Shown here in pieces: positions 1 through 64,000 of a DNA stretch of 64,000 nucleotides. Position 1 is the stretch's first letter; the number at the start of each line of letters is the position of its first letter. The translations under genes were made by a program, and so were the position numbers. This DNA comes from Nocardioides sp. GTDB taxonomy: Bacteria > Actinomycetota > Actinomycetes > Propionibacteriales > Nocardioidaceae. The notes beneath the pieces were generated by a model that was given only the letters and a program-made list of their open reading frames with translations, ran no database searches and was not told where the DNA came from. The stretch spans positions 1 to 64,000 of the forward strand of contig NZ_JAURVJ010000044.1 of NCBI RefSeq assembly GCF_030655615.1. The letters are read 5' to 3'.

Positions 1-402
1 GCAGGAACGCGCCGCCGGAGTCGACGAGGTAGACGCACGGCAGCCGGTTCTCCGCCGCGACGGCCTGCGCGCGCAGGTGCTTCTTGACCGTCATCGGGTA
101 GTAGGTGCCGCCCTTGACCGTCGCGTCGTTGGCCACCACGACCACCTCGCGCCCGTGGACGCGGCCGATGCCGGTGACGACGCCCGCGGCCGGGACGCCC
201 CCGCCGTACATCTCGGTCGCGGCGAGCGGGCTCAGCTCGAGGAACGGGCTGCCGGGGTCGAGGAGCCGGTCGACGCGGTCGCGCACCAGCAGCTTGCCGC
301 GGTCGGTGTGCTTGGTGCGGGCGGCGTCGCTGCCGCCGCGTCGTACGACGGCCAGCCGCTCGCGCAGGTCGTCGACGAGCTCTCTGAGGTCGGACACCTC
401 GT
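1..402 (-). CDS. Acyl-CoA carboxylase carboxyltransferase (beta) subunit, partial; runs off the left window edge
   Basis: Minus-strand translation reads ...[77 protein letters not shown]..., typical of MCC/PCC beta subunits. Confidence 0.85.
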
Positions 403-511
403 CAGGTTAGCGATCGTTAACCAACCCGTCCATCGATCGGCCCCCGGAGACATTGTCGGGTTTGTCGATCTACTTTAGGTTGACTACCCCGAGCCCACAG
501 GAGTGCCGCCC

Positions 512-1798
512 ATGACCTACCGCCCCGAGACCCTCACCGTCCACGCCGGACAGGAGGAGGCGGACCCGACGACCAACGCCCGGGCCGTGCCGATCTACCA
601 GACGACGTCCTACGTCTTCGACGACACCGAGCACGCCGCCAACCTGTTCTCGCTGGCCGTGCCGGGCAACATCTACACGCGCATCATGAACCCGACCCAG
701 TCGGTCTTCGAGGAGCGGATCACCCAGCTCGAGGGCGGCGTCGGCTCGCTGGCGACGGCGTCCGGGTCGGCCGCGACGACCTACGCCGTCCTCAACCTCG
801 CCGGCACGGGCGACAACATCGTCGCACTCTCGACGCTCTACGGCGGCACCTATGCGCTCTTCGCCCACACCCTGCCGCAGTTCGGCATCACGGTGCGGTT
901 CGTCGACCCCGAGGACCCGGCCGGCCTGGCCGCCCACGTCGACGACCGCACCCGGCTCGTCTTCGCCGAGACCATCGGCAACCCCAAGATCAACGTCGTC
1001 GACATCCGCGCGTGGGCCGACGCCGCCCACGCCCAGGGCCTGCCGCTGATCGTCGACAACACCGCGCCGACGCCCTTCCTGGCCCGGGTCTTCGACCACG
1101 GCGCCGACGTCGCGGTGCACTCCGCGACCAAGTACATCGGCGGCCACGGCACCTCGATCGGCGGCATCATCGTCGACTCCGGCAACTTCGACTGGGCCGC
1201 GCACGCCGAGCGGTTCCCCGGCCTGACCGGGCCCGACGCGGCCTACCACGGCGTCGTCTGGACCGAGGCCGTCGGCAACCTCGCCTACATCATCCGGGCG
1301 CGGACGGTGCTGCTGCGCAACACCGGCGCGGCCATCACGCCGATGAACTCGTGGCTGTTCCTGCAGGGCCTCGAGACGCTCCACCTGCGCATGGAGCGCC
1401 ACAGCGCCAACGCCCTGACGGTCGCGGAGTACCTGTCGAACCACTCCGAGGTCTCCTGGGTGAGCTATCCCGGGCTGTCCGACAGCCCCTACAAGGAGGT
1501 CGCCGACCGCATCCTCACCGGTCGCGGGTACGGCGGGCTCGTCAGCTTCGGCCTCAAGTCGGGACGGACCGGCGGCACGAGGTTCATCGAGGCGCTCGAG
1601 CTCTTCTCCCACCTCGCCAACATCGGCGACGCCAAGTCGCTGGCCATCCACAACGCCACGACGACCCACTCGCAGCTCACGCCCGAGGAGCTCGAGGCGG
1701 CCGGCGTGCCGGAGGACATGGTGCGGCTCTCGATCGGCATCGAGCACGTCGAGGACCTGGTCGCCGACCTCGAGCAGGCGCTGGCCGCCAGCAAGTGA
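512..1798 (+). CDS. metY: O-acetylhomoserine aminocarboxypropyltransferase (PLP, Cys/Met metabolism family)
   Basis: ORF MTYRPETLTVHAGQEEADPTTNARAVPIYQTTSYVF...; PLP motif VAVHSATKYIGGHGTSIGG; adjacent to metX. Confidence 0.92.
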   Translation: MTYRPETLTVHAGQEEADPTTNARAVPIYQTTSYVFDDTEHAANLFSLAVPGNIYTRIMNPTQSVFEERITQLEGGVGSLATASGSAATTYAVLNLAGTGDNIVALSTLYGGTYALFAHTLPQFGITVRFVDPEDPAGLAAHVDDRTRLVFAETIGNPKINVVDIRAWADAAHAQGLPLIVDNTAPTPFLARVFDHGADVAVHSATKYIGGHGTSIGGIIVDSGNFDWAAHAERFPGLTGPDAAYHGVVWTEAVGNLAYIIRARTVLLRNTGAAITPMNSWLFLQGLETLHLRMERHSANALTVAEYLSNHSEVSWVSYPGLSDSPYKEVADRILTGRGYGGLVSFGLKSGRTGGTRFIEALELFSHLANIGDAKSLAIHNATTTHSQLTPEELEAAGVPEDMVRLSIGIEHVEDLVADLEQALAASK

Positions 1799-2901
1799 CC
1801 CTGGCGCCCCTGCCCGCGCAGCGGGTCGTCCTCGCCACCGAGGACGACCCGCTGCGGCTCGAGCACGGGGCCCGGCTCGACCACGTCGAGGTCGCCTACG
1901 AGACCTGGGGTCGTCTCTCCCCCGAGCGTGACAACGCGGTCTTCGTCTGCCACGCGCTCACCGGCGACGCCCACGCCGCCGGCGAGGGCGGGTGGTGGGA
2001 GTCGCTCGTCGGGCCGGGGCGGCCCGTCGACACCGACCGGTTCTTCGTCATCTGCCCCAACCTCCTCGGCGGTTGCCGCGGCACGACCGGGCCGTCGTCT
2101 GTCGACCCGACGACGGGTCGGCCCTGGGGGCTGACCTTCCCGCTCTTCACGGTGCACGACCTGGTGTCGGTGCACCGCCGGCTGCTCGCCCACCTCGGGA
2201 TCACCCGTCTCCACGCCGCCGTCGGCGGCTCGCTCGGCGGGATGCAGGTGCTGCAGTGGGCGGTCGACGACCCGGGGGCGATCGACCGGGCGCTGCTCGT
2301 CGCGGCGTCGTCCCGGCTGACGGCGCAGAACATCGCGTTCTCGGCGGTCGCGCGTGACGCCATCCTCCACGACCCCGACTTCCAGGGCGGCGCCTACGCC
2401 GGCACCGGACGTCGGCCCGACCGCGGGCTCGCCGTCGCCCGGCGGATGGCCCACATCACCTACGTGTCGGAGGAGTCGCTCGAGGCCAAGTTCGGCCGCG
2501 CCCGGGTGGCCTCTGCCCCCGACGGTCCGCCCCAGCACGAGACCGACTTCCAGGTCGAGGCCTACCTCGACCACCAGGCCGAGGTCTTCCTCGCCCGCTT
2601 CGACGCGCTGTCCTACCTCTACCTGACCCGGGTGATGGACTACTTCGACCCGTTCGCCGACGCGGGTGCGGCCGCGCGGGCGGGGTCCGGCGGCACCCGC
2701 TTCCTGCACGTCTCCTTCGACACCGACTGGCGCTTCCCGACCGCCCACTCCCGGCGTACGCACGAGCACCTCGACGCCGCCGGCGCCGACTCCCGCCACG
2801 TCGAGGTCGCCTCCCCCTGGGGCCACGACTCGTTCCTCCTCGACCCGCCCGGCTACCACGACGAGGTGCGGGCGTTCCTGGGTGGCGCACCACGAAGTTG
2901 A
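1795..2901 (+). CDS. metX: Homoserine O-acetyltransferase
   Basis: GTG start overlapping the metY stop; alpha/beta hydrolase motif AAVGGSLGGMQVLQWA and C-terminal SPWGHDSFLLD. Confidence 0.9.
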   Translation: MTLAPLPAQRVVLATEDDPLRLEHGARLDHVEVAYETWGRLSPERDNAVFVCHALTGDAHAAGEGGWWESLVGPGRPVDTDRFFVICPNLLGGCRGTTGPSSVDPTTGRPWGLTFPLFTVHDLVSVHRRLLAHLGITRLHAAVGGSLGGMQVLQWAVDDPGAIDRALLVAASSRLTAQNIAFSAVARDAILHDPDFQGGAYAGTGRRPDRGLAVARRMAHITYVSEESLEAKFGRARVASAPDGPPQHETDFQVEAYLDHQAEVFLARFDALSYLYLTRVMDYFDPFADAGAAARAGSGGTRFLHVSFDTDWRFPTAHSRRTHEHLDAAGADSRHVEVASPWGHDSFLLDPPGYHDEVRAFLGGAPRS

Positions 2902-2914
2902 ACGGTTCGACCCG

Positions 2915-3586
2915 CTAGGACGCGTCCTGTGGGCCCTGAACTGCGCGACTTCGTCGTTCAGCCCCCTGGCCCCGCCCGTAGGCCAGGTCGATGTGGGCGA
3001 GCATGGCCTGCAGGGTGGCCTCGCGCTCGTCGGCGGGCATGGCGCGGAGGGGGCCCTCGATGTTGAGGACGGCGAAGCCGTGGACGGCCGACCAGCAGCC
3101 GATCTCGGCCCCCGGTCGCGACGCCGGGTCGAGATAGCCCACGTCGACCAGGTCGTCGAGAGCGGCGTTGAGCATCGCGAACGGGTCGGCGTCCTCCCCC
3201 TCGGGCTTGTCGTCGAGCCCGGGGACCTCGGGGTAGGCCGTGAAGAGGACCCGGAACAGGCCGGGCTCGGCGAGCGCGTAGTCGACGTAGCCCGCGCCCA
3301 GCTCGATCAGACGCCGCCGGGCACGCAGGACCGGGTCGGTCTCGTCGACCCGGGCCAGCCGGCGCTCCATGGCCTCGACCAGACCGGTGAGCGCCCGCCC
3401 GGCGACGACGTCGACGAGGGCATCACGGTCGGCGAAGTGTCGGTAGGCCGCGTTGTGCGACACCCCGACGCGGCGGGCGAGCTCACGGACGGCGAGGCCG
3501 TCGGGGCCGTGCTCGCGGGCCGCGTCGACAGCGGCGTCCGCGAGGGCCTCGCGGAGGTTGCCGTGGTGGTAGCGGGTCGCCGTCAC
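2915..3586 (-). CDS. TetR/AcrR family transcriptional regulator
   Basis: VTATRYHHGNLREALADAAVDAAREHGPDGLAVRELARRVGVSHNAAYRHFADRDALV; TetR HTH. Confidence 0.88.
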   Translation of the reverse strand: MTATRYHHGNLREALADAAVDAAREHGPDGLAVRELARRVGVSHNAAYRHFADRDALVDVVAGRALTGLVEAMERRLARVDETDPVLRARRRLIELGAGYVDYALAEPGLFRVLFTAYPEVPGLDDKPEGEDADPFAMLNAALDDLVDVGYLDPASRPGAEIGCWSAVHGFAVLNIEGPLRAMPADEREATLQAMLAHIDLAYGRGQGAERRSRAVQGPQDAS

Positions 3587-3729
3587 GCTCCGACGATAGG
3601 CCGCGATGTTGTCGGCGTACACATCGCCGATCGTCCGACGACCTGTCCCCCGGCGCCAACCCGGGCAGACCCGGCTCCACCCCCGTCCGCCGAAGATGTT
3701 GACACCGCCCACATCACCCGGCATGCTCG

Positions 3730-3748
3730 ATGTTGACAGCAGCAACAT
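3730..3748. promoter_or_regulatory. Putative TetR operator ATGTTG-N7-CAACAT in the divergent TetR/MFS intergenic region
   Basis: Perfect 6-bp inverted repeat; GATGTTGACA also repeated at 3695-3704; a TTGACA at 3699-3704 could be a -35 box. Confidence 0.5.
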
Positions 3749-3771
3749 TCACCCGAGCAAGGGAGCGGCCG

Positions 3772-5307
3772 ATGTCGCGCAAACCGATGATCCTGGCGAC
3801 CGTCTGCCTGGCGGCGCTCACCATCAACCTCGACACCACCATCGTCAACGTCGCGCTGCCGAGCCTGGCTCGCGAGCTGGACGCGGGCACCCGCGACCTG
3901 CTCTGGGTCGTCGACGGCTACAACCTGGCCTTCGCGGCGCTGGTGCTGGCGATGGGCAGCCTGTCCGACCGGTTCGGCCGGCGTCCGTCGCTCGTCATCG
4001 GTCTCGGCGCCTTCGCGGCCGCCAGCGGCGCGGCCGCGCTCGTCGACAGTGTCGAGGCGCTGATCGCGCTGCGGTTCGTCATGGGCGTGAGCGCCGCGCT
4101 GATCTTCCCGACCACCCTGTCGATCATCGCCAACGCCTTCCCCGAGCGGCGCGAGCGCGCGACCGCCCTCGGCATCTGGGGCGCCGCGGTCGGCGTGGGC
4201 GTGGCCCTCGGCCCGGTCACCGGTGGCCTGCTGCTCGAGCACTTCACCTGGCACAGCGTCTTCTGGGCGCTCGTCCCGGTCGGCCTGGTCGCGATCGGCA
4301 TGACGCTGGCCTTCGTGCCCGAGTCGCGCGACCCGTCCGTCCCCGGCCTCGACCGCCCCGGCCTGCTCGTCTCGATCGCCGCCCTCGGCACCCTGACCTG
4401 GACGATCATCGAGGCCCCCGAGCACGGCTGGACCAGCATCACCACCCTCGCCGGCTTCGCCGTCGCCGCCGCGCTCGTCGCCGCGTTCGTGACGATCGAG
4501 CGCGCCGTCGAGCAGCCGATGCTCGACGTGACGCTGTTCCTCGACCGCCGCTTCAGCGCGGCGAGCGGCGCGGTCACCGTCGCGTTCTTCGCGCTCTTCG
4601 GCTTCATCTTCCTGATCACGCAGTTCTTCCAGTTCGTGCGTGACTACTCGGCGCTCGGCACCGGGCTGCGCATCCTCCCGGTGGCGCTGGCGATCGCGAT
4701 CGCCTCCGTCGCCGGCGGGCAGCTCGCCCCGCGCATCGGGACCAAGGTCGTCGTCACCACCGGGCTGGCCCTGCTGGGCTCGTCGTTCCTCTGGATCTCG
4801 TTCCTCGAGGTCGACGTCTCCTACGCGACGACGATCGTCCCGCAGATGGTGCTGATGGGCCTGGGCATCGGCCTGGTCAGCACCCCCGCGACCGAGTCGA
4901 TCCTGCAGGTCCTCCCGCCCGCCCGAGCCGGGGTCGGCTCGGCCGTCAACGACGCGACGCGCGAGCTCGGCGGCACCCTCGGGGTCGCCGTGGTCGGGTC
5001 GCTGTTCGCCTCCCTGTACGGCGACCGCCTCGCCGCGCTCCTGGACGGCCGGGTCGACTCCTCCACCCTCGAGCGGGCCCGCGACTCCGTCGGCTTCTCC
5101 GACGCGCTGGCCGCCCGGGTGCCCGGCGTCACCGACGCGATGAACGCGGCCTTCCTCGACGGGCTGTCGGCCGGCTGCGTGGTCATCGGGCTGCTCTGCC
5201 TGGTCGCCGCAGCGGTCGCGGCGGTCGCGCTCCCCGGCACCCGCTACGACCCGGTCGCCGAGGGCGAGCTCGTCGAGCCCGCCGAGACGGTCCCCTCGAC
5301 GCGTTAA
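3772..5307 (+). CDS. MFS transporter, DHA2 (EmrB/QacA-like) drug efflux
   Basis: MSRKPMILATVCLAALTINLDTTIVNVALPSLARELDAGTRDLLWVVDGYNLAFAAL; multiple TM segments. Confidence 0.9.
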   Translation: MSRKPMILATVCLAALTINLDTTIVNVALPSLARELDAGTRDLLWVVDGYNLAFAALVLAMGSLSDRFGRRPSLVIGLGAFAAASGAAALVDSVEALIALRFVMGVSAALIFPTTLSIIANAFPERRERATALGIWGAAVGVGVALGPVTGGLLLEHFTWHSVFWALVPVGLVAIGMTLAFVPESRDPSVPGLDRPGLLVSIAALGTLTWTIIEAPEHGWTSITTLAGFAVAAALVAAFVTIERAVEQPMLDVTLFLDRRFSAASGAVTVAFFALFGFIFLITQFFQFVRDYSALGTGLRILPVALAIAIASVAGGQLAPRIGTKVVVTTGLALLGSSFLWISFLEVDVSYATTIVPQMVLMGLGIGLVSTPATESILQVLPPARAGVGSAVNDATRELGGTLGVAVVGSLFASLYGDRLAALLDGRVDSSTLERARDSVGFSDALAARVPGVTDAMNAAFLDGLSAGCVVIGLLCLVAAAVAAVALPGTRYDPVAEGELVEPAETVPSTR

Positions 5308-5326
5308 CGATCGCTAACCTGGGACG

Positions 5327-5887
5327 GTGACCGAGGCCGTGCTCACCCGCCGCGAACAGATCCTGGCCACCGCCGCCGGGCTATTCGCGGCGCGTGGGTT
5401 CCACGGGGTCTCGGTCGCCGAGCTCGGCACCGCCTGCGGGATCTCGGGGCCGGCGCTCTACAAGCACTTCGCCTCCAAGGACGCCGTGCTCGCCGAGATG
5501 CTGATCGGCATCAGCGAGCGCCTGCTCGCCGTCGGTCGCGACCGCGTCACCGCGGCGGCCGGGCCACGGGAGGCCGTCGCCGCGCTCGTCGACTGGCACG
5601 TCGACTTCGCGCTGCGTGACCAGGCGCTGATCGTCGTCCAGGACCGCGACTGGTCGTCGCTGCCGGACGCCGCGCGGGAGGAGGTGCGCTGGCTGCAGCG
5701 CGAGTACGTCGACCTGTGGGCCGCCCAGCTGCGCCTCGTCGACCCCACGCGCGGTCGCGACGAGGCCCGGGCGCAGGCGCACGCGACGTTCGGGCTGATC
5801 AACTCCACGCCGCACAGCGGGAAGCTGCCCGACGGGGCGATGCACGACCTCCTGGTCGCCATGGCGATGCGCGCCCTGCTCGGCTGA
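5327..5887 (+). CDS. TetR/AcrR family transcriptional regulator
   Basis: LTRREQILATAAGLFAARGFHGVSVAELGTACGISGPALYKHFASKDAVL. Confidence 0.9.
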   Translation: MTEAVLTRREQILATAAGLFAARGFHGVSVAELGTACGISGPALYKHFASKDAVLAEMLIGISERLLAVGRDRVTAAAGPREAVAALVDWHVDFALRDQALIVVQDRDWSSLPDAAREEVRWLQREYVDLWAAQLRLVDPTRGRDEARAQAHATFGLINSTPHSGKLPDGAMHDLLVAMAMRALLG

Positions 5888-5921
5888 CGAGGGCAGCGGG
5901 TCGAGACAGGGTCGAGACAGG

Positions 5922-6635
5922 TCAGAGCAGGTGGTCGATGTGCGCCTCGTCGTCGCCGGCGAGGGTCGCAAGCAGCCGTGCGGCCCGGGCGGCCGCGTCG
6001 ACGGCGGTGTCGAGGGCGGCGCCGTCGAGGTCGTCGGCCGGCTCGGCCGCCGGGACGGTGCGGGCGTGCAGCCGGGCGAGCAGGTCGTCGCGCGGCAGGC
6101 CGCGCAGGTGGAGCAGCACCAGCGGGTCGGCGTCGACCAGCCACGCGACCTGGGAGAGCACGGCGAGCGCGTGGGGACAGGGGTCGAGCCAGCCGACGCA
6201 GGTGCAGGAGGTCTCGAGCTCGGTGCCGAAGGGCAGCAGCTCGACGCCGGCCTCGTCGGCGTGCTCGACCAGGGTGTGCGGCAGCTGGCCGGCGAGCAGG
6301 GACCCGATGCGACCCGCCTCGGCGGCGACGACCTCGACGACGGCCGAGCGGCCCTCGTCGTCGAGCACGGGCAGCCGGCAGTCGACCGTGAACAGGCCGT
6401 GGTCACGGCCGCCGCCCTGGTCGTCGGCGACCGCGGCCACCATCCGGCCGGCGGTGATCGAGATGCCCCCGACGGCACCGGCGCGGGCGAGGGAGCGGCC
6501 CCGGCGCAGGTCGCTCTCGGCGTAGGCGGCCTCCTCGACGGCGCGCACCCACGCCTTGCCCCACCAGGTGGAGGCCCGCGCGGTGCCGCGACGGGCGGCG
6601 ACCGGCGGATGAGAGGCCACGGTCGACCCGGTCAT
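5922..6635 (-). CDS. SWIM zinc finger family protein
   Basis: TSCTCVGWLDPCPHALAVLSQVAWLVDADPLVLLHLRGL (CxC...CxH SWIM motif); overlaps the SNF2 gene by 4 nt. Confidence 0.8.
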   Translation of the reverse strand: MTGSTVASHPPVAARRGTARASTWWGKAWVRAVEEAAYAESDLRRGRSLARAGAVGGISITAGRMVAAVADDQGGGRDHGLFTVDCRLPVLDDEGRSAVVEVVAAEAGRIGSLLAGQLPHTLVEHADEAGVELLPFGTELETSCTCVGWLDPCPHALAVLSQVAWLVDADPLVLLHLRGLPRDDLLARLHARTVPAAEPADDLDGAALDTAVDAAARAARLLATLAGDDEAHIDHLL

Positions 6636-9415
6636 CGGTCGAGCTGTCGGTCGGGCTGTCGGTCGGGCTGTCGGTCGGGTCCGCGGAGCTCCACCAGGTC
6701 GCGCAGGTCGTCGTTGCTCAGCTCGGTCAGCGCGGCCTCGCCGCGGCCGAGGACGGCGTCGGCCAGCGCGCGCTTGCGGCTGAGCAGCTCGGCGACCTTC
6801 TCCTCGACGGTGCCGCGCATGATCATCCGGTGCACCTGGACCGGACGGGTCTGGCCGATCCGGTAGGCCCGGTCGGTGGCCTGCTCCTCGACGGCGGGGT
6901 TCCACCACCGGTCGACGTGGACGACGTGGTCGGCGCGGGTGAGGTTGAGGCCGGTGCCGCCGGCCTTGAGCGAGAGCAGGAAGACCGGCACGTCGCCGGC
7001 CTGGAAGCGCGCGACCATCGCCTCGCGGTCACGCACGGGCGTGCCGCCGTGGAGGAACTGGTGGGTGACGCCGGCCCGGTCGAGGTGGGACTCGAGCAGG
7101 CGGCCGAGAGCGACGTACTGGGTGAAGACGAGGACGGAGCCGCCTTCGGCGACGGCGGTCGAGACGAGCTCGTCGAGCAGGTCGAGCTTCTCCGAGCGGC
7201 CGGCGAGGCGGACGGCGCCGGACTGCTTGAGGAACTGCGCCGGGTGGTTGCAGATCTGCTTGAGGCCGGTGAGGAGAGCGAGCACCATGCCGCGGCGGGT
7301 GTCGTCGTCGGCGCGCTCGATGCGCTCCATCGTGTCGCGGACGAACGCCTCGTAGAGCACGACCTGCTCGCGGGTCAGGGTCAGCGGGTGGTCGGTCTCG
7401 GTCTTGGGCGGCAGCTCGGGGGCGATGCCGGGGTCGGACTTGCGGCGGCGCAGCAGGAACGGTCCGACCAGGTCGGCGAACTGGCGCGCCTTGGTCGGCT
7501 CGAGACCCGACTCGATCGGCCCGGCCCAGACCTTGCGGAAGGCGTTGCGGCTGCCGAGCAGGCCGGGTGTCGCCCAGTCGAGGATGGCCCACAGCTCGGT
7601 CAGGTTGTTCTCGACCGGGGTGCCGGTGAGGGCGACGCGGGCGGTGCTGGGGATGGTGCGCAGCTTGCGGGCCGTGGACGACGCGGGGTTCTTGACGTGC
7701 TGGGCCTCGTCGGCGACGACCAGGTCCCACGGGACCCGGGCGAGGTCCTCGGCGCCGACGCGCATCGTGCCGTAGGTGGTCAGCACGAACCCGGTGGCGC
7801 CCTCGAGGTCGCGCTGGGTGCCGTGGAAGCGGCGCGTCTCGACCCCGGGCGCGAACCGGTGGACCTCGGCCTCCCAGTTGCCGAGGAGGCTGGCCGGGCA
7901 GACGACCAGCGTCGGGCCGGTCGCGCCCGCCTCGACGCGGTGGAGGTGGAGCGAGATGAGGGTGACGGTCTTGCCGAGGCCCATGTCGTCGGCCAGGCAC
8001 GCACCGAGCCCGAGGGCCGTGAGGTCGGCCAGCCAGGTGAGGCCGTGGCGCTGGTAGTCGCGCAGGTGGGCGTGGAGGCCGGCCGGCGCGTCGACCGGCT
8101 CGCGGGTGGCGGCGGTGAGCAGGCGCTCGCGCATCGTGAGCAGCGACGCCCCGACGACCACCGAGGTGTCCGTGTCGGGCTCGACCTCGACCACGCCGGT
8201 GAGCGCGGCGGCGATGGCCTGCACCGGCTTGACGGTGCGGATCAGCCGCTTGCGCGCCCGTCGCGCGGTGGCCGGGTCGACGACGGTCCAGGCGCCGCGG
8301 AGCTTGAGCACCGGCGAGGCGGCCGTGGCGAGCTGGTCCATCTCGTGGTCGGTGAGCGGGTCGCCGTGGAGCGCGAGCTGCCACTTGAAGCTGAAGAGCG
8401 TCTCGGTCGACAGCAGCGGCTGGTTGAGCGGCTCCTCGCGCTGGGTGCCGCCGGCCCGCCGGGTGGCGGGGGCGGCGTCGAGGACGGCGCTGGAGGTGAG
8501 GTCGCGACCCAGCGCGCGCGGCCAGAGCACGTCGACCCCGCGCTCGCCGAGCGCCGCGACACCGCCGTCGAGGAGGCTGACCAGCTCGTCGGTGTCGAGG
8601 GTGATCTCGTCGGGCACCCGCAGCGCCAGCAGCCGGTCGAGCGCTGGCCAGGCCTCGGCCGCCGAACGCAGGGCGATGCTCGCATGGGTGCGCGCGCGGT
8701 CGCCGAAGCCGTGGGTCTCGTGGTCGGTGGTGAAGAGCACCGCAGCGTCGCAGAGGTGGAGGGGGTCCTGCTCGTCGTGGACCTGCAGCACGACCCGCAC
8801 CGAGCCCGCGACCAGCTCCTCCTCGTCGGCCTCGACCCGCAGCGAGATGCGCACCAGCTGGGGCAGGTCGGCGGCCGCGGCGACCGTGCGGTGGCGGGCG
8901 ATCCGCGCCTGGAGCCGCTCGGTGAAGTCGGTGGTCGGCACCGGCGCGCGGACGGACGCGCGGCCCGGCGCGCTCGGCGTACGACGGGCGGTGGCGGTGG
9001 CGGTGGCGTTGGCGGTGGCGGGCGGGTGACGCGGCATGGTGTCGGCGATGGCGTCGAGCACCTGGCGCACCAGGGCCGTGGCGTTCGCGGCGTCGAGGTC
9101 GTCGTGGGCGCGCGAGCCGGCCAGCAGCGAGACCCGCTCGGTGTCGCGGGCGTCGAGCGGTGAGATGCGCCAGGCGCCGTCGCCCGGCTCGAACTTGCCG
9201 TCGGCGACCAGGCGCATCCCGAGCAGCACCGCGCCCGACAGCAGCCCCACGCTGGGATGGACGTCGTCGCGACCGCGCGCCCTGGTGAGGACCGGGAGCG
9301 CCGCTCGCATCGGCAGCGCGACGGTGCGGCGGTCGTCGCTGAACTCCACGACGCTGTCGCGCGGCGGGTCGGCCGCGCGGAAGGTCGCGGTGCCGGTGAC
9401 CGGGACGAAGCTCAC
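6632..9415 (-). CDS. SNF2-family DEAD/DEAH helicase
   Basis: CLADDMGLGKTVTLISLHLHRV, VADEAQHVKNPAS, LLSLKAGGTGLNLTRADHVVHVDRWWNPAVEEQATDRAYRIGQTRPVQVHRMI. Confidence 0.95.
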   Translation of the reverse strand: MSFVPVTGTATFRAADPPRDSVVEFSDDRRTVALPMRAALPVLTRARGRDDVHPSVGLLSGAVLLGMRLVADGKFEPGDGAWRISPLDARDTERVSLLAGSRAHDDLDAANATALVRQVLDAIADTMPRHPPATANATATATARRTPSAPGRASVRAPVPTTDFTERLQARIARHRTVAAAADLPQLVRISLRVEADEEELVAGSVRVVLQVHDEQDPLHLCDAAVLFTTDHETHGFGDRARTHASIALRSAAEAWPALDRLLALRVPDEITLDTDELVSLLDGGVAALGERGVDVLWPRALGRDLTSSAVLDAAPATRRAGGTQREEPLNQPLLSTETLFSFKWQLALHGDPLTDHEMDQLATAASPVLKLRGAWTVVDPATARRARKRLIRTVKPVQAIAAALTGVVEVEPDTDTSVVVGASLLTMRERLLTAATREPVDAPAGLHAHLRDYQRHGLTWLADLTALGLGACLADDMGLGKTVTLISLHLHRVEAGATGPTLVVCPASLLGNWEAEVHRFAPGVETRRFHGTQRDLEGATGFVLTTYGTMRVGAEDLARVPWDLVVADEAQHVKNPASSTARKLRTIPSTARVALTGTPVENNLTELWAILDWATPGLLGSRNAFRKVWAGPIESGLEPTKARQFADLVGPFLLRRRKSDPGIAPELPPKTETDHPLTLTREQVVLYEAFVRDTMERIERADDDTRRGMVLALLTGLKQICNHPAQFLKQSGAVRLAGRSEKLDLLDELVSTAVAEGGSVLVFTQYVALGRLLESHLDRAGVTHQFLHGGTPVRDREAMVARFQAGDVPVFLLSLKAGGTGLNLTRADHVVHVDRWWNPAVEEQATDRAYRIGQTRPVQVHRMIMRGTVEEKVAELLSRKRALADAVLGRGEAALTELSNDDLRDLVELRGPDRQPDRQPDRQLDR

Positions 9416-9564
9416 GGGCCTCCTTCGGCTGGGTGGACCTCACGACCGTAACGGGCGGCACCGACAGCGAGTTCCGCCCACCGCGACGCCGCGCTGTCCA
9501 CAGGCCCGGAGAGGCCTGTGGAGGACGCCAGCAGCGACCGGGGAACTGGTTCACGCTGGTCGGC

Positions 9565-9993
9565 ATGACTCTCTCGGAACCCTTCCGCCCGTCCATCCGC
9601 ACCCAGGCCGACCTCGAGCACGCCTGGCGCCACCTCATGGAGCCGCTCGGCTTCTCCCGCAGCAGTGTCTGGATGATGCTGCTCGACGCCGACGACCGCC
9701 CCCTCCCCCAGCTCACCGAGGTCGAGGACTGCCACCGGCCGCCCGAGCCCGAGGTGCTGGCCGGGTTCGCCGAGCTCGCCGGCACCCTCGTAGACGACGT
9801 CGCCCCCGGTGGCCGCTGGGCCTTCCTGCTGACCCGGCCCGGCGGGGCGACCGTCACCGACCTCGACCGCGCCTGGGCCAACGGCCTGGTCAGGGCCTGC
9901 CGGGCCGCCGGGGTCCGGACCGAGGTGGTCCACCTGGCGACCGACGTCGACCTCCTGCCGCTGCCCTACGACGCGCTGTCCGGCGCCGCCTGA
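9565..9993 (+). CDS. Hypothetical protein
   Basis: ORF MTLSEPFRPSIRTQADLEHAWRHLMEPLGFSRSSVWMMLLD...; divergent from the SNF2 gene. Confidence 0.65.
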   Translation: MTLSEPFRPSIRTQADLEHAWRHLMEPLGFSRSSVWMMLLDADDRPLPQLTEVEDCHRPPEPEVLAGFAELAGTLVDDVAPGGRWAFLLTRPGGATVTDLDRAWANGLVRACRAAGVRTEVVHLATDVDLLPLPYDALSGAA

Positions 9994-10003
9994 CTCCCCG
10001 GGG

Positions 10004-10399
10004 TCACCGGGCAGGTACGACGCGCCGGCGGCTGATGCGCCAGCCCCCGGGCGTGAGGACGACCTCGTCCTCGTAGGTCACGGTGCCGGCGGCCCCGTCG
10101 GCCATCACCGACAAGCCCTTCGAGAGCACCGTCACCGTGCCATCGGCGGCCTCGGTGACCACCACGTTGGTGACGTGGTGGCCCGCAGGCTGGTCGCCCG
10201 GCGCCGCCGTGAAGAGGTCGGTGATGTCGGGCAGCCCCCGCACGACGCCCAGGCCGTAGGCCGTGACGTCGTACTCCGCGTCGGACGTCAGCAGCAGGTG
10301 CAGGTCGTCGGTGCGGCGCTGGTCGGCGAGGTGCCCGTGCAGGGCGACGAGCTCGTGCAGCGCGAGCCTGTCGGCGGTCGTGAGCGGCATGCTCGCCAT
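10004..10399 (-). CDS. SnoaL-like / NTF2-fold protein
   Basis: MASMPLTTADRLALHELVALHGHLADQRRTDDLHLLLTSDAEYDVTAYG...VVRGLPDITDLF...GGWRISRRRVVPAR. Confidence 0.7.
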   Translation of the reverse strand: MASMPLTTADRLALHELVALHGHLADQRRTDDLHLLLTSDAEYDVTAYGLGVVRGLPDITDLFTAAPGDQPAGHHVTNVVVTEAADGTVTVLSKGLSVMADGAAGTVTYEDEVVLTPGGWRISRRRVVPAR

Positions 10400-10407
10400 C
10401 CTGCCCC

Positions 10408-11586
10408 TCAGCCGGCGCTCTCGGCGCGGACGAACGCCGCGAACCCCGGCACGGTGAAGCGGAGGGTGCCCCTGTCGGCGGCCTCGACCAGGCCCTTGTC
10501 GAGCAGGCTGCGCCGCGGCTCGCTGAGGTCGTTGCTGGTGACACCCATCCGATCGGCGATCGCGCCCCGGCGCACCGGGCTCTCCCGGTCGTCGGTGAGC
10601 TCGGCCAGGGCGACGAGGAGGCGGCGCTCACCGGGCGCGGCCTTCGACCACCGGGCGCGGAACATGGTGTCGAGCTCGTCGGCGACGAGCGGACGGGCCC
10701 GGTCGAGCGCGTCGAGCGGCAGCACCGCGCCCTCGTCGGGACCGACCACGCGCCACAGCGCGTCGGCGTAGAGCTGGAGGAAGTAGGGGTAGCCGTCGGC
10801 GATCCGCACGACCTCGGCCGCGAGCTCCGGCTCCCACGTGACCCGGTGGGCGCGGGCCGGACCCTCGAGCACCTCGGCGGCGTCGACGGCCGACAGCCGC
10901 TGCAGGGTGCGGAAGGCGAAGCGCTCGCTGAACGTGACGGCCGCGGTGAGCACGTCCGGGGCGTTGGGCAGGCCGACCGCGAAGACGACGGCCGGCGGCT
11001 CGGGCGTCGACTGCTGCAGCTCCTGCCAGGCGTAGGCCAGGGTGCGCAGGTCCTCACGCGGGGCTGCCTGGACCTCGTCGACGAGCAGGGCGACCCCGGC
11101 CGACCCGCGCTCGCGCGCGGCGATCGCGGCGGCCGACACCAGCTCGGCGAACGCGGTCGAGGCGGCGCCCGAGCCCGGCGTACGACGCGGCTGCACGTCG
11201 ACCTCGACCCCGGCGCTCGCCCCGAGGGCGCCCAGCTCGAGGCTCACGCTCTGGAACCGCTCGCGCAGCGGCGTCCGCGGTCCCACGTCGACGCCGAGCC
11301 CCTCGAGCGCGCGGAGCAGCCCGTGGGTCAGCCCCGCCACCAGGCTCTCGTCGCCGCGCGCGGTGACCCAGACGACGACGGCTCCGGACTGCGCCGCGGC
11401 GTCGCGGACGGCCTTGAGCAGCGAGGTCTTGCCGACCCCGCGGGAGCCGATGTCGACCTGCACCCGGCCGAGGAACCGGCCGTAGGTCGCCATCATCGAC
11501 AGGTCGGCCCGCGCCCTCTCGAGCTGTTCCTCGCGCCCGACCAGCACGGTGGGGGTCTCACCCGGGGTGTAGGGACTCGGCAGCAT
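10408..11586 (-). CDS. AAA ATPase (ORC/CDC6-like) with C-terminal winged-helix-like region
   Basis: VLVGREEQLERA..., Walker A GSRGVGKTSLL, Walker B VALLVDEVQ, C-terminal RRGAIADRMGVTSNDLSEPRRSLLDKGLVEAADRGTLRFTVPGF. Confidence 0.8.
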   Translation of the reverse strand: MLPSPYTPGETPTVLVGREEQLERARADLSMMATYGRFLGRVQVDIGSRGVGKTSLLKAVRDAAAQSGAVVVWVTARGDESLVAGLTHGLLRALEGLGVDVGPRTPLRERFQSVSLELGALGASAGVEVDVQPRRTPGSGAASTAFAELVSAAAIAARERGSAGVALLVDEVQAAPREDLRTLAYAWQELQQSTPEPPAVVFAVGLPNAPDVLTAAVTFSERFAFRTLQRLSAVDAAEVLEGPARAHRVTWEPELAAEVVRIADGYPYFLQLYADALWRVVGPDEGAVLPLDALDRARPLVADELDTMFRARWSKAAPGERRLLVALAELTDDRESPVRRGAIADRMGVTSNDLSEPRRSLLDKGLVEAADRGTLRFTVPGFAAFVRAESAG

Positions 11587-11587
11587 G

Positions 11588-11625
11588 ATGATTCCTTATG
11601 AAAGTCGTCGTTCATAAGGAATCAT
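11588..11625. promoter_or_regulatory. Perfect 15-bp inverted repeat ATGATTCCTTATGAA-N8-TTCATAAGGAATCAT immediately upstream of the AAA ATPase start
   Basis: Arms read directly; AT-rich in a GC-rich context. Confidence 0.75.
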
Positions 11626-11643
11626 AAGGCCGATCCCCGCTGA

Positions 11644-11667
11644 CCCGTCGTCGATCTACGACGGGTC
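11644..11667 (-). terminator. Stem-loop ACCCGTCGT-N6-ACGACGGGT downstream of the DapB-like gene
   Basis: Perfect 9-bp arms in the intergenic space past the 11672 stop. Confidence 0.6.
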
Positions 11668-11671
11668 GGCG

Positions 11672-12718
11672 TCAGTGCAGGGCGACGCGGCCGGTGATCG
11701 GGGGCAGGTCGGCGAGGGTGACGATGCCGGGGCGGGCGGCGACGACCGACGGGACGGCGTTGGTGACCGGCATGGCGGTGTAGATCATGCCGAGGTCCAT
11801 GAACCCCTCCGGCCAGTCCTTCGGCGGCAGGCAGTGGATGACGGTGCGCATGTTGGGCACCCCGAACACCTGGATGACGTGGCCGTGCGCCAGCGGCTTG
11901 GGCGGGGTGACGTGCTCGCCCATCGTCCAGTTGAAGCCCACCGACACGACGTTGCGGTCGCCGACCCAGCCGCGGTGGTAGCCCATCACGCCGCCCACGG
12001 TGCCGGCCGGGATCTGCATGAACCCGAGGTCGGTGTCGCCGGTGGCGGCGGTGAACTCGACGTCGAACGTGAGCCGGTCGAGCGTCACCCCGAGGGCGTC
12101 GGCCATCATCGCGGCCGACTCGGCGAAGACCTCGCTCTCGCGGCGCACCGACTCGGCCAGGCCGGGGGTGTCCGGGGGCTGCGAGAAGCCCATGGCGGTC
12201 TGCGTGCCGGCCGACTCGTACGTCGAGCAGTCGACCGACTCGGTGATCCGGATCTCGTCGACGCGTTCGCACGACCCGCTGAGGACCATGCCGACGAGGT
12301 TGGTCATGCCGGGGTGGGCGCCCGACCCGAAGATCGACGACCGACCGGTCTCGCAGGCCTCCTCGATCCGGGCCCGGTCCTCGGGGGTCTGCTTGCCGCC
12401 GGTGATCCAGGCTGCGCTGGAGCAGACGTTGACGCCGCTCTCGAGCAGCGCGACCAGGTCGTCGACGTCGGGCCACAGCGGGTTGTAGCAGCAGGCGTCG
12501 GCCCCCAGCGCGACGAGCGCGGCGACGTCGTTGGTCGCGACGACGCCGGTCGGCCCGCGCTCCTCGAGGAGCCCGCAGAGCTCGGCGGCGTCCTTGCCGA
12601 CCTTGCCGGGGCCGTGGGCGTAGACACCGACCAGCTCGAGGTCGGGGCGGGCGATGATGGCGGCGAGGGAGCGCCGTCCGATGTTTCCGGTCGTCCACTG
12701 GATCACGCGCAGGGTCAT
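11672..12718 (-). CDS. Dihydrodipicolinate reductase-like NAD(P)-binding oxidoreductase
   Basis: MTLRVIQWTTGNIGRRSLAAIIARPDLELVGVYAHGPGKVGKDAAELCGL. Confidence 0.8.
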   Translation of the reverse strand: MTLRVIQWTTGNIGRRSLAAIIARPDLELVGVYAHGPGKVGKDAAELCGLLEERGPTGVVATNDVAALVALGADACCYNPLWPDVDDLVALLESGVNVCSSAAWITGGKQTPEDRARIEEACETGRSSIFGSGAHPGMTNLVGMVLSGSCERVDEIRITESVDCSTYESAGTQTAMGFSQPPDTPGLAESVRRESEVFAESAAMMADALGVTLDRLTFDVEFTAATGDTDLGFMQIPAGTVGGVMGYHRGWVGDRNVVSVGFNWTMGEHVTPPKPLAHGHVIQVFGVPNMRTVIHCLPPKDWPEGFMDLGMIYTAMPVTNAVPSVVAARPGIVTLADLPPITGRVALH

Positions 12719-12739
12719 GCCGCCACCGTAGAACGTGTT

Positions 12740-13690
12740 CTAGTCACCCGACCGGGCCGTCCGGGCCCGGACCCCGGTCACGACGAGGACGACCGCCCCG
12801 AGCACACCCGCCGCGAGCGCCAAGGTCGTCGGGTGGTCCACGGCCAGCGCGGCGAGCGCGACCGGGAGCAGGGTGACCGCCATCGCCACCACGAGCACCC
12901 GAAAGCCGGCGCTGTCGGTGAGGTGGCCGAGGACCGTCCAGCCCGCCATCAGCACCGCCGCCAGCGCGAGCGTCAGGTAGACGTCGTCGGCATGGCTGAC
13001 CGGGACCAGGCCGTCCCCGGCGTCGAGGTCGACGCGCTGGAACTGCCGCGTGAACGCCACGAGCGCGACGACGCCGGTGTAGGTGGCGACCGCTCCCGCC
13101 CCCACGACGACCGCGACCGTGGTCCGCGCGGGCGGGAGCACCCACGCGACCGCCGTCACCGGCACCACGAAGACCACGACGGCGAGCGCGATCGGGACGA
13201 GGCTCGTGTTGAGCGTCGCGTCGCTGAAGCTGTCCTCGAACCCCTGGACGTAGACCACGAACGCACCCGCGACCGCGGCCACCGCCGGCGGGGCGCTCGG
13301 GACCAGGGCGTACGACGCCGCCCCCAGCGCCAGCACCACCGCGCCCGCGACGTAGGCCGTGGCGGTGCCGCCGTCGAGCCCGACCGCCACGACGAGGCCG
13401 GCGGCCAGGGACCCGAGGGCGAGCGGCCAGGGAGCCGCCGCCGCGAGGACGTCGGGGTCGCGGACCAGGGCACGGGCGCCGAAGCCGTAGAGCAGCACCA
13501 AGGCAGCCGCGACGCCGACGCCGTAGACCGTCGGGTCGAGGTCGCCCGAGGCGTTGGTGCGGGCCCGGCTGGCCGAGACCGCGACCGCCGCGGACAGCAG
13601 GGCGGCACCGAGAGCAGTGCTCGCGCTCGTCGTGCGGCGACCGGTCGTGCCGGACGTGCTGGTCGTGCGGGTCGTGCGGGCGGCGGTCAT
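12740..13690 (-). CDS. Hypothetical multi-pass membrane protein
   Basis: MTAARTTRTTSTSGTTGRR... followed by many Ala/Val/Leu-rich TM segments. Confidence 0.65.
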   Translation of the reverse strand: MTAARTTRTTSTSGTTGRRTTSASTALGAALLSAAVAVSASRARTNASGDLDPTVYGVGVAAALVLLYGFGARALVRDPDVLAAAAPWPLALGSLAAGLVVAVGLDGGTATAYVAGAVVLALGAASYALVPSAPPAVAAVAGAFVVYVQGFEDSFSDATLNTSLVPIALAVVVFVVPVTAVAWVLPPARTTVAVVVGAGAVATYTGVVALVAFTRQFQRVDLDAGDGLVPVSHADDVYLTLALAAVLMAGWTVLGHLTDSAGFRVLVVAMAVTLLPVALAALAVDHPTTLALAAGVLGAVVLVVTGVRARTARSGD

Positions 13691-13713
13691 GCCCGGACAG
13701 TAGGGGCGTCGCC

Positions 13714-14589
13714 TCAGCGCAGGCCGGGCAGCACCTCGCGCGCGACCTCCTCGAGCACCGCCACGTCGCCGGCGTAGGGCTCGTCCGGGCGCGGCCAGTG
13801 GGTGACCAGGTCGGTGAACCCCAGCTCGGCCGCCCGGCCCGCGACCTCCTCGAAGTAGCCGCGGCTGGTCAGCGCGAACCGGCCGCTCCGGTCGATGTGG
13901 GGCGCGGCGTCGGTGAGCAGGTAGCGCGGCGTCGGCCCGCGGCCGGCCGTGGCCAGCGCCTCGTCGAAGGTCGCCGTGGCCGCCGCGAGTCCGGCCCACC
14001 ACTCCTCGTCGGTCTCGACCGTCGGCCCGGTCGTCACCCAGCCGTCGCCGACCCGGGCGGCGAAGCGCAGCGAGCGTGGGCCGTTGGCCGCGACGAGCAG
14101 AGGCGTACGACGCAGCGGGGGCAGGGTGCGCGCGTCGGACGTCGAGAACCACCGTCCCTCGCGGGTCACGTGGTCGCCGTCGCGCAGCGCGACGAGCGTC
14201 TCGGTGAACTCCTGGAACCGGTCGACGCGCTCGCGGACGGTGAGCTCGGGCAGGTCGAGCACGGTGGCGTCGAGGTTGCCGCCGGTGCCGACACCCAGCA
14301 GGAACCGGCCGTCACTGAGGTCCTCGAGCGCCTGGGCGTCGCGGAGCAGCAGGTAGGGATGACGGAAGTTGGGCGAGACGACCAACGTGCCGAGCCCGAT
14401 CCGCGACGTCACCTGGGCCGCGGCGCCCAGCACCGGCGTCGCCGTCGTCCACGGCGACTCGGGGAGTCCGCCCCACACCAGGTGGTCGTAGGTCCAGGCG
14501 TGGTCGAAACCCAGCTCCTCGGCCGCCTGCCAGCGCGGGCGGGCGTCGGCCCAGGGGAGGTCGGTCAGGATCGTGATGCCGAAGCGCAT
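13714..14589 (-). CDS. LLM class flavin-dependent oxidoreductase
   Basis: MRFGITILTDLPWADARPRWQAAEELGFDHAWTYDHLVWGGLPESPWTTATPVLGAAAQVTSRIGLGTLVVSPNFRHPYLLLRDAQALEDLSDGR. Confidence 0.88.
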   Translation of the reverse strand: MRFGITILTDLPWADARPRWQAAEELGFDHAWTYDHLVWGGLPESPWTTATPVLGAAAQVTSRIGLGTLVVSPNFRHPYLLLRDAQALEDLSDGRFLLGVGTGGNLDATVLDLPELTVRERVDRFQEFTETLVALRDGDHVTREGRWFSTSDARTLPPLRRTPLLVAANGPRSLRFAARVGDGWVTTGPTVETDEEWWAGLAAATATFDEALATAGRGPTPRYLLTDAAPHIDRSGRFALTSRGYFEEVAGRAAELGFTDLVTHWPRPDEPYAGDVAVLEEVAREVLPGLR

Positions 14590-14614
14590 GCTCCGACCTT
14601 AGGACGGGCCGCTC

Positions 14615-16729
<2,115 letters not shown>

Positions 16730-16957
16730 GCCGCCTGTCTACCAGCGGGCGCCGACAGGCGCCCGCGCCCTCCACAGGGCCCGTGATGTAGCCGGAACCC
16801 CCATGCCGTGCGACGGGAGCCGTCCTAGCCTCCCGCCAGGGGGCATCAGGCCGCACGCTGCACCGCCGCGCCCGCGGCCCGCGACCGGTCCAGACCGGTC
16901 AGGCCCCGAACAGGATTCCCCCAGGTTTCCGAAATACCCGTGAGGACAGTGACCGCC

Positions 16958-17167
16958 ATGCGCCAGAAGTCTTCGTCCCGCACCACCGTGACGCTCCACG
17001 AGCTGCCCGCTCCCGCCCCCGTGCTCGCCCCGCTGCCCAGCCCGGTCGCCCCGCTCGCCGAGCGCGACCAGGTCGTCTTCGTGACCAACGCCGTACGCCG
17101 TCGCGGCGGACTGCGCACCCGCGCCGAGCAGCACCGTCGACCGGTGCTCGCCGCGGTCGTGCGCTGA
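16958..17167 (+). CDS. Micro-ORF 1 of a tandem paralogous pair (in-frame GTG start also possible at 16940)
   Basis: MRQKSSSRTTVTLHELPAPAPVLAPLPSPVAPLAERDQVVFVTNAVRRRGGLRTRAEQHRRPVLAAVVR; shares VVFVTNAVRRRGGLRTRAE with the next ORF at mostly synonymous DNA differences. Confidence 0.7.
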   Translation: MRQKSSSRTTVTLHELPAPAPVLAPLPSPVAPLAERDQVVFVTNAVRRRGGLRTRAEQHRRPVLAAVVR

Positions 17168-17249
17168 CCTTCTCGTCCCGCGCCGTATCAGGCCCGGGGG
17201 GTGCGGACTCCTCCTCGTGATCACCGTCCCGGACCACGAAGGAACCGCC

Positions 17250-17414
17250 ATGAAGCGCACCGCCCCCGCCCCGTCCCTGACCCTGCGCGACCTCTCGGTC
17301 GCCGACGCCTCCGACGAGCAGGTGGTCTTCGTGACCAACGCCGTACGTCGACGCGGCGGCCTGCGCACCCGCGCCGAGCACCGGCGCCCGGTGCTGGCCG
17401 TCGTCGTCGACTGA
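17250..17414 (+). CDS. Micro-ORF 2 of a tandem paralogous pair
   Basis: MKRTAPAPSLTLRDLSVADASDEQVVFVTNAVRRRGGLRTRAEHRRPVLAVVVD; upstream GAAGGAA as RBS. Confidence 0.7.
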   Translation: MKRTAPAPSLTLRDLSVADASDEQVVFVTNAVRRRGGLRTRAEHRRPVLAVVVD

Positions 17415-17418
17415 CCCG

Positions 17419-17712
17419 TCAGGAGAGGCGGCGCACGGCCTCCTCGTGGAGGGCGACGACCTCGCGACGGATCTCGGTCCGCTCGCTGATCGGGCCGGCC
17501 GGCCAGGCCACGCGCAGCTCGGAGCCGTCGCCACCGCCCTCGTCGACGACGTCGACCCACCAGACGCCGCCGTGCTCGTCGAGGCCGACCATCTCCGCGC
17601 CGGTCGCCTGCGGGCGGCCGAACGCCTGCACGATGCGCAGGTTGTCGTCGCGGTGGTCGTCGTTCATGTGGGCCAGGACGGCGGCCACCACGGCAGGGTC
17701 GAAGTCGGTCAC
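17419..17712 (-). CDS. DUF2470-like (HugZ C-terminal-like) protein
   Basis: VLAHMNDDHRDDNLRIVQAFGRPQATGAEMVGLDEHGGVWWV. Confidence 0.75.
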   Translation of the reverse strand: MTDFDPAVVAAVLAHMNDDHRDDNLRIVQAFGRPQATGAEMVGLDEHGGVWWVDVVDEGGGDGSELRVAWPAGPISERTEIRREVVALHEEAVRRLS

Positions 17713-17741
17713 GCCCCCAGGCTACGAGGGGCTACGAGGGG

Positions 17742-18287
17742 CTACGAGGCGGCCGGACCCTTGCGCCGCACGTCGGCCACGGACTCCATGGCCGTGCGCA
17801 GCTCGGCGAGCCAGTCGTCCTCGTGCTGACCGACCAGCCGCACGCACCAGGCGAGGGCCTCCGAGCGCGACTTGGCCACGCCCGCGTCGACCAGCGTGTC
17901 GAGCACCAGCCGCTGCGGCTGGCGCAGCCGCGTCATCACGGGTGCGGACACGTGGGTCCACAGCTCCTCCTGGCCGTCGTCCGCGGAGCCGACGACCACG
18001 CCCCACGACACCTTGCGCTCGAAGCGGTGCTCGGCCTCCCGCGCGATGGCGACCCGCGCGTCACGGGTCTCCTCGCGGAAGGCCCGGGCCCGGCCGGCCC
18101 GCGCCTCGGCGCGCTCGGCCTCCGACACCTCCGCGCCCTCGGCCGACAGGGCCACGTCGTCGATCGTCAGCACGACGACGACCTCCTCGCGGTCGGTGCT
18201 CACCCGGGGCGCCACCGTGGTCCACTCCTGCGGGAGGCGACCGGCGAACCAGCCGCGCACCCGTTCCTGCGTCTCGTTTGTAATCAT
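17742..18287 (-). CDS. Hypothetical protein with possible C-terminal ribbon-helix-helix-like segment
   Basis: MITNETQERVRGWFAGRLPQEWTTVAPRVSTDREEVVVVLTIDDV...RLVLDTLVDAGVAKSRSEALAWCVRLVGQ. Confidence 0.65.
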   Translation of the reverse strand: MITNETQERVRGWFAGRLPQEWTTVAPRVSTDREEVVVVLTIDDVALSAEGAEVSEAERAEARAGRARAFREETRDARVAIAREAEHRFERKVSWGVVVGSADDGQEELWTHVSAPVMTRLRQPQRLVLDTLVDAGVAKSRSEALAWCVRLVGQHEDDWLAELRTAMESVADVRRKGPAAS

Positions 18288-18302
18288 GTAATCATGATTA
18301 CA
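18287..18302. promoter_or_regulatory. Perfect 16-bp palindrome TGTAATCATGATTACA at the start codon of the 17742-18287 gene
   Basis: Read directly; preceded by tandem TAATCATG. Confidence 0.7.
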
Positions 18303-18315
18303 CGATGGTCCAAGC

Positions 18316-19974
18316 TCAGCCGGCGCGGCGGGCGCTGACCTCCCGCGCGATGGCCGTCCGGCCCGCCAGGTCCCAGCGCATGAGGATGTCGCCGACGTGC
18401 TTCTCGACCGTGCGCGGCGACAGCCCGAGCCGGTCGCTGATGGTGCGGTTGGAGAGGCCGTCGGCCACGAGCTGGGCGACCTCGGCCTGCCGCGGGGTGA
18501 GGGCCGGCCGTGACCCGGCCTCCCCTGGGGCGACGCCCACCACTGCCGGCAGGGCGGCGCGGGTCGCGACGCCGAACGCCGCGAGGACCCGCGACACGTG
18601 CGCGCGCACGGTGTGCTCGGAGACGTGGAGGCGCGTGGCGATCTCGCGGTTGGACGACCCCTCGGCGACCAGCCGGGCCACCTCGGCCTCGCGCGTCGAC
18701 AGGCCCGCCCAGCCGCTCCCGGCCAGCGGTCGCAGCCGCACCCCGATCGGGCGCAGCTCGCGCGACGCCGAGCGACGGGCGGCGCGGTGACCGCGCTCCT
18801 CGGCAGAGGCGACCATGGCCTCGAGCGCGCGCACGGCCGCGACCAGCCCGCCCTCGCCGCGCTGCAGGATGCGGGCCCGGTTGAGGACGATCTCGCCCTC
18901 GGCGTACTCGATGACCCGGTCGACCTGCCGCGCGCGCGCCACCGCGCGCTCGCCCCACGCGACCGCGTCGTCGACACGGTCCTCCGCCAGCGCGAGACGG
19001 CTGAGCAGCCGGGCCACGGTCGAGTCGGCGATCGGTGACGACAGCAGCGGCACGGCCTGGTCGGCCCACGCCCACGCCGCGTCGAGGTCGTCGGCGGCGA
19101 GGGCGAGCACGACGAGCATCTCCAGGCCCAGCGCGCGGTCGACGACGTCGAGGTGGGTGAGGCCCGCATCACCGCCGGCGAGGAGCACCCGGCGGGCGGC
19201 CTCGATGACGTCCCCGAGCGCGATCAGGCCGAACGACGCGAGCATCTGCGAGCCGGCGGTCAGGTGGTCGACCGCGACCGGCGCGTTGCGGTCGACCACG
19301 GCGACCAGCCGGCGTACGTCGGCGGGGTCGGCCTGGTTGCCGCGCACCAGGCAGGCCGTGGCGGCGAGCAGGGCGGCGATCGCGCCGGGCGGGGCCGGCG
19401 GGACGGTCGTGAGCACGGCGTCGGCGGCTGCGAGCTCGCCGCGGAACGCGAGCACGCGCACCCGGCACAGCTGAACCATCGCCCCGAACGGGTGGGCCCG
19501 ACCGTCCAGCACCAGCCAGGTCCACAGGCCGTCGCCGAGCGCCTCGACGAGCGCGGCGGCGAGGTCGAGGCGGGCATGGGCGAGGACACCCTCGACCAGC
19601 AGGTGCGCGGCGAAGCGGCCGAGCGGGGTGGTCACGTCGGGCAGGTCGTCGAGGACGGGGACGAGCGCCAGGTCGCTCGTCGGCGCCGGGTCGCCCGCGG
19701 CCGCCCAGACGACGACGCCCCGGTGCAACCAGCGGGCGGCGTCGTCGTCGGCGTCCGGCGCGGGCAGCGCGGACGCGAGGGTCCGCGCCGAGTCCCAGCG
19801 CGAGGCGAAGGTGTGCCGGAGCGCCTCGAGGGCCGCGTCCCAGACCGGGTCGGAGCTGGCCTCGCCGGGCCACGTGCCCTCGGCCGGCGTGCCCTGGACC
19901 ACCGTGCTCGCGACGACACGGTCCAGCAGCCCCGAGAGCGCGGCCTCCCGGCGCGTGGCGTCCACCGGCTCCAC
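18316..19974 (-). CDS. LuxR-family regulator with two consecutive LuxR-type HTH domains
   Basis: LSTREAEVARLVAEGSSNREIATRLHVSEHTVRAHVSRVLAAFGVATRAALP and LTPRQAEVAQLVADGLSNRTISDRLGLSPRTVEKHVGDILMRWDLAGRTAIA. Confidence 0.88.
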   Translation of the reverse strand: MEPVDATRREAALSGLLDRVVASTVVQGTPAEGTWPGEASSDPVWDAALEALRHTFASRWDSARTLASALPAPDADDDAARWLHRGVVVWAAAGDPAPTSDLALVPVLDDLPDVTTPLGRFAAHLLVEGVLAHARLDLAAALVEALGDGLWTWLVLDGRAHPFGAMVQLCRVRVLAFRGELAAADAVLTTVPPAPPGAIAALLAATACLVRGNQADPADVRRLVAVVDRNAPVAVDHLTAGSQMLASFGLIALGDVIEAARRVLLAGGDAGLTHLDVVDRALGLEMLVVLALAADDLDAAWAWADQAVPLLSSPIADSTVARLLSRLALAEDRVDDAVAWGERAVARARQVDRVIEYAEGEIVLNRARILQRGEGGLVAAVRALEAMVASAEERGHRAARRSASRELRPIGVRLRPLAGSGWAGLSTREAEVARLVAEGSSNREIATRLHVSEHTVRAHVSRVLAAFGVATRAALPAVVGVAPGEAGSRPALTPRQAEVAQLVADGLSNRTISDRLGLSPRTVEKHVGDILMRWDLAGRTAIAREVSARRAG

Positions 19975-20056
19975 GCTACTTCGTCGTGGCCCTGACGTGG
20001 TCGGATCACCGAGGCGCGGCGGGGGCGGGCGCGGATGCGTCAGCGCCCGCTGACGC

Positions 20057-22027
20057 TCACCAGATCCGAACCCGCTCGGCCGGGTCGAGCCACAGCCCGT
20101 CGCCCTCGACGGTGCCGAAGACCTCGTGGAACTCGTCGAGGTTGCGCACGATGTTGGCGCGGAACTCCGGCGGGCTGTGCGGGTCGACGGTGAGGTACTG
20201 CTGCTCCTGCTCCTTGCGCCGCTTGGTGCGCCAGACGAAGGCCCAGTTGAGGAACAGCGTCGCGCGGCCCTCCTGGGTGACCTCCTCGGCGTGCCGCGCG
20301 CGGTTGATCGCGAAGGCCTTGAGGGCGATGGTCAGCCCGCCGAGGTCGCCGATGTTCTCGCCGACGGTGAGGGAGCCGTTGACCTGCTCGCCGGGGAGGG
20401 CCCGCGGCTCGAAGGCGTCGTACTGCTCGACGAGCGCCTTGGACTTCAGCTCGAAGGCCGCCTTGTCGTCGGGGGTCCACCAGTCGTTGAGGTTGCCGTG
20501 GCCGTCGTACTGCGCACCCTGGTCGTCGAACCCGTGGCCGATCTCGTGGCCGATGACGGCGCCGATGCCGCCGTAGTTCTCGGCCGGCTCGGCGTCGGGG
20601 GCGAAGAACGGCTTCTGCAGGATGCCGGCCGGGAAGCAGATCTCGTTGGTGCCGGGGTTGTAGTAGGCGTTGACGGTCTGCGGCAGCATGAACCACTCGT
20701 CGCGGTCGACCGGCGAGCCGATCTTGCCGAGCTGGCGGTCGGTCTCGAACGCGGAGGCGGCGTAGACGTTGCCGAGCAGGTCGCCGCGGTCGACGGGCAG
20801 CGCGGAGTAGTCGCGGAACTTCTCGGGGTAGCCGATCTTGGGCCGGAAGGTCGAGAGCTTGTCGTAGGCGCGGGCCTTGGTGTCGTCGGTCATCCAGTCG
20901 AGCGTGGCGATGGACTGGCGGTAGGCCTCGAGCAGGTCGGCGACGAGCTCGTCCATCAGCGCCTTGCTGGTCGGCGGGAAGTGGCGGGCGACGTACTGCT
21001 TGCCGACCGCCTCGCCCATCGCGCCCTCGACGAAGCCCACGCCGCGCTTCCAGCGGGCCCGCAGCTCGGGGGTGCCGTTGAGGGTGCGGCCGTAGAAGTC
21101 GAAGTTGGTCTCGACGAAGTCGTCGGTCAGGTAGGCCGCTGCCGAGCGCAGCACGTGGCTGAGCAGCCAGGCCTTCCAGTCCTCGATCGGCACCTCCTCG
21201 AGCACCGTCGACAGGTGCGCGAAGAACGACGGCTGCCGCACGCAGACCTCGGCGATCGTGTCGCGGCTGCCGCCGAGGTTGCGCACGTAGGCGTCCCAGT
21301 CGAACTGGGGGCACAGCGCCACCAGCTCGTCGTAGGTCATCAGGTTGTAGGTCTTCTGCACGTCGCGCGTCTCGGCGCGCTCCCAGTGGCCGGCGGCGAT
21401 CCGGGTGTCGATGCCGAGGACGGTCGCGGCCGCCTCGGGGGCGTTCTCGTGGCGTCCGAGGGCGAGCAGCCGGGTGAGGTAGTCGACGTAGGCCGTCCGC
21501 TTGTCGGCGAACTTGTCGTCGCGGTAGTAGGACTCGTCGGGCAGCCCGAGACCGCCCTGGTAGAGGTTGGTGAGGTAGCGGTCGGAGTTCTTGTCGTCGT
21601 TGTCGATGTACATCCCGAAGATGCCGTGGCCGCCGATGCGCTCGAACTCGCCGAGGAACGCCGCCAGGTCGCGGGTGTCGCGCAGTCCGCCGACCGCGTC
21701 GACGAGCGGCCGCAGCGTCTCGGTGCCGCGGGCGGCGATCGCCTCGGTGTCCATGAACGATGCGAAGAGGTCGCCGATCTTGCGGGCGTCCTCGGCGTCG
21801 GGGTTGCCCGGGTCGTCGGGGTCGACCGGCTGCGCCGCGAGGTCCTCGATGATCGTCTGGACCTGAGCCTCCGCCGCGTCGGCCAGCTGGATGAACGGTC
21901 CCCAGCTCGACCGGTCGTTGGGGATCTCGACCGTGTCGAGCCACCGTCCGTTGACGTGGCCGAACAGGTCGTCCTGGGGGCGGATGCCGAGGTCCATGCC
22001 CTCGCGGGCGTCATCGAGGATGCTCAC
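20057..22027 (-). CDS. M13-family zinc metallopeptidase
   Basis: AVIGHEIGHGFDDQGAQYDGHGNLNDWWTPDD; VNAYYNPGTNEICFPAGILQKPFF; VGENIGDLGGL. Confidence 0.95.
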   Translation of the reverse strand: MSILDDAREGMDLGIRPQDDLFGHVNGRWLDTVEIPNDRSSWGPFIQLADAAEAQVQTIIEDLAAQPVDPDDPGNPDAEDARKIGDLFASFMDTEAIAARGTETLRPLVDAVGGLRDTRDLAAFLGEFERIGGHGIFGMYIDNDDKNSDRYLTNLYQGGLGLPDESYYRDDKFADKRTAYVDYLTRLLALGRHENAPEAAATVLGIDTRIAAGHWERAETRDVQKTYNLMTYDELVALCPQFDWDAYVRNLGGSRDTIAEVCVRQPSFFAHLSTVLEEVPIEDWKAWLLSHVLRSAAAYLTDDFVETNFDFYGRTLNGTPELRARWKRGVGFVEGAMGEAVGKQYVARHFPPTSKALMDELVADLLEAYRQSIATLDWMTDDTKARAYDKLSTFRPKIGYPEKFRDYSALPVDRGDLLGNVYAASAFETDRQLGKIGSPVDRDEWFMLPQTVNAYYNPGTNEICFPAGILQKPFFAPDAEPAENYGGIGAVIGHEIGHGFDDQGAQYDGHGNLNDWWTPDDKAAFELKSKALVEQYDAFEPRALPGEQVNGSLTVGENIGDLGGLTIALKAFAINRARHAEEVTQEGRATLFLNWAFVWRTKRRKEQEQQYLTVDPHSPPEFRANIVRNLDEFHEVFGTVEGDGLWLDPAERVRIW

Positions 22028-22073
22028 CTCGCGACCCTATCCGGGTGGTGCGCGGGGGCTTAGGGTCCCTGGC

Positions 22074-22361
22074 ATGACCCTCAACGTCGTGGCCACCATC
22101 CCGATCGACCCCGCCCGTGCCGACGAGGCCGGCCCGGCCCTCGCCGAGCTCGCCGCCTCCTCCCGCTCCGACGCCGGGTGCCTGCGCTACGACGTCTTCG
22201 CGTCGACCAGCGTGCCCGGCACCTTCGTCACCGTCGAGGAGTGGGAGGCGCAGTCCGACCTCGACGCCCACATGACCCAGCCCCACGTCGCCAAGGCCTT
22301 CGAGGTCGCGGGTCCGCTGCTGGCGGGCGAGATCGCGATCCACGTGCTGGGCGAGGTCTGA
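22074..22361 (+). CDS. Putative quinol monooxygenase (ABM domain)
   Basis: MTLNVVATIPIDPARADEAGPALAELAASSRSDAGCLRYDVFASTSVPGTFVTVEEWEAQSDLDAHMTQPHV. Confidence 0.85.
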   Translation: MTLNVVATIPIDPARADEAGPALAELAASSRSDAGCLRYDVFASTSVPGTFVTVEEWEAQSDLDAHMTQPHVAKAFEVAGPLLAGEIAIHVLGEV

Positions 22362-22363
22362 GC

Positions 22364-22939
22364 TCAGCCGACCTCGGCGGGGGTGGCCGCCGCCGTCCAC
22401 TCGCGCCGGAGGAGGCCGTAGACCCACGAGTCGGACACGTCGCCCTCGACGATGCAGTCCTCGCGCAACGTCCCCTCGAGCACGAACCCGAGCTTCTCCA
22501 GCACCCGGGCCGACGCCGCGTTGCGCGTGTCGGTCTCGGCCTGGACCCGGTTGAGGTCGAGCGTGTCGAACGCCCACTGCACGACGGCGTGCGCGGCCTC
22601 GGTCGCGAAGCCGCGGCCCCACGCCGTCCCGCCGAGGCAGTAGCCCAGGGCAGCGCTGCGGAAGTCCGGGTTCCACCGGCTCAGGCTGCACCACCCCACG
22701 AACGACCCGTCGGAGGCCCGGTCGATGGCCACGCGCACACCACTGCCCTCCTCCGCCAACTGCTCGCACCTCGCGAGGAAGCCGTCGGCGCGGATCGGGT
22801 CCTCCCAGGGCGGTGCGTCCCAGTAGCGGAGCACCTCCGCGTCGCGGTGCAGCGCGAAGAGGGCCTCCGCGTCCGTGCCGACGAAGGGCCGCAGCCGAAG
22901 CCGGGCCGTGGTCAGGGTCGGGGTGGTCAGCGGCGGCAT
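22364..22939 (-). CDS. GNAT family N-acetyltransferase (RimJ/RimL-like)
   Basis: LTTARLRLRPFVGTDAEALFALHRDAEVLRYW...LGYCLGGTAWGRGFATEAAHAVVQWAFDTLDLNRVQAETDTRNAASARVLEKLGFVLEGTLRE. Confidence 0.92.
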   Translation of the reverse strand: MPPLTTPTLTTARLRLRPFVGTDAEALFALHRDAEVLRYWDAPPWEDPIRADGFLARCEQLAEEGSGVRVAIDRASDGSFVGWCSLSRWNPDFRSAALGYCLGGTAWGRGFATEAAHAVVQWAFDTLDLNRVQAETDTRNAASARVLEKLGFVLEGTLREDCIVEGDVSDSWVYGLLRREWTAAATPAEVG

Positions 22940-22944
22940 GACGG

Positions 22945-23112
22945 TCAGGGCGTCGTACCGCCGCTGCCGTCGCCGACGCCACCGTTGCCGCGGAACCGCG
23001 AGCGCGCCGCGCGGCTGCCGCGCTGGGGACGGAAGCCGGCCAGCAGGATGACCACGACGAAGAGCAGGACCAGCACGGCCAGCCCGGCGAAGAACGCGAC
23101 GAGGAGACTCAT
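22945..23112 (-). CDS. Small single-pass membrane protein
   Basis: MSLLVAFFAGLAVLVLLFVVVILLAGFRPQRGSRAARSRF... Confidence 0.55.
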   Translation of the reverse strand: MSLLVAFFAGLAVLVLLFVVVILLAGFRPQRGSRAARSRFRGNGGVGDGSGGTTP

Positions 23113-23152
23113 CGGGCGGTCGTGCTGAGAGGTGACATGTCGGGATCGTAGG

Positions 23153-23674
23153 TCACCTCTGCGCACCGGCGGCGGCGTCGCGTGCGGCCAGGACCTGCTC
23201 GCGCAGGATGTCGGCGTGGCCGCAGTGCTGCGCCAGCTCGCGCAGGACGTGGAGGTAGACCCAGCGCACCGGCAGCGGTCCGCGGCGGTTGCCCTCGACC
23301 AGGTCGTCCACCCCGAGGGGTGCGGCCGCGGCCCGCGAGGCCGCGCAGGCCTCGCGGTAGGCGGCCCGGACCGAGTCGATCGTGTCGTCGGGGTCGAGCC
23401 GGAAGGACTCCTCGGGCCCCTCCGGGCACCCGATCTCGGCCCGGGAGCGGCGGGTGATGGCCTCGTCGAACCACACCTGCTCGACGAACGTCGCGTGCTT
23501 GACGAGCCCGAGCAGCGTGGTGCCGGACGGGACCAGCCGGCGGCGGGCCTCGTCGTCGGTCAGGCCGTCGAGGCAGTCGTGGAGGTCGCGCCGGTGGTCG
23601 TCGAGGAAGAGCTCGAGCTGCTCCCGCAACGGGGCCGCGAAGCTCGCGGGGTCGTGGCTCGAGGCGGTCTCCAT
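23153..23674 (-). CDS. DinB-family protein
   Basis: LREQLELFLDDHRRDLHDCLDGLTDDEARRRLVPSGTTLLGLVKHATFVEQVWF...HVLRELAQHCGHADILREQVL. Confidence 0.85.
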   Translation of the reverse strand: METASSHDPASFAAPLREQLELFLDDHRRDLHDCLDGLTDDEARRRLVPSGTTLLGLVKHATFVEQVWFDEAITRRSRAEIGCPEGPEESFRLDPDDTIDSVRAAYREACAASRAAAAPLGVDDLVEGNRRGPLPVRWVYLHVLRELAQHCGHADILREQVLAARDAAAGAQR

Positions 23675-23745
23675 CCGTCGACCTTAGTGAACGACCCCGC
23701 GGTGGGTCCCGAGGGTGGCGTCGGTCGCACGACCCTCGTGCACCC

Positions 23746-24510
23746 TCAGGGTGCGGGGTGGAAGGCCTCACCGTCGAGCACGGGCACGATGTCACTCACG
23801 TCGGACTCGGCGGCGATCCACACGTCACTCGCGAACCCCTTGTCGACGAGCTCCGCCCCGCTGGCACAGGCGACCAGCTCCTCGCGCAGGTCGTCGCGCG
23901 CGGCGGCGTGGGCCGTCACCGCCAGCCTCGCCTCGGGCGACAGCTCGACACTGCCGTCCAACGACGAGAGCACTGCTCCCGCCCCCCACAGGTCCTCGAC
24001 CGACGGGCGCAACGACCCGTCGGGCCACCGCTCCCCCGCCGGTACGACCGCGACGCGAGCACCGCTCTCGACCTGTGGCCGGAGCCAGGAGCCGACCGCG
24101 CCGGCGTTGCGCAACGAGGCGCCGACCACGACACATCCCAGTCCAGCAAGGGCGAACGCGATCGACGATCCGTTGGGCGACGGCAGCACCACGCGCTCGA
24201 CGCCGTCGACCGCGAGCATCGACGCGGGCGACAGGCTGACGCCGGCCTGGCCCTGACTTGCCTCGAGCCGTCCGACGGCGAGCACGGCGTCGCGCTCGGC
24301 GGCGTACGCCTCGGCCCGCGCGTCCTTCCAGGCGAAGGGATAGACGGTCATGCCGCGGTCGAGCGCGACCGTGAGCGTCGTGGTGAACGACAGCACGTCG
24401 ACCACCACCGCCACGTCGGCGCCGGCCGCCACCGCGGCGCCCCCGGTCGGGCCCCACTCGAGCCGGACGGCCCAGGAGGCCTGTGCGTGGGCGGGGTCAG
24501 TCCCGGACAC
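23746..24510 (-). CDS. 2-phosphosulfolactate phosphatase-like (ComB family)
   Basis: VRLEWGPTGGAAVAAGADVAVVVDVLSFTTTLTVALDRGMTVYPF...VVLPSPNGSSIAFAL...VVGASLRNAGAVGSWL. Confidence 0.8.
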   Translation of the reverse strand: MSGTDPAHAQASWAVRLEWGPTGGAAVAAGADVAVVVDVLSFTTTLTVALDRGMTVYPFAWKDARAEAYAAERDAVLAVGRLEASQGQAGVSLSPASMLAVDGVERVVLPSPNGSSIAFALAGLGCVVVGASLRNAGAVGSWLRPQVESGARVAVVPAGERWPDGSLRPSVEDLWGAGAVLSSLDGSVELSPEARLAVTAHAAARDDLREELVACASGAELVDKGFASDVWIAAESDVSDIVPVLDGEAFHPAP

Positions 24511-25462
24511 GCACCACCGACTTGCCGAGCGTGCGACGCTCGTCCATGTCGACCAGCGCCTGGCCGAACTCGTCGAGCTCGTAGAGCCTGCCGATCGGCG
24601 GCTTGACGTGGCCGGCCTCGATCATCGGCACCAGCCGCGCCCACTGCTCCTGCATGTAGCCCGGCCGCGTCATGGCGAACGCGCCCCAGCCGACGCCGCG
24701 GACGTCGACGTTGTTGAGCAGCAGCCGGTTGACCTTGACCTGGGGGATGCCCGCGCCGGACGCGAAGCCCAGCACCAGCACGCGGCCCTGGGTCGCGAGC
24801 GAGCGCAGCGAGTCGGTGAAGGCGTCGCCGCCGACGATGTCGGCGACCACATCGACACCGTTGCCGCCGGTGATCTCCCCGACCGCGTCCTTGAAGCCGT
24901 CGAGGAGGACGACGTGATCGGCTCCGGCGTCGGTCGCGGTGGCCTTCTTGGCCTCGGTGCTGACGACGCCGATGACCGTCGCGCCCATGCCCTTGGCGAC
25001 CTGGATCGTCGCGGTGCCGAGACCGCCCGCCGCGCCGTGCACCAGCACGGTCTCGCCGGCCTGCAGACCGCCCCGCTCGTGGAGGGCGAACTCCGCGGTG
25101 AGGTAGTTCATCGGCAGTGCCGCCCCCTCGTCGTAGGACGTGGTGTCGGGCAGCGCGAACGTGAAGATCGCCGGAACGACCGCACGCTCCTGGGCGCCGC
25201 CCCAGCCACCGACGCCCGCGACCCGCTGGCCGGGCTCGAAGCCCGGACCGCTCACGACGGTGCCGGCGACGTCGACGCCGAGCGAGAACGGCATCTCGGG
25301 CTTCATCTGGTACTCACCGCGGCTCAGCAGCAGGTCGGGGAAGCTCACCCCGACCCGGTGCACCTCGATGAGGACGTCGCCCTCCCCCGGGGTGGGCTCG
25401 TCGACCTCGCGGACGACGACGTCGGCGGGACCGGTGGGCGTGACGACCTGGACTGCGCGCAT
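24497..25462 (-). CDS. NADPH:quinone oxidoreductase family (MDR superfamily)
   Basis: MRAVQVVTPTGPADVVVREVDEPTPGEGDVLIEVHRVGVSFPDLLLSRGEY; VLVHGAAGGLGTATIQVAKGMGATVIGV. Confidence 0.92.
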   Translation of the reverse strand: MRAVQVVTPTGPADVVVREVDEPTPGEGDVLIEVHRVGVSFPDLLLSRGEYQMKPEMPFSLGVDVAGTVVSGPGFEPGQRVAGVGGWGGAQERAVVPAIFTFALPDTTSYDEGAALPMNYLTAEFALHERGGLQAGETVLVHGAAGGLGTATIQVAKGMGATVIGVVSTEAKKATATDAGADHVVLLDGFKDAVGEITGGNGVDVVADIVGGDAFTDSLRSLATQGRVLVLGFASGAGIPQVKVNRLLLNNVDVRGVGWGAFAMTRPGYMQEQWARLVPMIEAGHVKPPIGRLYELDEFGQALVDMDERRTLGKSVVRVRD

Positions 25463-25562
25463 GCCCACCAACGTAGAGGCCCGCGTATCAGGGCGGTCCC
25501 CTCGTCCCTCCTCCCGGACAGGCGCCCGGCACCAGGTCGGGCCAGCGACAGGAGGAACACCC

Positions 25563-25994
25563 ATGTACACCGCCGACGACTTCCCGGGAGCCGGCAACAT
25601 CCCGTGGCAGCTCCTCATCCGTGCGCGCTACGCCTTCGAGATCGACGCCGTCCTGGCCTCGGTCGTCGTGGCGCGCGTGGGTGCCCTCACCTCGGTCGAC
25701 GTCGCGCGCAAGCTCGTCGACGCAGCCGGCGTCAAGGCCGGCGGCGACAAGGCCGAGCCCGGCGCCGTCCTCGGGGCCCTGCGGGCCACCCTCGACTTCG
25801 ACGACTGGTGCGGCACCAACTGGCCCCGCCGCTGGCCGCCCAAGCCCCGGGGCCGCGACTTCGACGACCTCAGCGACCCGATCGTGCCGCTGGTGGCCGA
25901 GCGGGCGCTCGAGCTGCTCACCGCAGGCGGCAGCCCCGACCTGCAGGGCTCGCTCGGCCAGGTGCTCGCCGAGGTCGGCGGGATCGCGCACTGA
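25563..25994 (+). CDS. Hypothetical protein
   Basis: MYTADDFPGAGNIPWQLLIRARYAFEIDAVLASVVVARVGALTSVDVARKLV...; upstream AGGAGGA. Confidence 0.6.
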   Translation: MYTADDFPGAGNIPWQLLIRARYAFEIDAVLASVVVARVGALTSVDVARKLVDAAGVKAGGDKAEPGAVLGALRATLDFDDWCGTNWPRRWPPKPRGRDFDDLSDPIVPLVAERALELLTAGGSPDLQGSLGQVLAEVGGIAH

Positions 25995-26070
25995 CGGGGT
26001 CGCGCCGACCGAACCGGCGCCGCCGTCGCTCCGAACACCGGGCGTGCGCCTCTCCGACCGCGTCAGCGCG

Positions 26071-26892
26071 ATGACGATGCACGCCTCGGCGCGCTTCACC
26101 GTGCGCTACGGCGCCGACCTCCGCTTCGCCGGCCGGGACCTCCCCCGGCCGGCGAGGCGCCGTTACGCCACCCGCCACGGCGTCGTCACCGGCTGGGAGT
26201 ACGGCGCGCCCGACGCCCCGGCCCTGGTCCACTTCCACGGCGGGGCGTGGCTGATGCGCTACCCACAGATGGACGACTGGTGGTGCCGCTACGTCGCCGC
26301 CACAGCCGGGGTGCGGGTCGTCAACGTCGACTTCCGCACCGGCCCCTACGTCACCTACCCCGTCGCCCAGCACCAGTGCCACGACGTCGCGGCGACGGTC
26401 GCCGAGACGGGTCCGGTGGCCGTCGGCGGCTTCTCCAGCGGCGGCGGCCTCGCGGCCTCGGTGGCCCTCCAGGCCCGCGACCTCGGGTCGTTCGTCCCGC
26501 GGCTGCAGGTGCTCGGCGTACCCGCCCTCGACCTCGCCTCCGACCTGCCGGCGGGCAACGGCATGATCTCGCCGTCGCTGCGGGCCCTGGTGCGCCGTGT
26601 CTACTTCCCCGACCCCGCGACCCGCGCGGAGCCCTACGCCTCCCCGGTGCTGGCGCCCGACCTCACCGGCCTGCCGCCGGCGGTCGTGCTGACCGCCGAG
26701 CGCGACACCCTGCGCCGCGACGGCGACCGCTACGCCGAGCGGCTGCGCGAGGCCGGCGTCGACGTCGTCCACGACGTCACCCCCCGCGCCGACCACTACT
26801 TCCTCACCGAGGATCCCCAGCGGGCCCGGACGACGATGGCCATGGTCGCCGAGCGCGTGCGGTCCGCGCTCACGGAGGAACCTTCCCGTTGA
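26071..26892 (+). CDS. Alpha/beta hydrolase (carboxylesterase/HSL-like)
   Basis: LVHFHGGAWLMRYPQMDDWWCRYVAATAGVRVVNVDFR; VGGFSSGGGLAASVAL. Confidence 0.88.
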   Translation: MTMHASARFTVRYGADLRFAGRDLPRPARRRYATRHGVVTGWEYGAPDAPALVHFHGGAWLMRYPQMDDWWCRYVAATAGVRVVNVDFRTGPYVTYPVAQHQCHDVAATVAETGPVAVGGFSSGGGLAASVALQARDLGSFVPRLQVLGVPALDLASDLPAGNGMISPSLRALVRRVYFPDPATRAEPYASPVLAPDLTGLPPAVVLTAERDTLRRDGDRYAERLREAGVDVVHDVTPRADHYFLTEDPQRARTTMAMVAERVRSALTEEPSR

Positions 26893-26965
26893 CCGCCCGC
26901 CCGGCCGGGCGAAGAGTGCGGGCAGCGGCCCACGTTCCGCGGGCCGCGCTCTCGGGAGGTCCAGC

Positions 26966-28258
26966 ATGTCCGCACGTCGCGTCACCCCCACCGTCCGGCG
27001 CACAGCAGCCGCCGCCGTCCTCGCCGTGGCGACCCTGGGCGTCGCCACCCAGACCGCCCAGGCCCCACCGGCGGCGGCCGACGACCGACCCCCCACGGCG
27101 GTCGCGATGGGCGACTCCTTCATCAGCGGCGAGGGCGCCGGCGACTACGCCGCGGTCGTCGACCAGGCCGGCATCACCCAGGGCTTCCCGGGCTGGGACG
27201 CCGCCAACGCCAACGCCTACTTCTGCCACCGCTCACCCCAAGCCAGCATCGCGGTGGCCGACCTGCCCGGCATCGCCGAGCGCGTCAACATCGCCTGCAG
27301 CGGCGCGCAGCCGCAGGACATGGCCAGCCCGTCGAGCGCCCGCGCGGGTGGCCGCACGGTCGCGGCCCAGATCGACCAGCTCCGCCAGGTCGCCACCACC
27401 CACGACATCGACCTCGTGCTCATCGGCCTCGGGTCCAACAACGCCCACTTCACCTTCGGAACCGTCGCCGCCGAGTGCGCCGGCCGCTTCGTCGGCGACG
27501 GCTACACCGGCTGGTGGGAGGTCTGGATCGACCTCCTCAACTGGATCAACGGCACCGAGCTCGACGAGGACCCGTGCACCGACGCCAACCTGGCCGGGCC
27601 GGAGCAGTTCTCGGCGGCCCAGGCCGACACCACCGCCGCGCTGCGCCAGGTCGTCGACGTCCTCGCCGAGATCGACCCCGACGGCGAGCACCGGATCGTG
27701 CTGCAGGACTACACCAACCCGCTGCCCGAGGCCTACGCCGCCGACTACCTCGAGGAGGACGGCCGCGACGACGAGCGCGACAAGTACCGCGCCCTCGTCG
27801 ACGAGCGCTACGCCGCCGGCTGCCCCATCGACGTCGCCAGCCTCGCGCCCGCGCACCGCTTCAGCCAGGGCCTCGGCGCCATGGTCGCCGGCGCCGCCGA
27901 CACCCTGCGCGCCGAGCGCCCGGGCCTCGACCTCACCTACCTCAGCGTCCAGCACGCCTTCGACGGCGCCCGCCTCTGCGAGGACGCCGGCAGCCCGACC
28001 GGCACCCTCGCCACGCCGCTGCGCGTGATGGACGGACCGACCGGGGTCAAGGTCGAGAGCTTCACGCCCTTCGACAAGCTCGACATCAAGCGGGTCACCG
28101 ACACCTGCTCCGACCACTACCAGACCTGCCAGGAGTCGTGGCACCCCAGCGCCGCCGGCCACCAGGCGCTCGGGCAGTGCCTCGCAGGCGCCTGGACCGC
28201 GGGTGCACCGCGGCTCACCTGCGCCCGTCAGCCCGACGGGACGATCAGCGTCGGCTGA
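26966..28258 (+). CDS. Secreted SGNH/GDSL hydrolase
   Basis: Signal-like N-terminus; VAMGDSFISGEGAGDY; SWHPSAAGHQALGQ. Confidence 0.88.
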   Translation: MSARRVTPTVRRTAAAAVLAVATLGVATQTAQAPPAAADDRPPTAVAMGDSFISGEGAGDYAAVVDQAGITQGFPGWDAANANAYFCHRSPQASIAVADLPGIAERVNIACSGAQPQDMASPSSARAGGRTVAAQIDQLRQVATTHDIDLVLIGLGSNNAHFTFGTVAAECAGRFVGDGYTGWWEVWIDLLNWINGTELDEDPCTDANLAGPEQFSAAQADTTAALRQVVDVLAEIDPDGEHRIVLQDYTNPLPEAYAADYLEEDGRDDERDKYRALVDERYAAGCPIDVASLAPAHRFSQGLGAMVAGAADTLRAERPGLDLTYLSVQHAFDGARLCEDAGSPTGTLATPLRVMDGPTGVKVESFTPFDKLDIKRVTDTCSDHYQTCQESWHPSAAGHQALGQCLAGAWTAGAPRLTCARQPDGTISVG

Positions 28259-28273
28259 CCGTGCCCGGCGGGG

Positions 28274-29527
28274 CTAGCCCGGCGCCTTGAGCTGGGACAG
28301 CTCGAAGTGCATCGGGTCGGTGTAGCCCCAGTCGCCACCCCACGCGAAGCCCCACCGCTTGAAGACCGCGACGACGCCGCGGTCCATCTCGCCGACCGTG
28401 CCACGCTGGTTGCCGGGGACGTTGAGGTCGAGGGCCAGGCCGAACGAGTGGTTGGACAGCGTGGACGAGCCGGCGATGTAGCGCGGGTAGTAGCAGCCGG
28501 CGTACTCCCCCGGGTTGATCTTGTCCTCGAGGCCGAGCTGGACGATCTCGCCGAGCGCGGCCTTGAGCTGGGGCATCAGGAACTTGTTGCAGGTGATGGT
28601 CCCGAGGATCGGCACCGTCTCCTGGACGATGTGGCTGCGCACCCACGCCGGGTCGGGCGCGATCCGGCCGCCACCGATCGGGGTGAAGTTGAAGACACCC
28701 ACGGCGTCGGCGAAGTCGCCGACCAGCACGGCAGAGTCGAAGGCGCCGGGATCGAGTCCGTAGCGGGCGACGGCGTCGAGGTTCTGCACGGTCGCCGCGT
28801 CGCCGACGATACGGGCGATCGGCCCACGCAACGACTCGGGCGCGGTCTGGCCGGTGCTGATGAGCATCGCGTTGTCGGGGACCATACCGAGGGCCTCGCC
28901 GCGCTTGCGGTTGACGACGAGGTCGATCTTCTCGGCCTGCTCGGGGAAGGAGCCGACGTGGACGGTGCCGGAGTCCTCGTCGCTGAGCCGGAGGAACCCC
29001 TGCTCGTCGATCGGCGCCTTCTTCTCGAGGCCCTTGGCCACGGCGACCTCACCGGCCGCGACGCGGTCCCAGGCCTCCTGGAAGTCAGCGTTGCTGGTGA
29101 AGAGCCGGTAGGACGCCGGGTCGACCGCCGCGAGGTTGTAGACCTTGTTCTCCATCGGCACGTTGGCCAGCGAGATCGTGGTCGTGGCGATGACGCCGTC
29201 GATCTTCGAGACCTGCTCGACGAGGTCGGGGTCGAGGGTGTCCTGGGCGGTGATCATGATGTCGGCGACGCCGATCCGCTGGGTGCGCGGGCCGGGCGGG
29301 TCGACGGCGAAGGCCGGGTCGAGGGTGCCCGGGCGCTTCTCGTCCGTGGCGGTGGTGGCGGTGCTGGCGGAGGGCGAGGGTGGCTCCGCCGACGCGGCAC
29401 GAGGGTCGCCGGTGTCGGTGGCCCCCGGGGTGTCGGGGTCGTCAGGACCGAGCGGGCCGGCGGTGCAGGCGCTCGCCAGCAGCACCACCGCCACGGCGGC
29501 GGCGGTCGACACGCGCGACACGTTCAT
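28274..29527 (-). CDS. M15-family metallopeptidase (VanY-like) lipoprotein
   Basis: Lipobox VVLLASACTAGP; LSNHSFGLALDLNVPGNQRG...FAWGGDWGYTDPMHFEL. Confidence 0.85.
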   Translation of the reverse strand: MNVSRVSTAAAVAVVLLASACTAGPLGPDDPDTPGATDTGDPRAASAEPPSPSASTATTATDEKRPGTLDPAFAVDPPGPRTQRIGVADIMITAQDTLDPDLVEQVSKIDGVIATTTISLANVPMENKVYNLAAVDPASYRLFTSNADFQEAWDRVAAGEVAVAKGLEKKAPIDEQGFLRLSDEDSGTVHVGSFPEQAEKIDLVVNRKRGEALGMVPDNAMLISTGQTAPESLRGPIARIVGDAATVQNLDAVARYGLDPGAFDSAVLVGDFADAVGVFNFTPIGGGRIAPDPAWVRSHIVQETVPILGTITCNKFLMPQLKAALGEIVQLGLEDKINPGEYAGCYYPRYIAGSSTLSNHSFGLALDLNVPGNQRGTVGEMDRGVVAVFKRWGFAWGGDWGYTDPMHFELSQLKAPG

Positions 29528-29601
29528 GCACCCTCCCGATGTCGAGGGTATGACGAGCACGCAACTCGGGTGGCCGGTTGGGCCAGCTCTTCGACCGGAG
29601 G

Positions 29602-30189
29602 TCAGCGCAGCACGCGCGCGGCGATCCAGGCGATGTCGTCGGCGGTGGCGTCCGGGGGGCCGCTGGGCTGCATCACGTGGCTGAGCACGACTCGCACGAC
29701 CATGTCGACCGCGGCGTCGAGCCGGTGGGTGTCGAGGGGGACGCCGTAGGGTTCGATCCGCTCGACGATCACGGCCTTGGCAACCACGAGCAGCGACTCG
29801 GCGTGGGTGGTCAGCAGCGGCAGCAGCTCGGTGTCGGCGCCGTGGGTCGCAGAGACGACGGCGTGGAGCAGCGGGTTGTCCTTGGCGTGCTCGAGCACGG
29901 TGCGCGACGCCACCCGGATGGCCTCGACGAGGTCGTCGGGGTGGTCGTCGAAGGACAGCGAGACGACCGCGAGGAAGCGCTCGAGCTCGCGCAGGATCAT
30001 CGCCTCCGCCAGCCCGGGCTTGGTGCCGATCTCGTTGTAGACGGTCTGGCGGCTGACGCCGACGACGTCGGCGAGCTTGGCCATCGTCACCTGCGACCAG
30101 CCGATCTCGCTGGTGAGGCGTACGGCGGCGTCGACGACCCGCTCGCGCGTCGACGTACCGGTCACCCCCGCCGCCGTCGTCCCGCTCAT
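29602..30189 (-). CDS. TetR-family regulator adjacent to the alkane hydroxylase cluster (AlkX-like position)
   Basis: RERVVDAAVRLTSEIGWSQVTMAKLADVVGVSRQTVYNEIGTKPGL. Confidence 0.85.
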   Translation of the reverse strand: MSGTTAAGVTGTSTRERVVDAAVRLTSEIGWSQVTMAKLADVVGVSRQTVYNEIGTKPGLAEAMILRELERFLAVVSLSFDDHPDDLVEAIRVASRTVLEHAKDNPLLHAVVSATHGADTELLPLLTTHAESLLVVAKAVIVERIEPYGVPLDTHRLDAAVDMVVRVVLSHVMQPSGPPDATADDIAWIAARVLR

Positions 30190-30220
30190 GCCGTCCAGGG
30201 TAGGCGGCCTGCGGCGGGAC

Positions 30221-30427
30221 TCAGCCCGTGAGGGTGAGGGCCAGCACCGGGCACGCCTGGGTGGCGGCGTGGACGTGACCGCGGTCGGCGTCGGGGACCT
30301 CCTCGCGCAGGACGGTCATCTCGTCGTCGCCGTCGGCTGACTCCGTGAGCTCGAAGTAGTCCGAGGCCATCGCCTCGCACATGCCGAGGCCCTCGCACCG
30401 GTCGCGGTCGACGCGGATGGTGGCCAT
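30221..30427 (-). CDS. Ferredoxin
   Basis: MATIRVDRDRCEGLGMCEAMASDYFELTES...ATQACPVLALTLTG. Confidence 0.88.
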   Translation of the reverse strand: MATIRVDRDRCEGLGMCEAMASDYFELTESADGDDEMTVLREEVPDADRGHVHAATQACPVLALTLTG

Positions 30428-31893
30428 CAGGCGTCCTGCCGGTCGGTGTCGCCGATCGGGACGAAGTCGACCTTCTCGCGGACGCCGCAGTCGGGGCAGC
30501 ACCAGTCGTCGGGGACGTCCTTCCAGGCGGTGCCGGCGGCGAAGCCCTCGAGCTCGTTGCCGACCTCGACCTCGTAGGTGTAGCCGCAGCCGGGGCAGCG
30601 GGCGGCCAGCACCTCCTCGGCGGCGGCGGCCGCGGCGGCCGCGAGAGCGGCGTCCTCGCGGGCGATCCGCTCGGCCTCGAGCACCTCGCTGGGGCGCGGG
30701 TAGCGGGCGAGGTAGGCGGCACGCTTGCGGGGCTGGATGTTGGCCAGCGTGACGTCGCCGCCGAAGTGGCGCACGACGCGCTCGTCCATCACGCGGCGGT
30801 AGACCGGCGGGACCAGCGCCAGGACGATCATGCCGGCGTAGCCGGTCGGCAGCACCGGGCTCTCCTCGAAGTCGCGCAGCGTCTGGTAGCGACGCGTCGG
30901 GTTGGCGTGGTGGTCGCTGTGGCGCTGCAGGTGGTAGAGCAGCACGTTGGTGGCGATGTTGTTGGAGTTCCACGAGTGCGAGGGGTCGACGCGCTCGTAG
31001 CGCTGGCGCTCGCCGGCACCGACCTTCTGGCGCAGCATCCCGTAGTGCTCCATGAAGTTGACGACCTCGAGCAGCGAGAAGCCGACGACGGCCTGGAGGA
31101 CGAGGAACGGCAGGATGCCGACGCCGAGCCACGCGACGAGCCCGCCGAACAGCACCGCCGACATCAGCCACGCGTTGAGGACGTCGTTGCCGAGGTGGAA
31201 CGGGTGGGTCTTCTTGCGGGCGTAGCGCTTCTTCTCGAGGTTCCAGGCGCTCCTGAGGGAACCGATGACGGTGCGCGGCCAGAAGAAGTAGAAGGTCTCG
31301 CCGAGGCGCGAGGACGCGGGGTCCTCGGGGGTGGCGACCCGCACGTGGTGGCCGCGGTTGTGCTCGATGTAGAAGTGGCCGTAGAAGCTCTGGGCCAGGG
31401 CGATCTTGGAGAGCCAGCGCTCGTTGGCCTCGCGCTTGTGGCCGAGCTCGTGGGCGGTGTTGATGCCGATGCCGCCGATGGTGCCGATCGTGATGGCCAG
31501 GCCGATCTTGTCGACGAGGCTGAGCTCACCGAGCCCGAACGGCGCCCCCTTCGCCATCGCGTAGAACGCGGCCACGAAGCCGACGTACTGGATCGGGAGG
31601 AACAGGTAGGTGATCCACCGGTAGTACTTGTCCTTCTCGAGCGCCTCGATCGCGTCGTCGGGCGGGTTGGTGCGGTCGAGGCCGGCGACGAGGTCGATGG
31701 CCGGGACGACGCCCAGCACCACGATCGGCCCGATCCAGAACCACACGCCCCACCCGGTCGCGGCCCACAGGCCGCCCGCGAGGAACGCGAGCGACGGGAC
31801 CACCAGCCCGATCAGCCACAGGTAGCGCTTGCCGTCCTTCCAGGTCTCGCTCGAGCCTGGCGCAACGGTGCTGTTGCGGATCGTGTCGGTCAT
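30427..31893 (-). CDS. alkB: Alkane 1-monooxygenase fused to a C-terminal rubredoxin
   Basis: His boxes HELGHK, EHNRGHH, LQRHSDHHAN; C-terminal CPGCGYTYEVEVGNE...WCCPDCGVREKVDFVP. Confidence 0.95.
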   Translation of the reverse strand: MTDTIRNSTVAPGSSETWKDGKRYLWLIGLVVPSLAFLAGGLWAATGWGVWFWIGPIVVLGVVPAIDLVAGLDRTNPPDDAIEALEKDKYYRWITYLFLPIQYVGFVAAFYAMAKGAPFGLGELSLVDKIGLAITIGTIGGIGINTAHELGHKREANERWLSKIALAQSFYGHFYIEHNRGHHVRVATPEDPASSRLGETFYFFWPRTVIGSLRSAWNLEKKRYARKKTHPFHLGNDVLNAWLMSAVLFGGLVAWLGVGILPFLVLQAVVGFSLLEVVNFMEHYGMLRQKVGAGERQRYERVDPSHSWNSNNIATNVLLYHLQRHSDHHANPTRRYQTLRDFEESPVLPTGYAGMIVLALVPPVYRRVMDERVVRHFGGDVTLANIQPRKRAAYLARYPRPSEVLEAERIAREDAALAAAAAAAAEEVLAARCPGCGYTYEVEVGNELEGFAAGTAWKDVPDDWCCPDCGVREKVDFVPIGDTDRQDA

Positions 31894-31917
31894 CGCGGGC
31901 CTCCTGCGTCCTTGCGG

Positions 31918-31944
31918 GTTTACAGAACCGTAGGTGATGTAAAC
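31918..31944. promoter_or_regulatory. Inverted repeat GTTTACA-N13-TGTAAAC upstream of alkB
   Basis: Perfect 7-bp arms 25 bp upstream of the alkB start codon. Confidence 0.6.
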
Positions 31945-32000
31945 CGTCTTGACAAGAGGGGTGCGTTTGTAAAGTCGGGTGGGTCGGCGGCCGGCGGAGC

Positions 32001-32070
32001 AGTAACTCACCGTCCGTGCGACTTACCCGCCCGCATTCGGGCGGGCAAGTCCTCCGGACGGTGAGTTACT
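32001..32070. repeat. Long nested hairpin: AGTAACTCACCGTCCG ... CGGACGGTGAGTTACT with an inner CCCGCCCG/CGGGCGGG stem
   Basis: Perfect 16-bp outer arms (32001-32016, 32055-32070) read directly. Confidence 0.85.
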
Positions 32071-32095
32071 TGCGCGCTGCCCGCACGCCGGCCCG

Positions 32096-33706
32096 TCAGC
32101 CCACCCGACGCGCCAGCTCCACGAGGTCGGCCAGCTCGGCGGCGCCGGGCGTGCCCTCGAGCGCGTCGAGCCGCTCGTCGAGGTCGTCGAGGGTGACGCC
32201 GCGGTCGGCGTACGGCGCGGCGCCCTTGAGGACCTGGGCGAGGTCGGCCGCGACCGTGGCGAGCCGCAGCGACGCCGACGGGTCGGCAGCAGGGTCGGCG
32301 GCGACGAGGTCGACCTGGGCCTCCTGGGGCTCGGCCTCGCCGGTGCCGGGTCCGGTGGGCCTCCAGAGCAGCGAGGCCGTGCCGATCCGGGCCCCCGGCT
32401 CGACGCCGTCGGCCACGGTGACCTCGTAGAGCGCGGTCGCGTGGTGCCCGGAGCCGAGCTCGCCGGCGTCGACGCCGAGGTCGGTGAAGTCCTCGTCGGC
32501 GAGGTCGCGGTTCTCGTAGCCGATCAGGCGGTAGGACGACACGACCTCGGGGTCGAAGGCGACCTGGGCGCGCGCCTCGGCGGCCACCGGCACCAGGGTC
32601 GTGGTGAGGTCGGTGCCGAAGAGCTGCTCGGCCTCGTCGTAGGTGTCGACGTAGGAGTAGAAGCCGTCGCCGAGGTCGGCGAGCTGCTCCATCAGGTGGT
32701 CGTTGTAGTTGCCCATGCCGAACCCGACGGTCACGAGGTGGATGCCGTCGGCGCCCTCCTCGGCGATCTTGTCGGTGATCGAGCCGGGCCCGGTGGCGCC
32801 GATGTTGGCGACGCCGTCGGAGCAGAGCACGACGAGGTTGACGGCCTCGGGGTCGAAGGCCGCCCGCGCCTGCTCGTAGCCGAGGGTCAGCCCGCCCTCG
32901 AGGTTGGTGCCGCCGCCGGGCGTGAGCCGCTCGACCGCGTCGAGGATGGCCTCGGTGTCGCTGACGGGCGTCGGCTCGAGGATCGGCGCCGCCTGGTCCT
33001 CGAACGAGACGACCGAGACGGTGTCGTCGTCCTCGAGGCGGTCGGCGAGGAGCGCGAGCGACGACTGCACGAGTCCGAGCCGGTCGCGCACGTCCATGCT
33101 GCCGGAGCGGTCGACGACGAGGGTGACGTTGACGCGCGGGCGGTCGGCCGGGTCGACCTCGCGGGCGCTGACCCCGACCCGGACCACCTGGGTGCCGTCG
33201 TCGAGGGTCGGGGCGAGGCCGCTCTCGGCGACGAGACCGAGGTCGGCGTCGGTGGGCGCCGGGTCGTCGTACGGCACCGCGTTGACCCATTCCTCTGGCC
33301 GGACCGACGCGGCCGGGACGGCGTAGCCGTCGCTGAGCAGGGCGCGGGCGACGCCCAGCGAGCCGGTGTCGACGTCGAGCGCGAAGGTCGACAGCGGGTC
33401 ACGGTCGGTCGGGACGAAGCCGTTGACGCCCGGGTCGACGAACGTGTTGTCCTCGTCCGGGTCGGGCACCTCGGGCACTTCGGGCGCCTCGGGCACGGGC
33501 GCACCGCCGTCCTCGGCCGCGGTGGCGTGGGGCACGGCCCCGCCCGCGGCGGTGTCCTGCTGCGACTCGTCGTAGGACTCGTAGTAGCGCTCGGCGTCGA
33601 CCTCGCTCCCCTCGTCACCCCCCGCGGAGCCGCTGCACCCCGAGACGGCCAGGGCGGTGGTGACGGCCAGTCCGGCCAGGATCGCGGTCGTACGTCGTGT
33701 GGTCAT
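32096..33706 (-). CDS. VWA-domain lipoprotein (YfbK-like)
   Basis: Lipobox ALAVSGCSGS; MIDAS-like VNVTLVVDRSGSMDVRDRLGLV; GGGTNLEGGLTLGYEQA. Confidence 0.9.
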   Translation of the reverse strand: MTTRRTTAILAGLAVTTALAVSGCSGSAGGDEGSEVDAERYYESYDESQQDTAAGGAVPHATAAEDGGAPVPEAPEVPEVPDPDEDNTFVDPGVNGFVPTDRDPLSTFALDVDTGSLGVARALLSDGYAVPAASVRPEEWVNAVPYDDPAPTDADLGLVAESGLAPTLDDGTQVVRVGVSAREVDPADRPRVNVTLVVDRSGSMDVRDRLGLVQSSLALLADRLEDDDTVSVVSFEDQAAPILEPTPVSDTEAILDAVERLTPGGGTNLEGGLTLGYEQARAAFDPEAVNLVVLCSDGVANIGATGPGSITDKIAEEGADGIHLVTVGFGMGNYNDHLMEQLADLGDGFYSYVDTYDEAEQLFGTDLTTTLVPVAAEARAQVAFDPEVVSSYRLIGYENRDLADEDFTDLGVDAGELGSGHHATALYEVTVADGVEPGARIGTASLLWRPTGPGTGEAEPQEAQVDLVAADPAADPSASLRLATVAADLAQVLKGAAPYADRGVTLDDLDERLDALEGTPGAAELADLVELARRVG

Positions 33707-33773
33707 GCCGGGTCGGACGCAGCCCGCCGGGCCGGGGTTCCGGCGTGACCCGCACCACCCGCACAATGGACCC

Positions 33774-34454
33774 ATGTCCGACCCGGCACCCATGGCGCGC
33801 TTCGACGCCGATGCGCCCGACGCCGACGAGGTCGGCGAGCGCAACGTGGTGCTCCGGGCCCTGAAGCGGATGCGGGCCGGCATCGTGCTCGTGCCCCTCG
33901 TCGTCGGGCTCCTCGTCGCGGCCAGCATCGGGGCCAGCAAGCTGTGGGCCGACCTGCCCCAGGAGGCCGCGACCGACCCCGACGTCACCTGCTGGAACAA
34001 CACCCAGGCGCCGATCAGCCAGTGCCCCCAGCCGCAGGGCAAGTTCGGCCTGCGGTGGGTCTTCCCCAGCTTCAAGCCCGACGACAGCGACTGCTCGCAG
34101 GTGCGCCGGCGCGACCAGGACAAGGGCCGGCCGTTCGAGTTCGCCTGCAACCAGCGCTACGACCAGCGCCCGGTGGTCATCACCTACAGCGTGCGCACCT
34201 CGCTCGACGAGGGTCTCGCCTTCCTCCGACGCGTCTACGGCGCCAAGCCGGTCTCGGAGGCCGACGGCGAGCGGCTGGTGTTCCGCTCCAGGAAGCCCGG
34301 CGACGACGGGCTCTACCGCGTGACCGTCGCCTACACCGACCACCCGTTCTCGGTCACCGTCGCGGCGCCCGACCCCGACCTGCGCGACACCGCGCTCGAC
34401 GAGCTCGTCCGCTACCGCCCCGCCGAGCAGCTCGTCGTCCGCGCCGGCGCCTGA
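33774..34454 (+). CDS. Hypothetical membrane-anchored protein
   Basis: One TM (IVLVPLVVGLLVAASIGASKLW) then a soluble Cys-containing domain. Confidence 0.65.
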   Translation: MSDPAPMARFDADAPDADEVGERNVVLRALKRMRAGIVLVPLVVGLLVAASIGASKLWADLPQEAATDPDVTCWNNTQAPISQCPQPQGKFGLRWVFPSFKPDDSDCSQVRRRDQDKGRPFEFACNQRYDQRPVVITYSVRTSLDEGLAFLRRVYGAKPVSEADGERLVFRSRKPGDDGLYRVTVAYTDHPFSVTVAAPDPDLRDTALDELVRYRPAEQLVVRAGA

Positions 34455-34502
34455 CCCACGCCGACCCGTCCTCGATCGGCGACGGGTCAGCGCGTCGTGG
34501 GT
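34454..34502. terminator. Bidirectional hairpin between convergent genes
   Basis: ACCCACG..ACCCGTC-loop-GACGGGT..CGTGGGT nested arms. Confidence 0.6.
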
Positions 34503-34507
34503 GAGGA

Positions 34508-35893
<1,386 letters not shown>

Positions 35894-35955
35894 GTCGCCA
35901 CCATGTCACCGACCGTCCGTTACGAGCGAGTAACGACGGGTTGCGGTCGTTGTGG

Positions 35956-36426
35956 TCAGGACACCCCGAGGTGCGCGAGCAGGTTCTTGGAGAACCGGTC
36001 GCCCATCTGGTTGATGACCCCACGCATCGTGGTCCGGACGGCGCCGCCCGAGATCTTGGGCAGCGGCAGGTCGACGCAGATCTCCATGCTCGTCTCGAGC
36101 ATCACGCCGCGCGGGTGGTCGGCGAGGGCGTACCAGCCGTGCACGCCGGCCCGCTCCTTGGCGCCCTGGGGCGGGTCGTGGGTGAACTCGATCCGCTTGC
36201 CCTCCTCGAGCGTCATCCGCTCGGTGAAGGTGGCCGAGAAGCCCTTGCCCAGGACCTGGAGCCCCGACATGTGCCAGATCCAGTGGTCGTCGCCCTGGAC
36301 GGAGATCTTGGCGATGAAGGGCGTGAACCGGGCGACCAGGTCGGGGTCGGTGAGAACCTCCCACACCCGGTCGCGCTCGACGGGGACGACCGCCTCGGCC
36401 GTGGTCGAGGACGAGAACGTGCTCAC
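35956..36426 (-). CDS. SRPBCC-family protein
   Basis: FSSSTTAEAVVPVERDRVWEVLTDPDLVARFTPFI. Confidence 0.8.
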   Translation of the reverse strand: MSTFSSSTTAEAVVPVERDRVWEVLTDPDLVARFTPFIAKISVQGDDHWIWHMSGLQVLGKGFSATFTERMTLEEGKRIEFTHDPPQGAKERAGVHGWYALADHPRGVMLETSMEICVDLPLPKISGGAVRTTMRGVINQMGDRFSKNLLAHLGVS

Positions 36427-36427
36427 C

Positions 36428-36910
36428 TCAGGCCTTCAGCGCCTTCTCGATGTCGCCCGCCATCTTCTCGGGCTTGGTCGTCGGCGCGTAGCGGTCGATG
36501 ACCTGGCCGTCCTTGCCGACGAGGTACTTGGTGAAGTTCCACTTGATCTTGCCGCCGAGCAGGCCGCTCTTCTCCTGCTTGAGCCACTGGTAGAGCGGGT
36601 GGGCGTCGTCGCCGTTGACCTCGACCTTGCTCATCATCGGGAAGGTGACGCCGTAGTTCTTCTGGCAGAACGCGCCGATGGTGGCCTCGTCGCCGGGCTC
36701 CTGGTGACCGAACTGGTCGCACGGGAAGCCGAGGATGACGAAGCCCTGCTCGCCGTAGGACTCCCACAGCTTCTGGAGGCCCTCGTACTGCGGGGTGAAG
36801 CCGCACTGCGACGCGGTGTTGACGACCAGCACCACCTGGCCGGCGTAGGCCGACAGGTCGACGGGCTGGCCGTCGAGGGTGGTGGCGCTGAAGTCCTGGA
36901 GTGAGGTCAT
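36428..36910 (-). CDS. Glutathione peroxidase family protein
   Basis: MTSLQDFSATTLDGQPVDLSAYAGQVVLVVNTASQCGFTPQYEGLQKLWESYGEQGFVILGFPCDQFGHQEPG. Confidence 0.95.
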   Translation of the reverse strand: MTSLQDFSATTLDGQPVDLSAYAGQVVLVVNTASQCGFTPQYEGLQKLWESYGEQGFVILGFPCDQFGHQEPGDEATIGAFCQKNYGVTFPMMSKVEVNGDDAHPLYQWLKQEKSGLLGGKIKWNFTKYLVGKDGQVIDRYAPTTKPEKMAGDIEKALKA

Positions 36911-37551
36911 GCCGACGATTCTGGCAGGCGGCACCGCACCTGCGCAGGCTGCTCGTACCCCACGGGGTTCTCGAACCCGCCGAGGTCGACCCGGACCTCG
37001 CGGTCACCCACGTCGAGCACGACCGCGTCGGCCTCGATCAGGCTGACCTCGCCGGTCACGAGGTAGGTCGTGGGCGTGAGCCGCTCGAGGCGCCCGCCCG
37101 GACGCGCCCGGCGCACGTCCTCGAGCGCGACGAGCGCCAGCGGGCCCGTACGACGGCGCAGCATCAGCACCAGCGCGAGCAGCAGCACGACGTCGGCGAA
37201 GACCGTCAGCCCCACGAGCAGACCGGCGCCGAGCTCGCCGGCGGCGCGGTAGCGGTTGGGCGAGCCCGGCACGACCCGCACCCCGAGCTCGTCGGTCTGC
37301 TCCGCCCGCGCGAAGGCCTCCTCGTCGAGGGCCGCCGTCCACGTCTGCTGGTCGGGGTCGGTCTCGGTGTCGAAGCGGAACTCGACCAGCCCGCCCCGGC
37401 CCGACTCGCGGGTCTGCAGGACGGTCGCGACGACCTCGACGCCGTTGCGGTCGATGTCGCGGCCGACCCAGGCCCCGTGCACGAACGGCAGGTTGACGAC
37501 GGCCAGGAGCAGCAGGACGACGAGGACGCCCTTGTGCCTCAGCCGGCCCAC
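36907..37551 (-). CDS. Hypothetical membrane protein
   Basis: GTG start; 4-nt overlap with the peroxidase start; TM segments VLVVLLLLAVVNLPFVHGAW and LLVGLTVFADVVLLLALVLML. Confidence 0.65.
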   Translation of the reverse strand: MGRLRHKGVLVVLLLLAVVNLPFVHGAWVGRDIDRNGVEVVATVLQTRESGRGGLVEFRFDTETDPDQQTWTAALDEEAFARAEQTDELGVRVVPGSPNRYRAAGELGAGLLVGLTVFADVVLLLALVLMLRRRTGPLALVALEDVRRARPGGRLERLTPTTYLVTGEVSLIEADAVVLDVGDREVRVDLGGFENPVGYEQPAQVRCRLPESSA

Positions 37552-38168
37552 GGCCGCCACCCGCCGCCCGGGTCGCCCGGGTCGCCCGGGTCGCCCGGGT
37601 CGCCAGCGGTGAACGCGATCTCGCCGAGCGGGCGGCGGGTCCGCTCGCGGTCCTCGCGCTCCCGGTCGCGCTCCGGAACGTCGGCCGGGTCGCCGCGGAC
37701 CCCGATCGCGATGCCCGCCATCAGCCGCACGCTCTCGGGCACGCCGAGCGCGAGAGCGGCCGCGGGCTTGTCGAACCCGGCGAACTGGTGGGTGTGCAGG
37801 CCCATGGCCCGCGCCTGGAGGGTCACGTGGGCCGAGGCCTGCCCGAGGTCGTAGCGCGCGGTGTCGGCGTCCTTGACGTCGACGACCTCGCACCCGGCGA
37901 CCAGGACGAGCGACGCGCGCGGCACCCACCCGGAGTTGCCCCTGCTCAGGTGCGGCACGAACGCGGCGTGCGTGGGGCTGCCCCGCAGCGCGACGACGAA
38001 CCGCCACGGCTGGCTGTTGCCCGCGCTCGGCGACCACGACGCCGCCACGAGCAGGGTGGCGACCTCGGCGGACGTCAGCTCGTGGGCGTCGTCGAAGACG
38101 CTGGGGCTCCACCGCGAGCGCAGCGGCTCGGCCAGGCCCTCGGCGTCGGGCATCGGGGCGTGGCTCAC
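37539..38168 (-). CDS. Nitroreductase family protein with C-terminal (GDP)n repeat
   Basis: PLRSRWSPSVFDDAHELTSAEVATLLVAASWSPSAGNSQPWRFVVALRG. Confidence 0.85.
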   Translation of the reverse strand: MSHAPMPDAEGLAEPLRSRWSPSVFDDAHELTSAEVATLLVAASWSPSAGNSQPWRFVVALRGSPTHAAFVPHLSRGNSGWVPRASLVLVAGCEVVDVKDADTARYDLGQASAHVTLQARAMGLHTHQFAGFDKPAAALALGVPESVRLMAGIAIGVRGDPADVPERDREREDRERTRRPLGEIAFTAGDPGDPGDPGDPGGGWRPWAG

Positions 38169-38181
38169 GGCGCGCAGTCTG

Positions 38182-39162
38182 TCAGGGCCACGTCGTGCCG
38201 GTGGCGGCCGCGACGTAGTCGACGAAGGCCCGCCGCTCGGCGGGATCCCGCCGGCGCTGGACCGGGTAGGTGGTCGGGCGCGGCGCCCGGTCGTGCCAGA
38301 AGTGGTGGGTGCCGGAGGAGTCGGGGCGGGTCGCGACGAGCCAGACCGCCGTGTCGGCGCCGCCGGCCGCGTCTCGCAGCAGCGGGCCGATGACCTTCTC
38401 GAAGCCCGGCAGGCTGTCGGTGAGGCCCGCGGTCGCGGCCCAGCCGGGGTGGCAGCTCTCGATGCGCACCTGGCCACCGCGCAGCCGGTCGTTCCAGGCG
38501 TCGACGACCTCGACCTGCATCCGCTTGGTGCGGGCGTAGCCGCGCACGCCGTCGTAGGTCCCGTCGCGGTACTCGATCTCGTCGGGCGTGCTCCGCAGCC
38601 CGGCGCTGTACATCCCGCCCGACGACATCCACACCACGCTGCCCGGGTTGCCGGCCTCGGCGCCCAGGAGCGGGAGCAGCCGCTCGGTCATCAGGTGCGG
38701 CCCGAGCACGTGCACCGCGAGGGCGAGCTCGTGGCCCTGGGCCGACTCGGTCCGCTCGGGGACCATCACGCCCGCGTTGTGGACGAGGCCGCGCAGCGAG
38801 TCCACGCGGCCGGCCAGGTCGTCGCACCAGGCCCGGACGGCGTCGAGGTCACCCACGTCGCAGACCTCCTCGACGAGGTCGGCCGACGGCAGCGACCGGC
38901 GTACGTCGGACACGACGGCGGCGACCTTGTCGGGGTTGCGGCCCAGCACGTGCACGGTCGCCCCGAGCGCCGCGAACAGCGTCACCATGGCCTCGCCGAT
39001 GCCCGACGTCGCACCCGTGACGACCACCCGCCGCCCGGCGAGCGAGCCGGGCTCGGGGTCGGCCGGCCACCAGCGGCGCCGCAGGGCGGGGCCGACCCGG
39101 GTGTAGCCGAGGACGAGGGACCGGTCGAGGGCCCCGTCGAGGAGCGCGGTGAGTGCGGGCAC
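38182..39162 (-). CDS. SDR-family oxidoreductase
   Basis: RRVVVTGATSGIGEAMVTLFAALGATVHVLGRNPDK; LVHNAGVMVPERT. Confidence 0.9.
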   Translation of the reverse strand: MPALTALLDGALDRSLVLGYTRVGPALRRRWWPADPEPGSLAGRRVVVTGATSGIGEAMVTLFAALGATVHVLGRNPDKVAAVVSDVRRSLPSADLVEEVCDVGDLDAVRAWCDDLAGRVDSLRGLVHNAGVMVPERTESAQGHELALAVHVLGPHLMTERLLPLLGAEAGNPGSVVWMSSGGMYSAGLRSTPDEIEYRDGTYDGVRGYARTKRMQVEVVDAWNDRLRGGQVRIESCHPGWAATAGLTDSLPGFEKVIGPLLRDAAGGADTAVWLVATRPDSSGTHHFWHDRAPRPTTYPVQRRRDPAERRAFVDYVAAATGTTWP

Positions 39163-39224
39163 GCTGCCCAATCTACGAAGGGGCAGGTCGAGCGAGGTCG
39201 TGCAACGACGTGCAGAGTGAGAAA

Positions 39225-39263
39225 CCGTCCCCCGCTCTCCCCCCACGGTCGAGCGGGGGACGG
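39225..39263. terminator. Hairpin CCGTCCCCCGCTC-N13-GAGCGGGGGACGG
   Basis: Perfect 13-bp arms in the intergenic region. Confidence 0.5.
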
Positions 39264-39407
39264 CGATTTCAGGCTAACCGAGGGTTTCCGGCCCCGCGCC
39301 ACCCTCAACCCAAACATTTGCTCAAGGGAGACCTCAGGGCGCGGCCGGGTGCGGCGGTGGTTCGGGGTCCCGCTCCGGCTCCCGGCCGGACGACGTCAGG
39401 ACGTGGC

Positions 39408-39497
39408 AAGCGCCTCACCGTGACGGTCACCGCGTCGAACCCGGCCCACGTGGGCGGCTCGGCGACCACCGCGGCGGTCACGATCCCGAGGAAGTAG
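39408..39497 (+). pseudogene. C-terminal remnant of an Ig-like/repeat-type secreted protein
   Basis: KRLTVTVTASNPAHVGGSATTAAVTIPRK then stop, with no credible upstream coding region. Confidence 0.45.
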
Positions 39498-39521
39498 TCC
39501 GGGGCCGGTCCGTCAGCAACG

Positions 39522-39559
39522 GGAACAGGCCAGGAGCCCGAGGGCTCCTGGCCTGTTCC
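39522..39559 (+). terminator. Perfect 18-bp stem, 2-nt loop hairpin
   Basis: GGAACAGGCCAGGAGCCC-ga-GGGCTCCTGGCCTGTTCC 25 bp past the remnant stop. Confidence 0.8.
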
Positions 39560-39827
39560 TGTGTGTGTGAGCGATTCATGTCGGGAGGTCATGGACGGTT
39601 CGCGGTTCGGGCTCCCACGAGCCGTTGTGCTTGTCTCCCACGATTCGTTTGTGCAGGTCAGGGCGTTGTGGGCCGTCCACGGGCCGCCCGGTTTGGACGG
39701 TTTGAGCTACGACAGGTGTCCGGGTCCGGTTCTGCTTGCTGTGTTGTTTCGGGAGCTGGACGGGCCGTTTTGTTTGTGGCGTTCGATTGGGGGCGTGGAT
39801 CTCCCACGATCTGTTTTGGGTAATGCG

Positions 39828-39861
39828 AAAGGGACCGTCCCTGGTGGGGACGGTCCCTTTG
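39828..39861. terminator. Hairpin AAAGGGACCGTCCC...GGGACGGTCCCTTT at the end of the minus-strand operon
   Basis: Perfect 14-bp arms. Confidence 0.75.
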
Positions 39862-39897
39862 TGGTGAAGCTGGTTTGTGGTTGTTGAGGGTGTGCGG

Positions 39898-40269
39898 TCA
39901 AAGGCCGTTCCAGAAGAAGGTGTTCATGCCGGAGTGCATGCCTTTGATGTAGCTGCGGAGTTGGTCGGCGGTGAGGTGGTGGAGGTGTTCGCGTAGCTGT
40001 TCGAGGCGCTCCTGTGCGATTTCGTTTTCGGGGTGGTCGTCGCCGAATCGGCCGAGGGTGACTGAGAGGTCCCAGTCGTGTTCGCCGAGTTCTCGCCAGA
40101 GTGTGTTGGTGGGGTTTTGGTAGAGCGCGATGTTGCGGTTGCATTCCTCGATGAAGTCGAGTGGTGGTGTTGTGAGGGGTGGGATTTCGGGTTGGCCGTC
40201 GATGATTTCTTGCCAGGCTTCGTCGCGGTCTGCGTTGGCATGGTTGGTGTCGAGGTTGTAGTCGCTCAT
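39898..40269 (-). CDS. Small hypothetical protein of the recombinase/DDE operon (paralog f)
   Basis: MSDYNLDTNHANADRDEAWQEIID...LTADQLRSYIKGMHSGMNTFFWNGL; upstream GGAAAG. Confidence 0.65.
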   Translation of the reverse strand: MSDYNLDTNHANADRDEAWQEIIDGQPEIPPLTTPPLDFIEECNRNIALYQNPTNTLWRELGEHDWDLSVTLGRFGDDHPENEIAQERLEQLREHLHHLTADQLRSYIKGMHSGMNTFFWNGL

Positions 40270-40321
40270 GGGTCTTTCCGGTGGGTTTGTGGGGTGGGTT
40301 GGTTGGGATGGTGGGAGGCGG

Positions 40322-41008
40322 TTATCGACCGTTTGGGTAGATGAGGTCTTCGAGTTCGCGGGTTACGCCCGCGATGAAGTCGCGGAGTTGGTCTTCGTTC
40401 CATTCGATGAGGGGCGCGATGACGTCTTCGACGTTGTCGAAGGCGCGGTTGGCGAGGTCGGGTCGGTTGGAGATGTGGACGAGGGTGGATTCGATGAGGT
40501 GGCGGTACCAGGCGCGTCCGCGCTGGTATTCGGGCATGTGGGTGCCGAATTGGTCGGCGGGTGGTGCGGTGGTCATGGGGCTTCCTTTGGTTTGTTCGGA
40601 CGTTTCGGTGGGGCGGTGGCGCGGTTTGGTTATCGGCTGGTCGGTGGGTGTTGGGTACCGATGAGGCGGCGGTTGTCCGTAGGCCCGACCGGTTGCTTTC
40701 GGACCGGGCGGGAGTGTGCTGGCGTTGTCGCGCAGGTAGGCGCGTTTGCGGTCGACGTTTTGCTCGATTTCGGCGAGGGTTGTCTCGATGAGGCCGGTGA
40801 GCCGAGTTGGGTCAGAGCTCGCGACGGCGTGGGCGACGATTCGTCGTGCTGCTTTGAGGTGGCTGGCCGTTTCGTCTAGCCAGTTCTCGTTGTCGTCGTC
40901 GAGGGCGATGAGTGCGCGGGTGAGGTGGCATTTGAAGTGGATTCCTGCTCCTGTTGCCCAGTCAGCGGGTACGTATCGGCCGTTTGAGTCTTCTTTGTAA
41001 AACCTCAT
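40322..41008 (-). CDS. Hypothetical protein (paralog e); internal ATG with strong RBS at 40576
   Basis: MRFYKEDSNGRYVPADWATGAGIHFKCHLTRALIALDDDN...WNEDQLRDFIAGVTRELEDLIYPNGR; ATGA overlap with the upstream gene. Confidence 0.6.
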   Translation of the reverse strand: MRFYKEDSNGRYVPADWATGAGIHFKCHLTRALIALDDDNENWLDETASHLKAARRIVAHAVASSDPTRLTGLIETTLAEIEQNVDRKRAYLRDNASTLPPGPKATGRAYGQPPPHRYPTPTDQPITKPRHRPTETSEQTKGSPMTTAPPADQFGTHMPEYQRGRAWYRHLIESTLVHISNRPDLANRAFDNVEDVIAPLIEWNEDQLRDFIAGVTRELEDLIYPNGR

Positions 41009-41379
41009 TCGGGGTCTCCGAATACTCCGAGTACGTCGCGGAAGGGTCGGTTGCCGATTCGGGGTTCGACGATGAGTTCGCCGAGGAGCTCTAGGAGGGC
41101 GTCGTGGATGCCGTCGAGGACGTTGTTGAGTTCGTCGGGGGTCATTCGGGGGAAGGGCCGGATGATGCGGACGAGTTCTTCGAGGTGGTGTTCGTGGAGG
41201 TTGATGTCGTCGTGGGCTTCGGCGATGTCGCGCATGACGGCGATGTAGGCCTGGCCGCGTTCTGCGGGGTGGGTGTAGCCCCAGCGGCCGTGTAGTTCGT
41301 GGTGCTGCGGCTGCCTGGGGTTGTTGGCGGGCTGGTCGGCGGGCTGGTCGGCGGGCTGGTCGGGTTCGTGGTTGGTCAT
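41005..41379 (-). CDS. Small hypothetical protein (paralog d) with DQPA repeats
   Basis: MTNHEPDQPADQPADQPANNPRQ...MTPDELNNVLDGIHDALLELLGELIVEPRIGNRPF; upstream AGAAAGAAG. Confidence 0.65.
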   Translation of the reverse strand: MTNHEPDQPADQPADQPANNPRQPQHHELHGRWGYTHPAERGQAYIAVMRDIAEAHDDINLHEHHLEELVRIIRPFPRMTPDELNNVLDGIHDALLELLGELIVEPRIGNRPFRDVLGVFGDPE

Positions 41380-41598
41380 TGGCTTCTTTCTGAGGCGCGG
41401 GTTCTGGGTGTGCGGGTGGGTGGTGTTTGGGCGTGCGGGTCCCGCCGCCGAGCTGCGCGCGGTGCGGTGCACTTGGCGTGCAGCTCGGCGGTGGGGTTGC
41501 GGGGCCCCAGGTGGCTATCGGCCGGTTAGGTCAGTGGCGGCGGCCTGGGGTGCCCTGGTTGTAGGGGCGGGGGTGGCGGTGGTGACTGTTTGGCGGGG

Positions 41599-43770
41599 TC
41601 AGCGGCCCCTTGTGGGGCGGTTGGCGCCGGTTGTGGCGGTGCCGTCGGCGTTGAGGGCGGCGGCTCGTGCCTCGCGGTTGGCTTTGGCGGGTGGGGCGGG
41701 GATGACTCCGCCCTTTGCGGCGACCCTGGCGTCCCAGGACTCCATGACGCGTCGGTTGGTGGTGGCGACGCTCATGGCGATGGCAAGGGCGAAGGGGGCT
41801 GCTTTGCGGGGTGCGATGGCGCCGCGTGAGAGGTTCGCTCCGCCGTGGGGGCGCTTGAGGTAGTTGTTGTATCGCTCGTTGGCTGATCTGGGTGCGGTGT
41901 ACCAGTCCTCGTGTTCCCAGGTGCCGGGCATGAAGTCTTGCCAGGTCTTGAAGACGTCGAGGGGGATGTTGACGCGCATTTTTCCGCTGTCGTTGGAGCA
42001 GCAGGCGGGCCTCTTGTCGAGTGGGAGGTCGACGGGTGGGGCGGGGATTGCGGGGAGGTGGGCGAGGGCGGGGTCGGCGAAGTCGTCGAAGATGCGGCAG
42101 CGTGCGGTGCCTTGGATGGCGGGGCAGATGACGGTGACGCGCATGACGTTGTCGGGTGTGGGTGTGGGGACGCCGGGGTGGGTTTTGCGTTGGCCGCCGC
42201 GTGGGCGGTTGGCGTGTTCTTCGGGTCGTCCGTGGGTGGGCATGGTGGCGGCGGTGATGCGTCGCTCGAGCTTGGCGTGGGCGTCGAGTTCGGGTCCGGG
42301 GAGGAAGTTGCCGTCGTCGTCCTTGGGGATGCGGGGCTTGGTCTTCTCGAGCCATTTGCGGCTTTCGCCGGGGCAGAGGGGTCGGCCGTTGTAGATGTGG
42401 ATGCCGGGGGTGCGCTCGCCGTCGGGGTGGTTGATGGCTCCGACCTCGAAGAGGACGCGGCGGTCTTTGCGGTACTCCATGACCATGCCGTAGTGGCGTG
42501 CGTGGAGCTGGCGGTTGAGGTTGACCGCTTCGGTGTAGCCGCCGTCGACGATGACGTATTGGTTGCGGTTGGAAGGTCTTGGTGCGCGCAGCCGGTTGGT
42601 GTCGATGGCGTCCATGACGGTAAGGGCGGCTGAGCCGAGTCCGCCGGTGGGGTGGTGGATGCTGGCGGCGAGGCACAGGTCTGGGTTGGCGTGGGCCTGG
42701 TCGGGTCGGGATGCGGCGATGCCGAGGGTGACGCCGACGACGGCGGGTGCCATGCCTTTGTGCTGTCGGCTCTTGGCGTGGACTCGTGCGATTTGGTTGC
42801 CTGGTGCGGCGCCCTTGGGGAGGTCGCCGAGGCCGACTACGGCGTGGGTTTCGTCGATGGCGACGTGACCGTGGTGGTTGGCGAGGATCCCTTCGTGGAG
42901 GGGTGTGCCGGGGTGGCGCCGGTCGTTTTCGTGGTGGACGCTGGCGCCGATGATGGCGTTGAGGACCGCCCACTTGAGTTGGCGCTTGGGGATGAGGTCG
43001 GGGTGGGCTGCGGCCCTGGCGACTTCGGTGCGGCTGGGTCGGTCGGTTCCGCGATGGTTGGCGACGATGGGGGTGTCGTCCATGGCGGCGAAGGCTCGCT
43101 GGAACTCTTGCCAGATGCGCTGGTATTCGGCCTTGTTGGCTCGGACGGCCCGGTTGATGTCGGCGTTGGTGACGGGCTGGCCGGGCTTGGGGACTGGTCG
43201 GGCCATGGCGGCGAGGCGTTCGGGGGTGCGGAGGTGGGCGAGGCCGATGGCTGCCATCTGGGCGGGGGTGTAGCGGACCCAGAGGGTGTCGAAGAGTTCT
43301 TTGAGGGAGAACGGCCGGTGGCTGGCGACCATCTCGTACTGGGCGCACAAGAACCCGTGGACGGTGTAGGCGCCGGGTGGGGCTTGGTCGACTTCGACGC
43401 CTGCGCGGTCGGGGTCGTCGGGGTTGGTCGCGTTGCTGACGGTGCTTACCGGCTTGGGAGCGGTCGGCTGAGGCAGGTCGCCCAGGTCCTCCGGGTGACG
43501 CAGGTCGTCCGGGCCCTCCGGGTGACGCAGGTCGTCCGGGGCGTCCGGGTCGGTCGAGTCGTGCGGGTCGGTCGGGGCGTCCGGGTCGTCCAGGTCGTCC
43601 CAGTCGGCCGGGCCGTCCGGGCTATCCGCACCGTTCGGGGCGGGGATGGGCCCTGGGACCTGTCCGAGGAGCTCGGGGACCCGGGCGTGGGCCATGACAG
43701 CGACGGCGTCGGCGAGGAGTGCGTCGGTGTCGTGGTCGGAGACGTGGGTGGCGATGGTGTGGATGCTCAT
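41599..43770 (-). CDS. DDE (RNase H-fold) transposase-like protein
   Basis: GHVAIDETHAVVG, QYVIVDGGYTEAV, ANERYNNYLKRPHGGANLSRG as candidate D-D-E residues, plus a Cys-rich insertion; TGATG junction with the integrase stop. Confidence 0.65.
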   Translation of the reverse strand: MSIHTIATHVSDHDTDALLADAVAVMAHARVPELLGQVPGPIPAPNGADSPDGPADWDDLDDPDAPTDPHDSTDPDAPDDLRHPEGPDDLRHPEDLGDLPQPTAPKPVSTVSNATNPDDPDRAGVEVDQAPPGAYTVHGFLCAQYEMVASHRPFSLKELFDTLWVRYTPAQMAAIGLAHLRTPERLAAMARPVPKPGQPVTNADINRAVRANKAEYQRIWQEFQRAFAAMDDTPIVANHRGTDRPSRTEVARAAAHPDLIPKRQLKWAVLNAIIGASVHHENDRRHPGTPLHEGILANHHGHVAIDETHAVVGLGDLPKGAAPGNQIARVHAKSRQHKGMAPAVVGVTLGIAASRPDQAHANPDLCLAASIHHPTGGLGSAALTVMDAIDTNRLRAPRPSNRNQYVIVDGGYTEAVNLNRQLHARHYGMVMEYRKDRRVLFEVGAINHPDGERTPGIHIYNGRPLCPGESRKWLEKTKPRIPKDDDGNFLPGPELDAHAKLERRITAATMPTHGRPEEHANRPRGGQRKTHPGVPTPTPDNVMRVTVICPAIQGTARCRIFDDFADPALAHLPAIPAPPVDLPLDKRPACCSNDSGKMRVNIPLDVFKTWQDFMPGTWEHEDWYTAPRSANERYNNYLKRPHGGANLSRGAIAPRKAAPFALAIAMSVATTNRRVMESWDARVAAKGGVIPAPPAKANREARAAALNADGTATTGANRPTRGR

Positions 43771-45101
43771 CAGGCCACCTGCGCCCGGTTGTAGGCCGCG
43801 TCGAAGCACCGGTAGGTGTCGTCGCTGCTGAGGTGCGGCATGTGAACCAGCAGGTCGGAGGGGAGGTTTGAGTCCTTGCCGATGCCTGCGACCTGGCTGA
43901 CCGCGTTGTAGGGGATCCCTGCGACAAGGGCCTGGGTGAGCCAGGTGTGACGCGCCCGGGCGGCCTTGAAGTCAGCGAAGACGGTGCTGCGGGCCCGCAT
44001 CTTCGGCACGAGCGATGAGATGGCGTCTGCACGGTCGGCGAGGAACGTGGGACGGAACAGGTAGTCGTCGAACCGCAGTTCGCGGCTGCGGGTCAGGAGC
44101 CACTGGCCGTACTGGCCGTAGACCGGGACGTGGCGGACCCACATGCCGCCGCTGATCACTTCGAGGACGACACGGCGGCCGACCTGGGTGACCTGGCGGG
44201 CCTTGAAGGCGTGCACCTCGTCGCTTCGGATGCCGCCGCCGAAGGTCAAGGAGAGAAGCGACCGCGATTCGGCCCCGACCCAGTCGTCGATGGCGCAGGC
44301 CGCGGTCCACATGCGGTCTCGTGAGCGGCTGCTGTAGGGCGCGCTGGCTGCCTTGCGGGTCCCTCGACGTCGGGGGGTTCCCTGGCGGGCCAGGCGACGA
44401 AGTTGGGAGGCGTAGGTGTCTCGGGTCTGGTCGGTGACGCCGCTCTTCTCGAAGTTGAGGTAGTCGGCGAGGGCGTCCTCGTTGAGGTCGCGGTCGGGCC
44501 TGAAGGTCGAGTCGGGGGTGTTGTGAAGGCACCACCGCGCGAACGAGGTTCCGATCGTCATCATCGAACGGTCCGAGACGAAGGAGGTGAAGGAGACCTG
44601 GCAGATCAGTTCGATGACGGTGGCCTTCACGGCGGCGACGTCGTGCTTCGGGCCTTCGGGAAACATGGCTTGGAGAGCTGCTCGACGGACGTCGTCACCG
44701 ACGGTGTCGCCCTCGGTCAGGAGCCGGAACTCGGCAGCCTGAGTGCTGGAACCGGCGGCGGTGTCGGTCCGGCCGATCTGTGCCGCCGGTGGGGTGGTGC
44801 CGTGCTCGGTCGTGGCGGTCACGGCTCCGGGTGTCGCCACGGCGGTCGTCCCGGCGGTCGTCCCGGCGGTCGCCCCGGCGGTCGCCGTGTTGGAGGTGTG
44901 GGCTGGGAGGACGACGTCGCCGGAGCCTTCTCGGCCTGTGTTCGATGCCGCCGTCGTGGGCGAGGGGCGATCCGTGGGGGGTGTCGCCACGCTTGAGGCG
45001 GAGGCGGATGCGGCTGCTGCTCGGGCGCGAATCATGGGGTCGTCTGCGTCGCGCTGAGCGATCTGGGCCGGGGTGAGGCGCTTGCGTGCGTTCTTGGTCA
45101 T
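43770..45101 (-). CDS. Tyrosine recombinase/integrase-like protein
   Basis: LLSLTFGGGIRSDEVHAFK (Box I-like Arg), FKAARARHTWLTQALVAGIPYNAVSQVAGI (RH motif, first His replaced), DDTYRCFDAAY (candidate Tyr). Confidence 0.65.
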   Translation of the reverse strand: MTKNARKRLTPAQIAQRDADDPMIRARAAAASASASSVATPPTDRPSPTTAASNTGREGSGDVVLPAHTSNTATAGATAGTTAGTTAVATPGAVTATTEHGTTPPAAQIGRTDTAAGSSTQAAEFRLLTEGDTVGDDVRRAALQAMFPEGPKHDVAAVKATVIELICQVSFTSFVSDRSMMTIGTSFARWCLHNTPDSTFRPDRDLNEDALADYLNFEKSGVTDQTRDTYASQLRRLARQGTPRRRGTRKAASAPYSSRSRDRMWTAACAIDDWVGAESRSLLSLTFGGGIRSDEVHAFKARQVTQVGRRVVLEVISGGMWVRHVPVYGQYGQWLLTRSRELRFDDYLFRPTFLADRADAISSLVPKMRARSTVFADFKAARARHTWLTQALVAGIPYNAVSQVAGIGKDSNLPSDLLVHMPHLSSDDTYRCFDAAYNRAQVA

Positions 45102-45409
45102 CGCAGGTCCCCATCGCTGGCAACGGGCGAGCCGTGTCCGAGGTCCGCGAGGTACGCCAGGTACTCGAGGCGCTGCTCGTCGGTCGCCGCTGAACCCGTC
45201 ACGAGGGTGGCGATCCGGGAGAGTTGGTTGCGCCTGGCTCGGCTTACGGTCTGTGCGGCGGGGGGTTCTGCGGACTGCTTGGCCTTGGAGGCGTCGTAGT
45301 CGTCGAGGACGTCCAGGATGAAGCCGGTTGCGGCCAGGGCGTCCAATACGTCGCGGTGCGACCTGTCGACGTTGACCGGCAGAGTCTGTGGAGCGAGAGT
45401 TGTACTCAT
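45098..45409 (-). CDS. Small hypothetical protein, first gene of the recombinase/DDE operon
   Basis: MSTTLAPQTLPVNVDRSHRDVLDALAATGFILDVLDDYD...; ATGA overlap with the integrase-like gene. Confidence 0.6.
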   Translation of the reverse strand: MSTTLAPQTLPVNVDRSHRDVLDALAATGFILDVLDDYDASKAKQSAEPPAAQTVSRARRNQLSRIATLVTGSAATDEQRLEYLAYLADLGHGSPVASDGDLR

Positions 45410-45540
45410 CGAAGCGGTTTCCTAGTTCTGTTTCGGTGGATCCCGGTCCTGGTAAGGCCGGGGTGCAACTTCGGGCAGGCGCGCTGATGCGCCGGTCCGG
45501 GGAGGCGGTCGCCGCGTCAACGGCGGCCGTCTCCTTCGCA

Positions 45541-45570
45541 CCACGATGTAACGGATCCGCTACATCGTGG
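45541..45570. repeat. 30-bp near-perfect palindrome CCACGATGTAACGGATCCGCTACATCGTGG
   Basis: 10-bp perfect arms plus inner CGGATCCG; a single mismatched pair. Confidence 0.85.
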
Positions 45571-45757
45571 ATGGCGGGTCACAGGCGGGTCAAGCAACCA
45601 CAGACCTGTTATTCGCCCAGCGCACACGTCGTCACCTCGACGTCTGCCCCGTGTCGGCCAGCAGATCCGGCCGGTGACCCGGACCTGCTTGCGGCGACAT
45701 GGGTAAGCCTGCAGCATCGGACGGCCACCGTGCATGAGCTCAAGACCCGACCGTGGC

Positions 45758-45935
45758 GACACGAATCCGACACCAATCCGGCGCGAGTTCGCGCTGACAT
45801 CCCGCCCTCGTCGGCGCGCGGCCGAACACGGGCGCAACCGCCCGCATTCACGGCGCCCAACCGGCCCGGACGGAACCCGCCGCACGAATAGACGGCGAGA
45901 CGCCGCACGAATACGACGCGAATTCGCGACACTTA
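45758..45935 (+). repeat. Iteron-like region: CACGAAT-containing repeats and two CGCGA(G/A)TTCGCG palindromes
   Basis: CGCCGCACGAATA at 45878-45890 and 45901-45913 (23-bp spacing), CACGAATCCGAC near 45759; palindromes near 45782 and 45917. Confidence 0.55.
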
Positions 45936-46020
45936 CGTCCGGGGCCAGAACCCCGATTACGCGTCCGAAGATCCGGCCAAACGACGTGGCCGATCGCCCC
46001 GCTTCACCACAGGAGTGAGC

Positions 46021-46527
46021 ATGCTTCCCCCCGGCGTCACCTACGACAAGGCCAGACACCCACCCGAGTCAGCCCCCATCGGGGAGCAGCAACTGATCAC
46101 CGCACCGGACGCCGGGCTCAAACGCCGACGAGCAGCCGACGGCACCCCCTACTGCGCCTGCTGCGACGACACCCTGCTCCCCTCCAAAGGGCCCGGACGC
46201 CCCCGCGCCACCTGCGGGGCCTGCACCGAAGACCGCCGCAGAGCCAGGGACACCGCCTACAACGACCGCAAGCAAGCCGAAAGAGCCGCCCGGTCCTCAG
46301 GCGGCCAACCCCACGTCGGCCTCACCCGGGCCGACGTCCAAGAACTCTCCACCCTCATCGACCAACTCTCACTCGCCGTCGGACGGTCCTCGACCCACTT
46401 CCAGTCACAACACGAAGGCACCTGGCAACACGCACTCCTGCTTTGCTCCAAAGACCTCGTCGCCTGGCGCGAAAGCGCCCTCCCACCCGTCGTCACCCGC
46501 CGATACGAAAACACCGACACCGACTGA
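46021..46527 (+). CDS. Zinc-ribbon-containing small protein
   Basis: PYCACCDDTLLPSKGPGRPRATCGACTEDRRR (CxxC...CxxC); upstream AGGAG. Confidence 0.65.
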   Translation: MLPPGVTYDKARHPPESAPIGEQQLITAPDAGLKRRRAADGTPYCACCDDTLLPSKGPGRPRATCGACTEDRRRARDTAYNDRKQAERAARSSGGQPHVGLTRADVQELSTLIDQLSLAVGRSSTHFQSQHEGTWQHALLLCSKDLVAWRESALPPVVTRRYENTDTD

Positions 46528-46780
46528 CCCTCAGCACCACGCGAGGTCGATTGCTCAACACGGCGGGTGCCCCCCGACGTCAATACGACCACCAAGGCGC
46601 CCAACCGCGACATGTGGTCGACGAGCAGCAGCGGGATCGACCCATTGCGCCCTGCGACGTCCACTCATGAGTGACGTCGCGGCCCGAAGGTCTGCGGTTA
46701 GCACGTCGTGTCGTTTGCGGCCTATCCCCCGACCTCACTCCTCGGTTGGGCTTCGACCCCTCGCACACCGCCGAGGTAAC

Positions 46781-47626
46781 TCAGGTGTCGGCGTCCCGCC
46801 GCAACTGTTGACGTCTTTCAATCTCCGAAGGCAACTTGGCTCGGCACTCGCAGCCCTCGCCGAGCGAACAACCCATCGAATGGAACGGGACGTCGAGTTC
46901 GTCCCAGCAGCGAAGCCGGAACCTCGGGCCGGGACCTTCGTCCTCGCTCAGCGGACCACCTACGACCGCAGCACCCGGCCACTTGGCGACCACATGGCGC
47001 ATGAGGAAGAACGCGACTACCTGGTGGCGGCAGTGCGGATCGTCGTTGACCCGGATCATGTCCAAGCTGACTTGCGGAGGTGAAGCCTTTAAATGTCGGA
47101 GCCCAAGAGACACTGATCCCAGCGAATGCCCCGCCCGCATGCAGTGGAGGACCTGCCTCGCGCTCCCCCGCGTCTGCGTCACCGGCGCCCAGTCGGCCTC
47201 AAACTCAAACGCGTCGTACAGAGATGGCGCATCGCCAGGCTGGAATCCAGGAAGCCCGAGGCGCACGCGCGCCGTCTCGGCCGCTACAGGTCCCGCTTCG
47301 CCCAACTCGGACGGGGCATGTTTGTTGGTGGGCCTGGGGAGGCCAGTCTGAGCGGACCAGGACTCCGCTTCAGCGGTACGAAGGTTCGAGTGTCGCAGGG
47401 GGTGCCGTCCGTTCACGGCGCGTGCGAGGTCCGTTGCGAAGCCATGGCGGCGGCTGTCCGGTCGAGTCCAGATGATGCGTATCGGCGATTCGTCTTCGAA
47501 CGCTGAAGTAAGCCACGTCAGTACGCATGCAACGCGTCCGTGCGAGATCAGGACCGCCCCGTCATCCCCGTAAATCAACGACTTCACGAAGCGGACGTCG
47601 AGACCGGGATTCACGTGCCCAGTCAA
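46781..47626 (-). CDS. Hypothetical protein with GNAT-like segment; start uncertain
   Basis: SPIRIIWTRPDSRRHGFATDLARAVN resembles the acetyl-CoA-binding region. Confidence 0.5.
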   Translation of the reverse strand: MTGHVNPGLDVRFVKSLIYGDDGAVLISHGRVACVLTWLTSAFEDESPIRIIWTRPDSRRHGFATDLARAVNGRHPLRHSNLRTAEAESWSAQTGLPRPTNKHAPSELGEAGPVAAETARVRLGLPGFQPGDAPSLYDAFEFEADWAPVTQTRGSARQVLHCMRAGHSLGSVSLGLRHLKASPPQVSLDMIRVNDDPHCRHQVVAFFLMRHVVAKWPGAAVVGGPLSEDEGPGPRFRLRCWDELDVPFHSMGCSLGEGCECRAKLPSEIERRQQLRRDADT

Positions 47627-47671
47627 TCAGAATGAACGACCGCGCCACGGCCGTGCTCGACGACGACAGGC

Positions 47672-48319
47672 TCATATGGACGGTGTGTACAGCTCCAACT
47701 GAAGCTCGCGGGCATCGATGACCCATTCATCCTCAGCACGAGTGTTGTAGCGGGCCAGCACCAGTTGCGGAGGGACGACCGTCGTCCAAACCCCGCCACG
47801 GCTTGCGCCTGCCGTGGCACCAGCAAAGTCAGCGGCAACATGAATGTCGGTCGTCCAGGCCAACCCACGGGCACGTTCAGTCGGTGCTCCACGCCAGACC
47901 TGTGTGGGCGAGGTCGGCTGCTCGAACGGCTCGTCGGGGTCGCATGTGAAACCGACGACCCTGAACGCCGCCACCCAGTCGTCGGTACCGATCGCTGCCT
48001 CCGGCGAGTTGTCCAGGCTCCAAGCCCTAGACAGCGCCCTATCAGCCGCGCGAGGCGCCAGGCAACGTTCAGAGACAGCGGTCAGAGCGATCGTCCGGCA
48101 CGCATTGAGCCATCCAGATTGTGCGCTGTCGTCCTCGCTGCGTTGCGGGACCCCGTCGAGGACTTCGTCGAAGAGCCATTCATCCTTTGCGCCGAAGGAC
48201 CGTGATCCGGCGGCCTGCCTGAGAATCCGATCCAGGAACTGCTGCTCCTCCGGGAGCAGTTCGAATGACGGCACGGCTGATCGTAGGGCGACAGACCCGG
48301 GCGCCACGGCAACGGGCAC
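47672..48319 (-). CDS. ADP-ribosyltransferase (ART)-like protein
   Basis: TQVWRGAPTERARGLAWTTDIHVAADFAG...VVPPQLVLARYNTRAEDEWVIDAREL: R / W-T-T / E-x-E spacing. Confidence 0.5.
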   Translation of the reverse strand: MPVAVAPGSVALRSAVPSFELLPEEQQFLDRILRQAAGSRSFGAKDEWLFDEVLDGVPQRSEDDSAQSGWLNACRTIALTAVSERCLAPRAADRALSRAWSLDNSPEAAIGTDDWVAAFRVVGFTCDPDEPFEQPTSPTQVWRGAPTERARGLAWTTDIHVAADFAGATAGASRGGVWTTVVPPQLVLARYNTRAEDEWVIDARELQLELYTPSI

Positions 48320-48374
48320 GGGTGTCAGCGGTCAGCACGCTGACTTCTGTCGACGTCCTGTGGATGCTGCGACG

Positions 48375-49292
48375 ATGGTCTCCATGCACGGAGACACGAC
48401 ACCTGATTCCGGGACCGCCGTCGTCGAGCCTGGCCGGGCAGCTTCAGGCCATGGGGTTCTGCGGCTGAGTCACGTGCTCGAGTCCGCCGGTATCGCCGCC
48501 GAGGACGCCATCGTCATCAGGCACGTGTTCAAGACCGATGCGGACCACCTTCGCGGACCCGAGGACCTCGCCGACCGTGACAAGTTGCTTCTCTACACCT
48601 CACGGCAGGGCGTCGACGGCAAGGCGTTCCCAGCCAAGCCGCCGCGTTACTGGATCGTGTGCATCGGTGAAGGCCGCAACGCTCGTCTGATCACCGTCTA
48701 CGACAACCACGGCGAAGTGGAACGCTGGACTGCCGAGGATGGGTTCGAGGGCCGCACTTTCGACCTGCAAGAAACCGACCTGCTCGACACCTACCGACAA
48801 CGGCTGACCATCACCTGGTCCAACCCACGCCGCTGGTGTGTGTACGGCCCCACCGCAGCCAAGGGCGAAGTGGTGTCCCTGGCCGACCCGGTCGCCGAAC
48901 CGTTCCCTGGATTCGACTCCCTCATCTTGACCCAGGCGCAGCTACGCACGGTCGTCAACGACCCGCTCTACCAACACTGGCGCACCGCGCTGGAGTCGGT
49001 TCAAGGCATCTACCTCATGACCGATTCCAGCGACGGCCGCCACTATGTCGGCCAAACCGCTGGGGGCCAACGCATCCTCGGCCGCTGGTCGCAGTACGCA
49101 GGCAACGGGCACGGCGGTAATAAGGAGCTGCTCAGCCTGTTCCGCGACGACCCCCTTCACGCCGAGCACTTCGTCTACAGTCTGCTACGCGTGTTCGGGC
49201 CGTCTGTGGACCCCGAAGTCGTGTACGCCGCCGAGTCTCACTACAAGAACGCACTCATGACCCGACAACCGTTCGGCCTGAACTACAACTAA
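48375..49292 (+). CDS. GIY-YIG nuclease-family protein
   Basis: C-terminal GIYLMTDSSDGRHYVGQTAGGQRILGRWSQYA...AESHYKNALMTRQPFGLNYN. Confidence 0.82.
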   Translation: MVSMHGDTTPDSGTAVVEPGRAASGHGVLRLSHVLESAGIAAEDAIVIRHVFKTDADHLRGPEDLADRDKLLLYTSRQGVDGKAFPAKPPRYWIVCIGEGRNARLITVYDNHGEVERWTAEDGFEGRTFDLQETDLLDTYRQRLTITWSNPRRWCVYGPTAAKGEVVSLADPVAEPFPGFDSLILTQAQLRTVVNDPLYQHWRTALESVQGIYLMTDSSDGRHYVGQTAGGQRILGRWSQYAGNGHGGNKELLSLFRDDPLHAEHFVYSLLRVFGPSVDPEVVYAAESHYKNALMTRQPFGLNYN

Positions 49293-49351
49293 GTGCCGTA
49301 GCAAAACCTGTGATCGACATTCCGGCACACGTCGCGCCTCCCGGCCAACGC

Positions 49352-50110
49352 TCACGCCCGCTCAACGGTGGCGGAGTCCACCCACCGCGCTAGGACGCTG
49401 AAAGCGGCGAGCTGCTCCAACGCGACCTGTTCGTCGACGACCACGATCTCGTGGGACGTGGGGTTGCGGATCCCTGCGTACAGACCTTCCGCAAGAGTTC
49501 GAGCGCCACGGTGAACGCTCTGGTAAGTCTTGCTTCCGTCGTCCTGCATCGGGCGTAGGCGAGGTGCCCCGGGTTTGGGCGCATCGAGAGTGAACGCTTG
49601 GGCAAAGAGGTCTCCCTCAGAGATGTCGCGACGGCTTAGTTTCGCCTGTGCCTCCGTGTTGACCCGAATCGCGGACTGGGTGACAGCCACGGCGTGGTGT
49701 CCGGTTCGCCAGTAGGGAGCTGCAGCCTCCCAAACCCACGGGTGCAACCTTGACGCGTCCATTTCTGGCGCGTCGTCGCCGAGCCTGTCTCGGATCTCGT
49801 CTTCGCGCGTCAACATAAGCCGAGCTCTCGCCGCCCACTCCTGCAAGTGGGTCCAGCGACGTCGCTGCGCGACAGCGGGTTCCTTGGGCCAACCCGGAAT
49901 GACGCGGTCGATGATTTGCTCGACCACATGGGCTTGAGCCGCGGCGTCTGTTGATGAGCCACGTTGGACCGTGCCCATGTAGGCCGCGCTTGCTCGGTCG
50001 TCGGGGACTACCCGAGTGGTGATTGATAGGAAGAGGTCGATCTCACCGATAGCCCAGGTCTTGTCCATGCGAGTCACTCCGACAGCATGCACGAGGTCAC
50101 CGGCACTCAA
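49352..50110 (-). CDS. TIGR02391-like (Ymh-type) protein; start may be ATG at 50068
   Basis: LHPWVWEAAAPYWRTGHHAVAVTQSAIRVNTEAQAKLSRRDISEGDLFAQAFTLDAPKPGAPRLRP...LAEGLYAGIRNPTSHE. Confidence 0.78.
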   Translation of the reverse strand: MSAGDLVHAVGVTRMDKTWAIGEIDLFLSITTRVVPDDRASAAYMGTVQRGSSTDAAAQAHVVEQIIDRVIPGWPKEPAVAQRRRWTHLQEWAARARLMLTREDEIRDRLGDDAPEMDASRLHPWVWEAAAPYWRTGHHAVAVTQSAIRVNTEAQAKLSRRDISEGDLFAQAFTLDAPKPGAPRLRPMQDDGSKTYQSVHRGARTLAEGLYAGIRNPTSHEIVVVDEQVALEQLAAFSVLARWVDSATVERA

Positions 50111-50411
50111 TTGCGTTAGCCCGGCTCCGACTCGGACGGAGGCTCGCGAGCCACTTATCCGGCCGCTTGACGGTCAGACCCGCGTACTGGTGTGGATGGG
50201 AGACGCTTCACCGACCGCGATGTCGCCAGAGGGCGGCGGGGCGACCTTGCTCCTTAGTTAGGAGCTCTGTCGGCCGCCTCGTTGGATCAGTTGTGCTGAC
50301 TGCATTTGAGGCGTTCCACTCTCGTCACCGCCGCAGCTCGTGGACGGAGAGGGCGGAGGGTTGAACTGACCGACTGTCCGAACCGGGGCGTCCCTCACGT
50401 GCCAGTTTGCT

Positions 50412-50606
50412 CTAGGTCACAAGTCGAACGAGCTCGCGGATGAGAACCCCGACTCCCGCGCCGCCTCCGACAACGGCTGCAACTGCACCGGAGCTCCTCA
50501 GTACCTTGAGGCGGAGCGTTGGCCCCCAGCCCTGAAGCGCCAGTGCGCGGTTGGTTTTCTCCCGCTCGATGAGCAGGCGATAGAGCACTTCGCGCTTGAC
50601 CATCAT
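50412..50606 (-). CDS. Small putative membrane peptide (64 aa)
   Basis: MMVKREVLYRLLIEREKTNRALALQGWGPTLRLKVLRSSGAVAAVVGGGAGVGVLIRELVRLVT; upstream AAGGAG. Confidence 0.55.
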   Translation of the reverse strand: MMVKREVLYRLLIEREKTNRALALQGWGPTLRLKVLRSSGAVAAVVGGGAGVGVLIRELVRLVT

Positions 50607-50822
50607 CGTCTCCTTCTGCGCTCATGGTTGAGGGTTCAGGGGCGAGCCAACTGACTTGTGTCGGCTTTCGTGCCACGTCCCGTGCGCCTCTACAACAACT
50701 AGGGCCGGGACAAGCGACATCTGTCCCACGAAACTTGACTGAAGGTTTTCCTACGTTGGAGGGACGTTTGCGCGAGCGACTGCCCCTATAAGTTTCGCAG
50801 GAGCAGCGACGACGGGGACGGG

Positions 50823-51569
50823 ATGACGACAGCCGGTGCATTGAGGGGAAGCTCTGGCCCTGAGCCAGCAGACCAGCATGCGCTCAATCTGCAGCGCGAT
50901 GGTGTCTGGGTGCTTGCCGTGAAGGAGGCTGGTTACTCGGGAGAGCCATTCGACCTGGGTGCAGACCTACTGATCGGATCGGCGGTCGAGCGCGTCAAGG
51001 CCATGGTCTTGACGGGACGGATGTTCGACGAGTGCGCCCGGCTGGGCCGCCCCGTCCCAAGTGCGACGGCCGGACTGAGACAACTGCGAGCGTGCCCCTC
51101 TGACCTGGACCTGTTGGCGTGGCACGTCGTCGAGCGGGCTTGGGCACGGTTCCTCCGCGACGCTCTGATGAGCTCGAAGTGGAACCCGGAAGGGGGCGCG
51201 ACCCTCGTTCAATGGTTGGTCGGCACCTGCATCCAAGAGTTCAAGGACAGCTACAAGCAATGGCTCCCTGGGTATCTGCGCCGAAGCGACATACTCGTGG
51301 ACCCCACCTCGATGACTGAGCTGTTGACGAACCCCAGCGGCATAGCCGCCGGAAGAGATGCCCCGCCGTTCTACCTAGATGAGGAGGCGGAGGACCTCCT
51401 AGAGCAGCTTCCTGACATCACGCAGCAGACGGTAGTACTGATTGCGCTGGGCTATTCAAAGACCGAGGTCGCAGCGATACTCGGGATCACACCCAGCGCG
51501 GTCCGAAGCCAACTAGCCAGAGCCCGCACTGCTCTCGACGAGCGGTATCCAGGACGGAGGCGGGCATGA
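50823..51569 (+). CDS. Sigma-70-like factor with C-terminal region 4 HTH
   Basis: LLEQLPDITQQTVVLIALGYSKTEVAAILGITPSAVRSQLARARTALDERYPG. Confidence 0.7.
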   Translation: MTTAGALRGSSGPEPADQHALNLQRDGVWVLAVKEAGYSGEPFDLGADLLIGSAVERVKAMVLTGRMFDECARLGRPVPSATAGLRQLRACPSDLDLLAWHVVERAWARFLRDALMSSKWNPEGGATLVQWLVGTCIQEFKDSYKQWLPGYLRRSDILVDPTSMTELLTNPSGIAAGRDAPPFYLDEEAEDLLEQLPDITQQTVVLIALGYSKTEVAAILGITPSAVRSQLARARTALDERYPGRRRA

Positions 51570-52066
51570 GCCCAATAGAGTCCGACATTGCCCCAGATCG
51601 CGCTTTGGTCGCGGGAGCTTCCTTCGCCGAGCCAGCAAACGTGGAGCTGGCAGAGCGCGCGTCTCTGACTCGGATCCGCGGTATGCGACGTGGAGTCGAG
51701 GAAGCCGTCCCCGCCACGGCTGTCGCCCAGCCCGAAGCCCTGCCGACAGAACTCACCGACTTCAACCTGCTCGTGAGCCGCTTCAAGGGCGAGCTGACGG
51801 CTCACTGCTACCGGATGAGCGGGTCCGCGCAGGAGGCTGAGGACCTGGTGCAAGAGACGTTCATGCGGGCTTGGACGCTCAGCTCTACTTTCCGCAACCG
51901 CAGCTCGGTGCGCACCTGGCTTTACCGGATCGCCACCAACGTCTGCCTGACGAACCTCGAACTCAAAGACCGCGCTCCAAAGCCCGCCGAGGTGAAGACC
52001 GAGAGCGGGTATCCATGGCAGCGGGAACTCGTTCAGGAATTCATCGAAGGAGGCCCTGGGGCGTGA
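51566..52066 (+). CDS. ECF sigma region 2 protein lacking region 4
   Basis: LVSRFKGELTAHCYRMSGSAQEAEDLVQETFMRAWTLSSTFRNRSSVRTWLYRIATNVCLTNLE; stops soon after; ATGA overlap with the preceding gene. Confidence 0.75.
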   Translation: MSPIESDIAPDRALVAGASFAEPANVELAERASLTRIRGMRRGVEEAVPATAVAQPEALPTELTDFNLLVSRFKGELTAHCYRMSGSAQEAEDLVQETFMRAWTLSSTFRNRSSVRTWLYRIATNVCLTNLELKDRAPKPAEVKTESGYPWQRELVQEFIEGGPGA

Positions 52067-52310
52067 CGACGGGCGTCCTGCCTCCAATTGCGAGCTTGAC
52101 GCACGTACTGGGATGGGGCGGCCCAACCTGAACCGTGCAGGGCGGCTCAGCAGGCTGGGCGCCGGGCGTGAGCGGCCGCATTGTTGGCAGGCGCTGCGCA
52201 CTTGCTGACCCGCCGGGGTCCGCCTTCGCTACTTCGATTGCCTGGGAAGGTTCCGAATCGTGGCGGGCCATCCGAGCTGCTCGTCGATCCCTAGCCTCGA
52301 TCGCACAAAA

Positions 52311-52456
52311 CGTCGGACCGGGCGTTTCCGCCCGGCCCGACGCTTCCCTCGTCGTGCGCCCCCCTACCGCGCACGAGGGCCCCGGGCCTTCAAGGTGCCC
52401 GGGGGTTCGTGGGTCGGCTTCGGTCAGCCGACGTGGTCCCTGCTCAGTCGACTGAG
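52311..52456. repeat. Cluster of five consecutive stem-loops/palindromes
   Basis: Hairpins at 52311-52342, 52346-52379, 52380-52404, 52413-52432 and palindrome CTCAGTCGACTGAG 52443-52456. Confidence 0.7.
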
Positions 52457-52620
52457 GCCTGAACTGTCGGCAGGAGCAGCGCCGAGTCACCGTGGACCTT
52501 CAAGGTGCCCGGCTCGAACTTGCCGTCAGAGCGGCACACGGAGATCGCGAGACGCAGGTGGGCGTCGTCAGGGACCGCGACCCGGGTCGGGAGGAACTCG
52601 ATGAATGCCTGCGCTACGCG
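52444..52620 (-). pseudogene. 3' remnant of a protein-coding gene
   Basis: RVAQAFIEFLPTRVAVPDDAHLRLAISVCRSDGKFEPGTLKVHGDSALLLPTVQASVD-stop; upstream in-frame stop with no suitable start. Confidence 0.45.
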
Positions 52621-52644
52621 TCACGCGTGGGGACCCTGTGGTGC

Positions 52645-53685
52645 TCAGGTGGCGAGGCGACCGGTCGCGCGGAGCACGTGGACCAGGAAGCCCGCCATTC
52701 GCACGAAGAGGTAGTCCACCTCAAGGTCTTCGACGTGGTCCTTATTCGTTTCGAAGTGGCGGATCTGCATTCGGTTGCCGATCTCGGTGAGATTGCGGGA
52801 CTCTGCGTCGAGGGCATCGCGCATGTAGCCGGAGGCCGCCCGGTCGAGCAGTGCCTTCGCCTGTAGCGCCTTGTTGCTGCCCGGTTCCAGCGTCTTCAGC
52901 CGTTCGAACGCGTCCCACAGTCGCTCCAGCCCTGCCCGCAGGTCATCGGGGTGGCGTGATAGGAAACGAGTGCGGGCCTCCACGATGAGCTCATCCAGTC
53001 GCGCATCGCCGGTGTCCGGCATCAGGTCGGCAACGACTTGTCGCCCTTCCGGGGGGCCGAGACGGGCGATCGTCAGGTCGGCTCGAAGCTCGAAAGCCAC
53101 ACCGCCGCGAGAGAGGAGCTCGTTGACCTCATCGCGATACCTCGAACGTCCGGCCGCACGATCGAACTTGAGCTCGTCATGGCTGAAGAACGGGTGGTAG
53201 CGGGCCTTTGAAGGCTTCGACACGCGCTGGGCCGCGAACTCGATCAGGTCGAAGATCGTCGCCGTCGCGGGTGCCTCCTTCGGCGCAGGCCAGGGCAGCG
53301 AGGGGACCAGTGCCTGAACCGTATCGAAGAAATTCGTACGGTTGGTTCCGATGGTTCCGCGTCCGTCGGGGCACGGTTCGGGGAACGCTTCTGCGAACCA
53401 GTCCGCGTCCAGTTTGACGTTCACCAGGCTGTGAAGTCCCCGCCAGGTCGAGTCGGGAACCTCTGTAGCGGTGCGGGGCACCGTTCCGCCGGTGCGATCG
53501 CTGTAGAACGAAGCGGGAACCATCTGGCCACGTTCGCAGATTCCTGGCCGACACACCTCTTGCGGCCCGGACGGACCGCGTGAGTCCACAGAAATTTCGA
53601 GCATTCGGCAGAGTCCGCATGGTCTGAGCTGGATCGAGATCTGCGATCGGCGGGGCGGGAGGGCCACCCGCTCAGCCCGCTCCAT
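52645..53685 (-). CDS. Hypothetical protein divergent from vsr (abortive-infection-like C-terminus, tentative)
   Basis: MERAERVALPPRRSQISIQLRPCGLC...IGNRMQIRHFETNKDHVEDLEVDYLFVRMAGFLVHVL. Confidence 0.6.
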   Translation of the reverse strand: MERAERVALPPRRSQISIQLRPCGLCRMLEISVDSRGPSGPQEVCRPGICERGQMVPASFYSDRTGGTVPRTATEVPDSTWRGLHSLVNVKLDADWFAEAFPEPCPDGRGTIGTNRTNFFDTVQALVPSLPWPAPKEAPATATIFDLIEFAAQRVSKPSKARYHPFFSHDELKFDRAAGRSRYRDEVNELLSRGGVAFELRADLTIARLGPPEGRQVVADLMPDTGDARLDELIVEARTRFLSRHPDDLRAGLERLWDAFERLKTLEPGSNKALQAKALLDRAASGYMRDALDAESRNLTEIGNRMQIRHFETNKDHVEDLEVDYLFVRMAGFLVHVLRATGRLAT

Positions 53686-53761
53686 CCTCAGGCAACCCGT
53701 GTTGCTGTCGTAGCCATGCTGGGTGAAGTGGGAGGGCTTGCTCTCGGCGTACGGTCGCGAC

Positions 53762-54250
53762 ATGTCTCGTCCCGGGCCGGGTGGTCGACGACCACAGGCA
53801 TCATCGAAAGATGCGACGAGCTCACCTTCTGGCTCGTGGGCCAGCAGTCCTGCGACCCGGAAGGTCATGCTCGGCAACCGGAGGCGCGACACGAAGCCCG
53901 AGTTGCGGGTCCGTAGTCGGCTGCACGCTCGAGGGTTGCGATACCTCGTCGACAAGGCGCCCATCCCGACAGTTCGCAGCCGTGCCGACCTGGTGTTTCG
54001 GGGGTCGCGGGTAGCCGTGTATATCGACGGATGCTTCTGGCATGGGTGCCCTTTACACCACACCGTGGCCAAGTCGAACCAGGACTACTGGGCCGCCAAG
54101 CTTGCAGCGAACCGTGAGCGGGATGAACGGGTAGTGCGGACACTCGAAGCTGCTGGGTGGCTGCCGCTACGGTTCTGGGAACACGAGGATCCGGATTTGG
54201 TGGCCTCCGAGGTCGAAAGGTGCGTGCGCGCTCGGGGCGCATGGAGGTAG
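53762..54250 (+). CDS. vsr: Very-short-patch-repair-type endonuclease
   Basis: RDTKPELRVRSRLHARGLRYLVDKAPIPTVRSRADLVFRGSRVAVYIDGCFWHGCPLHHTVAKSNQDYWAAKLAANRERDERVVRTLEAAGWLPLRFWEHE. Confidence 0.9.
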   Translation: MSRPGPGGRRPQASSKDATSSPSGSWASSPATRKVMLGNRRRDTKPELRVRSRLHARGLRYLVDKAPIPTVRSRADLVFRGSRVAVYIDGCFWHGCPLHHTVAKSNQDYWAAKLAANRERDERVVRTLEAAGWLPLRFWEHEDPDLVASEVERCVRARGAWR

Positions 54251-54448
54251 CCCCGTGCCACTAGGCGGTGGTGGCGCCTTGGTCAGCCGGACGACAACGT
54301 GTCCTGCAAAGCCCGCGTAGAGTGCACAGGACGACCAGCAACAGTGCCAGCTATTCGTTCGCCCTGGCGTTGTCTCCGCCGGGGTTCTTCGTTTGGGCAG
54401 GACCGGTTCGGGTGCGGACGCGACGCGGGTGCAACTTCAAAGGTGGCC

Positions 54449-54486
54449 TTGACAAGGCGGATACGGCAGTGAACCCTCAAGGTTCA
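54449..54486 (+). promoter_or_regulatory. Candidate promoter TTGACA with overlapping inverted repeat TGAACC-N5-GGTTCA
   Basis: Upstream of the 54669-61941 operon; inverted repeat at 54470-54486. Confidence 0.4.
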
Positions 54487-54668
54487 ATATCCATCTGCTC
54501 GTGCCTCACCCAGGTGCACGGAGTTTCGGCGCAGCCAGACTGTCTCGATGCTCCCGTCCTAGGTAGCGGTCCGACCGGAGGGGCTTTTTCATACCCAGAG
54601 CACATTGCGGTGTGTTCTGACCGTCCCGCCGATCACCGGCACGGGCTCGTCGACCCCAGGAGGTCAAC

Positions 54669-56900
54669 GTGTCCCGCAACATCACCCGCACAGCCAAGTC
54701 CTCGCTCAGCCAGACGAGTAGCGCGGTCTTGCACCCGCTCAGCGATCCAGATCTGGCACCCCCCGCCAGCCGACTCGAGGGCCGCCCGCTCCGGCCAATC
54801 GCCTTCCGACCGGAACGCAGCAGCACCCGGCAGTCAGACGGGGCAGGCCTCACAAAGGTCGGCAGCCGCTTCCGCGACGTGTTCGCCGAGATCCACCACA
54901 TCGACCCCGACGACGTCGATCTCGGTCTCATCAGGCTCATCGAAGCCCTCAACGCCGACACCGACCGCAACCACGCCTTTCTGTCGGCTCCGCAGACAAA
55001 GCGAACCGAGTTCGGGGTTCTCCACCAGGTGCGATTCCTGGTCAACGTCCCGCTCGTCCTGCCATGGCTGACCAACGGCCGCGCACTGCGGCGACTCGGA
55101 TCCGCGCTCGGCGGCCACACCAAGCTCCTGACCACTGCGGTTGACCACGACCGTTACGACTTGCCTGTCATGGAGGTCGACGACGCCGAGGCCGTACTGC
55201 AGATCATCAATGCTCAACGTCACCTCGTGAAGCTCGACTCCTACACCTCAGCGGATCCCAAGAAGCGCAGCCGCATCGACAGCATCGTCCAGTTCGGGGT
55301 CCTTGAGCCGCCCGACATCATGCTCACCCAACTCGTCTCCGGAACCGGGTCGGCCTGGGTAGCCGAGGCCGCAGAAGGCGCACAGCGCTTGTTCTCATCG
55401 CTGCTCGGCCTAGACGCTCTCGCCCTGCGATCCGTTCATACCCTCGCCACTGCCCACTGGTTCGACGGAGGCGGCGCCCGGCTGCGTGACTACGACGCCG
55501 ACGACGTCCGCGCGTTGGAGGAAGCACTGCGGTTCAAGACAACAGCCGCCGCGGGGTACTTCCCCGGGGCCGACCAGGACGTCTGGCTCAACGACGTCGC
55601 CGAGCACAACCCCGCAGCCGTGGCGTTTCAGCTCATGCGAACGATGCCGGTCAACCTCACGTTGCGAGTCCAGCCCGACCCCGTCACCACGGCACAAGAA
55701 CGAAACCCGGTCTCGGCGACCATCCAGGAACTCATCCGCAGCTATCACGTCCCCGGCAAAATGAAGGACGCCTGGCAAGAAGCCGACGTGCACGGCCTAG
55801 TCGCCATCGGCGTCATCGACGAGTTACTCGCACAGCGTCGAGTCTCTCAGGCAGAACGATCGGCGTGGCTGGGCGAGCAGACGTTGCCCTGGGCCGGTCC
55901 CAACGTCGACGGCAACGGAGCGGCGGGCAACCGGTTGATCTCTGCCACCCGCCTAATGGCGGCTATGACCGCCGAAGACGCTGTAGCCGCGACCGAACAC
56001 GACCGCGAACCGTCGTTAAGCGTCGTCAACCGCCTTCTGCGTCAGAACAGCACCAGGGTGCACCCCGACCAGCGCGCCAAGGTCGCCGCGGCGCAGGCCA
56101 TCGCAGCACTACACCTCCACAGCACCGGCGACGAAGCGACCATCGCTGCAGCGCTCGCCGCGACCTTCCGCTCCAACTGGTTCTGGAAGACCAGCGACCA
56201 CACGGGCGTCCCCTGGACCACTCAGCTCATGCGACCCGTCGCCCACTTGGCTGAAGACGCCCAGGCCGAGCGCCGGGCCGCTGGCCAGGATGGAAGTTCC
56301 AATGCCGGGCCCGCCCAGCGAGCGCTCGCCGCCCTGGGAGCGGTCGCTTTGATCGCCAACCCGGGGCTGATCGCCAGCGGCGAAGCGCTGACGCAAACCG
56401 GACGAGGCGGCGGCGGTAAGTCCGCCGACGTCAAGGCCTCGGACCCCAGCGTCCTCCTGCAACGCATGATTCAACACGAGCATGGGATTCACCAGCTTCA
56501 CGACGCGATCAGCGCGCTCACGGCCGCTGCTGAGCCGACCGCTCCGCTCGACCGAAAGTCGCGCGAGGTGCTCGGAGACATCATGCTGCGAGGCATGTGG
56601 TTGGGCAGCAACCGCGACCCCAGCAAAACTCCCCAGGCCGAGTTCGCGCGTCGCCTCCAGGAACTCGCCGACCAGGTCAAGGCATGCGTCGATGAGTCGG
56701 AGGCTCTGCGCGGAGAGACCCCGGACAGCATCCTTGAGGTCGAGCGTGACGAGGACTCACCCGAAGAAGACCCCCTCTACGAGGTAGTGGGCATCAACGA
56801 GCAGACCGCAGAAGACGCGCTGCAGCAGCTGCTCCGGCTCAACGACTTCTTCTCGACCGGCAAGGCCTACGCGAGGGCCGCTGCTCGCATCAGTCGATGA
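54669..56900 (+). CDS. Large hypothetical protein of the Vsr/SNF2/Dcm operon (743 aa)
   Basis: GTG start with AGGAGG RBS; ATGA overlap with the downstream helicase gene. Confidence 0.8.
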   Translation: MSRNITRTAKSSLSQTSSAVLHPLSDPDLAPPASRLEGRPLRPIAFRPERSSTRQSDGAGLTKVGSRFRDVFAEIHHIDPDDVDLGLIRLIEALNADTDRNHAFLSAPQTKRTEFGVLHQVRFLVNVPLVLPWLTNGRALRRLGSALGGHTKLLTTAVDHDRYDLPVMEVDDAEAVLQIINAQRHLVKLDSYTSADPKKRSRIDSIVQFGVLEPPDIMLTQLVSGTGSAWVAEAAEGAQRLFSSLLGLDALALRSVHTLATAHWFDGGGARLRDYDADDVRALEEALRFKTTAAAGYFPGADQDVWLNDVAEHNPAAVAFQLMRTMPVNLTLRVQPDPVTTAQERNPVSATIQELIRSYHVPGKMKDAWQEADVHGLVAIGVIDELLAQRRVSQAERSAWLGEQTLPWAGPNVDGNGAAGNRLISATRLMAAMTAEDAVAATEHDREPSLSVVNRLLRQNSTRVHPDQRAKVAAAQAIAALHLHSTGDEATIAAALAATFRSNWFWKTSDHTGVPWTTQLMRPVAHLAEDAQAERRAAGQDGSSNAGPAQRALAALGAVALIANPGLIASGEALTQTGRGGGGKSADVKASDPSVLLQRMIQHEHGIHQLHDAISALTAAAEPTAPLDRKSREVLGDIMLRGMWLGSNRDPSKTPQAEFARRLQELADQVKACVDESEALRGETPDSILEVERDEDSPEEDPLYEVVGINEQTAEDALQQLLRLNDFFSTGKAYARAAARISR

Positions 56901-58765
56901 GTGACGTGTCGTCTCAAACCTCCGGTTCGATCGATCGTGAAGGGGGGCGACTCCTCGTCGAGTCGCCCCCCGGCATGCCCGCTCCGACCTGGGCCGTAAT
57001 CGCCCAGCGACTGCTGATGTTCGCGCGCGGTTCGGAGATCGGGGCCACGACCATCGCTGTCCCGGTAGACCAGGCGCACCTGCTGCACGAGGTACTCGTC
57101 GAACCCTGGCCCGCCCGCCTGTGGCCGTGGCATTGGTCGACCACTGCAAGAGCGACCACAGACGCAAGCATCGACCTCGCAGCGGCCTTATCGTCCCTCC
57201 TCATCGGCGACCAAGCGCCGTCGGTGCCACACGAGCAGATCGAGAACGATCTCCATGCCGCCGGTTTCAGCCGTCGTCTCCTGCCAGCTCAGATGACCGC
57301 CGTCAGTCGCCTGACGGCAGTTGGCCACGGCGCCAACTTCTCAGTCCCGGGCAGTGGCAAAACCACGATGACGCTCGCCCTGTTCGCGTTGTTGCGGCGA
57401 GCCGGAGTCGTGGACCGGATGCTCGTGGTCGCACCCGCGAGCGCATATGAGGCATGGACCGAAGAGACAAAGGATTGCTTCAACGAGCCGCGCCGCCCTC
57501 GTATCGAGGTCGCTCCGACCTCTCCGAGGAGATCGAGCGACGTCGTCGTCTACAACTATGAACGCGTGGCCATGGGCGCAACGCGTGCCGCAGTCGACGG
57601 GTGGTCGCATGGGCATCGGCTCATGGTCGTTTTCGACGAGGCGCACCGCGCCAAGAAGGGCGAGGACGGCCTCCACGGGATCGGAGCTCGCGATGTCGCA
57701 AGCCTCGCAACCGCAAGGTACGCACTCACCGGCACCCCGATGCCGAACGGTCGAGCGGACCTGGCAGCTGTGCTCGACCTTGTCTGGCCGGGTCATGGTG
57801 ACCGGCTCGCAGATCCGGCCTGCCTCAACGCCGACCGCACATGGGTACGCATCACGAAGGATGACCTCGACCTCGCTGACGCCGTCATCGAGGTTGAGCG
57901 GGTGAGGCTGGACGAGACTCATCGCGCCATTTATGACGCGTTCACGTCTGACCTTTCGCACCGCACGAGCCTGATACAAGCCTTCCCGGCCATCGCCTCT
58001 ACGTCCACAACGCGCCTGCTGGCAACGGCGACCAACCCTGCCCTGTTATTGGGTGGCTCAGGGGACGCCACCTTGGACTGGAGGGACTCCCCGGACCTTC
58101 CCGATACGGTCATGGCAGCGCTCTCTGGGCTCTCGTCCATGGTGCGTCCCACGAAGATCCTTCGTGTGGCACACCATGCGGCCGAACATCGGGCACGTGG
58201 AGACAAGTTGCTGGTGTGGACCAACTTCATCGGCAACGTCCACGAGCTCGCACGTGTTCTAGAACCGTTCGCCCCCGCAGTGGTGACCGGGGAGGTGCCG
58301 GTAAGTGATCCGGGTGCGCCGACCGACCGGGTCCGTGAGCTGCGTCGCTTTCGAGAAGACCCGGACTGTTTCGTCCTCATCGCCACTCCGCAGACGTTGG
58401 GTGAGGGCGTCAGCCTTCACAAGGTGTGTCAGTCGCAGATCCACCTGGATCGCTCCTACAACGCTGGCCTGTTTCTGCAGGCGATCGACCGGACCCATCG
58501 AGTTGGGATGCCTGAGGGGACGACGGCTCAAGTGAGAGTGCTCGTTGCGGAGGACACGATCGATGAGGATGTCGATCGGCGGTTGCGTCTTAAGGTCGAT
58601 CGAATGAATCAGGTCCTAAATGATCCGGCCCTTCGACGTCTCGCGCTGCCTGACGAGGCCGCTCCGGCCGTACGGCCGATGTCGGAGTCCGACATCACGG
58701 GACTCGTAGGCCACCTTCGAAGAGAGACCACGGATACGACCGCGCTTGAGGACGCTGGCAACTAG
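56897..58765 (+). CDS. SNF2/DEAD-like helicase
   Basis: NFSVPGSGKTTMTLALFALL (Walker A), VVFDEAHRAKKG, ARYALTGTPMPN, QIHLDRSYNAGLFLQAIDRTHRVGMPEGTTAQVRVL. Confidence 0.88.
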   Translation: MSDVSSQTSGSIDREGGRLLVESPPGMPAPTWAVIAQRLLMFARGSEIGATTIAVPVDQAHLLHEVLVEPWPARLWPWHWSTTARATTDASIDLAAALSSLLIGDQAPSVPHEQIENDLHAAGFSRRLLPAQMTAVSRLTAVGHGANFSVPGSGKTTMTLALFALLRRAGVVDRMLVVAPASAYEAWTEETKDCFNEPRRPRIEVAPTSPRRSSDVVVYNYERVAMGATRAAVDGWSHGHRLMVVFDEAHRAKKGEDGLHGIGARDVASLATARYALTGTPMPNGRADLAAVLDLVWPGHGDRLADPACLNADRTWVRITKDDLDLADAVIEVERVRLDETHRAIYDAFTSDLSHRTSLIQAFPAIASTSTTRLLATATNPALLLGGSGDATLDWRDSPDLPDTVMAALSGLSSMVRPTKILRVAHHAAEHRARGDKLLVWTNFIGNVHELARVLEPFAPAVVTGEVPVSDPGAPTDRVRELRRFREDPDCFVLIATPQTLGEGVSLHKVCQSQIHLDRSYNAGLFLQAIDRTHRVGMPEGTTAQVRVLVAEDTIDEDVDRRLRLKVDRMNQVLNDPALRRLALPDEAAPAVRPMSESDITGLVGHLRRETTDTTALEDAGN

Positions 58766-58841
58766 GGGCGAGTGCCTCAGGGTGGTGTCACCAGGACCGC
58801 CCGGATTGCGTCCAAATTCGGTGCTCGAGTAGCGTCGGCCT

Positions 58842-59978
58842 GTGACGACGGCGGAGCGGGAGCAGCAGCATCCGCTCCGCGCGAAAGCCAAGCCCACTGT
58901 CGATCTCCTGCGACCGCGAACGCTCAAGGTGGTCGACTTGTTCGCTGGTTGTGGAGGGCTGTCGTTGGGCGCAGAGATGGCCGCTACCGCTCTTCGTCGT
59001 CGGCTCGACGTGCGGCTTGCGGTCGACTTCGAAGCGGCGGCTACTCAGGTGTATCGATCGAACTTCGCCGCAGCGCGACGTGTCTTAACCAAGCCGGTCG
59101 AAGAAGTCCTGTCAGTTTGGACTGCACCCGAATTGACCGACGGCGAGACCCGCCACGCACGCAGGGTCGGGCGCGTCGATGTGCTCCTGGGTGGCCCGCC
59201 GTGCCAGGGACACAGCAACCTGAACAACCACACGCGGCGCAACGATCCGAAGAACGCGCTGTACCTTTACATGGTTCGCGCTGCCCGTGTGTTCGCCCCG
59301 TCAGCGGTCATCATCGAGAACGTCCCCGCCATCCTCCACGACACCTTCAACGGCTCGAATGTCGTCGAGATCGCAAGGGTCGAGTTGAAAGCCCTCGGAT
59401 ACGAGGTGCACGACCAGGTAATCCCGCTCGTCGACCTGGGTGTGGCACAACGACGGAAGCGTCATGTCTTACTTGCCACCAAGAAACCGACCGATTCTCC
59501 AGCGACAGTCCTTGAGGGGCTGATCGCCGAACCGACGCCGGTCCGTGACCTGCGTTGGGCGATCAAGGATCTCGAGACCGCGTCGGGCGTCGGTTGGGAC
59601 ACGCCACCCAAGGCAAGTCCGGCGAACTCCGAGCGCATGCAGTACCTGGTGGACTCTGGTAATCACGACCTGCCCAATGAGTTGCGGCCCGTGTGCCATC
59701 AGGGCTTGCATTCCTACGTCTCCATGTACGGGCGTCTGAAGTGGGACGAGCCCGCCCAGACGATTACGAGCGGCTTCGGAAGCATCGGTCAGGGCCGGTA
59801 CATGCATCCTGGGCAGAAGCGTGCTCTGACGGCGCATGAGGCAGCACGCATACAGGGGTTCCCTGACTACTTCCGGTTCGGTGAGGTCCAGAAGCGCAGC
59901 GACCTGGCCACGATGATCGGCAACGCAGTCCCACCTCAGCTCTCAGAGCGGATCATCCTCGCGTTGCACGGGTGGTGA
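58842..59978 (+). CDS. DNA cytosine-5 methyltransferase
   Basis: VDLFAGCGGLSLG, GGPPCQGHSNLNN, IIENVPAI, AQRRKRHVLLA, QGFPDYFRFG...MIGNAVPPQLSERI. Confidence 0.95.
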   Translation: MTTAEREQQHPLRAKAKPTVDLLRPRTLKVVDLFAGCGGLSLGAEMAATALRRRLDVRLAVDFEAAATQVYRSNFAAARRVLTKPVEEVLSVWTAPELTDGETRHARRVGRVDVLLGGPPCQGHSNLNNHTRRNDPKNALYLYMVRAARVFAPSAVIIENVPAILHDTFNGSNVVEIARVELKALGYEVHDQVIPLVDLGVAQRRKRHVLLATKKPTDSPATVLEGLIAEPTPVRDLRWAIKDLETASGVGWDTPPKASPANSERMQYLVDSGNHDLPNELRPVCHQGLHSYVSMYGRLKWDEPAQTITSGFGSIGQGRYMHPGQKRALTAHEAARIQGFPDYFRFGEVQKRSDLATMIGNAVPPQLSERIILALHGW

Positions 59979-60183
59979 TGCCTCACGCGCTAACGGTCTG
60001 ACCCCAAGTCCAGTCCGACCTGACCGCAGCCCCGAATCGAAGTCTCATCTCTGGGCTGCCTTTCCTCTTGTTGGCCCCGGACCAGGTCACTGGCATCTAC
60101 GTTGACGGGGTCAGCCCCCAACCTGCGGCCCGCGGGCGCCCGATCCGCACCGGGACCCGGTCCCACGCGCAGAAAGCTCAAGG

Positions 60184-61941
60184 ATGGACGCACGAGAGCT
60201 CGCGGGGTCCATCGACACAGTCCCCCGTCATCTCCTTATCTGGCGTGACGGACCAGCAGCGCTGCCCAGACTGCTGGCACAAAGCACGCTGGGCCGACTG
60301 CAAGACGAAGAACGCCTGCTACTTTCCGGAATCCCTCCTACGCGCCCGGCAATCGACGAAGTTGAACACGAGAGCCGCAGCGAAAGCCGCGACCGGTGGC
60401 GGCACAACGCCGCCACGCTCGTCAGTTGGCATGCTGAATTCGGCCACATGAGCGCAGCCGAGGACCCGCCAACCATCGAACCTCGGCCCAAGCGTCACAG
60501 TGGGCGCAGGCGTCAGCGAGGGGACGGGCGTCGGCCCGTACGCGTCGCCGACTACGAATCCGCCGTCGAGGCGTCGAGCTCTTGGTGGGAGCTCGATCCG
60601 ATTCGCCTTGGGTTGCGCACCGGCGACATGACCGTTCGGCGCTCTGATGGTCGGCACGTCTGGATTCACAACACTCGGCGCCCTGAAATCGAGGCCCTTG
60701 ACCTCATCCTCGGCTACGTCACCGTCAATGACGCTCCCCCCGCCGAATGGGCTACATCCTCGAACTCAACCACCTCACGCCTCGACCCGATCGATTCCTG
60801 GTTCCACGCGCGACGGCTCGCACCACCTGACGCACCCGGACTGGGACCGCGGCACCCGAAGGCCTTCGACTTGATGAACCGTTTCCCAGTCGCTTTGCGG
60901 ACTCGCGCTTGGCGTCACACCGAAGCCAGACTGATCGATCAAGGCACCACGATCGCTTCCGATACCGATCTCGGTGGGATCACATTCGCTGACGCCCGTA
61001 CTTGCTATTCATTTCTGCTCTCTCAACTTCACCTCAACGAACTCGGTGCCTTCCACTTTGGCACTCCAGAAGCCCTCCTATGGGGCATCCGCCGCGAGCA
61101 CCTCGCCCGCGCCTTGGCGTCCCGGGTCGACCGGGACGCCGCCGAGGCCTTCATTCGCATGCTGACCTTCGTCACGGGAAGGAGCCCGTTGTCGGCGCCG
61201 CTCATCCCCAACGACGGCAAGTTCCTCATCCCCTCCGAGATCGTCTCGCCGATCGGCTACGAACGCACTCTCCTGCGCGCAGCCTCCGCGGACCCGAGTA
61301 TCGCTGGACGTCTCGGCAACGCTCTAGGACGTCGTTCGTCTCGCTGGTCCGAGCGCCTGCGCGCCGTCCCTGGGTCTCAGGTCGCAGAAGGGGTCAAGGT
61401 GCGGGATGCAGGCGGCAGGACGCTCGGAGATCTCGACCAGATTGCTTGGGACGCCCGGCGGCGGCTTCTCGTCGTGTTCGAGACGAAATGGCCAGTCGAT
61501 GCGGCCACCCTCGACGAGAGCTATAAGACCGACGCACAGTTCAGCAAAGGCGCCTCGCAGTTGGTCCGGCTCCGCGACGCGATCCGCGGCGGCGCGGCGG
61601 TCTCTTGGCCGCCAGGGTTCACGATTCCGACAGATCTCGCCGGGATTCGGACCTCGTGGTGGGTGGGGTCAGCACAACAACTCGACAGTCGGGACATCAA
61701 CTTTCCTGACATCCGCACTACGTCGTTGCGGCTGGTCGAGCAACTTCTCCCGGCCGACCATCTCGACGACCTGCTCGAGCGTCTAACGAACTTTCCGTTG
61801 CCGCGAGAAGGCATCGACTTCGAAATGGCCCAGCAGACAGTCCGCGTCGAGGCCCTCTCGATCCATTATCCCGCTATACAGATGATTGGAGAGCGACCTA
61901 CTCCGCCTTCGAACCGCCGGACCCGTCACGGGTGGACGTAG
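60184..61941 (+). CDS. PD-(D/E)XK-like nuclease of the Vsr/SNF2/Dcm operon
   Basis: GDLDQIAWDARRRLLVVFETKWPVDAATLDESYKTDAQFSKGASQLVRLRDAI: D-(x)n-E-x-K core. Confidence 0.65.
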   Translation: MDARELAGSIDTVPRHLLIWRDGPAALPRLLAQSTLGRLQDEERLLLSGIPPTRPAIDEVEHESRSESRDRWRHNAATLVSWHAEFGHMSAAEDPPTIEPRPKRHSGRRRQRGDGRRPVRVADYESAVEASSSWWELDPIRLGLRTGDMTVRRSDGRHVWIHNTRRPEIEALDLILGYVTVNDAPPAEWATSSNSTTSRLDPIDSWFHARRLAPPDAPGLGPRHPKAFDLMNRFPVALRTRAWRHTEARLIDQGTTIASDTDLGGITFADARTCYSFLLSQLHLNELGAFHFGTPEALLWGIRREHLARALASRVDRDAAEAFIRMLTFVTGRSPLSAPLIPNDGKFLIPSEIVSPIGYERTLLRAASADPSIAGRLGNALGRRSSRWSERLRAVPGSQVAEGVKVRDAGGRTLGDLDQIAWDARRRLLVVFETKWPVDAATLDESYKTDAQFSKGASQLVRLRDAIRGGAAVSWPPGFTIPTDLAGIRTSWWVGSAQQLDSRDINFPDIRTTSLRLVEQLLPADHLDDLLERLTNFPLPREGIDFEMAQQTVRVEALSIHYPAIQMIGERPTPPSNRRTRHGWT

Positions 61942-62264
61942 GAGCGGCAGGCTCAGCGCCAAATCTGACCCCGACTTGCACGGGGCACGCCCGAAGTTCG
62001 GCACCTTGGACCCGCCTCTCGGATCCGTTTGCTGCGTTCCCCATCCAGCGGCGCCAGTATTTCGGCCCCGACTGCATGAACTCGTTGAATGCGGTGCTTG
62101 CCTGAACTGCGAGACCGGCGCGAGTCGTTCGGCGGGATCTCAGTTTACGCGGCCAGGTCCGACCCTCAACGTGAGGCCCGGTCTGTCACCAGCGACCTTG
62201 CCTCCAGGGAGTGGCCTAAATCGGCACCTGCTCCAGCCAGTCATCGACCCTCTTTAAGCCCACT

Positions 62265-62588
62265 TCAGTGGCCCGAACGAACCGCTTCTCGGAACGTGTG
62301 GAAGGCCGCGGCGAACTCGACGTATGACAGGTCGAAGTGATCTGTGGGGGATGCTCGGCCATCTTGCCAAAGCAGGACTTGGACGCGTCCGTCTCCGACG
62401 TGAGAGCTGAGATACCGGTCGTCGCCGATCCCAACGATGTCGATCCTCTCCGGGTCCATGACGTTGTCGGCAAACTGGGCCGGGTCGGGTTCGATCCATC
62501 GAACGATGACCTCGCTACCGGCCGAGATGGTCGTCACCTGGGTTTCAGCGTCCGCTCTGATGATGAACCGACGGCGTTCGCAGGTCAT
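62265..62588 (-). CDS. Hypothetical protein
   Basis: MTCERRRFIIRADAETQVTTISAGSEVIVRWIEPDPAQFADNVMDPERIDIVG...; upstream GGGAG. Confidence 0.5.
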   Translation of the reverse strand: MTCERRRFIIRADAETQVTTISAGSEVIVRWIEPDPAQFADNVMDPERIDIVGIGDDRYLSSHVGDGRVQVLLWQDGRASPTDHFDLSYVEFAAAFHTFREAVRSGH

Positions 62589-62747
62589 CAAGATCTCCCT
62601 CCAGGGAGGCGGCCGGTGGCGCAACGGATGTCCGGATACTCGGTCCTCGCCGACATGCGTCCGACTGGACGGATTCTCACCACATACCGGTCTCGACGCG
62701 TCCTGCGGCCGGGCAGCTGATGCCTGGTGCCGCGGCCATCGTGTTCA

Positions 62748-63695
62748 TCACGGGAGTCCCATGTAGTCCGCGACCATATGCAGGTGGTGGCTGATCTGCA
62801 GCGACTTGTTCCCCGAAGGGTTTGTCGGTGACGTACCGGCAAGGTACGTGAGGTAGGTGGCGATCGTCGGTGTGGCGGTGAACCGCCCTGGCGTCGCTGC
62901 GATCTGAGCGTTCAAGTGTGCGACCGCTTCGAGGAGTTTGGTCTGGAAGGTGCCGATGTTGCGGTCGGTTTCGTCTGAGACGAAGTGCTCGACCCAGAAC
63001 GAGTCGTCCGTCTCCTTGAACGTGATGTGGATGGCGGCGGCGCCGACGGGGCCGCCGCCGCTGCTGTACTCGCCGGGCAGGATCGTGTAGTCCGAGAAAC
63101 CGACCGAGCTGGCGGTCGCGCCGAGGTGGTTGTTGGCCAACCATTCTGCGCCGTTGTAGTCGGAGTTCCTCGCCTGGGCGTTGAAGTTGTTGATGACCTG
63201 GATCGACGGGCCGATGCTGGTCGCGAGGGCGTGTGCGTTCGCTGAGGTGGCGAACACGGTGACGTTGGCTCCCGCGAGGGCGGCGGCCAGGGCGGTCGGG
63301 TTGAGCTTGCCGGTGGCGAGTACGACTGCGACCGGGTCGGCGCCATGGGCTGTGGCGAAGGCCTGAATCTCGGCCACGGTCGTTCCGGGCCATTCTTTGA
63401 ATGCTGGGCGCAGATGGGCGGAGGCGGCGATCTGTGGGTGGATTGTCGCCGCCCAGTGTGTTTGTGCGGCGGCGTTGGAGAGTTTGTCGAGTGCCGGGTT
63501 CACGATGACGTAGGCACCGAGTCCGGCGGTGGTCAGCCGAGTCAGGGTGCGGCGGAGCTTGTCGGGTTGTACGACGGGCTCGAGGATCGGCCAGATCTGC
63601 TGCGGAGTCCCGAACCGACCGGCGGTGATGTCGAGGGCGCGCAGTTCGGCTTGGCGTGCGTACAGGTACGGAAAGTAGGGCAACGGAGTCTCCAT
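62748..63695 (-). CDS. sce7725-family-like protein
   Basis: YFPYLYARQAELRALDITAG...QIWPILEPVVQPDKLRRTLTRL...GADPVAVVL. Confidence 0.7.
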   Translation of the reverse strand: METPLPYFPYLYARQAELRALDITAGRFGTPQQIWPILEPVVQPDKLRRTLTRLTTAGLGAYVIVNPALDKLSNAAAQTHWAATIHPQIAASAHLRPAFKEWPGTTVAEIQAFATAHGADPVAVVLATGKLNPTALAAALAGANVTVFATSANAHALATSIGPSIQVINNFNAQARNSDYNGAEWLANNHLGATASSVGFSDYTILPGEYSSGGGPVGAAAIHITFKETDDSFWVEHFVSDETDRNIGTFQTKLLEAVAHLNAQIAATPGRFTATPTIATYLTYLAGTSPTNPSGNKSLQISHHLHMVADYMGLP

Positions 63696-63736
63696 CGTGG
63701 ACGGATATCCATACTACTTGCCAATATTGCCAGTCA

Positions 63737-64000
63737 TCACTCGAGGGTTGCAGGGTGGGCGGTGAGGCGGCGCATGGTGCGCTCGGCGCTGGTGGGGTTG
63801 AGTGAGGCGCCGTAGGCGAGCGCTCGCAACGATGCGGGGTAATTGGGCCTAGACACGAGGTCGGCGGCGAGGGTTCCGCGTGTCTTCAACGTGGTGACCA
63901 CCTGGTGGTGGGCTTGGTGTCGGTCGAGTTCGGAGAACAGTTCGCGCATCCGCTTCCACGAGTGTCCGCGTGGGATGTCCGCGACGTATCCGGTGGTGCG
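63737..64000 (-). CDS. sce7726-family-like protein, partial at the right window edge
   Basis: ...TGYVADIPRGHSWKRMRELFSELDRHQAHHQVVTTLKTRGTLAADLVSRPNYPASLRALAYGASLNPTSAERTMRRL; adjacent to an sce7725-like gene. Confidence 0.6.
   Translation of the reverse strand, partial: RTTGYVADIPRGHSWKRMRELFSELDRHQAHHQVVTTLKTRGTLAADLVSRPNYPASLRALAYGASLNPTSAERTMRRLTAHPATLE

Follow-up and report, generated by a model that had tools for sequence, protein, structure and literature searches.

The locus examined here, at positions 39828-45570 of a 64,000-nucleotide stretch of a Nocardioides contig (the window; it begins at the first base of the contig, so the two share one numbering), raises the question of why a tyrosine-recombinase-like protein and a DDE-transposase-like protein should be encoded in one operon, and what such an operon would move. 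A preliminary description of the sequence had proposed that two chemistries are joined there in a single recombination machine, possibly of a new type of mobile element. The gene arrangement is as first described: the genes lie on the minus strand, and neighbours overlap by ATGA or TGATG. At the head of the operon is a 103-aa ORF (45098-45409) that was not found in relatives; it overlaps by ATGA (45098-45101) the gene for a 443-aa protein (43770-45101), which in turn overlaps by TGATG (43768-43772) the gene for a 723-aa protein (41599-43770). There follow, on the same strand, a 155-aa ORF (41005-41472) and a 228-aa ORF (40322-41008) that overlap by ATGA (41005-41008), and a 123-aa ORF (39898-40269) without conservation in related elements. 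A perfect 14-bp hairpin, with arms at 39828-39841 and 39847-39860 (minus strand), closes the 3' side and is probably the operon terminator, and a near-perfect 30-bp palindrome upstream of the operon, CCACGATGTAACGGATCCGCTACATCGTGG (45541-45570), is a possible candidate operator. Searched one by one against Pfam, NCBIfam and PHROGs, the window proteins, the 103-aa and 123-aa ORFs included, gave no significant match. The three small ORFs had been called paralogues, a claim that found weak support: the 155-aa and 228-aa ORFs, which may be distant paralogues, scored above all 300 shuffled comparisons, the score of the 123-aa and 155-aa ORFs was reached by 5 of 300 shuffles and is thus weak, and the similarity of the 123-aa and 228-aa ORFs was not significant in the same test with 300 shuffles.

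The 443-aa protein has, by several lines of comparison, the fold of a tyrosine recombinase, as had been claimed. Relatives of the protein matched Phage_integrase weakly (E 1.4e-4 to 4e-3), the family profile matched an XerC-like chain (4a8e) at 2e-4, and the AlphaFold model, with a pLDDT of about 90 in the catalytic domain, retrieved XerH as its best Foldseek match (3e-6, probability 1.00), with XerA, Cre and the Tn1549 integrase also found. The catalytic residues, in contrast, are largely lost. Among the R-H-R-H-Y positions, Arg II alone is conserved throughout the family (47 of 47), and Arg I is present in 13, His II in 1 and His III in none of the 47-48 sequences; the aligned tyrosine occurs in 6 of 48, and no conserved tyrosine lies near the C-terminus in these 47-48 sequences. 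The window protein retains Arg I and Arg II and has Ala, Ile and Leu in place of His II, His III and the aligned tyrosine, and the tyrosine of a DDTYR stretch a few residues further on is not conserved. Its catalytic domain is of full length, and residues 1-140 contain no cysteine. Recombinase activity is therefore probably dead, and the proposal of two chemistries in one machine had to be abandoned. At three loci, two recombinase-like genes were observed in tandem (L070, 10392-11219 and 9303-10370; L076, 3736-4866 and 4863-6542; L232, 5558-6472 and 6658-7812), and three others (L075, L077 and L013) carry longer, fused versions of the protein.

The DDE assignment of the 723-aa protein also stood, here from its relatives. 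One relative matched DDE_Tnp_1 (E 6e-8), and 2 of 16 family members matched the IS1182 profile, the best at 1.8e-4, which is below the curated cut-off of that family; the window protein itself gave no match to this profile, and 'IS1182-like' is used here for a resemblance only. The triad D306, D409 and E632 is invariant across the family, which also has an R-x3-E-x6-K motif, a cysteine-rich insertion and conserved cysteines. Profile searches with the protein and its relatives indicated that the transposase is not of the rve type, and hhalign gave no match between the DDE alignment and an ISAs1-like transposase. Structure prediction, one of the routes suggested at the outset, was informative for the XerH-like 443-aa protein but not here: the model of the 723-aa protein had a mean pLDDT of 38 and was unusable, and an RNase H-like fold is putative, by sequence matches. 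On this basis we take the protein to be a DDE transposase, and of the two paired proteins only its triad looks active.

A search in other actinobacteria, also suggested in the preliminary description, found the pair far beyond the source genome. Among the genomes searched, 6 of 198 in the order, 14 of 346 in the class and 7 of 119 in a single genus encode a relative of the DDE protein (counts that include the source or query genome). Almost all intact loci also encode a homologue of the 443-aa protein immediately upstream and in the same orientation, the two genes often overlapping by 4 bp. An additional scan yielded 27 loci, 3 of them found previously, in Planomonospora, Thermomonospora, Actinomadura, Wenjunlia, many Streptomyces, an acidimicrobiium and Agromyces; the intact ones again carry the pair, and the choice of tRNA among them is biased because the seeds were tRNA-Leu elements. 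Dozens of actinobacteria thus carry the conserved pair as neighbouring genes on one strand, in two homologous subtypes (hhalign E 4e-33), that of the window and another referred to below as the first subtype. Searches of plasmids and phages by tblastn and scans of viral contigs found zero relatives of the window proteins.

What the pair belongs to became apparent from the ends of the islands that contain it. The interval first taken for the element is its mobility module only: the element begins further left, at 39,569, and extends to contig position 104,390, so that it measures 64.8 kb and reaches far beyond the window, and it ends at a tRNA-Leu(CAG) gene (104394-104477) with which the contig (G000:C154) itself ends. 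The left end was located by means of this tRNA gene and a 5-bp target duplication, whose right copy lies at 39564-39568 (TGTGT on the plus strand, ACACA on the minus strand) and whose partner, outside the window at contig positions 104391-104395, is at the 3' end of the tRNA gene; this duplication falls in a short CA-repeat and is weak if taken alone. The right end (39569-39620) runs from the tip GAGCGATTCATG, for which relatives have the conserved tip TGACC..TGA..CACACA, to the outermost end repeat, and the tip weakly resembles the left end GAGCGGTTCAGG at contig position ~104,390. Two copies of the end repeat CTCCCACGA lie 23 bp apart (39612-39620 and 39635-39643), with an outlying third 166 bp inward (39801-39809). 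The spacing of 22-23 bp is conserved in relatives, though the repeat sequences differ, and a spacing of about 165 bp to the outlying repeat is also seen in G503, G644, G382 and G109. No inverted or att-type repeats were detected close to the pair, the far ends being much more distant, and no strong match to the window-type right end was obtained in inverted orientation.

Another contig of the source genome (G000:C57) ends in fhaA and a tRNA-Leu gene identical in sequence to that of the window contig, so that the island very probably has fhaA/tRNA-Leu on one side and the SDR gene (38182-39246) on the other; in G245, an empty site, the tRNA-Leu gene directly adjoins the SDR gene. Immediately beyond the shared tRNA gene, several bases differ between the two contigs, which suggests either variation among strains or a faulty assembly at the island's left end. 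Separating the SDR gene from the element end is a stretch (39326-39562) with the 3' end of an unrelated gene and a terminator hairpin, and the synteny of the window with its relatives ends near 39326.

In all seven elements of the window subtype, the same 5-mer is found at the tRNA 3' end and beyond the right end (ACACT, ACATT, ACAAC, ACAGA, ACAAA, ACAGC and ACACA), and the true pairing alone among 5,040 permutations scores 35 of 35. In four of the seven the two sites remain similar beyond the 5-mer, into a copy of the tRNA terminator, but in G503 and G633 the similarity stops. The tRNA is always Leu(CAG), at the island end opposite the pair, and terminal inverted repeats are weak in this subtype. 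A decayed copy with window-type end repeats was observed in G153 (L010 and L016) at the same tRNA-Leu site, extending to about contig position 1611000; its island holds a type I restriction-type system, and a second, different element end directly adjoins the tRNA gene.

Of 32 distinct first-subtype loci with enough DNA (counted by hand), 28 have a tRNA or tmRNA 3' end about 90-280 bp from the stop codon of the DDE gene, which faces it, and no tRNA was seen at the other 4; we roughly estimate the chance of such a placement at a random position to be well under 1%. The targets comprise tRNA-Leu(CAG), Ser, Ala, Gly and Val as well as tmRNA. Comparison with empty tmRNA sites bounded the element of G128 at 20.8 kb, flanked on both sides by TCAGT and with clear inverted repeats GAGGGCTTCCCCGAAATG and CATTTCGGGAAAGCCCTC that match at 16-17 of 18 positions; the terminal inverted repeats of G026 match at 17 of 17. 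Four further elements have matching ends and the 5-bp duplications TCGGC (G026), AGAGT (G451), GTGGG (G537) and TGGTG (G305), the mappings of G537 and G305 being less certain in view of a small length offset between the two ends, and for G474, G348, G372, G389 and G263 the left end was not found in the DNA examined. G128 and G451 also retain older element ends beside the newer one, an arrangement that would result if every new copy inserted directly at the tRNA. A further end type, AATTCTGCGAAG repeated at about 22 bp and then ACCCC, was observed to abut the tmRNA gene in L093, L095, L100 and L105 and at about 2906260-2906325 of G128:C1; such ends may mark further members of this transposon family or remnants.

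The islands of which the pair marks one end are about 11-65 kb long and sit precisely at a tRNA or tmRNA 3' end, and 12 mapped elements (7 of the window subtype and 5 of the first) carry 5-bp target duplications. The duplication consists, in each subtype, of the final 2-3 nt of the tRNA gene together with the 2-3 nt that follow, so that the tRNA stays intact. It is improbable, in our judgement, that the recombinase-like protein is an active, unusual tyrosine integrase that inserts these islands, with the DDE protein as an accessory or passenger. tRNA and tmRNA 3' ends are classic integrase sites, and the window protein does keep two arginines and has a tyrosine that lies a few residues beyond the aligned position; against this stand the family-wide losses of both histidines and of any conserved C-terminal tyrosine, together with an intact DDE triad. 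Exact 5-bp duplications that differ between near-identical elements (ACAAA in G503 and ACAAC in G644, 93% identical) and the inverted repeats of the first subtype likewise fit DDE chemistry.

In the window island the cargo (46015-64000, continuing to contig position 104,390) has a low GC3 compared with the flanking genes and contains defence genes; it includes genes for UzuA-like (47844-49292) and AbiJ/PDC-S32-like (52645-54072) proteins, an SNF2 helicase (56897-58765), a C5 methylase (58842-59978) and a PD-T7-1-like protein; in G128, the other island surveyed, a type I methyltransferase and an Orf5/HEC-06-like gene were found, the latter between the mapped ends. Two overlapping ORFs of the window island (50823-52066), with sigma-70 region 4 followed by region 2 in the reverse of the usual order, are predicted to encode a split sigma factor. 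The window island also contains canonical integrase genes at contig positions 81592-82113 and 94013-94525 (within regions 81529-82740 and 93812-94942 of G000:C154, beyond the window), the second adjoining a tRNA-Val gene at 93812-93885, and these might suggest that ordinary tRNA-gene islands, moved by such integrases, carry the pair as a passenger. We regard this as very improbable: Phage_integrase and Resolvase domains are absent from the other 11 of the 12 mapped elements, all mapped elements end shortly past the pair, and the end repeats are conserved along with the pair across distant genomes. Because there are two such integrase genes, one of them beside tRNA-Val, the window island was probably enlarged by nested integrative elements.

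We therefore think it quite probable that these genes form the transposition module of a large, cargo-carrying DDE transposon directed to tRNA and tmRNA 3' ends, probably with a dead recombinase as its target selector. The DDE protein would probably cut and join the element ends with a 5-bp stagger, giving the 5-bp target duplications, and the recombinase-fold protein would probably bind DNA and bring the transposase to the tRNA terminus. From the sequences we infer DDE catalysis, target choice by the dead recombinase and the present-day mobility of the elements. The division of labour could differ within the same transposon, with the recombinase-like protein binding the ends or regulating the operon and the DDE protein recognizing the tRNA. 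End repeats spaced at two helical turns (22 bp) do resemble protein-binding sites, a palindrome lies upstream of the operon, and the tie between the recombinase fold and the tRNA is itself our inference. Nevertheless, we hold this arrangement to be unlikely, as target selection by a dead tyrosine recombinase has a precedent in TnsF, and an inherited taste for tRNA 3' ends is plausible in a protein of this fold, tyrosine integrases commonly using such ends.

The proposed transposon resembles several known systems in part. With the islands and ICEs of tyrosine integrases it shares the tRNA or tmRNA 3' target, the intact tRNA, large cargo and tandem accretion, but it differs from them in its unconserved catalytic tyrosine and histidines, its DDE gene, its 5-bp duplications and, in one subtype, its inverted repeats. 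With IS1182/IS4-like insertion sequences (DDE_Tnp_1) it has in common the DDE triad, the R-x3-E-x6-K spacing and weak profile matches; to our knowledge, those elements are short, have one gene and lack a recombinase-like partner, whereas the elements described here measure 11-65 kb, have a second conserved gene and target tRNA genes. The initial premise that DDE and tyrosine enzymes belong to different classes of element holds normally, but the two do co-occur elsewhere. Tn3 elements of the Tn4430 type also combine a DDE transposase with a tyrosine recombinase, TnpI; unlike the 443-aa protein, TnpI is active, as a cointegrate resolvase, and the Tn3 transposase is of a different family.

The closest parallel is TnsF of the Tn7-like element Tn6022, an inactivated, XerH-like tyrosine recombinase with N-terminal zinc fingers and a truncated catalytic domain, which selects the comM target and acts through TniQ and TnsABC (Faure et al. 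2023, PMC10293859). In both systems an inactivated XerH-like fold is linked to a DDE transposition module in an element with large cargo, and one type of chromosomal site is chosen, the targeting role of the recombinase-like protein being presumed in our case. In contrast to TnsF, the window protein lacks N-terminal zinc fingers and has a full-length catalytic domain, the sites are tRNA and tmRNA 3' ends rather than comM, and the transposase is IS1182-like, not TnsB (rve-type) as in Tn6022 and other Tn7-like elements; neither TnsC nor TniQ was found among the scanned genes, which are a part of the elements' cargo. A DDE transposon homing to tRNA-Leu is also known in CyCAST, a Tn7-like CAST in which TnsD selects the site and insertion occurs about 30-33 nt beyond the tRNA gene (PMC10293859); here, unlike in CyCAST, the duplication overlaps the gene's last nucleotides. 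The use of a dead tyrosine recombinase for targeting is thus already known in Tn7-like elements. In the open-licence literature, TnsF/Tsy alone came up as a related idea, and nothing was found on a family of IS1182-like transposons that employs a dead tyrosine recombinase at the 3' ends of tRNA genes, an absence that is weak evidence of novelty. The possibility of a new type of mobile element raised at the outset is borne out to the extent that the pair belongs to an apparently undescribed family of tRNA-end DDE transposons with a probably dead recombinase.

We lean towards regarding these elements as a new, Tn7-independent DDE family in which an IS-like transposase and a dead recombinase, without an AAA+ regulator, would suffice for precise insertion at tRNA 3' termini and would spread defence islands among actinobacteria. 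Islands of this kind are easily misfiled, because the window proteins, when searched singly, match no curated family. If this reading is true, a dead integrase has been recruited as the targeting subunit of a DDE transposase outside Tn7, and the pair would be a compact, two-protein candidate for inserting large DNA at specific sites. The movement of some defence islands at actinobacterial tRNA genes in the absence of a working integrase would then be explained as well.
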